64,000 nucleotides of DNA from Trissonchulus latispiculum (Eukaryota; Nematoda; Enoplea; Enoplida; Ironidae): assembly GCA_030248195.1 (NCBI GenBank), contig JASAND010007849.1, positions 23,414 through 87,413 on the forward strand, written 5' to 3'. Every line of letters starts with the position of its first letter. Positions within the stretch are counted from its first letter, which is position 1. The notes beneath the pieces were generated by a model. That model was not told the origin of the DNA and ran no database searches. It saw only the letters and a list, made by a program, of their open reading frames with translations. A program made the translations under genes and the position numbers. Of this stretch, positions 1 through 64,000 are shown one piece after another.

Positions 1-1122
1 CCACATCCGGCTTGTCCTGTGTTCCAACTTTCTGGATTCGGAAGTTGACTTCCGACATCTTCTCCATTATGCGGTAAGGTCCTTCCCATTTTGGTCTCAT
101 CTTGGCACACATACCGGAAGGAGTTACTCCTGTAACTTTGCGCATCACCAGCATCCCGCGCTCGAAGTGGACCTCTTTGACCTTCTTGTCGAAATTTCTT
201 CTATTCTTCAGCGATGACGCTTCCAACGACTGACGGGCAGCCTTCCAAGCTCGCTCCAACCGAAGAAGTGGGATTGTGAGTAAGAATCATAATTCTCCAA
301 CACCTCATCATTTCTACCATCGAAGAAATGATCCAGAGGCAACCGGATGTCGTGTCCAGTCATCAGGAAATGAGGCGTGTCTCCCACTGAACTATGAACT
401 GAATTCCTACATGCGCAAACCGCCCGGCTCACATAGTCGTCCCAATCCGTTTGGTAGATATCCGCATACCTCATGAAAATGGTCCGGAGAGTCTTGTTCA
501 TTCTTTCCACCACTCCATTAGCCTGCGGATGGTAAGCCGCTGTCCGCTGAAGTTTAGATCCACTAAGCTCGGACAGTTTCGTGAACAGCTTTGGCATGAA
601 ATTTGGTCCACGGTCCGACAGCAAATGCACTGGAACTCCCCAACGAGCGACGAATCCATTGAAGTAGTAGTAGTAGTTTCTGCCTTTTCGTCGGGCATCG
701 CAAATGTCTCTGCATATCGTGTAAAAGGGTCGATGACGATCAAAATACAGGCATTGCCTCGAAGGGTCCTTCTTCGTGCAATGCATCACATCCAGACTGA
801 CCAAATCCAGAGGTCTGTTGGCACGGACTTCATTTTGCAATCCAGCTTGAGGCCTGGCCGGGCCTTTATTGAACTTTGCACAAACCTTGCAAGTTCTGAT
901 GAAGTCAGCGAGGTCCTGTGCCATGGTCGGCCAATAATACCGTGACACGAGGCTCGCATAGCAAGCTTTATGGCTGCGATGACCACCAACCATGATGCTC
1001 GAGTGCACTTCTTCCATGATTACCTCTCGGTAATCGTAAGGCACGGCGATCGATTTGAAGGCGTCACCAGACATGTGCAGGAGGGGAAGTTCTGGGGGGG
1101 GATGAAACCCCCCCAAGCACAC
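1..1122 (-). pseudogene. Gypsy integrase fragment (broken)
   Basis: An HHCC zinc-binding region (CKVC visible) is followed by the DDE core: LDVMH, LSDRGPNF and the E in NGVVERMNKT. A GPY/F-like module (KWEGPYRIMEKM) is read close to the left edge at about 60-110. The frame shifts inside the catalytic core near 680-745: the continuation VIDPFTRYAETFAM is in another frame. A TAG triplet run at 664-678 has expanded the site into a Tyr/Thr tract. The protein would join strands of element cDNA to host DNA, but this copy cannot be functional. Confidence 0.85.
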
Positions 1123-2021
1123 GTATGGACGTCACCTCTTCTTCGACCTCTTTCATCCACATGCCGAACAAACAGGAGACCGTCCTGTATGAAGAAGTAC
1201 GGCCGGAGTTTCTGCAACAGAGCAGCTTCCTGGTCATCATCCGGCAGGAATTTCAGTTCAATCAAGTCCACCATGGGCTTGAATTCCGGTTCTTTGCGCA
1301 GCGCGCGTTTCCACTCGGCGGAAGTGAGCACATCATCACCAATGGTACAGATTTCCGGCGAGGACATGACTTCTGTCCCATCCATTTCCATTTCCGTTGG
1401 ACGGTCATAGCCTGGAAAACGTGACAATACGTCCGGAACTACATTGTCTCGACCTGGTCGATAATCCACAATGAAATCGAACTCCTGCAGGCGCAAGGCA
1501 AATCTTGCCTGTCTTCCAGCTCCCAGCACAGTTCTGTTGTTAAGAAGATCCTTAACTGCCATATGATCCGTTCTGATGATGAAGGCTCTTGTCGTCAGAT
1601 AGTGGCGAAACTTCTGACATGCCCAAACCACTCCTGCTCCTTCGAGATCTGTGGCCGAATTATTCCTCTCGTACACCGTGAGTGTACGACTGGCATACGC
1701 CACTGGACGAGTCTTCACCGTCCATGCCACGCCCAGCTTCTTCGGACTGCGAGGAATCGACACGGGCTGTTCGAGGACCGCTCCCAAGCCATGATGGCTC
1801 GCATCCACCGACAGGATGAAAATCTTGTCGAAATCCGGATACGCCAACACCGGAGCTTCGGTCAGAACTTTCTTCAGTGCGTCGAACGCCCGTTGTCTAG
1901 CTTCGGTCCACTCGAAGACAGAATCCTTTTTGAGCAGTTCAATGACCGGTGCTGCCACCTTGGCATAGTTGGGCACAAACCTCCGATAGTATCCTGACAT
2001 TCCGAGGATGCCTTGACGCAA
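1020..2021 (-). pseudogene. Gypsy RNase H region of pol
   Basis: The frame begins at the end of the RT thumb (GMSGYYRRFVPNYAKVAAP), then shows the RNase H core: ILSVDASHHGLGAVL, a Glu in TDLEGAGVVWA, RTDHMAVKDLL and RPGRDNVVPDVLSR. These contain the family's acidic residues (D, E, D, D). The domain degrades RNA in the RNA:DNA hybrid during reverse transcription. The C-terminal part overlaps the integrase frame, with a frameshift near 1080-1110 where a G7/C8 homopolymer lies. Confidence 0.85.
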
Positions 2022-2818
2022 TCAGTAGGGTTAGGTAGCTTGGCCACTGCAGCTACCTTGACAGGATCTACTTCGTAGCCATCCTGACTGATCAGATGCC
2101 CTGAGAATGGGACTTTCTTGCGGATGAAGACACATTTCTTCAGTCTGATCCGTAGTCCATTATCACGCAGCTTCTGGAAAACGACCTTGAGCATTTTCAG
2201 ATGCTCACTGAAGGATCTTGATGGAATCAGGACATCATCAATGTAGACAGGCAATCCGGTCAAAACCTTTCCCATGATCCTCTGAAAGGTGGCTGGCGCA
2301 TTGCACAGCCCAAAAGGCATGACGTTCATGTGGAACAGTCCCATGTGAGACACGAATGCTGTCTTCTCCCGATGCTCAGGGTATACCTCGACCTGCCAAT
2401 AACCAGCTGCTAAATCTATCGTTGAAAAGATTGCACTACACTTTAGCTGGTCCATGATTTCGTCAATCTTTGGCAGTGGGTAGTTGTCCTTCTTGGTGAT
2501 CTTATTCAGCCTGCGGTAGTCAATGACCAATCTGGTTGAACCATCCTTCTTTCCAACTATAATGCAGGGAAAAGACCACGGACTTGTCGAGGGTTCGCAT
2601 ACCCCTTCCTTGAGCATGGAGTTTATGTACTTCTCGACCTCAGCCTTCTGCTTCGGGTTCATACCATAGGCACGGCTCTTCAGAGGTCCATCCTTGTCTG
2701 TATTAATCAGATGCTGATTGATTTTGGTCCGACCAGGATTACCTGGTAGGGCCACCGCGTCGTAGTATTCCAAAAGCATCTTCTTGAACTCCACTTTGAT
2801 GTCGTCCGAGCAATCCAT
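1874..2818 (-). pseudogene. Gypsy reverse transcriptase region of pol
   Basis: Classical RT blocks are readable in order: RLVIDYRRLNKITKKDNYPLP, FSTIDLAAGYWQV, FHMNVMPFGLCNAPATFQRIM and the catalytic box VYIDDVL, followed by the connection LKKCVFIRKKVPFSGHLIS. The frame is lost near 1990-2035, where it must move to the RNase H frame. Upstream the match fades into frames with no recognised protease. The copy is degenerate, but the YIDD box is intact. Confidence 0.9.
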
Positions 2819-3694
2819 TTTGTCAAAATCAACATTGGCCTCAATATCCTCCAGTTTTTCTTACTCCGTAGGTTCAGGACGTGGCTCCCGATCCTCAGCA
2901 GAGTAGAAATGTCCACCAATGGCCGTTTCCGAAGGCATTTCCCGATCCTTATCCGCATCAGGATCAGTTGACTTATGGATCTCGGTTCTATGTTTGGGTT
3001 CTTGGACCGCATAAGTTACTGGCTATTTGGGCCGCTGGACCACGGCTGCGTCAACTTGTTCCATAGATGGCTGCAATGGTAAATCCAACGGATAAAACCC
3101 TGGAAGCATCCTGTGTAACTTGCTTACACTTTCACCAACCTGTTCCGCCCATAGCGAATATGTGGCCGGATGACCGAACCATCTATTGAGATTGTAATGG
3201 ATGGTCTGCAAGTCGACCCCTGCCTCCATTACGTAGGATGTCGGCCGTTCCGTCTCACGAATCTGGACTGCTGGACAGGCCTCTCCCATTACCATTCCTT
3301 TAGGGAGGTCAACAATTTGTAGACACGAATGTAGGTGACCTTCGGCGTCACAGTCAGGACACCAGCCTGAGGAAACACTCCACATGTTTCAATAGCATCC
3401 GGATTCGCTTCAAACAGCATGAACTGGCTCTTCGGTACGGCCAGGCCTCCTGCTATCGTAGCCTTTACCGGCGTATCCTTTTCTCGACCAGGGAGCACTC
3501 TGACCCTTTACCTGATGCACAATGACCGCTGCAGCCAATGGGATATTGTAAACCACCAATATCCCCTGCAGTTCAGCTGAATTCAAAAACAACACTCTTC
3601 CATAGTATCTGGACATGAAACCACCACCAGGATGAATGCTGTAGCCCATATCATACAAGTCATACCCTATCAGCGTTTGTAACTCCGGAACCAC
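2707..3694 (-). pseudogene. Broken linker between gag and RT of the Gypsy element
   Basis: Four short overlapping minus-strand frames (2707-3012, 3023-3385, 3289-3498, 3410-3694) fill the stretch where the aspartic protease and N-terminal pol should be. No intact D-T/S-G protease motif is visible. The assignment rests on position only. Confidence 0.45.
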
Positions 3695-4985
3695 ATAGAA
3701 CCTGTAAGTTCACCGCCTCACCGTTCATGACCTGTCGAACAACTTCACGGATGTCTTTTTTGGCCGATCCGTCACGGTCAGCCTCGTCTTCGGGATGACC
3801 CGAAGTCGAGGGACGATCCATGTCGTCATCAGGTTCGGTGGCCTTGGACACCTTTGCGACCACGTTGGCGGTGTCCTCCTGTCGGCATTTCTTCATGAAG
3901 GCACTCAGAACCTCCTCGAAATCCTCCATGTTGTCAACGACCGTCTTCGCTGCTGCCTTCGTTTTAGGGGTTTGCCGTTGAACGGCACCCTCCATTTTCT
4001 CCAGTGTATCCTCCTCTTGACTCCAGGTGTCCTGTGCTCTGGTCAGTCGAGTCCAGTATGCCTCCAACATATTCGCGTCTACCTTGGACAAATCCAACGG
4101 ATCAAACCTATTGAACGTCGGAATATCATCCTGACCTTTGGTGGAGGTCCGGTTCGCGGCTTTTCGTGGAGTATGCCAGGTATCACCGGCTGACCGCCGA
4201 AGTTTCAATTTCGGAATAGCTGGAGGCTCCCGGTTCGCGTTCTCGGTCTTCCTGGCAGTAGCAGACGTCGATGACGACGTAGGCTGATCACGAGGATAGT
4301 CCCCGAAGCTCGTGCTAGAAACCCGAGTTGAACTCGAGTTCGAAGCACGAGCATCCGATGAACTGGATTCCGGATTGCAATCCTTTGATCCAGCCTCCTG
4401 AAGAGACAAGCCGTCCTTGACCGTGACAGCTTGTGTTGCCACCGAATTCATCGGTGACTGTTCCGAATCCGATTCCTGACAAACAGACCCATCCTGTGAC
4501 TGCGCTTTGCCCTTCTTCTTCTTACCATTTTTGTTGGGCTTCTTGGGTTTCTTCGGCTTTTTCGTTCCTCGAGGATCCTGAAATTCCTCAGGTTCCTGAC
4601 GCTCCTGAGGCCTCAAAGGACCCTGGGTTTGCCGCTGAGGCAAGTGAAGTCTTCTAGGGAAGACCCCGACCGAATGGCGATCCTGCTTCCGTCCATTATG
4701 TAGTACACAAGCCATATGGAAGCACTTAGCTTCAGGATATCCTTCAATGCATTTCCGACGTGGGGTATGCAATTCCTCATCTGACAACGTCCCAATATGC
4801 TGATATCGTAACATATTGACATGACCTGAGTGACGAAACTGGCTGGCTGGTCGAACCCAATGGCCGACCTGAGATCCCTGTGATCCACGGTTCGGGAAAT
4901 AGTGACCCTTGTTGTCGGGTGGCCTCGTAATCATGCTGACATGACCGGCCTGCGGTTTTTTGGCGGGGGTCCGCTCCCCCATCAT
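3660..4985 (-). pseudogene. Unassigned low-complexity ORF in the Gypsy element (gag/pre-protease region)
   Basis: This is a 441-codon minus-strand open frame between the gag knuckle and pol. It has a lysine/proline block (KKPKKPKKPNKNGKKKKGK), a Ser/Thr-rich stretch and an acidic helical C-terminal half (EEDTLEKMEGAVQRQTPK). No enzyme domain is recognised. It probably belongs to a long gag C-terminus or pol N-terminus of the element. The start shown is stop-to-stop and no initiator can be argued for. Confidence 0.4.
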
Positions 4986-6015
4986 TCGTTTCCCGAATTG
5001 CCACCAGTTCGTTGACCAGCATTGCTTCCACCACCATCACCTCGCTTCCTGAACCCACCACCGCCGCGACCTGATGACAGGAAGCGACCCAAACCACGCG
5101 TTGCACCACCACCGCCGGACGGGCGTTTCACTTCGAACTGACCAGTGCCGTCCTCCTTCTGTTTCAGCAAGCATCCAAAGAATCTGCTGTTCACTATTCT
5201 GAGCCAAAGTGGGTCGTCACTCCAGAAGGTGATGTTCTTATTGTACACCGGACAATGTGCCTACCTGTGACCAGGTTCCGCGCAGTACGTACAACGATTG
5301 GACCTGTCCTGATTAGAGGAGGCCTTTCCTGAACTTTCAGTGTTCGCCTGTTGCTCCACCAAGAAGCAGACTTCCTCCGCGTCCAAATCTTGCATGTTCG
5401 GATCGTCCAATATCTCACAGGCTGCGACCACTTCATCGTCCCAGGTTTGCTGACCTGTTGCCATCGCCTGACCTTGGACGATCGAGTTTCTGATGTCCTG
5501 AAGCTCACGTTTGAGTTCGCGTACATACGCTGGACATTCCTGCTGATCAATGGGCTGAACCCTCTCAGCATCACCAACGCTACAAATGGTCTCCATGGGT
5601 ATTGATTGAGTATCACCATCCTCGACCGCTTCCAAGATACGCACGGCTCGCATGAAGATATCATTAGGCCTGCGATGCTCCCAATTCTCGGCGTCAGCGA
5701 ACAAACTGCCACTTTTGCTCGCAATGCCGCTTTGGGTCCTCTAGAGGCCCGCTCCGCCACCTTAAGCTCACGATCCTTCAGCTCGGCCGTCGGAAAGGCT
5801 TTACTGGCGAGGGACCTCAGTTCGTTGAGATAATCCAGGCTCGATTCTGATGCGAGTTGTTTCCGTTCGAAGAATTCCCGAGCATATTTGTCTGCCGATT
5901 TGGTGGCCGTTTGCCATTTGTGGCCATTTGTATGCCACAACAAGGGCCGTTTGAGTTCAAGCTCGGCACCACTTGCCTCCCAAGTTGATTCAAACATCTT
6001 CAGCCATGTTGACAA
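4982..6015 (-). pseudogene. Gypsy gag with CCHC zinc knuckle (frameshifted)
   Basis: The first part (5194-6015) is capsid-like: YAREFFERKQLASESSLDYL matches the usual gag pattern of a helical capsid with short runs of basic and acidic residues. After a frameshift near 5700 the continuation (5261-5704) ends in a zinc knuckle start, CTYCAEPGHR. A third frame (4982-5248) has a Gly/Arg-rich nucleocapsid-like tail. The packaging protein of the element is therefore in three pieces. The first open frame has no ATG at its 5' end. Confidence 0.65.
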
Positions 6016-6136
6016 TTTGATTAGTTTTTAGTTAGTTTTGACAATAGGCTTAGTTTTTCTGAGTTGGCTTGAGTTTGGCTTGAGTTGGGAGGGGGTTTCC
6101 TGGGTTGTGGAGTTGGGAGGAGGTTGTGGAGGAGAC

Positions 6137-6850
6137 GTACCGGAATCACGGTCGACCCTAGGTAAAATTTCAAAGTTGACCGTTTTCGCCCGAAAAAGTT
6201 CTTCTGGGGGATTATCAGGGACGGGGATTAAAAAATTGCCTTAGTTTTGTTCTATTTCTTAAGCTCCAGCACCCATGACCGGAACCTCGGCCGACCCAAG
6301 GTTTAAAATTAAAAATTGACTATTTTCGTCCATAAAAACTTATCTAGGGAGTTTTTGGGGTCAAGTTTTGTTTTGTTAAATCAAAGTCAAGTTTTGTTCC
6401 ATTTCTAAACCGGAACCACGATCGACCCAGGGTCAATTTACAAAGTTGACCCTTTTCGCTCAAAAAATTTTACCTAGGGGGTTTTCAGGGTGGTAGTTTC
6501 TAAAAATGATCTCAGAATTTTGCTAAGATTAAAGCTCTGTGCTGACCCTTGGCCGGAACCATGGCTGACCCCAGTTTAAATTTCAAAGTTGTTGATTTTC
6601 GCTCGAAACAATTTGTCTAGGGTTAATTCAAGGACGTAGAATTCAAAAGTGAGCTTAGATTTTTGCTAAGATCAAAGGTACTTTGACCCAAACCACGTTA
6701 TCGGGAAACTATATCTAGGGTGTAGACTTCAAAACCGACCTCAGGTTTTAGTTTGGACTTAAACTCTGCAGCCATGATTGTTCATTTTGACTGAGAAAAC
6801 TTTAAAGGGTTCGTAAATCTGACAATGATCGTAGAATTTTGTAGGGTGCG
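6137..6850. repeat. Degenerate tandem repeat, unit about 131-143 bp, 4-5 copies
   Basis: Units begin with a CCGGAAYCNCGGYCGACCC-like phrase at about 6140, 6280, 6411 and 6554, with a weaker fifth near 6680. Each continues with AAAGTTGACC, a TTTTCGCYC box and CTAGGG. Spacings are 140, 131 and 143 bp. The array adjoins the 5' side of the decayed Gypsy element, so it may be its LTR/leader or an independent minisatellite. Confidence 0.7.
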
Positions 6851-6979
6851 ACCGTTAGTGAGCATTTCACAGTCCGTCTGGTACAATACCAGTGGGAGGC
6901 ACCAATAGTGTGAACCAGTGGTGAACCTTCGCCGTTACAAGCGGCAAACCAGTGGCAAGTTTACAGCCAATACAGGCGG

Positions 6980-7213
6980 ATGTCATTTATTGACAAAAAG
7001 CAGCAACAATACTATACAGTAAAAGAAGGTTCAGCAAAATATGGTACAACAACAACACTGTACAACAAAAATATGGTACGAATACTGGTCAAGAAAACAC
7101 TGCACAAAACAATGTACAGCAAAAGTGTGATACGACACGAATGCTGGTCAATAACACTGCGCAAAATAATGTGCAACAATACTGTAAAACTACTAGTCAT
7201 ATTATCTACTTGA
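6980..7213. repeat. Diverged short tandem repeat (about 57 bp)
   Basis: A phrase with GGTACGAATACTGGTCAA, AACACTGCACAAAA and AATGTACAGCAA at about 7072-7126 recurs in altered form at 7127-7182. A partial unit lies before it. Open frames in this stretch are by-products of the A-rich repeat. Confidence 0.5.
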
Positions 7214-7930
7214 GCTCAAGAACGTCTGCAATAATTATTCGGCACGGTGTCGAGAACATTGTCGTCTGTATTGAGATGAGATTTGGGCGTGAAACCAGTA
7301 GCATGGCAGCCCGTCAACATTGACGTTTTTAGTTGTTTTACCATTTTAACTTAGAACCACATGTGAACCCGGAACTGTTCTTAAAACTGTAGTCGTAAAA
7401 AATCCGGCAATTTTAGGCAATTTCAGCACGGTGCAGATAGGTGCAGACAGATGCAGTAAGGTTTAGTCAACCGATTTTGGGCTCATAGTTTAAAGAGCTG
7501 ACTTAGGGGTCTCTTAGTTTATAAGTTCTTCGTGAAGCACCAACCTCCTAACTTTTTCTCATAAATAGCAAACTTAAGAGCTTTCAGCTTTCAGCTTAAG
7601 CCTTTGTGAAACGCCCCTCTTACCCTTCGCTACTTTCGTCTGCCTGAAATTGATAAAATAGCAGCTATGTAGTTGAGTGACATTTGTCATAGAACAATTA
7701 ATCCTGATGTTCCGACACTAATTGTGGAATTCGTTCGCTGTCTAAAGGCTGACATTCTAGAACATTGATTTGACAACTGAAAATTTATTGATGGAGTGCT
7801 TACTTTGCTAATTTCATAAAATAAAGGTATGTAAAAAGCAGTCAATCCACGACTTGATAGTTTAATTTGACATGTTGGGTACAGGAAATCGCTAATTTGC
7901 AACAAGTTGTTCATTAGCTTGCCAGCAGTG
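7214..7930. other. Intergenic, no gene seen
   Basis: Mixed-composition DNA upstream of the signal-peptide exon. I see no coding homology, no tRNA and no clear repeat other than a short CTTTCAG duplication near 7580. Confidence 0.5.
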
Positions 7931-7935
7931 TAGAC

Positions 7936-7970
7936 TATTTAAAATCGGATTGGAAATCCAATATCACAGT
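7936..7970 (+). promoter_or_regulatory. Possible TATA/initiator region of the secreted-protein gene
   Basis: TATTTAAAA at 7936-7944 is followed about 20-25 bp later by ATCACAGTT, which resembles an initiator. It lies 60-70 bp before the ATG at 8006. This is suggestive only. Confidence 0.3.
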
Positions 7971-8005
7971 TTAATTTCATCCAAGTTCGAAATTCTCTTC
8001 GAGGT

Positions 8006-8062
8006 ATGATGTGGCCAAGCCTGGGACTGGCACTTCTTTGTGCTTGCCTGTTCTTGGCAGAG
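8006..8062 (+). CDS. First coding exon with signal peptide, partner exons uncertain
   Basis: ATG ATG opens a 19-codon frame, MMWPSLGLALLCACLFLAE, which is a textbook hydrophobic signal peptide. It runs straight into a consensus splice donor (GAG|GTGAGT), phase 0. It is too short for ORF callers. It is therefore the likely first exon of a secreted protein. The nearest plus-strand exon that could belong to such a protein is the C-type-lectin-like segment at 29373, beyond the retrotransposon. The phases do not join directly (0 against 1), so at least one more exon would be needed or the two are unrelated. Confidence 0.5.
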
Positions 8063-8436
8063 GTGAGTACTTAAATTCTTAAATACTTAAATACATCCAG
8101 GCTCCCAAATAAAATATTCCAGTGAATTCGACGCTGATGTTTCTGATTCCTTGGTCTGATTCCAATATATTGGAAGCTTCAGCATCAAGCCAAAAGTTTT
8201 TGATTTGCGCCCGTATCGTGTTCCAATAAAGGGATAAAATGCTTTCGGATGTGCTGCACTCAGTCCTGGAACCTATGTGCGCCTTTCCCACCACGTTGAC
8301 GTTTCCAACGTAATTTCTATTAGGCAAAGTACTAGAATATAGTGTGTGTACACGCGCGCGTGTGTGTGTGCACGCGCGTGCGTGTGCGTGTGTGGTTCTA
8401 AAGCAATGCTTGAGCCCTGCTTGCAGCAACTCAAAA

Positions 8437-9810
<1,374 letters not shown>

Positions 9811-10080
9811 CATGGGTAGACCCTCTCATCGAGAACGGAAAAAGGGTAGACCCTCTCGTCGAGAACGGAAAAAAGGGTAGACCCCTAAGCCATTTTTACC
9901 AAAAATTGCTCATTTTTTAGCAAATTTAGCGATTGTTTCAAAAATTTCTTAAAAATCGCTAAAACTCATCATTGTTTACCAATTTTTGCAAATTTTGTGG
10001 CAGACCCCTTTAAAATTTTTGAAGTTTTCAGGGGTAGACCCTTAGCCAGAGTCGGGGTAGACCCCCCCAGAATTGGACCC
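9811..10080. repeat. GGTAGACCC-rich repeat with a 33-bp tandem duplication
   Basis: GGGTAGACCCTCTC plus TCGAGAACGG occurs twice in tandem at 9811-9877. Related GGTAGACCC phrases recur at about 9876, 10033 and 10057. The cluster may be a small non-autonomous element. Confidence 0.5.
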
Positions 10081-10279
10081 CGTGTTAATGTATGTCAGCA
10101 ACCATGATTGAATCCGGGAGGTTGCTGCTGTCGCTGAGGCTTAGACTGGCTGTCGATCTTAAATAAAGCAGACAGGAAGTAAATATTTGTTCTTCCGCGC
10201 CCGCCGAATGCCTTTTCGATAGCCCTTTCCACAACAGCTTCTTATTGTCGTCTACCAGGCCAGTGCCACTTGATTTGGT

Positions 10280-10582
10280 TTACTTTCCGTCTATGGCGTC
10301 AATGGTTGGCCAAAGGTTTGCAGGATTTGCTAGCAGATAGAGAACCTGCTTACTCTTTACACCAGTTTCTTGTTGCTGAGGGGATGATTCTGCTGGTTTT
10401 CTAGGAAATTTTTCTCCATTCCATCCTGTCGTGATCAGTTCTGTGTGCAAGATTCGCGACGTCTCTGCTTCATCTCTTCTGGCCGCAGCAGTGAGTTCCT
10501 TTAGACCACCACGGCAAGCGTAAATAGTTCTTTTTTTGTTAGTAATATGTCCACAGTCGAAGCAAACTCCTTCCAGTTTGCC
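10280..10582 (-). pseudogene. Unassigned 100-codon minus-strand frame, possible transposase remnant
   Basis: The frame is open from a stop at 10583-10585 to a stop at 10280. It has no ATG near its start. It reads a Cys pattern (VCFDCGHITNKKRTIYAC) followed by a hydrophilic tail. The CxxC...C spacing recalls the zinc-binding ends of some DNA transposases, but I cannot assign it. Confidence 0.2.
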
Positions 10583-10725
10583 TTAATTCGAAGAGTTGCT
10601 GGTTCGGTAGTTGATCCTGGTCGGCGGTCCATCCGTTAGCTGCAGTAAAACTGATTTATTCCTCCAGTGTTGTTAGTTGCAATTGCATTGTCCAATAACG
10701 ATGAGTTAGCATTTTAGTCACCACA

Positions 10726-11106
10726 ATGACTGTGGGACCACTGTGGAGGCAGTTCGGATGCCTGTCGTTGTTGTTGCTGTTGTTATTGCCGGGCTACTCA
10801 GCCAAGAGGCTATATGAGGGCGCTAACCTTTGTCTCTCCCCATCAGTCATAGCTAACACGACTCTCGCTTCGTCGCCTGAATGCTGTCCCACAAAGGGAA
10901 GCTGGTGCAGACACCTTCTTGGCCTTTCGGCTCCGGTAGTAAGACATCCATTAACTGCTCATACGCAAGGTAGAGGAGCACAGCATTTTTCGACACTCCA
11001 AGCCCCAAGCGCAGATGGGGTGGGATCAGATACAAACACGGAAAGTTGTGTGATCCATTTTGAGTGCATGACTCGTTTGCACCCAACACTCCCTCGCAGG
11101 AGGTAG
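10726..11106 (+). CDS. Hypothetical 126-aa ORF with signal-peptide-like start
   Basis: ATG in a fair context (CACAATGAC) opens MTVGPLWRQFGCLSLLLLLL, a strong hydrophobic core ending near GYSA, as in a secreted protein. The rest is Cys- and Ser-rich without a recognised fold, and the frame ends just before the aberrant G-rich block. It may be a first exon read through into intron, or chance. No family is recognised. Confidence 0.3.
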   Translation: MTVGPLWRQFGCLSLLLLLLLPGYSAKRLYEGANLCLSPSVIANTTLASSPECCPTKGSWCRHLLGLSAPVVRHPLTAHTQGRGAQHFSTLQAPSADGVGSDTNTESCVIHFECMTRLHPTLPRRR

Positions 11107-11122
11107 GCGGACCACATTGCAG

Positions 11123-11200
11123 AAATGTGGAGGGGGGGGGGGGCGGTGGGGGGGGTGGGTAGGGGGGGGGGGGGGTGCGGTGGGTGGGGGGTTGGGGGGT

Positions 11201-11243
<43 letters not shown>

Positions 11244-11593
11244 GTGGGGGGGGGGGGGGGGGGAGTTTTGGGGTGTGTATTTTTTTTTTTTTTGGGAGAG
11301 GATTTTTGTTATGTAGCAGGAAGGGGGGAAAAAAAAAAATTAAATTTGGGGGGGGGGCGGGGGGGCGGGGGTGTTTTTTTTTTTGGGGGGGGGGGGGGGG
11401 TTTTTTTTTTTTTTTTTTATGTTGTTGTTGTTTGGGTTTTTTTGTGGGTTTGATTATTTTTTTTTATTTTTTTGGGGGGGGGGGGGGGGTGGTGGTTTGG
11501 TGGTGTTTGGTTGTTTTTGTTGTTGTGGGGGCGGGGGGGGGGGGGGGGGTTGTGTTTTGGGTTGTTTTTGTTTTTTGGTGGTTGTTTTGGGGT
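11123..11593. repeat. G/T-only low-complexity block
   Basis: About 470 bp made almost only of long G runs and T runs, with very few A or C. It ends exactly at the LTR boundary at 11594. Glycine/phenylalanine-rich frames here are meaningless. It could be a real poly-G/T tract, but it looks like low-quality consensus sequence. Confidence 0.9.
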
Positions 11594-12147
11594 TGTGAAG
11601 TTTGACTCTACTGATCTTAGTAAAATGCTGTTGCCTGACTTTTATTCTCTAGGTTAGAACTCGATTACAGGTGAACAAACGTGGTGTGTGACGCTGGAGC
11701 AATGTTCGGTCCTGACCAACTAAAAATCGAGGAAAAGATTACAACGGTTTATTGTAAATTTAGGCAAATACTTGACGACGAAAATTAGAACAAAACATAA
11801 ATTTCAGTCACAAAACTATGAACTTGACAAAATACTAAACAACACAAAAATGCCCGGCAAAAGCCGGCTGAGCGACAGGATAAACTTGACCCAACCAACC
11901 AACTTAACAACCCCAAAGATTCGAACCCAAAATTCACACCCAACCACTCTTCATCAAAACTTACACCCACAACTAACTCTGACAAACAACCCAATATGGA
12001 GGATTACAATTATTAGCTATCCGAACCTACGAATTTAGACAAGAGTAATGCGAAATGATTGAACGTTCAACAAATGAAATGTTATTTTCACTTAGGCTTA
12101 GCAGCTCATGAATAATTTATATCTTTCCTGCCGGTGCTAACTTCACA
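11594..12147 (-). repeat. 3' LTR of the 17.7 kb element
   Basis: 554 bp, TG...CA with 9-bp inverted ends (TGTGAAGTT / AACTTCACA). It aligns along its full length with 28775-29315. Both copies share a GCCCGGCAAAAGCCGGC hairpin. Differences are substitutions plus many small indels. Confidence 0.95.
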
Positions 12148-12152
12148 TAATA

Positions 12153-12163
12153 CCCCCTCTTTT
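12153..12163 (-). other. Polypurine tract
   Basis: On the minus strand AAAAGAGGGGG lies 5 bp upstream of the 3' LTR. This is the normal site and composition for priming plus-strand DNA synthesis. Confidence 0.8.
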
Positions 12164-15032
12164 GGCCCCGGGCGGCCTCGGACGGGTCCACTAAGTTAGA
12201 CAACTTGATAAAAAGAATGTTACTCACAGGTACCTTAGGTACTAGTAAAGATAAAACTTTTGTGAAAATTACGTAAAGATAAAATGAAACAACTGCGGTG
12301 AACATACACCATACCACGGTTGAGCACACAACTTTTTAACATGCTAACCGGCCAACGGTAAAACTACTCGTAACTGAATCGAGACATTTTTGACAAACTA
12401 CTACAAAAACTTACTTACCTACTCAAAACCTACGTAAAATTTTAGATTCCCGCCCGAGTACACCCAGGTACCAAAAGAGTAGGGAACACCGACAGGAAAC
12501 AGTAACAAAACAAGAACAACCCACGATTGTAAATATTAGAACTGTGGTATATAATTATGACAAATATGTAAATGTAAATATGGCAAGAAACTATTATGCA
12601 TAAGACAAAAGACAAAAGAATCGAATATTGTACATGGAATTAGCAGCCAAAATGGAATGACAAGAATTGTACATAACAATGCCAAATGAATACGAGATTA
12701 GTAGAAACGAAGAAAAATTAGTGTCATCAGGAAATTGTGATATTCGAGGAAAAACAAAGAAAATTTGAACTTCGAAAGAAAACATAAACCGTGTAACCAG
12801 ATTTAGTAGAAAACAAAACAGAAAAGAGATAGTGAAAAACTAACTATACCGACACCGACATTTACAACGGATATACCGAGGTGGCGAGCGCCCTAACGAA
12901 AGAAACAAGAAAAAGCAATCCACTGAACCCCAATTTTAAAATTTTAGTCCCTACGGCTCCCTCCCAACAATCACAACCATTATACTAGAACCCGAAAGAA
13001 ATACCAATCACCTAGACATTGATTAAACAACAAGACAAAAATCACAACAGATTTGGGTGGGGGGACAGTGTCACAGGTGTGCATAAGATGGGACACGTGC
13101 GGTTTACTCCCCAGCACCGCAGACGATGCAATTCCAGACCGTAGACTGTCACTGAGCCACGAGCCCGTCCAGCCGGACCCTACCAGATCGCACCGTACCA
13201 GGCCTCGAAGGGTCTCCTGTCAAAGTTCACCAAGTCCAACCCAACCAAACCAGGACCAAAGTCAAACGGGACTGGGACCAGGCACGAATTAATGGCCAAA
13301 CAAGCCGTGCACCGCCTGGCCCAGCATCCCCATGGCGGCAGGTAGACCGGAAAAAGTTCACAAAGGCCAATAGGCCACCAGGCAAAGGCAAAAGGCCCCC
13401 AAGCCTTCCCAAAGGCCGGAAACCAGCGACCAAGCCTGACCAAAAGCCGACAAGATGGCAGACGGAAGCAGGCAAAATGAGCCTGCCCCACGGCAAAATA
13501 GGCAGGAGAGCCACCAGTGCCAAACCGACCATGGCACCAGTCACCAAAGACAACCAAAGGACGCAAAGCGCCCCCAACAGTCCAGAAGGCCAGACCAGGG
13601 AGACCAGCCGAGCGAGGCTCCCAAAGATGGAACAGGTGAGCAGGCAAGGCGTGCCCACCGACACAGGAGAATGGCCGGCAAGCCGCAGGCAAGACACTGG
13701 GCCGACCACCAACCCAGATGGAATCAAGGCAAAGGGCGCAGGACGCCCAAAAAGTCCAAAGAAGAGGCCAAAAAGGCCACCAAGCCATGGTGCCAATCCA
13801 CATGGCTACCACACAGAAACATTGTGCGGCCCCAAGTCAAAGCCGACGGCCAACCAGGCCGAAACAATCCCCGGCCGTCCAGTCAAACAATCCAAAGACC
13901 AGGCCATGGTCAGAGCAGACAGTTCAAGAGGCCTGGCAGGCGGGGAACCCAGTAGGGATCCAGCACCAACAACTACCGACCAGTCACGGCGGTACCCAAC
14001 CGCGCCAGAACCAGCGCCGAAGCAAATGGCCGGAAAATCCAATCCAATCCAGCTGACACTTTTCCTGGGGAGCACACCCGGCACTGAGGATGGGGGGTCG
14101 GCACCGGCATAGCAGACAAAAGATTAGCTAAAACACACAAAAAACAAAAATTAAGGCAATCAAATAAAGCACAGAAGAATCATGATTAATAAATGGCAAA
14201 GTTAAACAAAACAAAATACTGACGAAACATAGTTACAGCCCCACCTATGACTTTAGTAGCTCCAGAGCCAATGGGAGAATCGCAGCCCCGGTATGCGGAG
14301 GAGAAACCCCATAGGCCTGTGCTTATCAAAGAGAATCTCAAGGCTAAACTAAACGAAACGGAATCAAAAAGTAAAAAGAATGTTAAGGAGCGTGCGGCCC
14401 ACCTCACCCGGTATGCGGAGACCGGAGCGGCCCGCAACTTAACACTCCAAAAGCGAGTGTGAAAAATGTAGGAGCACCAAAAATTAAAAGTTGTAAAAAT
14501 GTTAAAAAGAAAAAGTCCAATCTGCTGTGTGGAATTTAGAAAATCAACGAAAAGCAGAAATTAAAGTTTATTCCAGTAAGAATGTGAAAAGTCAAACAAG
14601 GTATACTCAAGAAGATGAGCTTTTAAAGTACCAAGGAGAAAGATCTATACGTACTAAAATCAAGAAAAAGAAGAAAAAGTTTGAAATCGTTTACGAAACT
14701 CAAAGAATCCAAAGAATAAAATACTCAGATGAACAAAAGTTTATGAATTAAATCGTAAAAGCAGAGAAAAAGCACGAAATTTATCAAGGAAATCATCTAA
14801 AAGAGTCAAAAGTAGAACGACATGCGTCAAAAATCAAGTAGAATAACCCACACAGCAGATAAAAGTTAAATGTAAAAATAGTAAAAAGAAAAGAAAACGG
14901 AAGAACCCCCCACCCCCCATGGTAAAACAGTAAAGATGAAAGAAAAAGATAAAAAGACTTTTAAGCACCGATTTTTAGCACCAACCCGTACAGAAAGGGG
15001 CAAAAATATACACAGGAAAACTGCATGAGAAC
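12164..15032 (-). other. Long 3' untranslated region of the retrotransposon
   Basis: About 2.9 kb lie between the ORF4 stop and the polypurine tract. The central part (about 13050-14110) is strongly skewed: plus strand rich in A, C and G and poor in T, so the element's own strand is poor in A. Overlapping open frames of up to 211 codons on both strands come from this skew and show no homology. A phrase CCCGGTATGCGGAG occurs twice (about 14287 and 14407). I see no envelope gene. Confidence 0.6.
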
Positions 15033-18000
15033 TTAGGGCGGGACGATCCGACCGATCGCCGCCCGGTGGGCCCGCTGCCTCTCATTCCAAAGTTCTTCCA
15101 TTTCACGATTTAAATTTGGAAACAGCTCAGCGCGCAAGATCATCATAACTTTTCCCAACCAGTTGCGATTTTGCTGTTTATGCACGCGAATAACTTCACT
15201 AGTGATCTGATTTGGAGACAAATTGTCAATCTGCTTTTTAGACAAACCAATTCCCCAATACGGGTCACTGGTAGCTTCAACCAGCAGTCGGCAGCCAGAA
15301 TCGCGCAAAAAGTCAACAAAATCTGGGCAAGATTTGGCCTTAGCCCGCAGGACTTCAAGCATCACGAACGCGCGAACATGCATATCTTTGCCCTGCCACA
15401 ATTTACGAATAACTGAATCAGGTGGCAGCCAACCCAAAATTTGTTCAGCAGCGAATTTGCAATAAAACGGATTCAAATATTGCGCGCAAGCCTCAGCAGG
15501 GGCATGCCAGCAAGCAAAGAAGAAAAGTTTTCGAAATTGGTAAGCTTGCTCAGCTGTCTGAAAGTACAAACCCCACAATTCAACCCACCCGTTTGCACCC
15601 GGAACCTTTTTCGGTTCAAGACGAAACATATTAGACGCCGGGTCAAAAGCACCTTGAAAACGAGCAATCGGATGAAAATAAGGAAAGTTAGACGCGCGCA
15701 TCAAAACATGACCCAAACACTCATCAGTAACCTCCTTTGCCACCTGAACCATTGTCTTGGATCTTTCAGCCCAAACCCTAATCAAATCTGCCGACTGCTG
15801 GAAACGCGAAAGAGATGGATAAATATTCACAAATGGAAAAAATCGCGAAACCAGATCAGCTAACGCAGCAACTTTATAGGGCGCAAAACCAACAACTTGA
15901 AAAGACTCAAAAAGAATTTGATCATCGCGCAAAATAGCTGGAAATTTAATCGAAAGTTTCCAATATTCCGGTTCTTCCAATTGAATACGATAAGAAGGAT
16001 GAGACACCGGCTCTAATTTATCCCATGTAATAACAGGGCTTGCATCAGAGAAAAGAGTCTTAATAATGCCAAAATAATTTTCCATCGCAAAATCAGTCAA
16101 TGCAAATGGAGCATGTTTCAAATTTCTAAAGTAATTATCCCAATATCGAAAAGAAGTAGTAAAATATGGATTCAAAAGCGAGGGATCCGATTCTGAAGCA
16201 AAATCAGGCAAAGTCACAACTTGCCACTCAAATTCCGAATAAACCCGCAATGGAACTGCCCTTCGATCGTTCAAAATGGCGGACCACACTGCCTGATGGT
16301 AAGGTGGATCAATTTCCTGCGGACCCACATACTTAGGAGCCCCTAAAAGGGCACCATCATCGGTAGTGAGAGCAATCGATGGAGGTTTCATAGACCTGAT
16401 TTCCCGATCCAGAGAAAACCCACTACGATGCGTAACATGTGGCGGTGGATCCGCAGAGAAACGAGGGACCGCTTTTTCAACCAAGTAACGCGCCGAATAC
16501 TTGTACAAAACTTGCTTCGAATTTGCAGGATGGTCCCAAGGGGCCGCCAAACATTCAAACTGATTATTCAAACTCGCAAAAGATAGAAAATGTGACTCTG
16601 GCCACTGGATCGTGGGAGACGAAGGCAAAGTCGCCGAGTCTCGCAGAGAAAAAGTCTGTAAAGGGATGTCCAATTGCACAGGAGGCAAATGTTCATCTCT
16701 GTGCTGTGGAAAATCGCGTTTAGCGTACTTCGGATCAGTCGAAAGAGGTTGGGAGGCTTCCTGAGGCTCCGCAGATGCAGAAGTCCCAGGTTGTCCAGAT
16801 GTGGACGAAGCCTCGTCCGAGCTAAAACGCACCGTAGCACGTGAAGCCGGGACAGAAGAAGAACGAGAAGGGCGATTTGTGCCCGGGGTAGGAGCAAACA
16901 TAGGGTCGGGAGTCAATCCCAGACCAGCAGATGGGGTGCCGGCATGCGGGACGCCCCCTTGCTCCGGAAAAGTAGAACCTGGAAAAATAATTTGCAAAAG
17001 TTGAGTCAAAGAAAAATCAGCACGAGACATCAAAACATAAACAACTTCAATAGCGTCCCACGGAGCTGGATGACCAATCCAGACTGACAAAAGTTCCTTA
17101 GAAAAACCCAAGGAAGCAAGGAGCGCAAATTGGATATCTGTAGAAATTGGAGGCATGCGGTGCCAAAATGCATCAGAAAACGAAGTTCTAGCTGCAACGG
17201 GTAATGAGCCCAAACCTGGTGTGCGAAAATTTAAATGTGGCATATACCACTCAACTTGTGACTGAGCCGCCTGTTGTAAATTCGGCTGATTTTGCACGTT
17301 CCAGATAGGGACTGTAGGGGAAGGGGAGGGAGAGGTAGGGGCGGACTGGGAGGCGGGACGGGGAAGGGACATACGCAACGGACAACTCATACGCGGCTGA
17401 AAAATAGGTGTAGGCGCCGGCTGATTTCGTAAAAACTGAAAAGAGTCACTGAAAGTAGGAGGGCGCAACACCCCTGTTTGAGTAGAAATCACCGGTGAAG
17501 AAGTAGACGCAGGTAAATTTAAACGTGGCGGAGCCGGCCAAGCTCCGAGTGGAGCCGGAACCGGCTGCGGCGATGGCTCAACGGCCATTTGCCCCGCCAA
17601 AGAAAGAGAATCAGACACTAAATTTGCAGGTAGCAAAACTGAAGCATAACGCGGGGGCCCTTGTTCGGCCTGCACCGGCAGAACCAACTGAACACAGGGC
17701 TGATCTAAATTTACCACTGAAATAGAAGAATTTTCATTCGAATGAAACACTACATCATCCAAAGCAGCTGTCGAAACACTGGTAGTCGTCGGAAAAAGTT
17801 GATCGATAATTTCTTCCTGAGAAAGAGAGGTGGGAGGGGGAGGGGCAGGAGGGGCCGAGGAGTCCTCGGTCTCCATAGGGATAGCAACGGAAGGGGCCGG
17901 GGAAGGAATGGGGGTGGGGGGAATAATGTTAACAGTAGGAAGAGAAGAAAAGGTAGACGTTTGCGTCGAAAAAGGTTCAGTAAGCGGCTGAAAATTTTCA

Positions 18001-19136
18001 GGACCTAGACCCGGAGTGCTGCAGGCAGCACCCTCCTCGCCGACAACCGCAGCCGGCTCAGGTGGCGCCGAAGGCAAATCCCGCTCAATGCGGGACGGAG
18101 TCTCCGCACCAGAAGAGCCGACCTGCGATGGCTGAGCCAGCGACGAAGAAGGGCCTACGAACACCGCCGAATCAGAAGGAGACTGATTTTCTTCTGCATA
18201 AACAACGTGAAAGGCCGCTGCCGGCTGGTTTGACTGCTCAGAAAGGGGGGAGCGGGTAGCGGACGGGATAAGGGGACGGAGAGGGGTGGGGGGAAGGGAC
18301 GAGTCCCCAGCTGGAACTTCCTCCTGCGAGGGAGGACGAGACGACGACTCCCATTTTGGGGGAGGCGTTTCCAGTCTGGGCTCATTTTCTGCATCAGAAG
18401 AATTTGAAGAAACATCTAAAATTTCTGAGGGAAGACCCTCTGGCACCTCATGCTGCTCAGCAGCTTTTTCGTCCAATTTGCGCTGCTCGCGCTCCTTATC
18501 CGGTTTCGGAGTTTTCGGCGTGAAAGTATATTCCGGTTCTTCACCGGCCAACTCAATTTGTTGTGCACTCGGCACCAAAACCGGATTTGGACGATCCCCA
18601 ACCTTAGTAAACAAATCAGAATTTAGCTTGTCTTGATCAGGTAATAGTTCTAGAGGCGCAGATTTTGACAAAATTTTGACGTCAACCAATTTTTGTGAAT
18701 GACGCTTGTCGCCGTCAATATGCGCAATCAAAAGTTCAAACAAAGGTCGAAACACAGGTTCATCCATAATATGTGGAAGCGCCGAATTTTCAAGACGTTC
18801 CAAAGTATCTCGCTGCGAGACTTGACTCAAAGATTTTGTGCGCTGAAGTAGCTGAAAATGCTCAATACCAAAAGATGGGCACGAATGCAGCAAACGCTGG
18901 ACAACTAGAACTAAATCAAGCGCGTCTTTAAGAGCATAAGCAATTTCAGACGGTTTCAGAAAAGACATAAAACCATGCGCCGAAACGTTTTTGCACAAGC
19001 GCCCCGGGTATTTCAAAACATGTTGCTGGAGCCACCCCATAGAAAGGTTCTCATGCAGTTTAGGGGGGGGGAAGACAGCGCTGCTTATTTTCATCAAACC
19101 AGATATGAGGGCCCCGCTTTGGATGTTCAGGGTCAT
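15033..19136 (-). CDS. Retrotransposon ORF4: end of DEDDy exonuclease, disordered linker, C-terminal NADAR domain (1367 aa)
   Basis: Residues about 34-85 look like the last part of an RNase D/WRN-type 3'-5' exonuclease: GWLQQHVLKYPGRLCK, then a Y-x3-D motif (Y67, D71) in SEIAYALKDALDLVLV. Residues about 200-860 are Pro/Ser/Thr/Gln-rich and probably disordered. A globular region of unknown type follows (about 905-1170). Residues about 1171-1340 match NADAR (YbiA, DUF1768): AEQAYQFRK, FVMLEVLRAKAK, LLVEATSDPYWGIGLS and NWLGKVMMILRAEL, with the family's Glu, Trp-Gly and Asn/Leu-Gly signatures kept. NADAR proteins act on NAD/ADP-ribose-linked substrates; some remove ADP-ribose from DNA guanine. 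The ATG at 19136 lies inside ORF3, which overlaps by 77 bp, and is unlikely to be the natural start; ORF3 and ORF4 probably form one protein. Confidence 0.85.
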   Translation of the reverse strand: MTLNIQSGALISGLMKISSAVFPPPKLHENLSMGWLQQHVLKYPGRLCKNVSAHGFMSFLKPSEIAYALKDALDLVLVVQRLLHSCPSFGIEHFQLLQRTKSLSQVSQRDTLERLENSALPHIMDEPVFRPLFELLIAHIDGDKRHSQKLVDVKILSKSAPLELLPDQDKLNSDLFTKVGDRPNPVLVPSAQQIELAGEEPEYTFTPKTPKPDKEREQRKLDEKAAEQHEVPEGLPSEILDVSSNSSDAENEPRLETPPPKWESSSRPPSQEEVPAGDSSLPPTPLRPLIPSATRSPLSEQSNQPAAAFHVVYAEENQSPSDSAVFVGPSSSLAQPSQVGSSGAETPSRIERDLPSAPPEPAAVVGEEGAACSTPGLGPENFQPLTEPFSTQTSTFSSLPTVNIIPPTPIPSPAPSVAIPMETEDSSAPPAPPPPTSLSQEEIIDQLFPTTTSVSTAALDDVVFHSNENSSISVVNLDQPCVQLVLPVQAEQGPPRYASVLLPANLVSDSLSLAGQMAVEPSPQPVPAPLGAWPAPPRLNLPASTSSPVISTQTGVLRPPTFSDSFQFLRNQPAPTPIFQPRMSCPLRMSLPRPASQSAPTSPSPSPTVPIWNVQNQPNLQQAAQSQVEWYMPHLNFRTPGLGSLPVAARTSFSDAFWHRMPPISTDIQFALLASLGFSKELLSVWIGHPAPWDAIEVVYVLMSRADFSLTQLLQIIFPGSTFPEQGGVPHAGTPSAGLGLTPDPMFAPTPGTNRPSRSSSVPASRATVRFSSDEASSTSGQPGTSASAEPQEASQPLSTDPKYAKRDFPQHRDEHLPPVQLDIPLQTFSLRDSATLPSSPTIQWPESHFLSFASLNNQFECLAAPWDHPANSKQVLYKYSARYLVEKAVPRFSADPPPHVTHRSGFSLDREIRSMKPPSIALTTDDGALLGAPKYVGPQEIDPPYHQAVWSAILNDRRAVPLRVYSEFEWQVVTLPDFASESDPSLLNPYFTTSFRYWDNYFRNLKHAPFALTDFAMENYFGIIKTLFSDASPVITWDKLEPVSHPSYRIQLEEPEYWKLSIKFPAILRDDQILFESFQVVGFAPYKVAALADLVSRFFPFVNIYPSLSRFQQSADLIRVWAERSKTMVQVAKEVTDECLGHVLMRASNFPYFHPIARFQGAFDPASNMFRLEPKKVPGANGWVELWGLYFQTAEQAYQFRKLFFFACWHAPAEACAQYLNPFYCKFAAEQILGWLPPDSVIRKLWQGKDMHVRAFVMLEVLRAKAKSCPDFVDFLRDSGCRLLVEATSDPYWGIGLSKKQIDNLSPNQITSEVIRVHKQQNRNWLGKVMMILRAELFPNLNREMEELWNERQRAHRAAIGRIVPP
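15115..15626 (-). other. NADAR domain coding segment
   Basis: Located within ORF4 residues about 1171-1340. In order: FRLEPKK start, AEQAYQFRK (about 15535-15561), a helix with conserved V-M before the KAK segment, LLVEATSDPYWGIG, then the NWLGK closing helix. All family hallmarks that I can recall are present and the frame is intact, which argues for recent selection. Substrate specificity cannot be read from sequence. Confidence 0.85.
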
Positions 19137-19560
19137 TCTCCGGAGGGAGTCCCTTGAGGGCCATTCTGCGATAAGTGAAACGGTAAAAATGATTTATATC
19201 AACTAATGAATTTCTGGCATCAATGCCCAAATTTCCGAGAATCCGACGAGCATCGCACAGAGCGTTGACCACCAAAACTGGAAACGGAGTGTTATAGAGT
19301 AAAGGTTGCAACGCATAGCGTATCAATTTCCAGGAGGGAACTTGGAGGTAGATGACGTGAACCATCACCACCGTGAGTCTCAGACCGGAATCGAACCGGG
19401 ATTCTAAAGTCGGATTCAGAGGGTCAATTTCTTCACGAAAAGAGGTAATATCTGTAGGTACTGCGAACTGTAAAGTCGTCGCAGACTGACCCGTAGGGAT
19501 ATCCATCCAATTTTGAGAATGACCCTCAACATCCAAAACAAGAAACCCAGCTTCTTTCGC
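18882..19560 (-). other. DEDDy 3'-5' exonuclease domain split across ORF3 and ORF4
   Basis: Motif I is D214-x-E216 in ORF3 (FLVLDVEGHSQ). Motif II is around D307 (VVNALCDARRILGNLGI), followed by D325 in SLVDINHF, as in RNase D/WRN exonucleases. Motif III is Y67-x3-D71 in ORF4. The frame changes between motifs II and III at a run of nine C on the coding strand (about 19063-19071). Both sides are needed for a full domain, so a single indel or a programmed frameshift separates them. Confidence 0.7.
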
Positions 19561-20172
19561 CCAAAAGAACAAATTTTGTACCTCCCCCACAAGAGCTTCA
19601 ATTTCAGTTACAATACAAGTGGCCGTACGTAATTTTTCATCCAGGAAAGTCGCCTGGTGAATTTGATTCAGCCAGTCTTCCCTCCAGCGTCTGTCGGCAG
19701 CTGAAGCGAAATCAATTTTGGGAGGGGGTTTTTCTTCAAAAACAAGAGCTAAATCCCCTAACGAAATGGGGGGTAGCGGTTCTGTGTTAGACTTCCGCTT
19801 TTCCGACCGTTCCCGTTTCCGAGAGCGGCGCGAAGACGCCGATTTTTGTGGACGCTTCGACTTTTGAGATTTCTTAGAAGGGGACGGATCTGAAACTGAC
19901 TCAACGTCTACCAAAACATCTTCAGATGTATCTTTCTCTGAAGGTTGATAGCTCGCATCCGACTCCGAAGTACGAGACTTTTTGGTGCGCTGAGAGCGAC
20001 GCAAAGGAATCTGAGAACTAGGGGGGGCGCCCACTTCTGACAACTTTTTCCAGTCGCGGGACGCCCCTTTTTCCTGTAGAGTTTCTGCCAAGGGCTGTTC
20101 GGGACTGGACTCCCGTTCTGATGTTTCCGATTTATCCTGGTGCCTGCGTTTCCGAACCATTTTTGAAGCCAA
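19060..20172 (-). CDS. Retrotransposon ORF3: basic N-terminus and first part of DEDDy exonuclease (370 aa)
   Basis: ATG at 20172 opens a very basic, Ser-rich N-terminus with several nuclear-localisation-like clusters (KMVRKRR, RRSQRTKKSR, RRSRKRERSEKRK; residues 4-127). Residues about 205-335 carry exonuclease motifs I (D214, E216) and II (D307, D325). The frame then stops after a Pro-Pro-Pro coded by nine C. It lies 730 bp downstream of gag-pol, where retroviruses have env, but there is no signal peptide or membrane segment. It is probably translated from a spliced or internal message. It is likely the N-terminal part of the ORF4 protein. Confidence 0.75.
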   Translation of the reverse strand: MASKMVRKRRHQDKSETSERESSPEQPLAETLQEKGASRDWKKLSEVGAPPSSQIPLRRSQRTKKSRTSESDASYQPSEKDTSEDVLVDVESVSDPSPSKKSQKSKRPQKSASSRRSRKRERSEKRKSNTEPLPPISLGDLALVFEEKPPPKIDFASAADRRWREDWLNQIHQATFLDEKLRTATCIVTEIEALVGEVQNLFFWAKEAGFLVLDVEGHSQNWMDIPTGQSATTLQFAVPTDITSFREEIDPLNPTLESRFDSGLRLTVVMVHVIYLQVPSWKLIRYALQPLLYNTPFPVLVVNALCDARRILGNLGIDARNSLVDINHFYRFTYRRMALKGLPPENDPEHPKRGPHIWFDENKQRCLPPP

Positions 20173-20904
20173 CAGACACTGTGGGAGACTACCTGACCCT
20201 ACACTATGACAAAATCAAGAAAAATTACCACCTGATAGTTTTCCAGAACTGATCCAAAAACAAACCAAATCTGAGCAGGAACCTCGAAAGGCCTCCTGAC
20301 AGCTGAACCACACGGAGATCCACCACCAAAAGATAACCAAACCAGCTCTGAAACAAGAAATAGATATAGTGCACTACATGAAAGTGAAGAAAAACGCCAA
20401 ATTCATTACAGGAAACAAAAAGATTTAGAGAAAAACAGCTAAAGAAAACTAGAAACCAAAATATAAAGAAAATTTCAAGGAACGAGAAGCTCAAGGGTAC
20501 CAAAAGGTACGTATTCAAAAATTTCAAAAATCAGGATATCAAAAATTAGGAAAGTACGTATTGTACAATTTAAAGATTCAACGATATGGATTTGAAAGAA
20601 TGAGAAAAACCACAAAACTTATGAAATTTAATCTAAGAGAGAATACGTATATACGTATACAAGAAAATCTAAGAAAATCTATGAAAAGGAATTTTATTTA
20701 CCAAAACAGTAGAAACCAGGTTGGTGCCAAACAATATTACACACGAAAATATAAGCGCCTAAAATAGTAAGAACAAAACAAAGTTAAAAGCTAAAACAGA
20801 GAAAAGGATGAGATCACTCTAGAACAAAAAGCTATACAATGAACAAAAAGACATAGGTGAGGCATACAGACAAAATACAAAAGTACAAACAATACAATAT
20901 GAAA
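20173..20904 (-). other. Spacer between pol and ORF3 of the retrotransposon
   Basis: A-rich on the plus strand (T-rich on the element strand), no conserved frame. It may hold the splice acceptor or internal promoter for ORF3/ORF4. Several T-rich stretches followed by AG are present on the element strand, but none can be singled out. Confidence 0.5.
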
Positions 20905-23900
20905 CTAAGTAAGGAACGGCTTGAGACGATTTACGTGAATTTTCTCAGTAGGGGGGTCCGTTTTTGTAGTAGACTGAATTTCAACATTTGGAGGCGCAAG
21001 AACTTTGACCACCCGAAACGGGCCCTCGAAGACTGGCAGGTATTTGCGGCTTGCACCCTTTGGAATATTCGCCTTTGCAATATCTTTCCATACTAACATG
21101 CCTTCTTTATAGTCAACTTTCTTAACATTCGCATCATAGTCATCTTTGCGCTTTTTCAAGATTTTCTCCATATGCTCTTTCAATAAATCACGCGAAAAAC
21201 GCAAACGTTTACGCAGATCTTGTACGTAGGACGAGTTGAAGGGTCTAGTTGTTGGATCAGGCATTTTCAAAAAGTTTTCAGAAAACAAACGAGGATCACG
21301 TCCGTGTAAAAGATAATATGGAGACTCTCCGGTAGAGGCATGTGGGGCTGCCCGGTATACGAACAGCACCCAAGGGAGAAGGGTGTCCCACTCCCGCTCA
21401 AAAGCCAACATACATTTGCGTAACATGCCTTTAAGGGTGCCATTGAGTCTTTCGCAAGCACCATTCGACTGTGGGTGATAAGCAGTAGTACGTACTTTTC
21501 GTGTTCCCATAAGTTTACAAAGCTCATCCATAAGAGTAGAACAAAAAGGGGTGCCCCGATCAGTCAGAATTTCGCGAGGGGCCCCATGAACGGCGATAAT
21601 TTGTTCTGCCAAAAGTTTTGCAATAGTGTTGGTCTGTTCATTAGCCATAGCGAAGGCCCACCCCCAACGCGTCAGAAAATCGACCATCACTAAAACTTTA
21701 CAGTGACCCACGGAAGTAGTAGGAGCATGCATGACATCCATGCTGATCCTCTCGAATGGTGCCTCTACCGGAGTGAAAAATTTCATGTATGCCTGAGGCT
21801 TGCGAGGACCAGGGTTGCAAGCCGCACATACCTGGCAGCATTCGAGGAACCGTGTCACATCACGAGACATAGTTTCCCAGTAATATCTAGCGGCTATTAT
21901 TCCCATCATTTTAGCTCTCCCGACATGACAACCCCCCAAAAAATCATTATGACATTCCTTAAGGATATATTGACGACAATCATTAGGGACCACAATCAAA
22001 CGGATAGCATCAGGTAGGGGGACTCCCTTTTTGTCAGTTTGAAAACGGTATAGCATGTCATTTTCGTAAACGAATTTTGAAGCAGAACTACGTACGTACG
22101 AGGCCAGCTGTAAATCTTTCGGAAGTTTATCATTTTGCAAAAATTCAATCATAGCAGAAGTAAACGGATCAGCCTTAAGGGCCTCAGCCCAAATTTCCCT
22201 TGCCGCAAGCATCGGAACTGGGTGACCCGGACCATCATCAGGGCCTTCATCATCTAACAGTGCAAAAAGGTATTCTGGAATTTTCGGATATTCAGCAAAA
22301 ACCCCGGCAATGGCAGGCGGATTGCGAGACAATGCATCCGCTGCCCCGTTGACTGAACCAGGTTTTTGAATAACACGAAAACGAAACTGTTCTATGAAAG
22401 CACGCCAACGGGCCACCCTCCCTTCAGCCGTCTTAGGTTTTGCGGCATCGCCCAGGATATATTCCAAGGCCTGATGGTCCGTGATCACATCAAATTTATG
22501 TAAAATCAAGTAGTGTTGGAAATAGGAAATCCCAAAAAAGATAGCAAGAGCCTCCAATTCAGTAACAGTGTAGTTCTTTTCAGATGCATGGAGGGCTCTG
22601 GCCGCGTACGCAACTGGATGAAATTTTTCCTTTTCGTCTGCCTGCTGTAAAATGGCAGCTATACCCTGATAACTAGCGTCAGTAACAAGAGTAAAAGGTT
22701 TCGTAAAATTTGGATAAATCAAAACGGGTGCTGTAATTAATTTTTCCTTCAAAGTCTCAAAAGCAACTTGACAAGCAGAATCCCAAACAAATTCAGCACC
22801 TTTTTTCAGAAGACGAGTCAAAGGATTAGCAATTTTGGCAAAATGAGGGACAAAACGACGATAATAGCCCGCTAAACCCAAAAAACTTTGAATATCTTTG
22901 ACAGATTGAGGCACAGGAAATTGACGAACCACCCGAATTTTGTCAGGATCGGTAGCAATGCCAAATTCTGAAAGAATATGACCCAAAAAGGCCATTTGTT
23001 TACGTGCAAATTCGCATTTTGACAATTTTAGCAAAACATGCTCTTTTGCACAACGTTGAAAAATGTCAAGTAGACGCTGCAGGTGGTGATTCTGAGTCGG
23101 ACTAGTAACTAGAATATCATCAATATAAACAATAAACCCTTCCATAATACGATCAATTATCCGTTGGAAGGTACTGGGGGCGTTACACAACCCAAACGGC
23201 ATAACTTTGAATTCATACAACCCCGAATGAGTAATAAAAGCTGTTTTTTCCCGATCCGCCGGGTAGACAGGAATTTGATGAAACCCTGAGGCCAAATCCA
23301 ATTTCGAAAAAATGCAATGACCCAAAATAAGTTCAAAAAGCCCGTCAATTCGAGGAAGAGGGTAACAATCTTTCTTAGTAACCGAATTTAACTTGCGATA
23401 ATCAACACAAAGGCGCCAATCCCCATCTTTCTTTGCTACTAGAATAATCGGGGAGGCCCACGGAGACCGAGAGGGTTGTATAAGGCCCTGCTCCAACCAA
23501 GCGGACAATTTCTCGTCTATGATTTTCTTCTGTGCTGGGTTAACTTTGTAAGCCCGAGCACGAATAGGCCGTTTTCCTGGCTCAATTTCGATATAATGAT
23601 AGTCAATATCAGTTTTTCCAAAACCGCCTGTAGCGTCCCAAATATCAGGAAAATTTAAAATCATGAGTTTTAACCGCCGCTGATTTCGACGGGACAAACA
23701 ACAATCTTTCAAGCTAATTTTTCCGTTCAAAAGAGCACGTTTTGCTGCATCTGCAAAAAGGGCAGTTGCTACCGATTCAGCTGCAGTCAGAGGGTCAACC
23801 TCGACCTCTTCTTCAGGAGTACGTACAATATCCCCGTTCTGAGGGATACGTGAAAAGGCCTCATCAAAAGACAAATCAGTAGGATGATATTTTTCTGTGG

Positions 23901-26900
23901 TCACTCTATACGTACGGGGCTCGAACCCAGGTTCTCCCGGATGAATCTTGCGACGCAAAAATTTCCGAAACTTTTTAAGCGGAACAGAAGACACCTGATT
24001 GAGGTCCACGCCCTCACCCTGGGGTCCCTGACCAGCAGGGAGCTCAGGGGGAGGCTGAGACTCTGACGCCCAAGACTCTACAATATCGGAAAACGCTACT
24101 GGTACCGTTGGCCAAGAATCTTTCGTTTCCTGAGAAAAATCAACCAAATCGTCACCCGAAAACAAACATGACTGCAAAGTTTTTACCTCCCCGTCCAAAA
24201 TTTTGGGGGTGACCACCCCCTCTTTTAGAGGAGACTGAGGCTCAGGAGGGGCCGTAACCCCCTTGGCACACGAAGTCGCTTCCGGGATTTTTTCAGATTC
24301 ATCAAAAATTTCGTTCGGATATAGGGGATCCACCCCCTCTTTTAGTAGGAGGTCCCCTTGAGTAGAATCAACGTCACAATTAAGAACCAACGGGTCATCA
24401 AAAGGAGAATCAGACGAAAACCCAGTAAACGGAGAACAAATTTGCGGAGGAGGGGTCCCGAGGTCCTCATCAACTATAAACAACATGTCATCAGTATACG
24501 TATCGACATTAACCTGGGCCCTCGTAACCGCCAACGGTACCTCTAGGTTAGGGTCTGTGGCGAAATAGTCTTCAGCCGGGCTAATGGACCCCAACACAGT
24601 AGCCTTTGACAATTCAACCGGACAATTTGTGGGATTTGCAACCAAAAAATCAAAAATTGTTTCCCGAGGCACAACAATCCCCCCATAAGGCAAAACACGA
24701 TTTATATGTACAAAATCATCAAAAGGTTCGAACAAATGGGGAGTCTCGGTCAGTCTTGGGGAGACCCGGGCCTGAGCCCAGACCTCCGAGGAGGGAGGGA
24801 CCACCACGTCAACTGCCAAAACCACTGCCAAAACTGTAGAATCCCGGGTATTCCATTCAGCTCTCAATTGATCAGGGGTGAGCAAATCGTGGTTCATTGT
24901 ACCCATATAAACTTTATTCTGAGAAAGAATAATATCCCACGAAAAAGCTTTCATAAAGTCAGTACCTAGCAAAATGTCCCTGTAAAAATCGGGGGCTACG
25001 TGAAACTGCCACCCGAACTGAATTTGGCCAACTTTAAAAGGCAAAAATGCTTTCCCTGTTAATTTCAAATAATCGCTCCCTGGTGTACGTGCTTTGATTG
25101 GATCCGGGTAATTAACCACGATTTCTGCGCCCGCCCTGAGGAGACGTTCAAGGCCCCCCGTACTGATAATCGAAATGGACGCTCCCGTATCTACAATCGC
25201 AACCAATTTTTGACCGTTGACATCAATCAGAATTGCTGGGGTGTTCTCACCCGCTGCTAGAACAGACTCAAGGTCAATTTCTGGGACATCCCCCGGTTCT
25301 GCGAGAGCTGAATGGCCCATTAGGTCAGAAATTTGCACCACACAATGAGGACTTACCTGCGAGGCTGGTGTAGCCTCTGTTTCTGGAGGAAGAACTTCCT
25401 CGCCTTGGTCCTCCTGGACCCAATTTGTAGCCTCAGCTGGTGCAGGTTCTTGGACAGGTGGTTCGGACGGGGCAGTATAGGGGGAACCCGGGCCCGCCAA
25501 AATGGGAGAGCCCCCCGCACACCACGAGTCCGACGGCTCAGCTTCATTCATCCAAATATTATTTGAATCAAATTTATTTGGCCATAAACGAAGAAAAAGG
25601 TCAGTCATATCACCAATGTGCAGACGAATAGCATCAAAATACTTATTCATGAATTCATGAGTCTGACCATGAATAGCTGCCAATGTAGAAAAATTTCGAT
25701 GGAGCAACTGAAATTTTTGAGCCACTTGATGTTCTACAGAATCAGCATCAAAAGACAGATTTGCCCCCAAAACCTGTTCCGAAGTTTCCTCCGGCTGATT
25801 TGTGAGGCCTAAACGTTCATAATCGGGCTCAATCTGCAGCATATTAACCGAAAGTTGATTGACCATTTGATTTACCTGCTGAGCCGTCGGAGGTGGAGCA
25901 GTTTGGGGGTTTCTACCCCCTCTTTTAGGCTGGGCCCCGCCCCCTACCGGACCATGAGAAGATGGAACAAAATTTGCATTCAGACAGGGAGGACCGGAAG
26001 CTCTCGCCCCCGCCCCCCGGTAACGCGGCTGACCCGCTTGCAAAGGCACCCGCGGACGCGCCACAGAATCAGGAGCCGCCACACCTTGTGACTGCCACTG
26101 AGACTGCAACAGCGGCCGAGGCTGGCCCTGCGCAGCATGCTGCCACGGAGGCAGATACTGCTGAGGGGCCGCCGCATAACCCGGGGACTGAAGCGCCGGG
26201 TCATGCTGTGGATAGTATACCGGCTGAGGAGGCATCTGAGGGTAGGCCCCCACCATATCAACTTGCGCCTGAGTATTTTGATTATTCCTACCTTTATAAC
26301 CCGGAGGGGCTTTTGAAGGGTCCTTGTCCCAACAGCGATCCGGATGATGCCCCCGCTTGTTGCAGTGACGGCAAGGAGGAAAGCGTTTTTTCTTTTCTTC
26401 CTCCATTTCTTTGAGCTTATCCAAAAATTTTGTCTCAAACCAGTCCTTCATTTCCCGCAGCTCCAGCCTAGTCGCAGGAGTCGAATCAAGGGGGGCAGCC
26501 CCGTCCCTGGAGGAATTCTGGGCGCCAACATGAAAGACTGGGGCAGCAAAAGCTTGTTGATCTGCCAATCCAGGTTTTGAGATCCGAGATTCCAATTTGT
26601 CCAGGATACGTAGAATTTCGTCCAATTTGGGCTCACCTTTTCCGAAATTAGATGCCAAAGCCGTAGTATATTCCGAACGAATGCCATCAAAAAGTTGTTG
26701 TACGCAGTGCCTGTCCCGATCTGCCTGTGATGGCCAAATTTCCAAGGCTTGAGATTGCAGCTCCGACACGTACTGGCGGACGGTTTCCCCAGGCTGCTGG
26801 ACTCTTTGAGCAAAGCGATGGAATTTTTCCGAAACTGATTGTTGAGGCTTCGGGAACTGGGCGGACATCATACGTATGAATTCGTCTAATGACTCAACAA

Positions 26901-28605
26901 CCTTAGGACCAACCTTCGAAGCGAAAGTGAGAGCCTTACCAGACAGTTTGTTAAACATCAGACGGGCCCATTGGTCCCTTGGGATCCCTTGCACAGTAGC
27001 TGCTGAAACAAACTGTGGTAACCAATCTTCAAAATAATCAAAAGTCGGCTCAAAACGAGGAATATCATGTAAAATTGCCATATACGTACGGTACAATTGA
27101 GCATTATGGCGTCCAACAGAGGCATCTGTGGCTTGCATGGTGGCCGGAGTGGGATGAGGTCTCGACCGAGGACGAGCCCCCACTGAGTGGTCAGTGGCCA
27201 CCCGACAAACTGCCTGGTCGGTCTGTGCCGAATTTGGAGGCTGTTGGTCCGCCGGTTGTTGAGACGGAGGGGGAGTCTGCTGAGAAGCAGGCTCTGGCGG
27301 ATTCAAATAATAGCCATAATTCTGAGGTGTACCCGGCACAGGGTCCGGATACATCGGAGCCAATTGCGGCTGAGATTGCTGAGATTCAAAATATTGCTGT
27401 TGATTCAAATCAAAATACAAATTCGGATCATAATAGCCATACTGAGCATAGTAGTAGTAATTTGGATCATAATAACCATAGCCATCAGCCTGAGGGCCGC
27501 CCGCCTGATACGGCGGAGTCTGCTGTTGCTGAGGCTGCGATCCAGGCACTGCGTGAGAAGTAGATCCAGGATTAAACTGACCAGGTCCATTCTGTTGGGG
27601 AGGCGGCGTATTTGACTGAGCTGGAGGGGGGCCATTTTCCGGAGGAGGGGCCGAAGACTGCGGGATAGTATTTTCTGGCCGCGGATTCTGCTGAGACTGA
27701 TTGTGCGTAGAGATCATTGTCGTCTGTCCAGTGCCGTATGAATATTGGGACTGTGGAGAGACTGGAGCTCCCCCTCCATTCGACTCCGACTGGACATGGC
27801 CGGCCACTGAGACTGAAGGACCGGCGTGAGGGGCAGCAGGGGTCGAACCCCCCGCAAGCCCTCCTGACTCTGGTGGAAGCCCAAGGGAAGCACGCCGCTC
27901 CGCAACAAGCTGATCTGTTAATCTGTCGACCATCCCCTTGTAAAAATCTGAAATTTTTTCCAAACGTTTAGGATGTCCACGAGGGAGCTCACGAATTTCC
28001 GGGTCCCGCACGACAGCAGCCGCCGCCGCGAAAATTTCCTCCTCAGATGGTAGCACAGACTGACCCGGGGGAGCTGCCGAACCCCCCGTTGCCTCCGAAG
28101 GAGACGTAATAACAACACACACCTGTTCCAAATCCGCATCCGAAGTTGAATTTTCTCCCTGAATTTCTGGAGTGGGCGTCGGGGGAAGGGGGGGTTGGGA
28201 GGGATTTTGGGGGGTTCGCCCCCCATCCTGCACCATCTGACCGGGAGAAAGAATTGGAGGGCCAAAAGCTTTATTCAACATCTGAGAATATGACGGCCGT
28301 GGAATTTGCTGTGTATTAGAGGCCGAAGTTTGGGGCTGGGAAGAACCCCCCGCCTGGGTCCACTGGGGGGGTGGACCTCTACAACTGACCGGGACTTGAG
28401 CCATACAACATGGAATATTTTGATTTCGCCCAGAATTTTCCCCCCAAGTTTGCAAGGGAATCGTAGTGGGGATATAGGGGATCCCCCAATTTCGGTAGGG
28501 CGCTCCCCCCCCGAGTTCCAGGTGGAACCCCGTCTTGGAGGGGCGGATCAGTATATTCCCCAAGTTCACGCGGGTCCCCCCGATCCATAACTGGGGCCTG
28601 CTCAC
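20905..28605 (-). CDS. Gag-Pol polyprotein of the Ty3/Gypsy element (open for 2566 codons)
   Basis: Order along the open frame, by residue from its 5' end: Pro/Gln-rich gag (about 70-480), capsid-like helices (about 490-690), CCHC knuckle CRHCNKRGHHPDRC (about 741-754), aspartic protease AIVDTGASISII (about 1137), RT with RLCVDYRKLNSVTKK, FSKLDLASGFHQ and VYIDDILV (about 1825), RNase H (LVTDASYQGIAAIL, TELEALA, ITDHQALEYIL), integrase HHCC (about 2218-2262), catalytic D in MDVMHAP, D in LTDRGTPF and E in NGACERLNGTLK, and a GPF module (FEGPFRVVKV). All catalytic motifs are intact. The first ATG in this frame is at 28404 (residue 68). Translation may instead enter from the leader ORF by frameshift. 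An unusually long segment of about 500 residues separates protease and RT. Confidence 0.95.
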   Translation of the reverse strand: MSRPQLWIGGTRVNLGNILIRPSKTGFHLELGGGAPYRNWGIPYIPTTIPLQTWGENSGRNQNIPCCMAQVPVSCRGPPPQWTQAGGSSQPQTSASNTQQIPRPSYSQMLNKAFGPPILSPGQMVQDGGRTPQNPSQPPLPPTPTPEIQGENSTSDADLEQVCVVITSPSEATGGSAAPPGQSVLPSEEEIFAAAAAVVRDPEIRELPRGHPKRLEKISDFYKGMVDRLTDQLVAERRASLGLPPESGGLAGGSTPAAPHAGPSVSVAGHVQSESNGGGAPVSPQSQYSYGTGQTTMISTHNQSQQNPRPENTIPQSSAPPPENGPPPAQSNTPPPQQNGPGQFNPGSTSHAVPGSQPQQQQTPPYQAGGPQADGYGYYDPNYYYYAQYGYYDPNLYFDLNQQQYFESQQSQPQLAPMYPDPVPGTPQNYGYYLNPPEPASQQTPPPSQQPADQQPPNSAQTDQAVCRVATDHSVGARPRSRPHPTPATMQATDASVGRHNAQLYRTYMAILHDIPRFEPTFDYFEDWLPQFVSAATVQGIPRDQWARLMFNKLSGKALTFASKVGPKVVESLDEFIRMMSAQFPKPQQSVSEKFHRFAQRVQQPGETVRQYVSELQSQALEIWPSQADRDRHCVQQLFDGIRSEYTTALASNFGKGEPKLDEILRILDKLESRISKPGLADQQAFAAPVFHVGAQNSSRDGAAPLDSTPATRLELREMKDWFETKFLDKLKEMEEEKKKRFPPCRHCNKRGHHPDRCWDKDPSKAPPGYKGRNNQNTQAQVDMVGAYPQMPPQPVYYPQHDPALQSPGYAAAPQQYLPPWQHAAQGQPRPLLQSQWQSQGVAAPDSVARPRVPLQAGQPRYRGAGARASGPPCLNANFVPSSHGPVGGGAQPKRGGRNPQTAPPPTAQQVNQMVNQLSVNMLQIEPDYERLGLTNQPEETSEQVLGANLSFDADSVEHQVAQKFQLLHRNFSTLAAIHGQTHEFMNKYFDAIRLHIGDMTDLFLRLWPNKFDSNNIWMNEAEPSDSWCAGGSPILAGPGSPYTAPSEPPVQEPAPAEATNWVQEDQGEEVLPPETEATPASQVSPHCVVQISDLMGHSALAEPGDVPEIDLESVLAAGENTPAILIDVNGQKLVAIVDTGASISIISTGGLERLLRAGAEIVVNYPDPIKARTPGSDYLKLTGKAFLPFKVGQIQFGWQFHVAPDFYRDILLGTDFMKAFSWDIILSQNKVYMGTMNHDLLTPDQLRAEWNTRDSTVLAVVLAVDVVVPPSSEVWAQARVSPRLTETPHLFEPFDDFVHINRVLPYGGIVVPRETIFDFLVANPTNCPVELSKATVLGSISPAEDYFATDPNLEVPLAVTRAQVNVDTYTDDMLFIVDEDLGTPPPQICSPFTGFSSDSPFDDPLVLNCDVDSTQGDLLLKEGVDPLYPNEIFDESEKIPEATSCAKGVTAPPEPQSPLKEGVVTPKILDGEVKTLQSCLFSGDDLVDFSQETKDSWPTVPVAFSDIVESWASESQPPPELPAGQGPQGEGVDLNQVSSVPLKKFRKFLRRKIHPGEPGFEPRTYRVTTEKYHPTDLSFDEAFSRIPQNGDIVRTPEEEVEVDPLTAAESVATALFADAAKRALLNGKISLKDCCLSRRNQRRLKLMILNFPDIWDATGGFGKTDIDYHYIEIEPGKRPIRARAYKVNPAQKKIIDEKLSAWLEQGLIQPSRSPWASPIILVAKKDGDWRLCVDYRKLNSVTKKDCYPLPRIDGLFELILGHCIFSKLDLASGFHQIPVYPADREKTAFITHSGLYEFKVMPFGLCNAPSTFQRIIDRIMEGFIVYIDDILVTSPTQNHHLQRLLDIFQRCAKEHVLLKLSKCEFARKQMAFLGHILSEFGIATDPDKIRVVRQFPVPQSVKDIQSFLGLAGYYRRFVPHFAKIANPLTRLLKKGAEFVWDSACQVAFETLKEKLITAPVLIYPNFTKPFTLVTDASYQGIAAILQQADEKEKFHPVAYAARALHASEKNYTVTELEALAIFFGISYFQHYLILHKFDVITDHQALEYILGDAAKPKTAEGRVARWRAFIEQFRFRVIQKPGSVNGAADALSRNPPAIAGVFAEYPKIPEYLFALLDDEGPDDGPGHPVPMLAAREIWAEALKADPFTSAMIEFLQNDKLPKDLQLASYVRSSASKFVYENDMLYRFQTDKKGVPLPDAIRLIVVPNDCRQYILKECHNDFLGGCHVGRAKMMGIIAARYYWETMSRDVTRFLECCQVCAACNPGPRKPQAYMKFFTPVEAPFERISMDVMHAPTTSVGHCKVLVMVDFLTRWGWAFAMANEQTNTIAKLLAEQIIAVHGAPREILTDRGTPFCSTLMDELCKLMGTRKVRTTAYHPQSNGACERLNGTLKGMLRKCMLAFEREWDTLLPWVLFVYRAAPHASTGESPYYLLHGRDPRLFSENFLKMPDPTTRPFNSSYVQDLRKRLRFSRDLLKEHMEKILKKRKDDYDANVKKVDYKEGMLVWKDIAKANIPKGASRKYLPVFEGPFRVVKVLAPPNVEIQSTTKTDPPTEKIHVNRLKPFLT

Positions 28606-28750
28606 AACACCTCTGTCGCAAAACTAAATCGTTATACTCGTCCGGGTAATCTAAATTTTGTAAAAATTCAAAAAGCCGTTGAATATCTTGAAGTCGATCT
28701 TCTAAAGCACGAAAAAATTTAGGGTCAAGACCGTCACACTCCTCCAACAT
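28379..28750 (-). CDS. Leader ORF, probable N-terminus of Gag (123 aa)
   Basis: ATG at 28750 lies 11 bp after the primer binding site. The start MLEECDGLDPKFFRALEDRL is helical and charged, as in gag matrix regions. Its second half overlaps the gag-pol frame for about 220 bp. The two frames can be joined at a run of eight G on the coding strand (about 28511-28518). This suggests either one gag with a homopolymer indel or a frameshift site. It terminates at 28379 if no shift occurs. Confidence 0.6.
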   Translation of the reverse strand: MLEECDGLDPKFFRALEDRLQDIQRLFEFLQNLDYPDEYNDLVLRQRCCEQAPVMDRGDPRELGEYTDPPLQDGVPPGTRGGSALPKLGDPLYPHYDSLANLGGKFWAKSKYSMLYGSSPGQL

Positions 28751-28761
28751 CTACCACATGA

Positions 28762-28772
28762 CACGGTCGCCA
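28762..28772 (-). other. Primer binding site, tRNA-Arg type
   Basis: Two bases inside the 5' LTR the element strand reads TGGCGACCGTG. This complements a tRNA 3' end of CACGGTCGCCA, the acceptor arm of animal tRNA-Arg (GACCGTG...). The match ends after 11 nt. Confidence 0.7.
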
Positions 28773-28774
28773 CA

Positions 28775-29315
28775 TGTGAAGTTTGACTATACTGATCTTA
28801 GTAAAAATGCTGCTGTCTGACTTTTACTCTCTAGGATAAGACTAAACTACAGGTAACAACAGTGGTGTGTGACGCTGGAGCAATGTTCGGCCTGACCAAC
28901 TAGAAATCGATGAAATGATTACAACGGTTTATTGTAATTTAGGCAAGAACTTGACGACAAAATTAGACAAAACATAAATTTCAACACAAAATATAAACTT
29001 TGACAAAATACTAAAAAAAACACAAAAACGCCCGGCAAAAGCCGGCTGAGCGACAAAGGTAAATTTAAACAACCCCAAAACAAGCAACCCAAGAATTCGA
29101 CCCAAAGTTCGCAACCCAACCATTCATCAAACTTACACCCACACTACTTCTGACCAACCCAATATGGAGGACTACAACAATTAGCTATCCGATCCTACGA
29201 ATTTAGACAAGAGTAATGCGAAATGATTGAACGTTTGTCAAATGAAATGTCATTTTCACTTAGGCTTAGCAGCTCATGAATAATTTATATCTTTCCTGAC
29301 GGTGCTAACTTCACA
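28775..29315 (-). repeat. 5' LTR of the 17.7 kb element
   Basis: 541 bp, TGTGAAGTT...AACTTCACA. It pairs with the LTR at 11594-12147 but carries about a dozen small indels and many substitutions relative to it. The promoter of the element should lie here, on the minus strand. Confidence 0.95.
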
Positions 29316-29372
29316 CCTTAGTGAAGTCGTACGTCAAACAAGCTAGCAACTTCCTTATGATGATTATTTCAG

Positions 29373-29654
29373 ACGAATTTACAATCCCGTTTGCGCAAGG
29401 ATGTCTAGCCAAGGCCTTGCCATGGGGTCCGGAGGAGCCAAACAATTTAGAAGGAGATGAGAAATGTGTCGAGATTCGCTACGGAAAACTTCTGAGCGAT
29501 AATAGTTGCACTAGTTTGAGCGTGGTTGTTTGCCAGATTATAAATTTCCCAACAGATGAACTTTGTGGTAAGCAAATGATTGATGATAAAGTTCGTTCAA
29601 TTTTTACTTATTTCAGTTGGACACTATCCCTGCCGTTTGTGGCGTTATACTTAA
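29373..29654 (+). CDS. C-type lectin-like domain, terminal exon(s), partial
   Basis: After a good acceptor (TTATTTCAG, ending 29372) the frame reads WGPEEPNN, then GDEKCVEIRYG, DNSCTSLSVVVCQ. This is the C-terminal third of a C-type lectin domain: the EPN sugar/calcium motif, CVEI, and the two closing Cys. The WND motif is replaced by LSDNSC. A donor (TGTG|GTAAGC at 29568) and acceptor (29616) may remove a short intron; otherwise the frame runs on to 29671. The N-terminal two thirds of the domain are not seen upstream, where the LTR element sits. It may be a truncated gene or be completed by exons I could not find. EPN suggests mannose-type ligand binding, if functional. Confidence 0.6.
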
Positions 29655-29671
29655 TGCTGACACTATTTTAG

Positions 29672-30440
29672 CAGCGATTGTCAATGCAGCAGTAATTTGT
29701 TCTCACTCCTTCTATTGTTCTAGCTGTTGTTACGCAACGATAGTTTAAAACAAGTTTCATACTATTTGCAAAATTTGCAAAGTAGCAGAAATAGCAGTCA
29801 TTTAGGGCTCAGATTCAGCAGGTGTGAGTACAATGCCTTGCGTGCTGGATACTTGCTTCTTAAAATTGTTTCAGCATAATTGGGAAGATATGAAACCACC
29901 GAATGCGATATCAAGAAAGCTTGAAAAGCGATTAATAATTAAGAAAACATAATTAGTCAATTTGTGCGCTTGCCTGATCACATTTCTCTGCTGAAATTAT
30001 TAACTATATGTCTTATACTCAACAATAATAAAATAACCTCAGCCTAATACTCAACCGGGTCAGGGTGATACCTGAACGTCAAGTTCCACTGACCCTTGCG
30101 GAAGCTAATTTCGGTACCCCTTGTGGAAGCAATTTTTCTCTGAGTTTTCTTCAAAATAGGAACGTCTTTCGGGCTTGTTTTAGCAAAAAATGGTAGTTTT
30201 ACGTGAAACATCCGAGAATCCGGATGAGAATCCGCAAGGCTTTTGGAAAGTTTGGTGGTAAAACCTAGTTTTTGAGCAATTTTCTTACCCCGTGTGGCCA
30301 ATTTTCTTACCCCGTGTGGGAAAAATTTCGAAACCCTTTGTGAGCTACGTCGCCAAGGGGGTGGGGGTGGGGAAATTCCCTTCTTTTCCCCTAGTCCACC
30401 TGTAGTCAGGGCCTTGTTTTAGAAAAAATAAGAGTGTAGG
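29672..30440. other. Noncoding stretch, no gene seen
   Basis: Contains AATAAA at about 30028. ACCCCGTGTGG occurs twice near 30290-30320. No coding homology is seen on either strand. Confidence 0.45.
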
Positions 30441-30449
30441 ACCCTAACA

Positions 30450-30540
30450 GTCCTACATTGATCACAATTTTGTACACACATTTTTGTGTCAGGCTTTAGT
30501 TTCAAAATTATATACAGTTTTCAGTTGATATAAAAGGAAC
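30450..30540 (+). repeat. Short copy of the TGTGTCAGACTTTAG-ended repeat
   Basis: TTTTGTACACACATTTTTGTGTCAG-like DNA followed by GCTTTAGTTTC matches the outer ends of the large inverted repeat at 61318-63245, showing this is a dispersed family. Confidence 0.6.
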
Positions 30541-30848
30541 AGCGATAAATCCATTTTTTCTTAATCTCTAGCAGCAGTAAATACTGTGCGACTCAGAACA
30601 TCTGCAAAGGGCTGAAGAAATAATAAGGAAAACTAATGGGAAAAATAACATTTTAGGTGGTGGTCATGGAATCAACTCACTAAGATTATACCAAGTTTGC
30701 AGATACGAAATAAGTTAAGTTTTACAGAGCCCAGAATGCTAGGCCTTTGCGGTAATTTTGTTCTGGGGTTGTGCTATTTCATGGATTGATTTTACTTCAA
30801 CGCAGAAACATAGGCAACAGGGGGTGGTGGGCATATGCACTACTTCAA

Positions 30849-30851
<3 letters not shown>
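30541..30851. other. Noncoding stretch before the AT microsatellite, no gene seen
   Basis: No coding homology or clear repeat is seen. Confidence 0.4.
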
Positions 30852-30919
<68 letters not shown>

Positions 30920-31085
30920 CCACACTTTTGTTATATACCTATATATGCTTATATCGTAACATAGCATCGGAGCATAGCATAGCATAGCATAGCATAGCAT
31001 AGCATAGCATAGCATCGTAACAAGAAACAGAGCATATAGCATCGTAACAAGCAACAGAGCATATAGCATCGGTGAATTCAACTGC
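30852..31085. repeat. (TA)n and (CATAG)n microsatellites
   Basis: A TA run (30852-30917) is followed by a CATAG pentamer array (30961-31013). GCATATAGCATCGTAACAAG duplicates occur to about 31075. Confidence 0.9.
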
Positions 31086-31735
31086 GCTGGGTCATCAACT
31101 TTCTCATTTCTCAATATTATAACACCGAACGTTTAGTTAGAAAATTTTACATTTTGAAAATCCAACTTGGATTACTGTTGAAAATTACTTTTTGTTAAAG
31201 TTGATTTTTATGATTTACTGCAGATGAAAGCATACCTTTTATAGCAAAAACAAATAGCACGATGCACTTCGCATTTTCCTAAAAACTTGCTTTCAATAGG
31301 AAAACGATAGGTCGGTTGTCAAGATATACAAGCCAGCCAGCCTGACAATAAGACTTAACAAAAAGTATAACTCATTGTAGATGTTTATTATTACATGGAT
31401 TTTTATATATTTTATTATCTTAATAGCAAAATGAATTATGCATAGTTGGCTGACAATATACAGGAGGTTTCCTGCAGACATGCAAGCATAAACATACTGG
31501 ACCTGTACACACACTAAAGCGTTGACATACTGCTGTACTAAGTTATTATACTCGTATTATTAATTATAATAAGGCAAATTGAATAGTATGACAGATTATT
31601 GTTTTCACTGATCACGAGGTGGACATGATTCTGTAATCACAGTGAAGGAAAAATACAGAAACAACAATTTGATTTTCGTTGGATGCCAAAATCAAGCAAG
31701 GGGTTCTAAGTCTGGAAATATTATGTCAAGTCAGT
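31086..31735. other. 3' flank of the DEG/ENaC gene, no other gene seen
   Basis: AT-rich DNA downstream of the minus-strand stop at 31736. It should hold the 3' UTR and polyadenylation signal. No further gene is seen. Confidence 0.4.
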
Positions 31736-33313
31736 TCAATGTTGACACATAATTACCCTTGCTCCATTAACCATAAAGTAGAAGGCCTGCAAAAATGAGA
31801 GTGCTGATGCTCCCAGAAATAAAGACATTGTACCTCCAATGCTACTTAGAAAGGATACAGTAGTGTAGGTATAGTATTCTTCTATTGTCAGTATATCCTC
31901 TGTAAACTCGTCTAGTTCAATCATGAGACTACCCCTGGCTACCCCTCCATTTTCTATTCTTTCCAAGCTGGAACTGTATTTGGTATAACGACACGGAGCT
32001 TGACAGGACCTGGTGCAATTATTCATAATATCCATGCAATGTTGGTTGTATTCTGGAGCTCCATCTACCAGTACTGAACCAATATGACAAAGGTTCTCCC
32101 AAACGCAAGCTGCTCCACCATTTTCTGTGCAGATTGTACAGTTGTAGTAACATTCTCTGTATTGCTTTACTGAACACATCTTATGACAGTCTAGCTGCGG
32201 AAACGGTACCAATGTTGCATCTTCGCTGCACGGCTCCCTCGCTAAATTCAACTTTATGGTCTGCTCTATATGGAGTCTCACATTGTTTATGTAGCCGTAT
32301 GCGAGTGATCCAACTGAATAGGATTCGATGAATACATTGAATAGTGGCTGGGATGACTGGGATCCCATGCCTTTAGCGAAGAAAGATAGGGCCCACTTCC
32401 GCGCTCCTTTTGACTCCATTTCCTCCAAATTGATCCTGGTGCAAAGAGCGCCATTTTCCAAGTTAATCATGGGTCGAAATGGTATTTCTATTGGCCAGTC
32501 GTCTGAACCGTAGTATCCCAGAAGTGGGCTTACGTACTCGTCCAACATTTTACTGACATTGATGGCTCCATGCTCGTCCACTAATGCCAAGCACGCAGTC
32601 GTATTTTCTTTCGTGAACAAGCTGTCAAGGCTGATGTAGGGGCAGCTGTATTTCTGACAAAATTTTTCAAGGTGCTCTATGAAATTGTCCAATGTGCTGT
32701 TCCCTACTGCTTCGGGGCAAACGAACCGAAGTTGAGTATAATCTTGGTATACAACTGAGGGAGTGAACATACCGAACCCAAAAACAAGAGTTTCGTACTT
32801 AGTTTTTGCGGCATCCCCTATTTCGTAGTTATCAATGCCCAGACTTTGTGCTAACGCTGGTATTTGGTCCTTTAGCATAGCTTTAAAATAAACGTGAGAA
32901 CTCCCGTCATATCCAGTATAATCTTTTTCCGCCCTAAATGTAGAAGGGATATGATATGTAAGTGATGCAGGCTGGAGACCAAACTTTGATAAAACATACA
33001 AGTGTTGTTCAGGAGAAAGATTGCATTCTGGAATACTTATGAAATTTGGCCAGTCATTGGTGCAGAGGGTAACTTTTGGAAAACGCCAAATTTCCGCCTT
33101 GTAGATTTTGTGAGATGTTGGTTGATGAAGGAAATCTCTGGTATCGTTGACCAGTTGAATGCCCATCATTACAATGGAAATCAGTAGAAAGCATCCCCAA
33201 AGACATCGACCAAATCGATAGTCTGCAAATGTGAAATCGCTAATTCCATGAATTGTGGTCCTGCTTGCATATTCTTTCCAGAGGTATCGCTTTGGAGCTC
33301 TGTTTGACGGCAT
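31736..33313 (-). CDS. DEG/ENaC-family sodium channel subunit (525 aa, single coding exon)
   Basis: Degenerin/epithelial sodium channel subunits form trimeric, amiloride-type cation channels gated by acid, peptides or force. Seen here: the N-terminal gating motif His22-Gly23 (TTIHGISDF), TM1 at about 36-55, a long extracellular loop with finger/knuckle-like regions and several N-glycosylation sites, a Cys-rich block at about 380-450 (CHKMC, CYYNCTIC, CTRSCQAPC), then a pre-TM2 segment and TM2 with the selectivity triplet G-A-S at 501-503 (the family's G/A/S-x-S). The cytoplasmic tail is only a few residues. ATG at 33313 fits the TM1 spacing of the family. Length is normal. Ligand and subtype (ASIC-like, peptide-gated or other) cannot be assigned. 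Confidence 0.95.
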   Translation of the reverse strand: MPSNRAPKRYLWKEYASRTTIHGISDFTFADYRFGRCLWGCFLLISIVMMGIQLVNDTRDFLHQPTSHKIYKAEIWRFPKVTLCTNDWPNFISIPECNLSPEQHLYVLSKFGLQPASLTYHIPSTFRAEKDYTGYDGSSHVYFKAMLKDQIPALAQSLGIDNYEIGDAAKTKYETLVFGFGMFTPSVVYQDYTQLRFVCPEAVGNSTLDNFIEHLEKFCQKYSCPYISLDSLFTKENTTACLALVDEHGAINVSKMLDEYVSPLLGYYGSDDWPIEIPFRPMINLENGALCTRINLEEMESKGARKWALSFFAKGMGSQSSQPLFNVFIESYSVGSLAYGYINNVRLHIEQTIKLNLAREPCSEDATLVPFPQLDCHKMCSVKQYRECYYNCTICTENGGAACVWENLCHIGSVLVDGAPEYNQHCMDIMNNCTRSCQAPCRYTKYSSSLERIENGGVARGSLMIELDEFTEDILTIEEYYTYTTVSFLSSIGGTMSLFLGASALSFLQAFYFMVNGARVIMCQH

Positions 33314-33930
33314 GTTGTGTTATCAGTTCTGAGGTATAGAATTTCATAAAAGGATTGATATTATGTACCTGCAACGTAAACATTGAAAAGTTTGTGGGAT
33401 TTGAAAGGGGACTAAATTTTAGTCTAGTACGTATGCATTCATCCCTTTGGGAGACTGCAATGAAGTATATGTCGAAGCCTAGTAATCAAATTGGTCATTT
33501 AGTTAAATGACTAAACATTTTAGCCATTTAGTCAAATGGCTAGCCCAGTCGTAAAACGCAGCGTGTTTGACTACTTGGCCAAAAGACTCGCAGTATTTAA
33601 GCCATTTAGTAAAATGACCAGCAGCTTGTAGCCTAGTTTTCAAATGACAGTTGGCGACTATTTATTGACGATCATCATATCAGTCTTTTGGCCAAGTAGT
33701 CAAATACGCTGCGTTTTACAACTGGGCTAGCCATTTGACTAAAGGGCTAAAATGTTTAGCCATTTAACTAAATGGCCGATTTGACTACTAGGCTTTGACG
33801 TATATATTTCTAAAGCACCTTAGAGTACGACAAGTAACGATCTTACGAGGAATTGCAGCATATAGAAGAAATTGAAAACAATAATTAATTATTAATGTCT
33901 CATGTACTTAAATATAAATATTCAGCTCAC
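33314..33930 (-). other. Probable 5' UTR and 5' intron of the DEG/ENaC gene
   Basis: On the minus strand an acceptor ACGTTGCAG ends near 33369, and a donor GAG|GTGAGC lies near 33929. A noncoding first exon to the right would be spliced to the coding exon. The inverted-repeat MITE at 33466-33805 would sit inside this intron. Predicted from splice signals only. Confidence 0.4.
33466..33805. mobile_element. Foldback MITE with about 115-bp terminal inverted repeats
   Basis: The left arm (33466-33590), with GCCTAGTA, TTTAGCCATTTAGTCAAATGG and CGCAGCGT, is nearly the reverse complement of the right arm (33680-33805). A spacer of about 90 bp lies between. Ends lie in TATA contexts, compatible with a TA target site (Tc1/mariner-type). 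Confidence 0.85.
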
Positions 33931-35390
33931 CTCAATGGTAAGTGCGGATGCTTGTGAGAGTGTAGATCGAGGTATAATAAGAGGTAAGCGTTCAGCTGCA
34001 GTTCGAAGAAAAGAATTATATCTAGTGGGCTGTGTTCAATCAAAGCTATAGAATGGAGGCATCGTTTGTTACCACATTGGTACCATATAAAAGCTTTTTA
34101 TTGTATCAGCTAGTCTATCCCTAGTCACAATATTAATGTGGTCGTGTTGGAGAGATTCTGACAATTAATAATCCAATGCATATCAATGATTGTATATGTC
34201 CAGCTAGGTAATTATTGAAATTGTAAAATCTGAGACATCCATTTCTCTTGCAATTCATTAACTGCGGTCCAATGATATTTACATTGATTAACGATCACAT
34301 TTAAAGCTAACAGATTCTTTTACTAGTCTATTTTTCTACTGTCTCTGCTAGATTGTTCTTCACAATCTTTGTAAGTACTTGGCATTCAAAATGAAACAAG
34401 ATTATTTCTCAAACCTTATTCATCCATATTCTGGAAGATCAGCACGTCACAATGGTTCTGAAAATCGTCGCCTCTGTATCTCTGTTGAAGTTGTTGTGTT
34501 CTTCGAAATGGAAGCGTCAAATACAAAATACCGAAGTAGAAACAACGATTGAATATAGCTACATTAAGCAAGTCAAGACAAGAACAATTTCAAATATAGT
34601 TCCACATATTTCCAACAATACGTAGCCAGAAGGAATGGCACTACGGTTCGCTTTCATTGTCCTACTCAGGGGAGGATGGGAAACAAAGATCGTGACGGCT
34701 GTCTGGTGTGGGTGGGAGCGATGTAAACTCGGCATTCCCTTGCTAAAACCAAAAATGCAACCATTTTAACTAAAGGCTCACAGTAAATAAGCAGAAAGAA
34801 TGGTTCAACCAGATTTTACGGTGCCTGTACCTAGTGCTATCGTAGGTTTTCAATGGCTATAGTTGAACATTTTCCAAAATTTTGGCAAAATTCAAATTCA
34901 AAGTTGTTAACTTTTTCTCCTCCGTATGTGTCAAAGCAAGCACCAAGAAAATTTTACTCAATAAAAGCAAATAATTACTAAGCGACGTAGTCCATGACAA
35001 AAGATGTTTCATTAATCCAGTGTTGTAGCTTTTTCCAGAACATTGCCAAACACTAAACTTTGGCTGTTGTCAAAGTTCAAAAATTAATTTATAAAATTAA
35101 TTTTCTCCACTTATTCTAACTGATGCAAGCACGGCGTAAGCGAAAGTTACTTAATGTAGACACTCTCATATACATAAAAACTAGAAAACTAATTTTACCT
35201 GAAATGCATTTCCTTTATGCATAGTTTTCAAAGAACAAGTTGCTGATGTGGTACATCTGAGCATTGGACTTACGTAATGAAACTTTCAAATCATATTTCG
35301 CAGCTAATCATGATTTATTTTTAATTCGTCTGTGTCCACTGTAGTTTTAATTTCCAAATACATGTATTAACTGAAATTTTTATTTTGTGC
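33931..35390. other. Intergenic, no gene seen
   Basis: AT-rich with no coding homology, tRNA or clear repeat boundary. It would include the promoter of the DEG/ENaC gene near its left end. Confidence 0.4.
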
Positions 35391-35700
35391 GACTTTAACT
35401 GAATCTATTTTAAACCTTTTCAAAACAAAAACTATGCAGAAGCGTGAACTGAAGCTGAAACCAAAATTATTTAGCGTCGCTGATTTAAACTGAAGCTGAA
35501 ATTTTTTTGGACCATGACTGAAACTGAAATCATTTTGGGTTGTCGACTGAAACTTAAACTTAAGCTATTTTGCTATGCCGGTAGAGACCGGAAGCTATTT
35601 TGTTATGTCGATAGGGACAACTGAAATCAACTTGGGTTACTAATTGAAAATGAAACTGAAATCAATTTGGGTTGATGACTGAAACATAAACTTAAGGAGG
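35391..35700. repeat. Degenerate (CTGAAA)n-type repeat
   Basis: CTGAAACTGAAAT, CTGAAGCTGAAA and related phrases recur about every 20-40 bp. They are the complement of the TTTCAG motifs of the hAT-like MITE at 43926-44366, so this may be an old copy. Confidence 0.55.
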
Positions 35701-37739
35701 CCTCCATTTTTGGGTCATTTTTTCGACTTTCTCCAATCTCGCTGATTTTCACTTTATTTTATTATCCAAGTGTTATTTTAACGAATTCTAAAAACTTAAG
35801 TCGTAACTCTTACACTTGTCGAGTTATTTCAACTCAAAGTTGAGATTTCATGGGTTAAACATAGAAAATTTAATGATTTGTCATTTTTCACGTGCGCCAA
35901 AAAATCTCCCGACAAAGGTTGATAAATTTGGACAAATTGTACATTAAAATAACGCTATAATGCTAATTTCATATTTATAAAAACAATTACAATAATTTTT
36001 GGTTATATGCTTTGGGTCAGTGTAACAGTTTTGCATTCATTAGGTTAACATTTATTCATTAACAATGCCAGCAGCTTGATCTATTATTGTCCCGAAAATA
36101 TTCGATGTTTGGACTTTAATCAGCTTGAATAATCAGTGATGCGGAGACCAAAGTTATTTTTATTTGCGAAGATGCTTATAGATCATGGACAATGATTTGG
36201 TTTGGTCAAATTTTCTCAACTGCAGAACTTTGGAATGTGCGCAGGGACTTTTTCACACAAAATAATACAGTTTAAATAACATACCTCATTGTTGGAATAA
36301 ACTGACCATACCTCCTCAATTTCATAAACAACAGCGTCGTGGTCCTAGGCAGAAAATGGCTGGCGGCACCGTGAACACCACGGATCTACCTGCTGCATCT
36401 GCTAAACGCAGCTAAAGCAGCAGCTGGGAGAATGAGAACAGACTGCGGTGCAGCCATTTAAGTAGTAACTAGATTTTTCGCAACGGCAGACAACACAAGT
36501 GACCTCTGGAAGAGCTACATTAGCAGGTGCCGCCGGCAGACGCTCGGATAGTTCAGGTGTTGCATCGACGGAATTTCTTCCAGATCGGAATTGTTAGAAG
36601 AAACTGGCGATGGGCAATCACATTAATCACTGGTGGCCCCTGGACTGTCGAGAGCGAAACCTGCTGCTCATTCATAAACTGGATTACAATTGCAAGGGGT
36701 AGCACCAAGTAGTCTTGATGGCATGGGACGTCGTTTGCTTTCACAGTACAAAAGCACAGTACGCTTAGATACATGTTTGCTTCTATCAAGAAAAGCAAGT
36801 TGATCACAGTAAGCAACAGCTCTGACTGATAGAAAATGTGAAGTGAACCGCCGTTGTCTTTATCAGGGTTAGTAATGGAGGTCGGCTTATGCTTAATTTT
36901 GTAAACACTGATTAAAGTTCAACAATTTCAATTGGTAGTGATAATATTTGTTGTTATTAAAGGCATTACTTTTCTTAACTACAAATAACTTTGTAATCAT
37001 CCGCTGGTATTACTATTAACTGACTATTAATTTTACAGTAATTATGCATTACAGGAACCCCCCTACTGTTACTGTATTGAACTAGAAAAGGTCAGAGATG
37101 ATAATTAGCTATAGTATTGACCTTAGCAAATGTAAATATCCAGCTACGTTAAGTAGTTAAACATTAAATAAAACTTTTATGGTAAATAAATACCATTTAA
37201 AGTGAAACAGAATTATATGGGGTACGCTGTTAAGACAAAGTCTGCATGTAAATCGTAAATGACCTAAAATAAATAATCATTATCACTAAGAGTTTTGTCC
37301 ACTGCTATTAAACGATATCAGAAAGAAAGTTGTAAGCCGTTTAACGCCAAATATTTATAACTTCTATCCATTGCTATAGAATCGCATGCAACATAACTTC
37401 GAATATTGCCAATTAGAAAACACTGTTACTGTTTTCTTTTTATTACAACTGAGCATATGAATGGAAAATACTTACTCGACTGCAACTGCTTTGCTTTCCA
37501 TCCTTGTTTGTTCCAATTATTTGTTAAAATCTTCGCTGTAACATGTATACTGTATTTCCTGATCTGCAACAATCTTTCTGTTTGCGTTGTGGATCCCTCA
37601 CACATTCCTTTGATAGGTTAATTATTGTTTTAGAATCGCAGGAAAATTTACCAGTTATCATATTTTACACTCGGCTATGTTTTATGAAAGCATGGTTTAA
37701 AATTTGCATGATACTTTAGCACACACTCTCCTTTGTTTT
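35701..37739. other. Intergenic, no gene seen
   Basis: Mostly AT-rich. Short frames near 36527-36816 on both strands have no homology. No RNA gene is seen. Confidence 0.4.
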
Positions 37740-38525
37740 CTGACATTAGCTTGGATGAAGGTGCCCCTTCAATAGTTGTAAATGAAGAATTACAAAAGCG
37801 ATACCATCGAGTTGAAGGTTCAACAGTTTTCACGTTATACAAATGCATTAATAATAGAATTTTGATGCCAAAACTGCTCCTCTACAAACAGAAGTGAGTT
37901 TCATCTCCAGGCGTTGTGAACCGAATTTAATTTTCATTGCTAAAAAAGTGGAGTATATGTTAAAAATATCAGATGCCAAAATGTTTGTATCTCGAATTAA
38001 GCTGAGTGATCAGGCTCTGCTGCAACATAACAAAATTCTAAACTCTACAGGTTGCAGATATCCAGCACTTCGCTATGATACTAAATGTCGTACAATATTT
38101 ACTTATGAGAACAGAATCTGGATTGGGTACCTTACAGTGGTTCTCTTCCAAGGCGGGTTTACGTCAGCGTATAATGGTTCTTTGTAGAATAATCCATTTT
38201 ACCTATGGATTTTGGAGCTCAGAGAGTCTATGTTTAAAAAATGAAATGCTGCTTCTACATTGAACTCCACTTTGCTTGTGGAATTGCTTAGAGATAACAT
38301 ATTGATCTTGGGTTTTAGTGGGATGACTAGAGGGGATTTTTCATTACATGTGTTGACTTGACTCTTGATCATTCCGCTGATTGCAACTATATTAGTCTCG
38401 AGGAATACGGAACGGTTAGAATTAATGATTATAAAGATGCCCTGGGTGCATCAATTGTCGTTTTCTGTGTAGCTGAATATAACGCTCTAATAATACTTGA
38501 CAAAAATAGAAATTCCTTTTGGGAA
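37740..38525 (+). pseudogene. Decayed Polinton/Maverick-type capsid gene
   Basis: An open frame (37894-38187) reads AKMFVSRIKLSDQALLQHN and later RYPALRYDTKCRTIF and AYNGSL. A second frame (38346-38516) reads VDLTLDHSADCNYISL, EEYGTVRI and CVAEYNALIILDKNRNS. Both resemble the C-terminal half of capsid-type proteins encoded by Polinton/Maverick (adintovirus-like) elements, of the kind annotated in nematodes as F54H12.2-like. Stops and frame changes separate the blocks. The N-terminal part and other Polinton genes are absent. It is an old endogenous remnant, not a working gene. Confidence 0.65.
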
Positions 38526-38568
38526 AAGGTGTAAAAGTTATATTTTAATTATAATTTGAATCCAACAA

Positions 38569-38733
38569 ATGGAGAAGAAGAAAATCATAATACTTGGTTC
38601 GGTGTCAATAAGTTTAGCAGTTTTAGTTGCGATCTTTGTTACTATCTCATTAAATATAAAGTTACTGGAGCCGTTCTCGTCACTCACTCTTGGGTTTGTT
38701 CTCGATGGAAGTGTTGCTATAGTTCAAAATTGA
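38569..38733 (+). CDS. Small 54-aa ORF with one membrane segment, beside the Polinton remnant
   Basis: ATG, a Lys cluster (MEKKK), then a strong hydrophobic span (IIILGSVSISLAVLVAIFV) and a short tail. It starts about 50 bp after the capsid remnant, on the same strand and without stops. Small membrane proteins occur in Polintons, but this could be chance. Confidence 0.3.
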   Translation: MEKKKIIILGSVSISLAVLVAIFVTISLNIKLLEPFSSLTLGFVLDGSVAIVQN

Positions 38734-39450
38734 ATGCGAAAACTTTGTTTCTGCAGCAATTTTACTAGTTATAAAGCTTTATTCAGGATTGCGCAGGCCA
38801 ACGGTGTTACATGAGCTAATTAAACGATTTCTTATGTCCATATGTCTCCCAACAATTTGACTGGAAATGGTGTTTTACTGAGAACAAACAAATCATGCTT
38901 GGATAGATAGGAGAACTCACTCTTAAAAGTGAGGACCTCCTTCACGTTATTGGGTTGCCGCTTTTTTCACAAGAAAAGCAACCCTTTCATCTGGGTATGT
39001 CCGTTTATTTATTTATTATTCATCTCGTTACCACCCCCTGTCCGCCCTCTAACTTTTGCTAGAGTTGACCAATTGGGCTGAACTTTTCAGTGTAGGTTTG
39101 GGGTGGGGTGAAGTATTGATTGAAGCGCGTGGGCTCCCCCCCCGCCGTTGCAGTATGCGAAAGTACTCGATACGGTGATGTTGCAAGTAGTCAAAATAGA
39201 AAGTAGCGGAAACCGCCCAATATGGCATCATTTGAAAGTTCTCGGTGAGTAAAGGGTATAATAGGGCCAAGACGCCAAAATGTACGACAATTGAGTTACG
39301 GAGCTTCGAAGTGGTCAAAAATGATCAAAGTCGACCAAAATGGCCAAATATTGAAACATTTCAAAATATGATCAATCTGGTAGTCTAATAAGAGCTCTTG
39401 ATATTAAGATATCAGACTATACTGGTTCACAGAAGTTCCTCTTTGGGGAG
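38734..39450. other. Noncoding stretch with a strong hairpin
   Basis: GGGTTGCCGCTTTTT...AAAAGCAACCC at 38951-38984 forms a hairpin of about 12 bp. The remainder shows no gene. AAGTACTCGATACG at about 39162 recurs at about 45549 before another TATATAAAGG. Confidence 0.4.
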
Positions 39451-39640
39451 ATGACTATATATAAAGGTAGTGGCAACCCATTCTTGTAACTTCGCTAGTT
39501 GAAACATGATATGCTTCGTCAGCATTGAAAGAATGCTTGATCAGCATTATAGTGATTGACTGAACATTACAAACGCTTGGTCAGCAGGACAGGATTGCTT
39601 GGTCAGCACGACCCTTCGAGTTTGGTCACCATGACCCCCA
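39451..39640 (+). repeat. TATA-like box followed by GCTTGGTCAGCA repeats
   Basis: ACTATATATAAAGG at about 39448-39461 is followed by five variants of GCTTNGTCAGCA spaced 20-35 bp (39510-39630). It could be a promoter-like unit of a repeat family. Confidence 0.45.
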
Positions 39641-40339
39641 CGTTCTAGTAATGCAGTTTCCTATAAAATCCAGGAAATTTTGAAAAATTCATTTTCATTG
39701 GCTAAACGCGGTAGGACTTGTCTGAGATATCTAAAAGCTGTGAGTGTGCTCTTGATTTGGTTGCCCTTGGAACTTAGACACCCAAGAAGCCGTTGCGTCT
39801 ATCAAACGATCTTTAATACACCACTATGGCGAGATTCCGCGGATGCGACCTATAAAAACAAATGATATGAATTCCTGGAAAATTTGAAAGCTTAAGCCCA
39901 GACGGCGTGATTCCTACCGAGACACTCAGCTTTCATGAAAGCATCTGCTGCTTAATTCTTCTGAAGGCTGTAGAGCCTTCACCAGGCCACCAGGCCTGCC
40001 GTGCTGTGAATTGAACCTTCGAGCCCTGGCCGGCCCGAGCGGGTGCGGCACGGTCCAGCTTGTTCAACAGCCCAGCCCGCCACTGGGAGGGCACAACTCT
40101 ATGTCCAACCCTTACAGAGAATTTCCGTAAAATTTAAAATTAGACTGATTGCTCAATCTATATTTGAACTGTATCATTGCCTTTATTTAGTATTGTACAC
40201 GGCTTGTTGATGTATACTATGTACATGAAAACTGTGTTATTTATTGGTATTCAATGTGTACATACGCATATGCTAAAAAAATTACAAAAAGAGACTGACT
40301 GGAAAACATTACATAACAAATGATCTAATTAGTTATGAA
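39641..40339. other. Noncoding stretch, no gene seen
   Basis: A GC-rich patch (39990-40100) contains inverted CCAGGCC/GGCCTG phrases and may be repeat-derived. No coding homology is seen. Confidence 0.4.
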
Positions 40340-40725
40340 CAGAACAAGATTACGCAATCAGTGACACAAAATTGTGGAATAATGATTGCGCAAGTATTAC
40401 GCACAGGCTACGGCGCAACAGATTATTCAGTTGTTGCGCTAATTATTAGGTCACGCAATTCATCAACATTGAGCAACAGATTATGTAACAGTTGCGAAAA
40501 TAATTGTGTAATAATTAGGTAATACATACGTAATCTATTGCAGACTTATTACGTAATTAATACCATAATCTATTGCGTAATCACTGCGTAATCCCTGGGC
40601 AGGACGTAATGCAAAAGATTACGCAATCTGTTGCACGATTATTACGTAATAGTTACTTAATTTATTGCATAATTATTACACAATTAACTATGTAATGATC
40701 ACGTTAGAGCTTGCGTAATCCCTCT
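40340..40725. repeat. TTACGCAAT / ATTACGTAAT motif cluster
   Basis: At least ten variants of TTACGCAAT or ATTGCGTAA in both orientations within 380 bp, often palindromic (ATTACGTAAT). One end reads GATTACGCAATC and the other TTGCGTAATCCC, as expected for inverted ends of a non-autonomous element. Confidence 0.6.
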
Positions 40726-41178
40726 GCCGCGACTGCGGCTGCGGGTTGGTCCAGAACCGCCATATACTCTCTACTCAGCTGAACTCGGATATCAGGCTTT
40801 CTTTCATATACCCGTTTTTCCTTACAAGCTTACTCTTAATACAATCTTCATCCAACCCTGCCCAGACAAGGTTGAATTCAAGCCCTACCGTAGACAGGGC
40901 TAAGTAAAAAAAATGGGCAAGGGGGTAGGGTAAAGCTGAAATGGCCGGAAAAAGCATTCGAAATTCCAAAACAATTTCCAGCTTCGATGTACCTTGTTAC
41001 CAAAATTTCTTCATTTTTCATAAAAATGATCAAAATTTTGAAGTGTTAACCAAAAATTGATAATTTTGTTCCAAGTTTTTAAAAATAGCGAATTTATGTT
41101 ACTGTTCTTCTGGTACAAGCATCCTTCAAAGTTTGGATTCGAAGTGCCACTAAAAATTCTGTTGAGACAAGCCCCCGA
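40726..41178. other. Noncoding stretch, no gene seen
   Basis: No coding homology or clear repeat is seen. Confidence 0.4.
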
Positions 41179-41528
41179 GTAGAGATGAGCACGGGCCGGA
41201 TTTTGTCAGCCCGGCCCGGCCCGGCCAGGCCCGTTCCAAGTTTTGCTCGTCCTGGCTCGACCCGGCCCGCTGGCAAAATTTTTCGGCCCGGCCTGCCCAG
41301 GCCCGCTTCAAAATTCGCCAATGGGCCGGCCCGGTCCGCCAATGGGAATGCAAGACGGAGAGGCTAAATTATGCTACGAAATGTTAAATTATGCAACAAA
41401 ATAACCAGAATCCGTAAAGGTGTAGCTAATGTTAGTGATTTTACAACATTTTCTAGAGTTGGTCCGGCCAGTTTCGGCCCGCTCCGGCCCGAAGTTAGAA
41501 AACTCTGGGCCGAAATGCTCATCTCTAC
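41179..41528. mobile_element. hAT-like MITE with GGCCC/CCGGCC subterminal repeats
   Basis: The left end GTAGAGATGAGCA and right end TGCTCATCTCTAC are perfect 13-bp inverted repeats. Just inside, (GGCCC)n-like arrays extend the GGGCCGG that follows the terminal motif. No clear target duplication is seen. The body codes for nothing. Confidence 0.75.
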
Positions 41529-42069
41529 CCACTATGACTCTACTTTAATGTATGGCTTCTAGGCATCCCTTAAGCATCACAATCCTATAATATTATTTCT
41601 TCAGGGTGTCTTGCCTGCCGCACACGTTTACATTTTTGACATTGAATGTCAATTGGTTTTAGTTGATTAACACCCGCCAATTAATCAACCAGCCAAAGAC
41701 GGTGCTATACTATTCAGTTAGGGCTTGGCGCCTGTTACTTCGCAGCACAAATTTAGACAGAAACCCCGCACCCGTTTATCAATAGCTAGACATTTTCAGC
41801 AAGCACTAACTTTCAGTTTTACCATCAATAAATTTACGCACCGCGGAAGGTAGAAATTCGCTAGAGTTCTGTGTCAGAAACATTTCGCAAAAGTAGCCTG
41901 ATGTTAAGGCTTTAGGGTTTATTTTTTGATTTTTTTAAACTGGAACAACTTCTATTCAGTTTCATAGTCTGTTGTTTCCTCTAAGGCGTAGCTTCAGTTT
42001 ATGCAACTTTCGAAGAGCCCTGAAATTATTCTTTTTTCAGCAATCTGTGCAGGAAAGATTGATAACCTT
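41529..42069. other. Noncoding stretch, no gene seen
   Basis: AT-rich, with no coding homology. Confidence 0.4.
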
Positions 42070-42250
42070 CACTGTAAAAAAAATTTCCTAGCTGTTATCC
42101 ATTTTTCGATGATCACTGTTGTCATTCAAGAAAAATAGATAAAAGTTATCAGGTAAAAAAGATATCAGTTAGCTATTATTTCGGGATTGATTGAAAATCT
42201 AGAAAATTAGATAACAGTTATCTAATATTGCTGGCTAATATCAATCTTTT
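42070..42250. mobile_element. MITE end or short MITE starting CACTGTAAAAAAAATT
   Basis: A 16-bp start CACTGTAAAAAAAATT (42070-42085) is followed by repeated, partly palindromic GATAACAGTTATC-type motifs. The same 16-bp sequence, inverted, ends a related block at 46030-46259. Confidence 0.6.
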
Positions 42251-42698
42251 TAATTTGGGCATTAGTACTTCAACGGCAATTGCTAACCTGTACTCATTAA
42301 ATATTGTTGATAGTGGCAAAATTTTTTAATCTTAAAGTAAGTTAAATAGTTCAGATAGTTAAAATTTTAATAGTTTTCGGCGTTTTATGATGATAGCGGC
42401 AATAAGCAACATGGGCAGAGGAGAGGCTTTTTAGTTGTAGCTATGAAACTGCACTCAAATTGCGTCTACACTCAATTTAACCTGAAAGCAGAGGAGGCAA
42501 AGTTGTATCCGGGTCTATAATTTCAGACACAGCCTGGACTCAGAACTGGACGGCTTTCCCCAGACCCCCTGGTTCGGATTCCGGGAAATACTTTAATCAA
42601 TCTGCACTGGGTTTTGGTCTAAATTGCATTATTATTATTATCCGTGTTTGGTGATACGACAGCAAAAGCATCAGGAAAGCACCGCCGTGTATGATTAA
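42251..42698. other. Noncoding stretch, no gene seen
   Basis: No gene or clear repeat is seen. The 8-bp target copy ATGATTAA at 42691-42698 belongs to the next element. Confidence 0.4.
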
Positions 42699-43864
42699 GA
42701 TGGAACCGGGTCACCGGGTCACCGGGTCACCGGGTCAGTTCGGGTCACTTTTTGGACCGGGTCACCGGGTCAAAAGCTTCGACCCGGTCTTGACCCGGTT
42801 TTCTGAATTTACCTCAAATTTTACAAATGTTTGGCTTACCAAGCTAAAATTAGGTTAAATTTTTGTTCGATGTGCAATATTAATTTGCTTACTTCTTTAT
42901 AGTCTTGAGCATTTTCGCAGCTTGAGGTTATTTGAATCTGTCTGTATCTGGCAGATTATTGTTTAGGAACCGTGTCAAAATTGTGCTGAAAATCTATCGT
43001 TTAAATGATTTTATTACACGATTTTGTTTGTGTTGAAGTCGTGTAAGCGGCTTGTTTTGTAAAGAGTTTTTATAAAGCTTTTTATGGTACAGTCTTTCAG
43101 TCTGAACTTCAGTAAAAGGGATAGAGAAAGTTTATGCATTAGCAACAATCTTTCGTACATTCATAAATGCTATATTGGGAAGTGCTTTGCAGCTGCTGGC
43201 CGGAATATAAAAAGTAGTAGCAAAAAGTGTACCACAAAAAATAAACGTGTTATCATCGTGTAAACGTTGTAAATAGTGGTAAAAATCGTGTAAGTTTCAA
43301 CGTTTACGCGATTTTATTTTTGACACAATTCCTTAGCTTTATCGGTTCATGATTATGGCATAAATCATAAATTTAACATAAACTATATATCATATGGTTT
43401 TCAGACTGTTTTTGCAACCAAGGTAAATGTTGAAGATAGTGATCATTTAATTTAATGCAACACAATAGTTAATAAAACCAAATTTTTAAAGGACTGAGGT
43501 TGACTGAGGACTGCACTCATCAGACTTTTAAATTGAACAAGTACTCATATTTTAGACTACAAAATTTTGCAGACGGATAAATTATTGGTTTTGTCAACTC
43601 ATTTCTGCATAAGTTTAGAAAATGCTTCAAGCTACTATTAAATACTTCTTTAAAACCAAGAGAAACATAGAGTCATAGTTATTCTTTCGGGGTGGTCATG
43701 AAACATTAGAAGTCAAAAATTTAGCGTTTTGGGGAGAAAATCAATATTTTTTGGCAGTTTTTTGATTTTTTTGGAAAACCGGATCACCGGGTCACCGGGT
43801 CAGGGCTCAACCGGGTCACCGTGTCACCGGGACAAGCATAAGTGACCCGGTTCCATCACTACAC
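42699..43864. mobile_element. hAT-like MITE with ACCGGGTC repeats and 8-bp target duplication
   Basis: Left end GATGGAACCGGGTCAC (42699-42714) and right end GTGACCCGGTTCCATC (43842-43857) are perfect 16-bp inverted repeats. Each is extended by tandem ACCGGGTC units (42699-42800 and 43784-43850). ATGATTAA flanks both sides (42691-42698; 43865-43872). Eight-bp duplication fits the hAT superfamily. No transposase is present, so it must have been moved in trans. Confidence 0.85.
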
Positions 43865-43925
43865 ATGATTAAACTTTCGAAATTTAGCCATAATTCGAAA
43901 TTTAACATCTATTTTAGCCTCAAGG

Positions 43926-44366
43926 TATAGTGTTGTTTTAGTAACCGATGTTAGTTTCAGTTTCAGTTTCAAGTCTGTTCCCAAAATAGTTTCAGTTTCA
44001 GTTTTAGTTTTAGTCGGAGTTTCAGTGTCAGTTTCAATTCATTCGAAAAACTGCAGGTTCCAGCCTTGAGACATTAATGCATGAATTTATGATCATATAT
44101 ACTTCGCTGCAGAGTATTAACGAAAAAACCGCTTTAAACCTTCAAATTTTCATGTCTTGAAAAAAGACTGAAACTAGTTTCAGTCCGAGTTTCAGGTCTT
44201 TACCCAATCTAGTTTCAGTTTCAGTCGGCCGCCTAAAATAGTTTCAGTTTCAGTTTCAGGTCTCCTCACGAAATAGTTTCAGTTTAAGTTTCAGTTTCTG
44301 AAACTGAAACCTGTACAACCTGAAGCCTAAGTTTCAGTTTCAGTTTCAGTGCCTGAAACATCACTA
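43926..44366. mobile_element. hAT-like MITE built from TTTCAG repeats, 8-bp target duplication
   Basis: It starts TATAGTGTTGTTTTAG and ends CTGAAACATCACTA. CCTCAAGG lies perfectly duplicated at 43918-43925 and 44367-44374. The interior is dominated by TTTCAG/CTGAAA hexamers in both halves, flipping orientation near the right end. It is non-coding. Confidence 0.85.
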
Positions 44367-44617
44367 CCTCAAGGTCAGAAGCTATGGTAGAAAAGAGGGG
44401 GCAAGGTCTGCCATTTTTATTGGATCAAAATTGGCGCAAAGAGACGCCGATTTTTGCCAGAATTTCAAATTTAGACCTGTCATTGCTGGAGAAAGAAGCA
44501 ACATTCGACAGACGGAATACATTTAGCATTTAGAACTAGTACAGTGGCAACATGGCAAGCAACATTGATGCGAGGCAAACAGTAACACCTGTGATCAAAA
44601 CATTTTGGTCCTGTTAA

Positions 44618-44800
44618 ATATCAGTGTTTAGCGTGAACTCCGAAAGGTTGAAAATCAGCGCAATAAAATAATCTCAACGACGAGGGTGTGGCTCAGTGGT
44701 ACAGCGTTCTGCTCAAGATAGTTCCCAAGTTCTGTGGTTCGATGCCCGCCCTGGACACTTTTCTTCACATCTTTCAATCCTCATTTCAAACTTTCATTGT
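44618..44800 (+). mobile_element. SINE family 1, copy 1 (tRNA-derived)
   Basis: The tRNA-like core has an A-box-like TGGCTCAGTGGT and a B box GGTTCGATGCC, ending CCCTGGAC. It is followed by the tail ACTTTTCTTCACATCTTTC. Upstream is a GAAAGGTTGAAA block shared by the other copies. Confidence 0.7.
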
Positions 44801-46029
44801 CCCATCTTTCGTTTGAACTCGAAACCGCTTAAAGTATATATTTCATTCTGAAGCTCGAAACAGATCCAAAAACTTGTCCACGAACTTTCTTCAAAATACA
44901 ATTTGCAAGTTTTGTATGCATCAGTTCTGTGAGACAATCCCGAAAAGCCGAATATTAACAATTTGCAGCATTTTTCCAACTTTACTAATATGCACAATAG
45001 CTGCATCAATCGATAGCTTTTTCAATTTTAAGAAACGACTCTTCCCACCACAAACTCCCATTTGTTTGTTATTTGTTTGCCATAGTTTAAAGTTCCCGTT
45101 TTGGCCCGTTTTCAACAGAAAGTGAAAATTTTGAATAGCTACACCGTTTTTATTCCAGGCCGAAATAATCTGAAATTTTAATAGATTGCGTAAAATTCTA
45201 AGGGCTATCACTTGGCGCGCTTTGACCTCAATGCTGTGGGTAGAATTTTTGACCCTGGCAGCCCAACCCACTTAAATATTAAAATGTATATATGCACATG
45301 TAGAATAACTGGTTGACAGAACTGATTTTTCCATGATTTGATTTGATAAAACGATTCGGCTCATTATGAGCTTCAAAATGATGTACAGATCTCTGAAAAA
45401 CTCGCAAAATTGAGCAAGTTATGAACATTTCAATCTGGGTATCCAGACGCTGTCACCGTCAGCTGTACGTTTGACCCCATAAATTTTGCTGCATCAGCGA
45501 AGCAGGTTTCATCCAGCTCAACCACTTCGTGCAGTAACGTGTGTTACGCAAGTACTCGATACGCTGATACCGCATCGAGCACTATATAAAGGAGAGAAAC
45601 AAATAAGTTTTTTAAGTTTCATGTCAATATTTTCTGACATATTTGCTCCTACTGCTTCTGTTTACAGAGCAGTGGAAGCAATCTTTTTTGGCTATTACGT
45701 ACCTTTGGGGGTACCGATGGCAGGGTCTAAACCCAATAAGAAGGGTTGAAGTCCCTTTTTATTGGAAGCCATCCAATTCAAATGGCCGGATAGCTAGCAA
45801 CATTTTGATTGCTAATATCCAAAGCGTTGGATTGGATGGCTGACAGTGAATATTGTGGATAATTTAGTATCCAACAGGATAATTCTCGACCAAACATCTA
45901 AATGAAAATTAAAAATCGAAGCTCATTATCCGGTTCCTGTCGTCTGTGATGTGCCTCTATGCGGCACAGTATTAGGGAGCATGTTCGCTTTGTTTTCCGC
46001 AATTATTCTAAATTGAACAAAAAACTAAC
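44801..46029. other. Noncoding stretch, no gene seen
   Basis: Short frames on both strands (44794-45271) lack homology. CACTATATAAAGGAG at about 45582 is TATA-like and preceded by AAGTACTCGATACG, which is also found at about 39162; no gene follows it. Confidence 0.4.
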
Positions 46030-46259
46030 AAATACCAGTCATCCTTTAATTTTAGGTGACGACCCTCTATTTTTCACGGATAACAGTTACCTTGGAATTT
46101 ATGGTAAAGGCTATTAAAGTTAAATTGGTAACAAGTCTCCAATTTTAACTGTTTGCTGCCATCCCAAATTATTAGATAACAGTCATCTAATTTGTTGGGA
46201 TGTCACAAATTCCCTATCTAAGAAAAATAGATAACTGTTATGCAATTTTTTTTACAGTG
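46030..46259. mobile_element. MITE end or short MITE ending AATTTTTTTTACAGTG
   Basis: The terminal 16 bp (46244-46259) are the exact inverse of 42070-42085. The body carries GATAACAGTCATC and GATAACTGTTATG motifs like the left block. It may be a separate short copy, or the far end of a 4.2 kb element; target duplication is not evident. Confidence 0.55.
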
Positions 46260-46261
46260 TT

Positions 46262-46400
46262 GAAATGAAAGTTGAGCGGTTCAAAGTGGTTCGACCCTCG
46301 GCTTGGCCAATTCTCTACTTTTAATCCTGAATGAAAAGCAGAATTTTCCACTTTCCTTCTCTCAGCTAGGTCCTGGTTTCAACGGTACATGAATCCAGAA
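46262..46400 (+). mobile_element. SINE family 2, copy 1
   Basis: GTGGTTCGACCCTCGGCTTGG (B-box-like), then GGCCAATTCTCTACTTTTAAT and CCTTCTCTCAGCTAGGTCCTGG. The same order occurs at 60066-60235. Confidence 0.55.
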
Positions 46401-46643
46401 GCCCCCGAATCGAATTGGAAAATGGACCAACAGCATTTGTCGTGGTGCACTTGCTGCAAACTAACCATTAATCTAATTTATACAGGAGACTTGTTCATTA
46501 AAATGTACAAATCTTTTGGATTAAAACGTTAATAAATAACAAATATTAATATATTAATATATTAATATTAATTTATATTAACAAATTATAAATCTGCCTT
46601 TTTTTAAGTTTCAGTATTTCCTAAATATCAGTAATTTCAGGTC

Positions 46644-49495
46644 ATGTTAGGCATCTGGGACATTATCATCTGGGCATCGGTCGCCGTGATATTGCTCCTT
46701 ATCAGTGCCTTGGTGCGAAGCTATCAGTGCTTTACTGTCAGCACAGGGTTGAGCCAGTTTGCTGTGGCCAATCAGAAAATACCATTTTTTGCAACATCTA
46801 TCACTGTATGTCTGAGTACGATCCCATGCTTTCTGGTAGTTCTGCCCACTCAGATTAGAGGTCCGCAATTGGACTTCCATTGGATCTGGTGCCTGGTAGG
46901 AAGGTACCAAATCTGATTGTTTGTTCCCAAGTCCCACTTTCAGGGGGGGGGGGGTGAGGTGGGAGGGTTCAAACCCCTTCGGCCCCTCAAAGAGTTTGCT
47001 CTAGCCACTTTAAGATAAAGGAAAAAAGACTTTTGAAAAATTCTGAAGGTGAGACATCGAGTAAAGTTATCACGATTGAATGGCTTCAGTGGAAGAGTTT
47101 TGCCGGGGTTGACTTTATTCTAAGCCCAGTTTTCATTCAGTAAACGTTTGAGTTTCTGCCATCAAAGGGTTTAGGCTTGGCAAACTGAAGTCAGTTTGAT
47201 ACATGAAGCCTTGACTGTGTTAAATATTAGCAACTTCGAAAGGTTGAAATTTGAAATCAGCTCAATAGACTAGTCTCAATGTCCGGCGGATTAGCTCAAG
47301 TGGTAGAACGTTCTACTGGAGTCCCAGAACTCGGCGGTTCGATCCCCACCCTGGACACTTTTCTTCACATCTTGAAAGTCTATTTCAACGTTTCACAGTT
47401 GGAAAGAGCATTAAGCAGTCCCCAGCTCTAGCGGAGTGCTCGGAATTGAAAAATTTGTATCGAATTGAAGTTGAAAATAGAATTTGAAGAGACTAGGAAA
47501 GTTATGCGTTAATTAACCTGACTAATAAAGTTAATTATTAATTGTCTTAATTGTCATCGGAGTAATTGTCTATTTCAGCTGGCTGGGTGGTCTACTCAGT
47601 GTCTGTTTGATGTTGCCGCTCCTACACTATGTGGGCTCCTTTTCCATTCATGAATATCTTCAGCGAAGATTTCTGATGCGAGATGGAAAAATTTGTGGTC
47701 AATATTTGACCAATTTCACAATCCTATTTAGCCTTGTGCTAAATCTGACACTAAGCTTAATTCTGGTACTGCTTGGTGTTCATGTGTTGACTCATTTTGT
47801 GACTAACGGTAATATTATGGTCTTCATACAGCAGGAAACTAATTAATTATCAGAAATTCTCTTTGACAGTGCTAAAATCTAAGAATTAGTCAGTATCAAA
47901 CGATGCCGGGTTAATTGGTCAAAATAAATTTAGTATTAATAATTGTTAGGAGTAAGACTTTAACTTGATTTTTTGATTTATAATTTTAATTTTAACTAAT
48001 TTTAATTTGTATGAGCAACGGTAAAACACAGAAAGTAGTCAAAATTTGCGTTTGGGTTGAAGTTTCTGGTAATTTAATTAATTACTAATTAAATCCAATT
48101 AAAATGTATCTATTAATCTAGAGTTTTTTAACATTTAGGTAATTTTCTGTTTCAGTTCCAACCTGGCTACCTGGCCTGGTGGTCGGCGGTTTGGCCTTCG
48201 CCCTAAATCTGGGCGGAATTTCGACAATTCACGGATATTCTCTGATTTCTGGACTTTTTCTGAGCACCACTTTGGGTCTTTCGATTGCAATATTCCGACT
48301 CGACCTCAGACTTCCGTCCAACGAAGCTCTGTCGGAATTGCTGACATTGCCTCGACTTCTAAACTGGGCTCAACCCAGTGCCTTCGGTTATTTTCTTTTC
48401 GCTTTTTGCTATTTTAGCTATCACTTTTGCTGTGATGAGGGCAACTTGCTGATTTTCAGCTCGACGCGACATCTGACAAGAGCTCGAATTGCCGTGTTTC
48501 TTGGCTCCACTGTTTGGCCTACCCTTTTGCTGGTTGCTTTCGGAGTTCCGCTGCTAGCCGCTGCTCGAGACAATTTAGATTGTCTCGATAATTTGCAATT
48601 TTCTGAGTTGGCCTCGCAGTTTTTCGAGCACATTTCGGCATACACTGGATTTCGTGGCCTGGTTTTGGCGTCGCTATTTTCGCTTGCTATAACTGCGCTG
48701 TCGATGCGAGTTTTAGCAATTTCCGTGATTTTTTCGGAGAATATTCTGCGAATTTTGCTGCCTCGAACTAATCGCGGCTATTGGGTGCTGGTTTCGCTGA
48801 ACTGTCTTGTGTGCCTACTCCTAAGCTTAGCTGGTGCCTTACTGCCTCCAATTCAAGCTTTAGGCTACATTATTAAATTATTATTTATTTTAATTAATGT
48901 TTCCAGTCCCATTTTGGCTATCTACTTGCTGGGTGCTCTATTTCCGTGCGCCAATCAAACGGGAGTTGCCATTGGTCATTTTACTGGCACTATGCTAACC
49001 TTAGTGTTGTCTGGCTTAAGTCTAATGTTAGCCAAGGCCGAAAATTGTTTGACCGTGCCCAAAAATTGTGAAGAATCAAATTCACTTCAACCAGAGATTG
49101 CGCTTAATTTAACGGCAATTTTTGAGGCAAAATCCGTGGAATTTTCTCCGGATTGCGGTACGAATTTTCTAAATTCCGTCTACTTTCCGATTATTGGAAC
49201 TTTGCTGACGCTGCTGGTCGGAATATTGCTTAGCCTAAAATTTGGTGATCAGAACATTTACAGTTTGGATTGGAATCTAGTGCACTGTCATTTTTCCACA
49301 TTTCTCCGAAAGTTTGGTTCCGGACGGAATTTTCCCGGTGGCCCGAAATTGCGGAAACGGAAACGGAGCGGAAATCGACCCAAGTCGAATTCACTGAATC
49401 GCTATCCGAGCAGTTTCCGGACAAGTCATCTGCCGGATACGAGCTACTACAATGAAAATGTGGCTCAAAAGATGTACTTGGAATCATCACTTTAA
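46644..49495 (+). CDS. SLC5-like sodium/solute symporter, three coding exons (609 aa)
   Basis: Exons 46641-46903 (ATG at 46644, end phase 2), 47579-47808 (end phase 1) and 48156-49495; all joins are GT-AG and keep frame. The product has about 13 hydrophobic spans and the usual SLC5 length. Family-like phrases: FSIHEYLQRRF in TM3-4, GYFLFAFCYFSYHF, and AYTGFRGLVLASLFSLAITALS in the TM8-9 region. This last part replaces the usual Ser-Thr-x-Ser-Ser sodium-site pattern with TALSM, so sodium coupling may differ. Glycosylation sites lie before the last helix, and a basic tail ends in ESSL. Substrate (monocarboxylate, vitamin, iodide, choline) cannot be told. The acceptor at 46640 implies an upstream exon. 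The gene converges on the receptor, 220 bp apart. Confidence 0.85.
46904..47578 (+). other. Intron 1 of the SLC5-like gene, containing a SINE
   Basis: GTACC...TTTCAG intron of 675 bp. A SINE family 1 copy occupies its middle. A G10 run lies near 46945. Confidence 0.7.
47217..47400 (+). mobile_element. SINE family 1, copy 2
   Basis: GTGTTAAATATTAGC, CGAAAGGTTGAAA, A box TTAGCTCAAGTGGTAG, B box GGTTCGATCCCC, CCCTGGAC and the CTTTTCTTCACATCTTGAAAG tail. The acceptor-like arms GTCCGG...CTGGAC still partly pair. Confidence 0.75.
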
Positions 49496-49651
49496 GGTTT
49501 TCAGTTTAAGTTTAATCTATGTCATGAAAATATTGATAAAGATATTTGATACTGCATTGTTCAATTTCAGGACAAATCCATTAGTTTTAAAATTTAAATT
49601 TAAAATTTAAAATTTAGTGATTCACTTTACCTACTGCAAAATAATATATAC

Positions 49652-49711
49652 GTATTTATTTATTTATTTATTTATTTATTTGTTTATTTATTTATTTATT
49701 TATTTATTTGC
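49652..49711. repeat. (TTTA)n microsatellite in the receptor 3' UTR
   Basis: About fifteen TTTA units lie 5 bp beyond the receptor stop codon, between the two converging genes. Confidence 0.9.
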
Positions 49712-49715
49712 ATAT

Positions 49716-52700
49716 TTACTCATCAGGTGTCACAGTATAGTAGACCCAGTAGACAATGTTGAAAACGGCAAACATGGTGGGGAAAAGCACGCGAGAGTAG
49801 CGATCAATTCGTTGAGCGTGTTTTCGATTCTTCTGACGAAACATGAGCCGGACGGCCTCGGCACCCTTCGGTTGTTGAACCATGGTGAATCCCAGAGGTT
49901 GAGAATTTTCCTGAAAAATCTTAAAGAAATAAACCAAAACTATAAATATCTGGGTCCACCTACCCTATGTAACAGCGGTCGTTTCAGTATGAGCAGAACA
50001 ATTGCTTGGTAGCGTGCAACCTAATCAAAGTTCCACGATGATTAGATTTAACAGTTTAATTATTTAAATTTAAAAAGTTTAAAAAAGATTTACTCTTTTT
50101 TACGACGGTGCCAACGATTCAATATCTGGTTCAAAAAAGTGTGTGAACTGAAATTAAGTCAATGTGTGAAAGGTTGAAATCAGGATTGAAAAATTATGAA
50201 GAAAAACTTTCAGGGCGGACATCAAATCACCAAGTTTTAGATCTCAAGCAGATCTCTATCACTGAACCAAATCCTCGTACAACAAGAGTAGTTTACAGCG
50301 CCAGTTTCAACCTTTCGGAATTCCTCTGACCAGTGATATTTAACGAAAAGAAAGTTGCACACCATCAAGCTCTCAAAAAGAAATCGAACCAGCGCTTCTC
50401 CACTCAAGCCCAGATAGTTACAATCTTAACTCTTCCAACCATTGAAAGTGCTTGAGCTTATTATGTTATAATATTTAATACGCTTAATATGTTATTTTAA
50501 AGTATTTAAAAAGTTCGGTTACTGACTGCTTACCCTTGACATATTGAGGTACTCAGCCATCAGAGGGGTTTCGGCTGTCCCAGTGCTGAAGACCAGGGAG
50601 GTGGAGGGATTGACTTTTCGATGAAACAAATTCGTTTCCGTGGCCAGACCGTTCCCAGTGGAACCGCAGGGTCCGGGTGATGTAACCACGGTATCGCGCT
50701 AAAAATAAAATTATAAATTTAATGAAAATAAGAACACGGCAGACAAAAAAACAGGATTGTGTGTGTGTAGTAGCAGTCTGCGCTTTTCAATCGCAGTAGT
50801 ATTTAGTATTTGGTTGATGGTAACATTTTATGGAACGCTATGAATTTGATTAGGCATCCCCCCCTTAAGGATTCCAAACTTATTATGAAGGTCAATCCCA
50901 CAATTATCAAAATGTGTTGAATATTTAATCAATTTTTGTCAAACACGAAAAAAACTGCTGTAATAAGCGATTTTGGACATCTGCAGACAGCTGAAAAATT
51001 ATACTTATATTTACTAATTTGCATAAGCAGAAAAAAGTAAAACCCAACATCTCTCAGTATGGAAAAACATGAAAAATTATTCCCGGCCAGGACCCCGTTC
51101 TGCTTGGAGACCTGAAATCCTAGCACTAAGGTAAGGTTGGTAACTCACTTCTGCAGTGCTCGGTTCCATGGTAAGCGTTCCACTACGTCGAAGGTAGTTC
51201 TTAATGGCCCCTGGTGGGGGTTTTCGGCGACTTAGGTAGTTGACAAAAGTGAACTCGATCATTACACCGAAAACGAAGGCGGAACAGGTGCCCATCCATA
51301 CATCGATTGCCTTCATGTAAGATACCTAAAAATAAAAGGAATCAAAATTTGACACGAATTTTCTATTTTGTGGTCTCTCCTTTTGTCTGTATTATATTAC
51401 CAAAACCTGTGTAGTTAAAATTGAAAGACATCGAAAAACGCATAACTTTACACAGGTACCTGAGAGAAGAGAGTTTTCGTTAATGTCCTCGGTCAAAACA
51501 GTGTGGTCAAAAAGGGTGTTATACTTTATCAACCTTTCTATTTTCTCATCATTAATTGTTTTATTGTGGCGAGAAGTACATAATACATAAGAGTATGACA
51601 AGCATCAAGCTTCAGGCTATACCTGAGGCAGTGCCAAGCGAGCGGCTGACGCCTGCGTAGCCAGCGTTAGTAGGGTTGTAATGCAAAGACTGACACGTCC
51701 CGGTACCGCGTCAACGTCCAGCCAGAAGCTGAACCAGGAAATTATGACTATCAGCGCTGTGGGAATGTAGGATTGCAGGATGTGATGCATGATTTCTCGT
51801 CGGACAGTGAATATGGCAAGGGCGCAGCTCCAATTTCCTAGAAAAATTAGTGCAAAGCAAAGTGATAGGGAAAGATCAAATAAAATAAAACCTTTTTCGA
51901 GTGACAAATGAATATATCAATGGGTCAAAAATAGAAAGACGAATAAAACATGTCATGCATGTAGTGTGTCGCTTTCTTTAACAAACTTTGACGAACCTTG
52001 ACGAATAGTTTACATATCTGTTTTGTCAGTAGTCAATATTCAAAGCGACACACCAAATACCAGCCATCAAACTATTAGTGTAGCTATAATGAACATTCTA
52101 TCAATTTTGCGCCGAATGGTTTCATTTCATAGAAGACTTTCCTTTTGCTGTCAACCAATTTATGATTGAATTTAATGTGTTAAATCTTTTCCCGATTTCT
52201 ATGATGTCAAATTGTCAAAACTTTAATGAGTGCAGCGACCACTGCTGTAATTTGCAATTATCCGAGGTGTTCTTCAAGACTATCAGCACGTCCATTACTT
52301 TCAACAAAAAAATCAACAGTTCAGTCCAAACACAATCTTCGAGCACTGTCTGACCCTGCTCATAAATTCCTAGGCATTCGGCCTCGGCAATATTGACCAG
52401 ATGCATATCGGGCAGTTTGATGTCCGGATTTCGGGAGATTGCATCGACTTCACGACGCCAGGTGATAAGCAGCTGCTCATCCGTGTAGGCGTCTGTAACA
52501 TTAATTAATTAGTTAATTAAAAATAAAATAGGAAAACTGAAACAATCCGACAAGGTATCCCAAAAATTGTGTAAACAAAGCAGCTGAAATGATATCAAAA
52601 TATGACTGATCCAACAAATGCTAAAATTTTTAGTTCGATTTCTGTTGGTTTAGATAGTACCTAGGATTTTTTAACAAGTCAGAAATAAGCAATTTGGTTG

Positions 52701-54604
52701 CTTATCTAGACGAAAAGTTAGGGAAAAAGTTAATGGATCGGAGTTTTGATCAACCACTGATGAAGTCGGCTGCTAATTCAGAGCTAAGTTTTAGAATACA
52801 TTTTATTTTTTCTTAATTATTTCATTGTTTCCCTCCCAAGCATTGTTTTCTTGGTAATTAAGCATATATTTCCACTCAGTCATATATAAACTGAACACAT
52901 GCAAAAGTTAAATTTCCTCTTTACCAGATTCAGTCTTTCGGAAACAAGTTTTAGTCTTATGAATGTTTGGGAGTGTTTATTTAAATTTGTTCGAATATTT
53001 TTGTTGCTGCTTCTTAAAGTTGTACTCACTTGACGCAATGAATGTTTATGGAATTATAGACAACTGTGAGTTTAACTGGCAGCAGGGAAACTGGAATAAA
53101 CGCATGGGTATGGGATAATCAGGAGCAGCTTGATATCTTCCTCTGCTCGTTTAGACTGCCGTAATGGCCGAGTGGTTAAGGCGTTCGACTTCGGATCCGA
53201 TAGTCCGAGGTTCGAACCCCCGCTGCCACAAGGCTTTCACAAATCCCCTTGAGCAAGGGACTAAGCACATATCGGTTCGCCGTGGGCTCCAGCCAACCCA
53301 GCTGTCTATCCTTAACTGGTCGGTAAATGGGTACCACTGCGGTGGGAAGGTAACAGGAGTCTGTGTTCTGGCGTAATGCCTGATGAAGGGCTGGCCCCCC
53401 TTCCACAGATGTAGTCAACTTTAGAGTTGTCGCTCCTGGCTTCGGGCTGTGAATCCGGAGATAAGCACCGGCACCCTATAACCTTCTGTAGGTTGGAGTT
53501 CTCTCCAGGGGTCACTTTACCCTTTTTTTACCTTTACCTCGTTTAGACTGGTCTACACAAACACCAACATCTCCCCTATGTGCCAGGGGTTACCGAGGCA
53601 CTGGACTATCAGCAATAACGCCAAAAGATAAGTTGATGGCTCGGACATAGCAGCTTGTAAGAACAGTTTAAGTTATTCATTAAGCCTTTTCCTCGGTACA
53701 GAATTCTCTTTTGTGTTTTGTACAATTGGTAAGCAGCAAGAGAAGAATTTAAGCAAGTGAATGCCGGTAGGTAGGACTTTTTACTATAAGCTAGGCTTTT
53801 GACACTAGGCTTGGGGGTGGAAAAGGTCCCCCGGGTCTTTTGTCAATCTTAATTTAAATATTTAGCAAATAATAATTCTAATCTAATATAATCATTTATT
53901 CATATTTGTTTAAAGAACAATTACCACATCAAGGTTGTAAAATCTACGCAGCACATTACGCTGATCAGATTGGGAGAATGTACCATCTGCATCAATCGGC
54001 CGCAAACATGAAACTTTGGATCCTAAGGATCCCTTAACGAAAATAAACAATGTTTGCTTTTCAAATGGGCCAGCTGGCAATAGACATTAGCAGTCCCCCC
54101 TTCCCACCCCCCATGTCAATTAATTGTCCGAGAGTTAAGGGGCGGCCGCCTTCGGGTGGAGCTGCCGAGGTGCGTTCATCACATAGACGGTGATGGACAA
54201 ATCTCCAGCCTTGGTAAACGCCTCGGGTAATTGTGAAGACAATTATTCGGGGTCAGCCAATCACCCTTCCCCAATAGTCAAAATTTAAAATTATCGTGGC
54301 TGACACTACTCCTAATCGGTGCACATCCAACTGGAGTGGGGCGTACGAAAAAAAAAGTTAATGCAAGCTTACAGCTGAGAATTCTAATTTCACAGGTCTG
54401 AGTGTCCAATGGGTATTTCGCCAAATTCATGATGCAAATTACTGTCAATGAAACCCTGAAAAATTAGGAAAGACCGCTGCAGGAAACTGAATATTTTCCA
54501 CTGCTATGTTGACAGAAAGCTAAAGAAAACTAAAAAAGCAGAAGCTTTGTGCACTTGATTGGCTGTTAATCGGATTATTATTAATTATTTTTGTTATTGT
54601 TAGC

Positions 54605-54638
<34 letters not shown>

Positions 54639-57600
54639 AATCGGAGAAAACTATTAATGATATATAATTACGCATAGTGCAATACCTTGTATCTAAGTAT
54701 ACGGTCCCGTTCGGCCATATCCAGACCAGAAAGTTGGGGGCGGTCACATAGTGATATTCTGCTTCCCGAGCGTTGGCAAAGTACAGGTCGGGGTGCCACA
54801 TCATGTCGTAGATGAAAAAGTCTTTGATCAGAATTCGATCTCGATTTGTGTGGTTTAGTCGGGGATCAACCCAACGCTCTTGAAAGTAGATGTCCACATG
54901 AAAGTCCTGCAACAAAGATTCAAACTGTTGGTTTTATTTCTTCGTTTGATTCGATACTATTGGTATTTCAGATCCTCACTTTGAACAAATAATTTGAATA
55001 GAGCTTTGTCTTATCCCTTTTATCTAAAGTGAATTTGGTAAGCCAGCCTCAGGCAATCGATCTGCCGATTATTCGAGTCGGCGAATTTAATTGGGCTGCA
55101 GGTTTCTAGGAAATGTGTATGCTATTTTGAAAGGCGAAAGTTAGTGAACTGTGTTGTCACAAATAAGCTTCAACAGAAATGATAAAAATCAATCTACAGT
55201 AGTGTATGATGCTTTGCTTTCTTACATCATACTCAGGGTCGATGATGGGGGTCGGAAAGGTATGCGCCAAATATTTCTAAAATTCTGTGGTGGCTGTCTT
55301 CAGAGTTTTACCGTATCTGAGAAAACATTAGTAATTTTCAGCAATTGCTGGACAACCATCGTCAACATACATTAACAAGGGTACCGATTCCTGAGGGGTC
55401 CTGTACCCGTTTTAGGCCAAATTTTACCTGCCCTTGTACCTTAAATCAAATTTGGGGGGAGGGTCCAAGCAAAAATTGTCTTAAAAAAGTACAATTTTTC
55501 CAAATTTTAAGCGAATTTAATGATAAATTAGCTATTTTACAGCCATTTTAAAGCAAAATAAGCAGCTTTTCGCGAAATTTTTGGAAATTTTTTTGGAAAT
55601 TTTTCGAAATTTTAAAAAATTTTGGCTATTTTTGGCTAAAATTTCCATTAATTTTTAGTTCAGCCTTCCTTTTCTGGCACTGTCCCTTGTCCCTTGGCCC
55701 TGATTTTGCTAGCCCTTGTACCGAACCTCCAATTTTTGAGGGGTCCCGTACCCTCCCCCTCCATACTCCCCCTTGTTAAAGTGTGATCGTCAAGAATAGC
55801 AGTAGTTTGCTTAAAAATGTCTAGTTTTCCATCAAAACGTGTTTGGGGTCGACTGTTTTCCGACTACCAAGCTTTTCCATTGGTTTGAACCGACCTCCCC
55901 ATTCCCCAAGTGACCCCATGCTTGGTTTTACTTACCATGGTTTGAGCTTGAAATGAGGAGAGTCCTTCAATATACATCGTAATCGAAACATTAGTTGGAA
56001 GGCCTGAAAGCAAGAAGACATAATTAATTTAGTAATTAATTAGTAATTAATTTAGTAATTTTAGTTAATTATTTCACTCAGTTATGGTCGTTGATTCACT
56101 GTATTGAGAGTTCCGGCTTTCTTATTTAGAATCCATTATTTTCACACATGCGCAATGCCTATACTGGGCCTATACATGTATAGGCTAGAATCCGAAACCC
56201 CCGCGCAGTGCGCAGCGAAATTTTTGACCCCCGCGCAGCGCGAAGCGCTGCGCAGAAGCGCTGCGCAGAAGATCCCAGCGCGGGGTTCAGCATTTTGGGA
56301 ACCCTCGCGCAGAACAGCGTGTCTCTGCGCAGGGATCAGCACTGTTGAAACCCTCGCGCAGAGCAAAGCGTCCCTGTGCGGGGATCCGCACTGATGGAAC
56401 CCTCGCGCAGAGCAACGGGCCTCTGCGCGGGAGTCAGCAGTGTTGGTACCCTTGCGCATAGCAGCGTGTCTCTGCGCGGGGGTCGGCACTGTTGGAACCC
56501 TCGCGCAGAGCAAAGCGTCCCTGTGCGGGGACGAAATGAGCTGATATTCGGGATTCAAAATGTCTGGGACATGGGGTAATCTTCCACCGAACGTCTAGTT
56601 CCTGGCGTCTACTGATCTTTCAAAACTTAAAAAAATCGGCTTCTTTTGATGAATTTTAATTTTTAAAAAATTGTTTTCAACCAAAAGAATGTTCATGCCA
56701 TGACGGTTCAGAAAATATATACATTGCTGCAGCAAAATTGTACCGGTAATTCAGTATAAACAAAACAATTTCGCTCCCTACATTTTTTGGTCAGACTTCA
56801 CTTTAGACGCTCTGTGGTTTTTAATTTTACTAAGAGATTTGATCCACAACTACATCGTAGCAATTTTTTCAATGAGGGTTTTTGGGGTACTGGGGCTTCT
56901 TGGGTTCTCAGCTGTTCGATAAGATTTGTTCTGTAACTACACATATATATGTCTAGTTCTAAATTTTTGTTGGGGGTTCTTGGCCTAAGGTACGGTGGTT
57001 GCGGTTACGGTGGTGATTTTGTCGCGCTACTATTGCTAGCGCCCGTGACAAATCCCGTTCAAATTTGATGAGTCTTTCCAAAATTACTTCTTTTAGTGTT
57101 ATAGCACCCTCCGGCTCCCGCTTCGAAAAGTGGGCGTATCGGTTCGGGGTGGACTTAGCAGATTTCTGACAGCTGGCTAGCAGCTGCATAGTTACACCTA
57201 TATTCATTCGAAAGACTCATTATGCTCTACAGTTTCGCTTTTTGAAGCAACTGTCTAGCTTTTCTCTATCGTGAGATATAGCCAACTCTCATATTTTAGC
57301 GTCAAAAACTTTTTGCAGAAGTCAAATAATCCATCACTTCTCGAGCTACGCAAGCCGTAAAATTAAACTAAATGTGTCGATTTGAAGGTCAAAGCCAACT
57401 ATTTGAGGCGTGATCATTATCCAACAGTTAATTTTGTGTCAATGATTGAAAATGTAATTTTTGCGAAAATGCGACCGATGTTTTTCCAGCGATTGTGGAT
57501 CATTTAATATGCACGCTGGGGAATTGCCCTTTAACTGATGTGTTTTGCACAAAAATGCTTCGAGAGCCTTTTTAGTTGCCCCGAATGCTGCTTTCTAGCT

Positions 57601-58025
57601 GAAGTAATCGCTTGACAAAGTTGAGAAAAGTTTTTGACCCCCGCGCAAAATTTTCTTTGGCTGTATAGGCCACGGTCGCATCCATTGCCCATGTATGATT
57701 ATTTTCTTTGACAATAATTCAACTTCAATCCGTTACTCTATTTTAACACTGTGTAGAATTGGCTTTTACATCCACAGTTACAGTGCTCATGTCATAACAA
57801 TTAATAATTTCTGATCATTCGAATCTAGTTAATTAATCTAAGTAATTAATAACAGTCCAATTAATAAAGGAAATCACCCATGCTTTGAGTAGGCGACGCA
57901 TGATGATCATAAAGTGTGGGATCGGTCAGAATTGCAACGATGTCCTTTGGAACCACGGTTCTGCAATAAATCAGCAATAGGACCAGGAAAGTTTGCAGAA
58001 AATGCAAAAATTGCAGAAATTGCAT
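49716..58025 (-). CDS. Cys-loop anion-channel receptor, glycine/glutamate-gated-chloride type, nine coding exons (469 aa)
   Basis: Exons (minus): 57878-58025, 55936-56003, 54686-54906, 54373-54455, 52355-52492, 51623-51837, 51149-51325, 50534-50698, 49716-49910. All joins are GT-AG and in phase. Exon 1 gives a signal peptide (MQFLQFLHFLQTFLVLLLIY). Ligand domain: FHVDIYFQERWVDPRL, WHPDLYFANA, the Cys loop C153-x13-C167 (MNLAKYPLDTQT) and a second Cys pair C213-x10-C224, typical of GlyR/GluCl/HisCl types. M1 about 238-259; M2 starts P265-G266-R267-V, with conserved T at 6' and L at 9'; M3 follows VSYMKAIDVWMGTC; M4 is VLFPTMFAVFNIVYWVYY near the C-terminus. The PxR start predicts chloride selectivity. 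The ligand cannot be assigned. No break was found. Confidence 0.93.
50163..50345 (-). mobile_element. SINE family 1, copy 3, in the last receptor intron
   Basis: Reverse-oriented: TGTGAAAGGTTGAAATCAGG at one end and TTTCAACCTTTCGGAATTCC at the other enclose a degraded tRNA-like core (CAGGGCGGACATCAAA). It sits in the intron between the last two coding exons of the receptor. Confidence 0.65.
53159..53537 (+). mobile_element. tRNA-derived SINE with perfect 13-bp target duplication
   Basis: The tRNA-like head GTAATGGCCGAGTGGTTAAG...GGTTCGAACCCC has intact A and B boxes (pol III promoter). It is followed by a body with TAAATGGGTACC and GTGGGAAGGTAACAG and a T-rich tail. CTCGTTTAGACTG flanks both sides (53146-53158 and 53538-53550). 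It lies in a receptor intron, opposite to transcription. The head resembles a Leu/Ser-type D arm with an Arg-like anticodon arm (CTTCGGATCCGA). It is not a functional tRNA gene: acceptor pairing is poor. Confidence 0.9.
53551..54372 (-). other. Receptor intron sequence, no further feature
   Basis: Remainder of the intron between exons 4 and 5, with a GC-rich patch near 54140. No gene or clear repeat is seen. Confidence 0.45.
54604..54645. repeat. (ATT)n microsatellite
   Basis: A TTATTA run in a receptor intron, about 40 bp before (in coding sense, after) exon 3. Confidence 0.8.
55376..55775. mobile_element. TTAA-flanked 400-bp MITE in a receptor intron
   Basis: TTAA at 55372-55375 and 55776-55779 bracket inverted ends CAAGGG / CCCTTG. 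The subterminal parts are rich in GGTACC-, CCTTGTACC- and CCCGTACCC-like motifs. A TTAA target is typical of piggyBac-type elements; no transposase is seen. Confidence 0.65.
56200..56540. repeat. 49-50-bp minisatellite with CGCGCAGAG/CTCTGCGCG hairpins
   Basis: Five units start near 56297, 56347, 56397, 56446 and 56494 with GGAACCCTCGCGCAGAGCA and contain CTCTGCGCGGG. Each unit can fold on itself. A messier CGCAGCGCGAAGCGCTGCGC palindrome precedes them (56230-56275). The array is GC-rich in an AT-rich intron (between receptor exons 1 and 2). Confidence 0.85.
56588..56815 (+). repeat. Dispersed repeat copy, related to 62365-62580
   Basis: CTAGTTCCTGGCGTCTACTG, TCGGCTTCTTTTGATGAAT, ATGCCATGACGGTTCAGAAA and TTTTTTGGTCAGACTTCA follow the same order as at 62365-62580, about 93 percent alike by eye. 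Confidence 0.85.
56816..57877 (-). other. Receptor intron 1, remaining part
   Basis: No exon or RNA gene is seen. An 82-codon minus frame (56959-57207) lacks homology. A TTTTTGACCCCCGCGCA phrase near 57630 repeats the one near 56220. Confidence 0.45.
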
Positions 58026-58911
58026 CCTACGATCTGGTAGACAGCAACAGGGGGCGCCAAAGTTATTAGCTTATGATGTGAAACTTGCAAGAGGATTGCT
58101 AATAAAGCGTTTTATGATTGCCGCGGTCAGGTGCCACCGCCAAGTAAGTTCTGGTAGTCAAAGTTGTCATAAATGTCAATGTAAATCAAATATGTAGAAC
58201 GTAAGAGGTTTAACTGAAACTAAAGGTTCCTATTAATGTCAATTTTAGCAAAAAGTTTGAACATTGGCTTGTTTTAATTTTAATTTTTAATTTTAAATTT
58301 AATTACAACATTTAATTGAACAAAACAAAGAACTAAATCAAAAAATTGAAAGTCAATGAAAGAAAGCAATTCATTTTCCGTTTTTCTTTTTTCGGTTTCC
58401 AACAAATTCAGTCGATAGGATAGGGTTTACTTAAAGTAGGAAGAAAAGTATAATAACAAATGAAATCCTTTAAGAAAAGTTTTAGTGTGATACTTAAAGT
58501 AGGATACTAGCCTGCTAAATATTTTAGCACCTGATAAATAATGCATTTGGAAGCTGTGTACGTTTTAAATAGCAGTTTTATACACTCTATTGGGCAAGTG
58601 GGAACGTTTTGGGTTTAACTGTTATAAACGGCTGAAACGAGAAATGACAGAACTGAAATGGAGGCTTAATTTGGACAATTTAAATCATAAAGCTACCGTT
58701 AAACTTATCCACAAGGAGATTGAAATTATTTATGATATTATTGCCACTGTAATAATATTATCGAATAAAATTAAAGATTTTAAGGTAACAAAAATTCGAC
58801 ATGACCTGACTGTTTTAAAAGCCCGGAGACTACATCTCACCTGGAAAGATAAGTACAACTTAAAGCTGATCGCTACAACCGGGGCTTAAAGTGTCAAAAT
58901 TCAAGTATTTA
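58026..58911. other. Upstream region of the receptor gene
   Basis: Should contain the receptor promoter on the minus strand. A 99-codon plus-strand frame (58590-58889) with Lys/Ile-rich composition has no recognised family and may be chance. Confidence 0.4.
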
Positions 58912-58913
58912 AC

Positions 58914-58963
<50 letters not shown>

Positions 58964-59033
58964 CATTATTATTATTATTATTATTATTATTAATAATTTT
59001 TATTCTTATTCTTATTCTTATTCTTATTACTAC

Positions 59034-59094
<61 letters not shown>
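58912..59094. repeat. (ATT)n microsatellite
   Basis: About 180 bp of TTA/ATT repeats with a central TTCTTA-type variant (about 58999-59026). Poly-Leu/Ile/Asn frames are artefacts. Confidence 0.95.
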
Positions 59095-59096
<2 letters not shown>

Positions 59097-59257
59097 ATCG
59101 GGCAAAGCTCCTCTTACTTAACAGCTTGAGCCGGATGTGTGGATTTGCACCAGGGATAGAAATACAGCAACGAGACAATACAGGTGACCATTGGTGACCA
59201 ACCGCCATTAGAATAGCCCATAATCAATCAATCAATTAACTAAAATGTCAACTAATA

Positions 59258-59390
59258 CTGTGTGAAAGGTTGAAATCAGGATTGAAAGATGTGAAGAAAA
59301 GTGTCCAGGGCGGGGATCGAACCACCGACTTGTCGGTTCCGTAGTCTGACATTCTACCGCTCAGCTACATTTCAAGACCCTAGGACTGAC
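59258..59390 (-). mobile_element. SINE family 1, copy 4
   Basis: Read on the minus strand: A box TAGCTGAGCGGTAGAATG, B box GGTTCGATCCCCGCC, CTGGACACTTTTCTTCACATC and a TTTCAACCTTTCAC end. Confidence 0.75.
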
Positions 59391-60060
59391 TTATAGCATT
59401 GATTTTAGTCTATCTGCAGGTAAATTAAAAATACAGCAGAAGCACCATTAGGATATAGAAAATGTGATGATAGCTTTAGACGGCAGGAATTTGCTTCACT
59501 CTCTTTGAAGAAGGGTACTTAATAATTCAGTGCTCTTGATGATACCTTTTAAGTTGGAACTAAAGGAGTTTTATCAGGCCTGGAAGGGAAAGAACAAATT
59601 TGTTGCTGTTATGACTGCAGTTTAAGCGTAATTATGTTTGCAAGTCGTCAGTGCAGCTATTACTACACAGCTTTCCAGCAAAGACACTAGGTAGTAGGTA
59701 TTTCAAGGACGTATTATAATCAAACTATAACTATAACTATTGTAATTTTAACTTAGTTTAATCATGAAATAATAAATTAATAAGTAGTTAAACATAAAAG
59801 TTAAAAAGTAATAAAGAATGAAAGGAAAAACAAAGAAAGATTCAGCCTTCACTGTCTTGTAGCACTCTTTTAAATTATCCCTTTTGGTGGGTAGATAAAA
59901 ATGGCCCCACTTTCGAAGGCAATTTGGAAAGTGTTATCTCTATTTCCACCTTGGAGACAGAGATTACGGTTTCCCACATCCGATTGCCTGTTGCTTGCAC
60001 CTCCCTTTTGTAAGGGAAGCAGGCATAGGAAAGATTGATTCGCCTGATATGGGAGTTCAG
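59391..60060. other. Noncoding stretch, no gene seen
   Basis: AT-rich; a 71-codon minus frame (59875-60090) lacks homology. Confidence 0.4.
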
Positions 60061-60061
60061 G

Positions 60062-60240
60062 TCATAGCCTTGTGGTGAAGTGGTTAGCACGTATGCCCCA
60101 GGATCAGATAGGGCCGTGGATCGAACTCCGGTTGGGCCAACTCTTTACTTTCAATGTGGTGAGTGAAAAGCTGAACCTACCTATATTTCCTTCTCTCTCC
60201 TAGGTCCTAGTTCCGTGGGTACAAGGGTGCTTGACACCTC
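60062..60240 (+). mobile_element. SINE family 2, copy 2
   Basis: tRNA-like head TGGTGAAGTGGTTAGCACG (A box) and GGATCGAACTCCGG (B box), then GGCCAACTCTTTACTTTCAAT and CCTTCTCTCTCCTAGGTCCTAG, as in the copy at 46262. Confidence 0.65.
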
Positions 60241-60544
60241 TAGTTCGGGATTGTCCTCGGTTTCTTCTTGATCCACCAGCACTGGTAGAAGCGCTACACT
60301 GCTCTCTGCGAATTATTTTTACTGTGAAGAAATCCAAGGAGGCATTTCAAAAGATTCTCCTAAATCTGCTCCTACTTTGGCTTAGGAGCATACTTAGGAG
60401 AACCGTTAGGAGCGCTTTTTGAAACGCCCCCTGACCTCTTAAAACGGGAGAAGATTAGTTAATTATTGTAGTATACATAGGTAGTAATTATCGGAGAAAG
60501 TGTATTGGAACCCACTGGTTTAGATTTTGCTGTAGCCAATCAGC

Positions 60545-60625
60545 TATGAACATGAACCGTGGTGTTTCGATCCCCGCACTGGACACTTTTCTTCACAACT
60601 TTCAATCCTGCTTTAACCTTTCACA
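60545..60625 (+). mobile_element. SINE family 1, copy 5 (3' half)
   Basis: GTGTTTCGATCCCCGCACTGGAC, then ACTTTTCTTCACAACTTTCA and a TTTAACCTTTCACA end. The 5' half is missing. Confidence 0.65.
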
Positions 60626-61317
60626 AAAATGTTAAGTTTAAGTTAAACTACATTTTCCCGTCAAAATCGGCAGAACTGAATTCTCAGCTTTATTCGCCCA
60701 AAATAGTTTCAGTTTCAGTTTCACTGCTGGATGTGTGAGTAGGGCATCGAAATCTTGCTTGAGCGGCATCTAAGGCGTAAACGCTCAGACCGTTTTAGAG
60801 ATAGAAATTTGGAATTCCTTTCGTGGAATGGTGGGGAAAACTGACAGCTTAGAAATCCTATTTTGCTCAGAGCAACTGCTCAACATAATTGCTCAATTAT
60901 AGGTTATGAAAGGAAGAAAAATGTTGAACGCAAAGATTCAGCCTCCCCAAAAATATGAAGTTCTCCCTATCTTTCTCTTTTTTGTCTGGAAAAACCAGAA
61001 GGAAAAAGTGGGGAAGGCAAAATAATTATGTCCCCATTGATAGGAATTCTGCACCACTTTTTGACGCTTACGCAAAACTTAGGTAGGCTGATTGTCTGAA
61101 GGCCCATTTCAGACAATTCTATCCGGTCATTTTCTGCCAGAAGTAGCAGAAAGTGTCGGTGTTCAAGAACAAATTAAGCTGAAACTTAAAAAAATCCGGT
61201 CAAATCAGGCGGAAGATTGCAGCCGACCAAAGTTTCGGTTCCGTTAACGGAGTCCTAAGGATCGGAGACGGAACTTTTGTTTGTTTCCTAATGTTTCGGA
61301 AACGTTCTAAATAACAC
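60626..61317. other. Noncoding stretch, short TTTCAG remnant
   Basis: AATAGTTTCAGTTTCAGTTTC at about 60702 resembles the MITE at 43926-44366. No gene is seen. Confidence 0.45.
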
Positions 61318-63245
61318 TCTAAAGTCTGACACAAAAATGTGTGTACAAAATCTGTAAGGCCTCCAGTGAACTCAATATACGTCGTAACCCCATAAAACCA
61401 TTTATTTTCGGAATCCTTGCAGTGAGACAAACATTTTTATAGAATTTAAAATTTTTTAAAATTTCAAAAATTTTAAAATATCGGTTTTTCTGGGAATTTT
61501 TTCGAACTGTTCAGCTCATTCTTTCAGAAAAATGTTCCCGTCCGAAGACGCATCGATTGACGTAAGAACCAAAAAAAATCGGTTGAGAAATAAGCATTTT
61601 ATTCCAAAATTTCGTTTTTCCATTTCCTTTGATGTTTGCCGCTTTTTGCAACTTTGACTGGTTATTACTCGCGACTCGCTTAACGGAAAATTGTTTCGAT
61701 TATGTAGATATTTGGGACCGCCTAGGCGCCCGCTTTCACCTGATACATGTGGTATTTCAAATTTGAAAATGGATTTTTTCGAAAAATACCACTTTTTGAC
61801 CCAAAATTTCGGCAAAGCAGATTTAGCAAAAGTGAGTAAAAATAATTTAATCATAAAACTCAAGCTGAGCTGAATTCAAGGATATAAAGCTTTTGTTGCT
61901 ACGACTTATATTGCATTCGCAACGAATTATACATTGTGCATTGATTTGCCGCCAATAGTGTAAACTAGCCAAAAACCGCCTAAAAAGCGAAATTTTTTAA
62001 AAATTCGTTGCGGATGCAATATAAGTCGTAGCCACGAAAACTTTAGATTGTTGGATTCAGCTCAGATTAAACTTTATGGTAATGTTAGCTGTACCCACTT
62101 TTGCTGGATTTGCATTGTCGAAATCTTGGGTCAAAAAGTGGTATTTTTCGAAAAAATCGATTTTCAAATTTTGATAAACCACATAGATCACAGGAAAGCT
62201 GACAAGTAAGCGGTCCTGAAAATCCAATTAAAAATTTTGCATTGAGTGAGTCGCGAGGAATGGCCAGTCAAAGTTAGAAAAGCGGCGAAGATCAAAGGAT
62301 TTTGTAAATCGAAAAAAATTGAATAACTATCGCAATTTTTGGGCTAATTTTCCCCCAAACGGCTAGTTCCTGGCATCTACTGACCTTTCAAAACTTAAAA
62401 AATCGGCTTCTTTTGATGAATTTTAATTTTTAGAAAAAATTTTTCAACCAAAAGATAGTTCATGCCATGACGGTTCAGAAAATATATACATTGCTGCAGC
62501 AAAAATGTACCGATAATTCAGTATAAACAAAACTATTTCGCTCCACATTTTTTGGTCAGACTTTAGTTTACACTGCTTCAGTCAAATCTCAGCGGCGACA
62601 TCAAAGAGAGCCAAAAACCAGCGGAAATAAGGGATATCGTATAAAAATTCATTGCTGGCACAATATAAGTCGTAGTAACAAAAGCTTTATATCCTTGGAT
62701 TCAGCTCAGCTTGAGTTTTATGATTATATTATTTTTACTCACTTTTGCTAAATCTGCTTTGCCGAAATTTTGGGTCAAAAAGTGGTATTTTTCGAAAAAA
62801 TCCATTTTCAAATTTGAAATACCACAAGTATCAGGTGAAAGCGGGCGCATTGGCGGTCCTGAAAATCTACATGATCGAAATAATTTTCCGTTAAGCGAGT
62901 CGCGAGTAATAACCAGTCAAAGTTGCAAAAAGCGGCAAACATCAAAGGAAATGGAAAAACGAAATTTTGGAATAAAATGCTTATTTCTCAACCGAATTTT
63001 TTCGTTCTTGTGTCAATCGATGCGTCTTCGGACGGGAAATGTTTCTGAAAGAATGAGCTGAATAGCTTGAACGGTCCGAAAAAATTCCTGGAAATTTTAA
63101 AAAAATTTTAAATTTTAGAAAAATGTTTGTCTCGCTGCAAGGATTCGGAAAATATATGGTTTTATGGGGTTACGACGTATATTTAGTTCACTGGAGGCCT
63201 TACAGATTTTGTACACACATTTTTGTGTCAGACTTTAGTTTCAGT
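61318..63245. repeat. Large inverted repeat of a dispersed element, arms about 610 bp
   Basis: The left arm 61318-61930 is the reverse complement of the right arm 62635-63245, roughly 90 percent alike by eye. Both run from a CTAAAGTCTGACACAAAAATG-type outer end to an ATAAGTCGTAG inner end. A third, more diverged copy in the right-arm orientation occupies about 62010-62330. A block related to 56588-56815 follows at 62365-62580. Each arm shows a 115-codon frame beginning MSFMI; these are repeats of each other and resemble no known protein. Confidence 0.85.
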
Positions 63246-63859
63246 GCAGAAACGACGTTTAAAAATCGCGACAGTTTAGCCGCCTTGCGGAAGTGAAATT
63301 GCTAATAATTTTGTATTCTTCGAGCTTACAACAGTCTTCCATTTGCAGTGACAAATCTTCTCAGATGTAAGAGATGATGCATTCGATTTGAAATTTTTTG
63401 AAACTCAATCGTTCAAAATTAATTAATTAATAATTCAAACTTAATCTTCTCTTCTCCAGTAGCTAAAGATCTAGAGAAAAGAAAATGGTTCCTAGAGAAA
63501 AAGGAAAAACCTGACATGAAAAACGTTAAGTCTCGTAATGGAATTAAATGTGTCCATTTCGACTTGACTATCAGGAGTTTCAATGTTCTATTCTCTGGAG
63601 ATTAATAGCTTGTAGTCAAGTTTTGAAGTTGATAAAAACAGCAGGTTAACCCAAAAATGTGTCAGCTGAAATGTTCTTTTGGATCACTCAAGTTTGAAGT
63701 CAGATGAGATCTGCGAACGTTGACAGCTTTAGCACTTACTTAGTGCCCAGAAAATTAAAGAAAAGTTACTGCCCCTTTCGAGAAGACCCGAAAAAGCCCT
63801 TGACATTTCTTAATTGCTCCACTGAGGTGCAATCGCATCAAACTTGCTGAAGTTTTAAT
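63246..63859. other. Noncoding stretch, no gene seen
   Basis: AT-rich with no coding homology. Confidence 0.4.
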
Positions 63860-63865
63860 TAGTGC

Positions 63866-64000
63866 TGGGACCGGTTCCGATTTTTGAAACCGGTTCCGGT
63901 TCCGGTTCTTGACTACCGGTTCCGGTTCCGGTTCCGGTTCCGGTTCCGGTTCCGGTTCCGGTTCCGGTTCTAGCTACCGGTTCCGGTTCCAATTGGTATT
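63866..64000. mobile_element. Left end of a hAT-like MITE with (GGTTCC)n, cut by window edge
   Basis: TAGTGCTGGGACCGGTTCC resembles the ends of the two hAT-like elements at 42.7-44.4 kb and leads directly into (GGTTCC)n hexamers. The right end is outside the window. Confidence 0.6.

What the first reader, a model, noticed from the sequence alone, without database searches (positions are those of the whole stretch)
15033..20172. Ty3/Gypsy retrotransposon carrying a DEDDy exonuclease plus NADAR protein
Seen: two open frames totalling over 5 kb lie downstream of an intact gag-pol, between pol and the 3' LTR, on the same strand. The last 170 residues have NADAR hallmarks (AEQAYQFRK, LLVEATSDPYWGIGLS, NWLGK). 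The front part has RNase D/WRN-like motifs (D-x-E, D, Y-x3-D). Known: NADAR (YbiA/DUF1768) acts on NAD/ADP-ribose-linked compounds, and some members reverse guanine ADP-ribosylation. Inference: the element may use it to undo host ADP-ribosylation of its nucleic acids or proteins, with the exonuclease trimming or destroying host nucleic acid. I do not know of this combination in LTR elements and cannot check whether it is described.
Basis: partly seen in the sequence, partly recalled or inferred. Interest (0 to 1): 0.93.

Follow-up and report, generated by a model that had tools for sequence, protein, structure and literature searches.

The report
Retrotransposon with exonuclease–NADAR accessory gene
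A 17.7-kb jumping gene in an animal genome carries, after its usual genes, an extra protein that joins an exonuclease-like domain to a domain of a kind known to remove ADP-ribose tags from nucleic acid, which may let the element undo a host defence.

Summary
On the minus strand an LTR element (LTRs 28775-29315, 11594-12147) has a Ty3/Gypsy gag-pol and, between pol and the 3' LTR, an accessory gene at 15033-20172. Its end is a NADAR domain (Pfam 1.5e-10) of YbiA type with key residues kept; its front is a diverged DEDDy exonuclease domain, recognised through relatives. The two frames are one gene split in this copy: other copies have it in one frame of about 1,700 codons. The genome gives 153 scored matches in three main identity classes. 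Between close copies dN/dS is 0.04-0.13, so the gene is under purifying selection, though at greater distance weaker than pol. A second set of Gypsy elements there has the same exonuclease-NADAR order in a ~700-aa gene, and a Polinton-like element also carries NADAR. Each part has precedents in print (DEDDy ORF3 in bdelloid rotifer LTR elements; NADAR in Ectocarpus Gypsy Pol and oyster LINE ORF1); my searches found no report of the fusion. Function is inferred: removing ADP-ribose from the element's nucleic acid plus 3'-end trimming is my leading reading, RNA processing the main rival.

The parts
28775..29315 (-). 5' LTR, 541 bp, TGTGAAGTT...AACTTCACA
   Evidence: blastn of the two ends; 40 scored of 905 candidate LTR places in the genome
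28755..28772 (-). putative primer binding site, TGGCGACCGTGT..., two bases after the 5' LTR
   Evidence: read by eye from the sequence; tRNA not identified
28379..28750 (-). 123-codon frame before the long gag-pol frame, overlapping it
   Evidence: no Pfam match
20905..28605 (-). gag-pol frame, 2566 codons: sub-threshold Retrotrans_gag (0.059), protease, RT, RNase H, integrase in Ty3/Gypsy order
   Evidence: Pfam; 400-aa RT/RNase H region 95.5% and 83.8% identical to copies of classes B and C
20173..20904 (-). T-rich spacer with a possible splice acceptor (by eye); 17-mer at 20220-20236 shared with a class B copy
19060..20172 (-). front frame of the accessory gene (ATG at 20160): basic serine-rich N-terminus, exonuclease motifs I and II
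   Evidence: dN/dS 0.064 and 0.057 against two siblings
19519..19533 (-). exonuclease motif I, DVEGH (D-x-E)
   Evidence: D and E invariant in 6 rows
19237..19266 (-). exonuclease motif II (NALCDARRIL)
   Evidence: D invariant in 6 rows
15033..19136 (-). rear frame of the accessory gene, 1367 codons: motif III, proline-rich linker, middle region, NADAR
   Evidence: dN/dS 0.089 and 0.100 against two siblings
18912..18938 (-). exonuclease motif III (YALKDALDL, Y-x3-D)
   Evidence: Y in 6 of 6 rows, motif D in 5 of 6 rows
15123..15605 (-). NADAR domain (Pfam stretch, residues 1178-1338 of the rear frame)
   Evidence: 1.5e-10; 4.1e-12 as piece; residues
12153..12163 (-). polypurine tract AAAAGAGGGGG before the 3' LTR
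   Evidence: read by eye from the sequence
11594..12147 (-). 3' LTR, 554 bp
   Evidence: 11.0% substitutions against the 5' LTR

Best explanation
It is a Ty3/Gypsy LTR retrotransposon of about 17.7 kb whose third gene encodes one large protein: basic N-terminus, DEDDy-type 3'-5' exonuclease domain, long linker, C-terminal NADAR domain. Shown: the anatomy, its many copies, purifying selection on both domains, and the keeping of key NADAR residues. Inferred: the protein is made from a spliced mRNA as env would be, acts on the element's own RNA or cDNA, its NADAR domain hydrolyses ADP-ribose from bases (guanine by analogy with tested NADARs) put there by a host ADP-ribosyltransferase, and its exonuclease trims or clears 3' ends, so that reverse transcription or integration can go on.
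For: NADAR 1.5e-10 / 4.1e-12. In a 12-row alignment with E. coli YbiA, a phage NADAR and NADARs of other elements, E47, K54, W98, E138 and W145 are invariant; by motif and spacing I equate them with E43, K50, W89, E125 and W133, which are among the ADP-ribose contacts of the Phytophthora NADAR (passages of PMC11543638). Exonuclease: profile of siblings against the ~700-aa relatives E 3.1e-5 over 187 columns; L093 is over the PF01612 cut-off (1.4e-7 for the piece) and ends in NADAR (1.6e-34). 153 scored matches. dN/dS of one pair in each class 0.066, 0.070, 0.082; exonuclease 0.012-0.062, NADAR 0.043-0.052; window NADAR against 19 of 19 loci L030-L048 0.040-0.128. Codon usage of both frames matches gag-pol (r 0.88-0.89) better than two other window frames (0.54-0.71). 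NADARs of bacteria, phage and an oomycete act on ADP-ribosylated guanine (passages of PMC11543638 and PMC11125620), and NADARs of animal RNA viruses are proposed to counter host ADP-ribosylation (passages of PMC9503650).
Against: No activity was tested. The exonuclease of this family is recognised only through relatives: no library hit, and PDB hits of its profile are unrelated and above E 1. Between classes A and B, dN/dS of the gene (0.29 whole, 0.20 exonuclease, 0.15 NADAR; silent sites near saturation) is well above that of RT-integrase (0.046), so constraint is weaker than on pol. Class C has N instead of D at D142 and scores under the NADAR cut-off; one of its two rows lost the motif III aspartate, and relative L017 lacks the motif II aspartate and the motif III tyrosine. 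R79 and R93, also contacts in the Phytophthora enzyme, are not among the invariant columns. No host transferase acting on bases was looked for. Both AlphaFold models were too poor to use.
Confidence: 0.45

Rival explanations
1. RNA-processing factor: the protein works in the nucleus on the element's own transcripts (3'-end maturation, splicing or export), with NADAR as a binding or RNA-end-processing domain rather than a counter-defence.
For: Basic, serine-rich N-terminus. The nematode protein SNA-3, with three NADAR domains, is needed for SL1 trans-splicing (passages of PMC9303266). DEDDy ORF3s of rotifer elements are suggested to process 3' ends of element RNA (passages of PMC5408684).
Against: Key NADAR residues are invariant, which binding alone would not require; no RNA-binding family was found by Pfam.
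Confidence: 0.3
2. Small-molecule role: NADAR clears soluble ADP-ribose signals or reactive nucleotide-like intermediates, and the exonuclease acts independently.
For: NADARs are N-glycosidases in riboflavin metabolism (passages); TIGR02464 scores 42.5 bits on the window piece, below its cut-off of 73.7. A signal-clearing role is proposed for phage NADARs (passages of PMC9503650).
Against: The same domain order occurs in two sets of elements whose RT regions are about 48-50% identical, which suggests that the domains work together.
Confidence: 0.15
3. Inactive, structural domains (as in Maelstrom-like DEDD relatives) that mimic host piRNA factors or serve as scaffold.
For: Motif residues are lost in L017 and L054; inactive DEDD relatives in piRNA biogenesis are noted in PMC5408684 (passages).
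Against: Of 11 rows read residue by residue, 9 keep D-x-E, D and Y-x3-D (5 of 6; L020, L024, L026 of 4; L093); NADAR residues invariant.
Confidence: 0.1
4. Host gene caught by chance in one or a few copies, without use to the element.
For: None found; LTR elements do capture host sequence (established knowledge).
Against: 153 scored matches in three main identity classes; dN/dS 0.04-0.13 between close copies.
Confidence: 0.02

Closest known systems
NADAR-bearing Gypsy lineage of Ectocarpus (e.g. Gypsy-12_Ec32), PMC12477816 (passages read)
   Same: Gypsy-type LTR element carrying a conserved YbiA-family NADAR domain
   Different: [quoted passage not shown] here it is the C-terminal end of a separate gene after pol, fused to a DEDDy-type exonuclease, in an animal
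Bdelloid rotifer Juno and Vesta LTR retrotransposons with DEDDy ORF3, PMC5408684 (passages read)
   Same: RNase D-like DEDDy exonuclease gene downstream of pol, in the env position
   Different: No NADAR in the passages read; there DEDDy can share an ORF3 with a GDSL esterase. Sequence relation to the window family was not tested
Tx1 LINEs of Crassostrea gigas with NADAR in ORF1, PMC12477816 (passages read)
   Same: Animal retrotransposon with a YbiA-family NADAR domain
   Different: Non-LTR element, ORF1 position, no exonuclease mentioned in the passages
NADARs of invertebrate RNA viruses (nidoviruses, hepe-like viruses, picornaviruses), PMC9503650 (passages read)
   Same: NADAR carried by a parasite of invertebrates; proposed counter to host ADP-ribosylation
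   Different: RNA-virus polyproteins, no reverse transcription
~700-aa exonuclease-NADAR gene of other Gypsy elements of this genome (L017, L020, L024, L026, L093)
   Same: Same domain order, after integrase where pol was seen (L017, L018, L024, L026); exonuclease profiles match
   Different: NADAR in a separate tree clade, RT region 48-50% identical, a viral fusion glycoprotein domain inside gag-pol and kinase genes near by, neither found in the window's frames

Membership tests
Ty3/Gypsy (Metaviridae) LTR retrotransposon | Protease, RT, RNase H, then integrase in one pol | tested here: met
   Pfam stretches 1127-1219, 1724-1878, 1941-2074, 2206-2378 in order
Ty3/Gypsy (Metaviridae) LTR retrotransposon | Paired LTRs with TG...CA ends, PBS and PPT | tested here: met
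   LTRs; PBS and PPT by eye only
Ty3/Gypsy (Metaviridae) LTR retrotransposon | 4-6 bp target-site duplication | tested here: not met
   TAAGG against ACCCC; the 3' flank is a low-complexity stretch that may be an assembly fault
Ty3/Gypsy (Metaviridae) LTR retrotransposon | Clade placement by RT tree with named references | not tested
   Only elements of this genome were compared
Troyka LTR retrotransposon | 5'-CG...CG-3' termini (abstract of PMC12440569) | tested here: not met
   termini are TG...CA
NADAR (PF08719) | Profile score over curated cut-off 35.1 | tested here: met
   window 42 bits, 47.1 as piece; class B copy 46.8; class C copy 30.6, below it
NADAR, YbiA subfamily | Glutamate in the last strand (E125 of the Phytophthora enzyme), with E43, K50, W89, W133 | tested here: met
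   E138, E47, K54, W98, W145 in 12 of 12 rows; the correspondence is by motif and spacing, the Phytophthora sequence was not aligned
NADAR, YbiA subfamily | Guanine de-ADP-ribosylation activity | not testable with these tools
   needs an assay
Riboflavin-intermediate N-glycosidase (TIGR02464) | Equivalog score over 73.7 bits | tested here: not met
   42.5 bits
DEDDy exonuclease (PF01612 group) | D-x-E, D and Y-x3-D in order | tested here: met
   window: (across two frames); siblings: where L054 lacks the last D
DEDDy exonuclease (PF01612 group) | Direct profile score of the window family | tested here: not met
   no PF01612 hit at E up to 10
DEDDy exonuclease (PF01612 group) | Link through a relative over the cut-off | tested here: met
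   L093 31.9 bits, cut-off 23.6; profile match E 3.1e-5. With the earlier, smaller profile E was 0.0058 and 0 of 300 column shuffles reached its score (27.3 against a best of 25.8)
DEDDy exonuclease (PF01612 group) | RNase H-like fold | tested here: inconclusive
   AlphaFold model of the front piece, mean pLDDT 44.5
Errantivirus/retrovirus with env | Fusion glycoprotein gene | tested here: not met
   no glycoprotein family in the window frames scanned; the relatives L017, L024 and L026 have one

The most novel reading that the evidence does not exclude
In this animal, ADP-ribosylation of nucleic acid is a front line against mobile elements and NADAR is the shared counter-weapon: two sets of Gypsy elements (as exonuclease-NADAR fusions) and Polinton-like DNA elements carry it, which would be an arms race over base ADP-ribosylation in animals. 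(Selection was tested only for the window's family.)
Probability: 0.22. Interest if true: 0.95.

Novelty: new variant of a known kind. Interest (0 to 1): 0.78.

Why it matters
Reversible ADP-ribosylation of guanine is shown for a bacterial toxin-antitoxin system, and guanine de-ADP-ribosylation for eukaryotic NADARs (passages of PMC11543638); the physiological roles of NADARs across eukaryotes, animals included, are called unclear (passages of PMC11125620). A multicopy retrotransposon gene under purifying selection that fuses NADAR to an exonuclease, with NADAR also in other mobile elements of the same genome, gives a concrete and testable lead to an animal pathway that modifies mobile-element nucleic acid.

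Tried and rejected
Direct family scans of the exonuclease part (Pfam, NCBIfam, PHROGs, PDB sequences) gave nothing useful; support came only through relatives. The first profile comparisons with the window pieces were weak (E 0.13 and 0.038). Single-sequence AlphaFold models of the NADAR and exonuclease pieces were too poor for a fold search (mean pLDDT 39.6 and 44.5), so none was made. Viral-contig scans with the window's NADAR, exonuclease and pol pieces found no relative; with a four-row NADAR alignment five distant loci came; three phage records match NADAR weakly. A host gene caught in one copy was rejected. LTR age as a clock was rejected: the window's LTRs differ by 11.0% and those of another ~17.7-kb copy by 13.8%, within the range between different copies (1.5-19.0%), while deleted or clustered copies have LTRs 0.0-1.1% apart; since the window's frames show low dN/dS, assembly joining of copies or recombination fits better than age. 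A common origin of the two exonuclease-NADAR sets could not be decided. Troyka was considered and dropped on its termini.
Full report
What is there. On the minus strand, LTRs at 28775-29315 and 11594-12147 bound a 17.7-kb element. Both begin TGTGAAGTT and end AAACTTCACA. By eye, a primer binding site follows the 5' LTR and a purine tract precedes the 3' LTR. The long frame 20905-28605 has protease, RT, RNase H and integrase in Ty3/Gypsy order. No target-site duplication was seen; the 3' LTR abuts a stretch of C and A runs (11117-11593) that looks like an assembly fault.

The accessory gene. Two minus-strand frames, 19060-20172 and 15033-19136, overlap at a homopolymer run. Pfam finds NADAR at the end of the second (1.5e-10; 4.1e-12 for the piece; phrog_1017 3.2e-14). 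Motifs of a DEDDy exonuclease lie across both: D-x-E and D in the first, Y-x3-D in the second. That, and the siblings, show one gene split in this copy.

Siblings. The genome (733.8 Mb, 21,732 contigs) gives 153 matches to the window's NADAR piece from 150 scored of 1,320 first-look candidates (counts are lower bounds). The first 46 rows, the window included, are 77-100% identical (class A). A block lies mostly at 57-60% (B) and another at 40-41% (C); some rows fall between. The classes are my labels by identity. Of the 153 rows, 18 stand in open frames of 1,614-1,727 codons (3 in A, 10 in B, 5 in C), with the gene in one frame; six were fetched. RT-region identity to the window is 95.5% for a B copy and 83.8% for a C copy, against NADAR identities of 60% and 40%: the accessory gene evolves faster than RT.

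Selection (NG86). One pair per class, chosen for open frames, gives dN/dS of 0.066, 0.070 and 0.082 for the whole gene; exonuclease 0.012, 0.062, 0.045; NADAR 0.043, 0.052, 0.049; linker 0.089, 0.111, 0.131. Window pieces against two siblings give 0.057-0.100, and window NADAR against all 19 of the loci L030-L048 gives 0.040-0.128. Between classes silent sites are near saturation: A against B gives 0.29 for the whole gene, 0.20 exonuclease, 0.15 NADAR, against 0.046 for RT-integrase. So the gene is under purifying selection, weaker than on pol. Codon usage of both frames agrees with gag-pol (r 0.88-0.89) better than with two other window frames (0.54-0.71).

The exonuclease call. No library finds it directly in this family. 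In other Gypsy elements of the genome a ~700-aa gene ends in a strong NADAR (3.3e-36 to 2.7e-41 in 4 of 4 complete frames scanned). PF01612 hits its front in L020 (1.5e-4, 22.1 bits, just under the cut-off of 23.6) and weakly in the partial L023 (0.083), not in L017, L024 or L026. A genome-wide PF01612 search gave 13 matches, 8 of them at 4.3e-6 to 5.7e-5 in frames of 597-753 codons; the one of these fetched, L093, is over the cut-off (1.4e-7 for the piece) and ends in NADAR (1.6e-34). The profile of the window family aligns with that of these relatives over 187 columns through all three motifs (E 3.1e-5; with the smaller profile E 0.0058 and a score above 300 of 300 column shuffles; the larger profile was not shuffled). 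Profile searches of PDB sequences gave no support: none, three unrelated hits at 1.2-1.5, NrnC, a DEDDy enzyme by recall, at 1.4, and a MerR regulator at 0.27 ahead of NrnC at 1.2. Motif losses: L017 lacks the motif II aspartate and the motif III tyrosine, L054 the motif III aspartate. I take the domain as a diverged DEDDy exonuclease, at about 0.85.

The NADAR call. E47, K54, W98, E138 and W145 are invariant in 12 rows. By motif and spacing they correspond to E43, K50, W89, E125 and W133, among the ADP-ribose contacts of the Phytophthora NADAR in the passages of PMC11543638; the glutamate marks the YbiA subfamily. Its other listed contacts, R79 and R93, are not invariant here, and D142 (likely D130) is D in A and B and N in both C rows. 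Tree of 36 of the 68 extracted NADARs: the window family forms its own clade on a long branch (2.13 changes per column; 100/100), apart from a nine-row clade with the ~700-aa type (96/96) and a six-row clade with the Polinton-like type (97/90). NADAR either entered elements several times or diverged very far; the tree does not decide.

How it may work. Leading reading (0.45): the protein reverses ADP-ribosylation on bases of the element's RNA or cDNA and trims 3' ends. Tested NADARs reverse guanine ADP-ribosylation (passages of PMC11543638 and PMC11125620). Main rival (0.3): processing or export of the element's RNA in the nucleus, as NADARs in nematode SNA-3 suggest (passages of PMC9303266). 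Expression from a spliced message is inferred only from position, a polypyrimidine-AG stretch in the spacer seen by eye and a 17-base stretch shared with a B copy.

Prior work. [quoted passage not shown] PMC5408684 reports DEDDy ORF3s in bdelloid rotifer LTR elements and in Penelope-like elements. Searches that could have shown the fusion, as listings: NADAR with retrotransposon (104 papers, 20 listed), NADAR/YbiA/DUF1768 (12,354 papers, 20 listed), Gypsy with NADAR domain (one, the Ectocarpus paper), accessory ORF with exonuclease and Gypsy (one), LTR elements with additional ORFs (13, 12 listed), DEDDy with NADAR (one irrelevant paper), NADAR with Polinton (none), Gypsy with fusion glycoprotein or kinase (6, 5 listed). 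Only open-licence PubMed Central text was searched; the founding NADAR paper (de Souza and Aravind, recalled) was not seen and may mention retroelements.

Limits. 

Changed on checking against the calls: the claim that selection is as strong as on pol was withdrawn, and PDB hits and motif losses against the reading were added.

Noticed in passing
L017 (frame 3-7103), L024 (1-7575), L026 (1-6327), L018 (2130-3497): Gypsy elements of the same genome carry a viral fusion glycoprotein domain (PF24664 Monjiviricetes_fusion; 6.5e-10, 2.4e-6, 6.3e-8, 2.3e-9; L024 is just under the cut-off) inside the gag-pol frame or region, before the protease.
   Followed up: partly
L020 6376-7485, L026 6532-7650, L019 618-1796, L021 698-1852, L025 2641-4026: Protein kinase genes (PF00069, 1.8e-15 to 5.7e-26) lie up- or downstream of the ~700-aa exonuclease-NADAR gene in these elements.
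   Followed up: partly
L012, L028 (G000 contig C803): Polinton-like element: packaging-ATPase-like gene (Pox_A32 3.5e-7), integrase with chromodomain (2e-9, 1.3e-11), 166-aa NADAR (7.7e-44) and a TATA-binding protein gene (9.7e-37).
   Followed up: partly
whole genome G000: NADAR is very abundant: 150 scored of 2,478 first-look candidates, the 150 listed all over the cut-off, in several frame sizes; most contexts were not seen.
   Followed up: partly
window 28775-29315 and 11594-12147; contig C8755: LTR pairs of two ~17.7-kb copies differ by 11.0% and 13.8%, while LTRs of deleted or clustered copies are 0.0-1.1% apart: assembly joins or recombination.
   Followed up: partly
window 20220-20236: 17-base stretch ATCAGGTGGTAATTTTT upstream of the accessory gene is shared with a class B copy in an otherwise diverged spacer; splice or other signal unknown.
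   Followed up: no
window 13180-14112: G+C-rich, A-poor (minus strand) stretch between the accessory gene and the 3' LTR, with frames on both strands that base composition may explain.
   Followed up: no
window 208-6015: By reading the frames (no profile search), a second, decayed Gypsy-like element on the minus strand with broken frames.
   Followed up: no
window 11117-11593 and 8344-9161: Low-complexity runs; the first lies directly against the 3' LTR and may be a sequencing or assembly fault.
   Followed up: no
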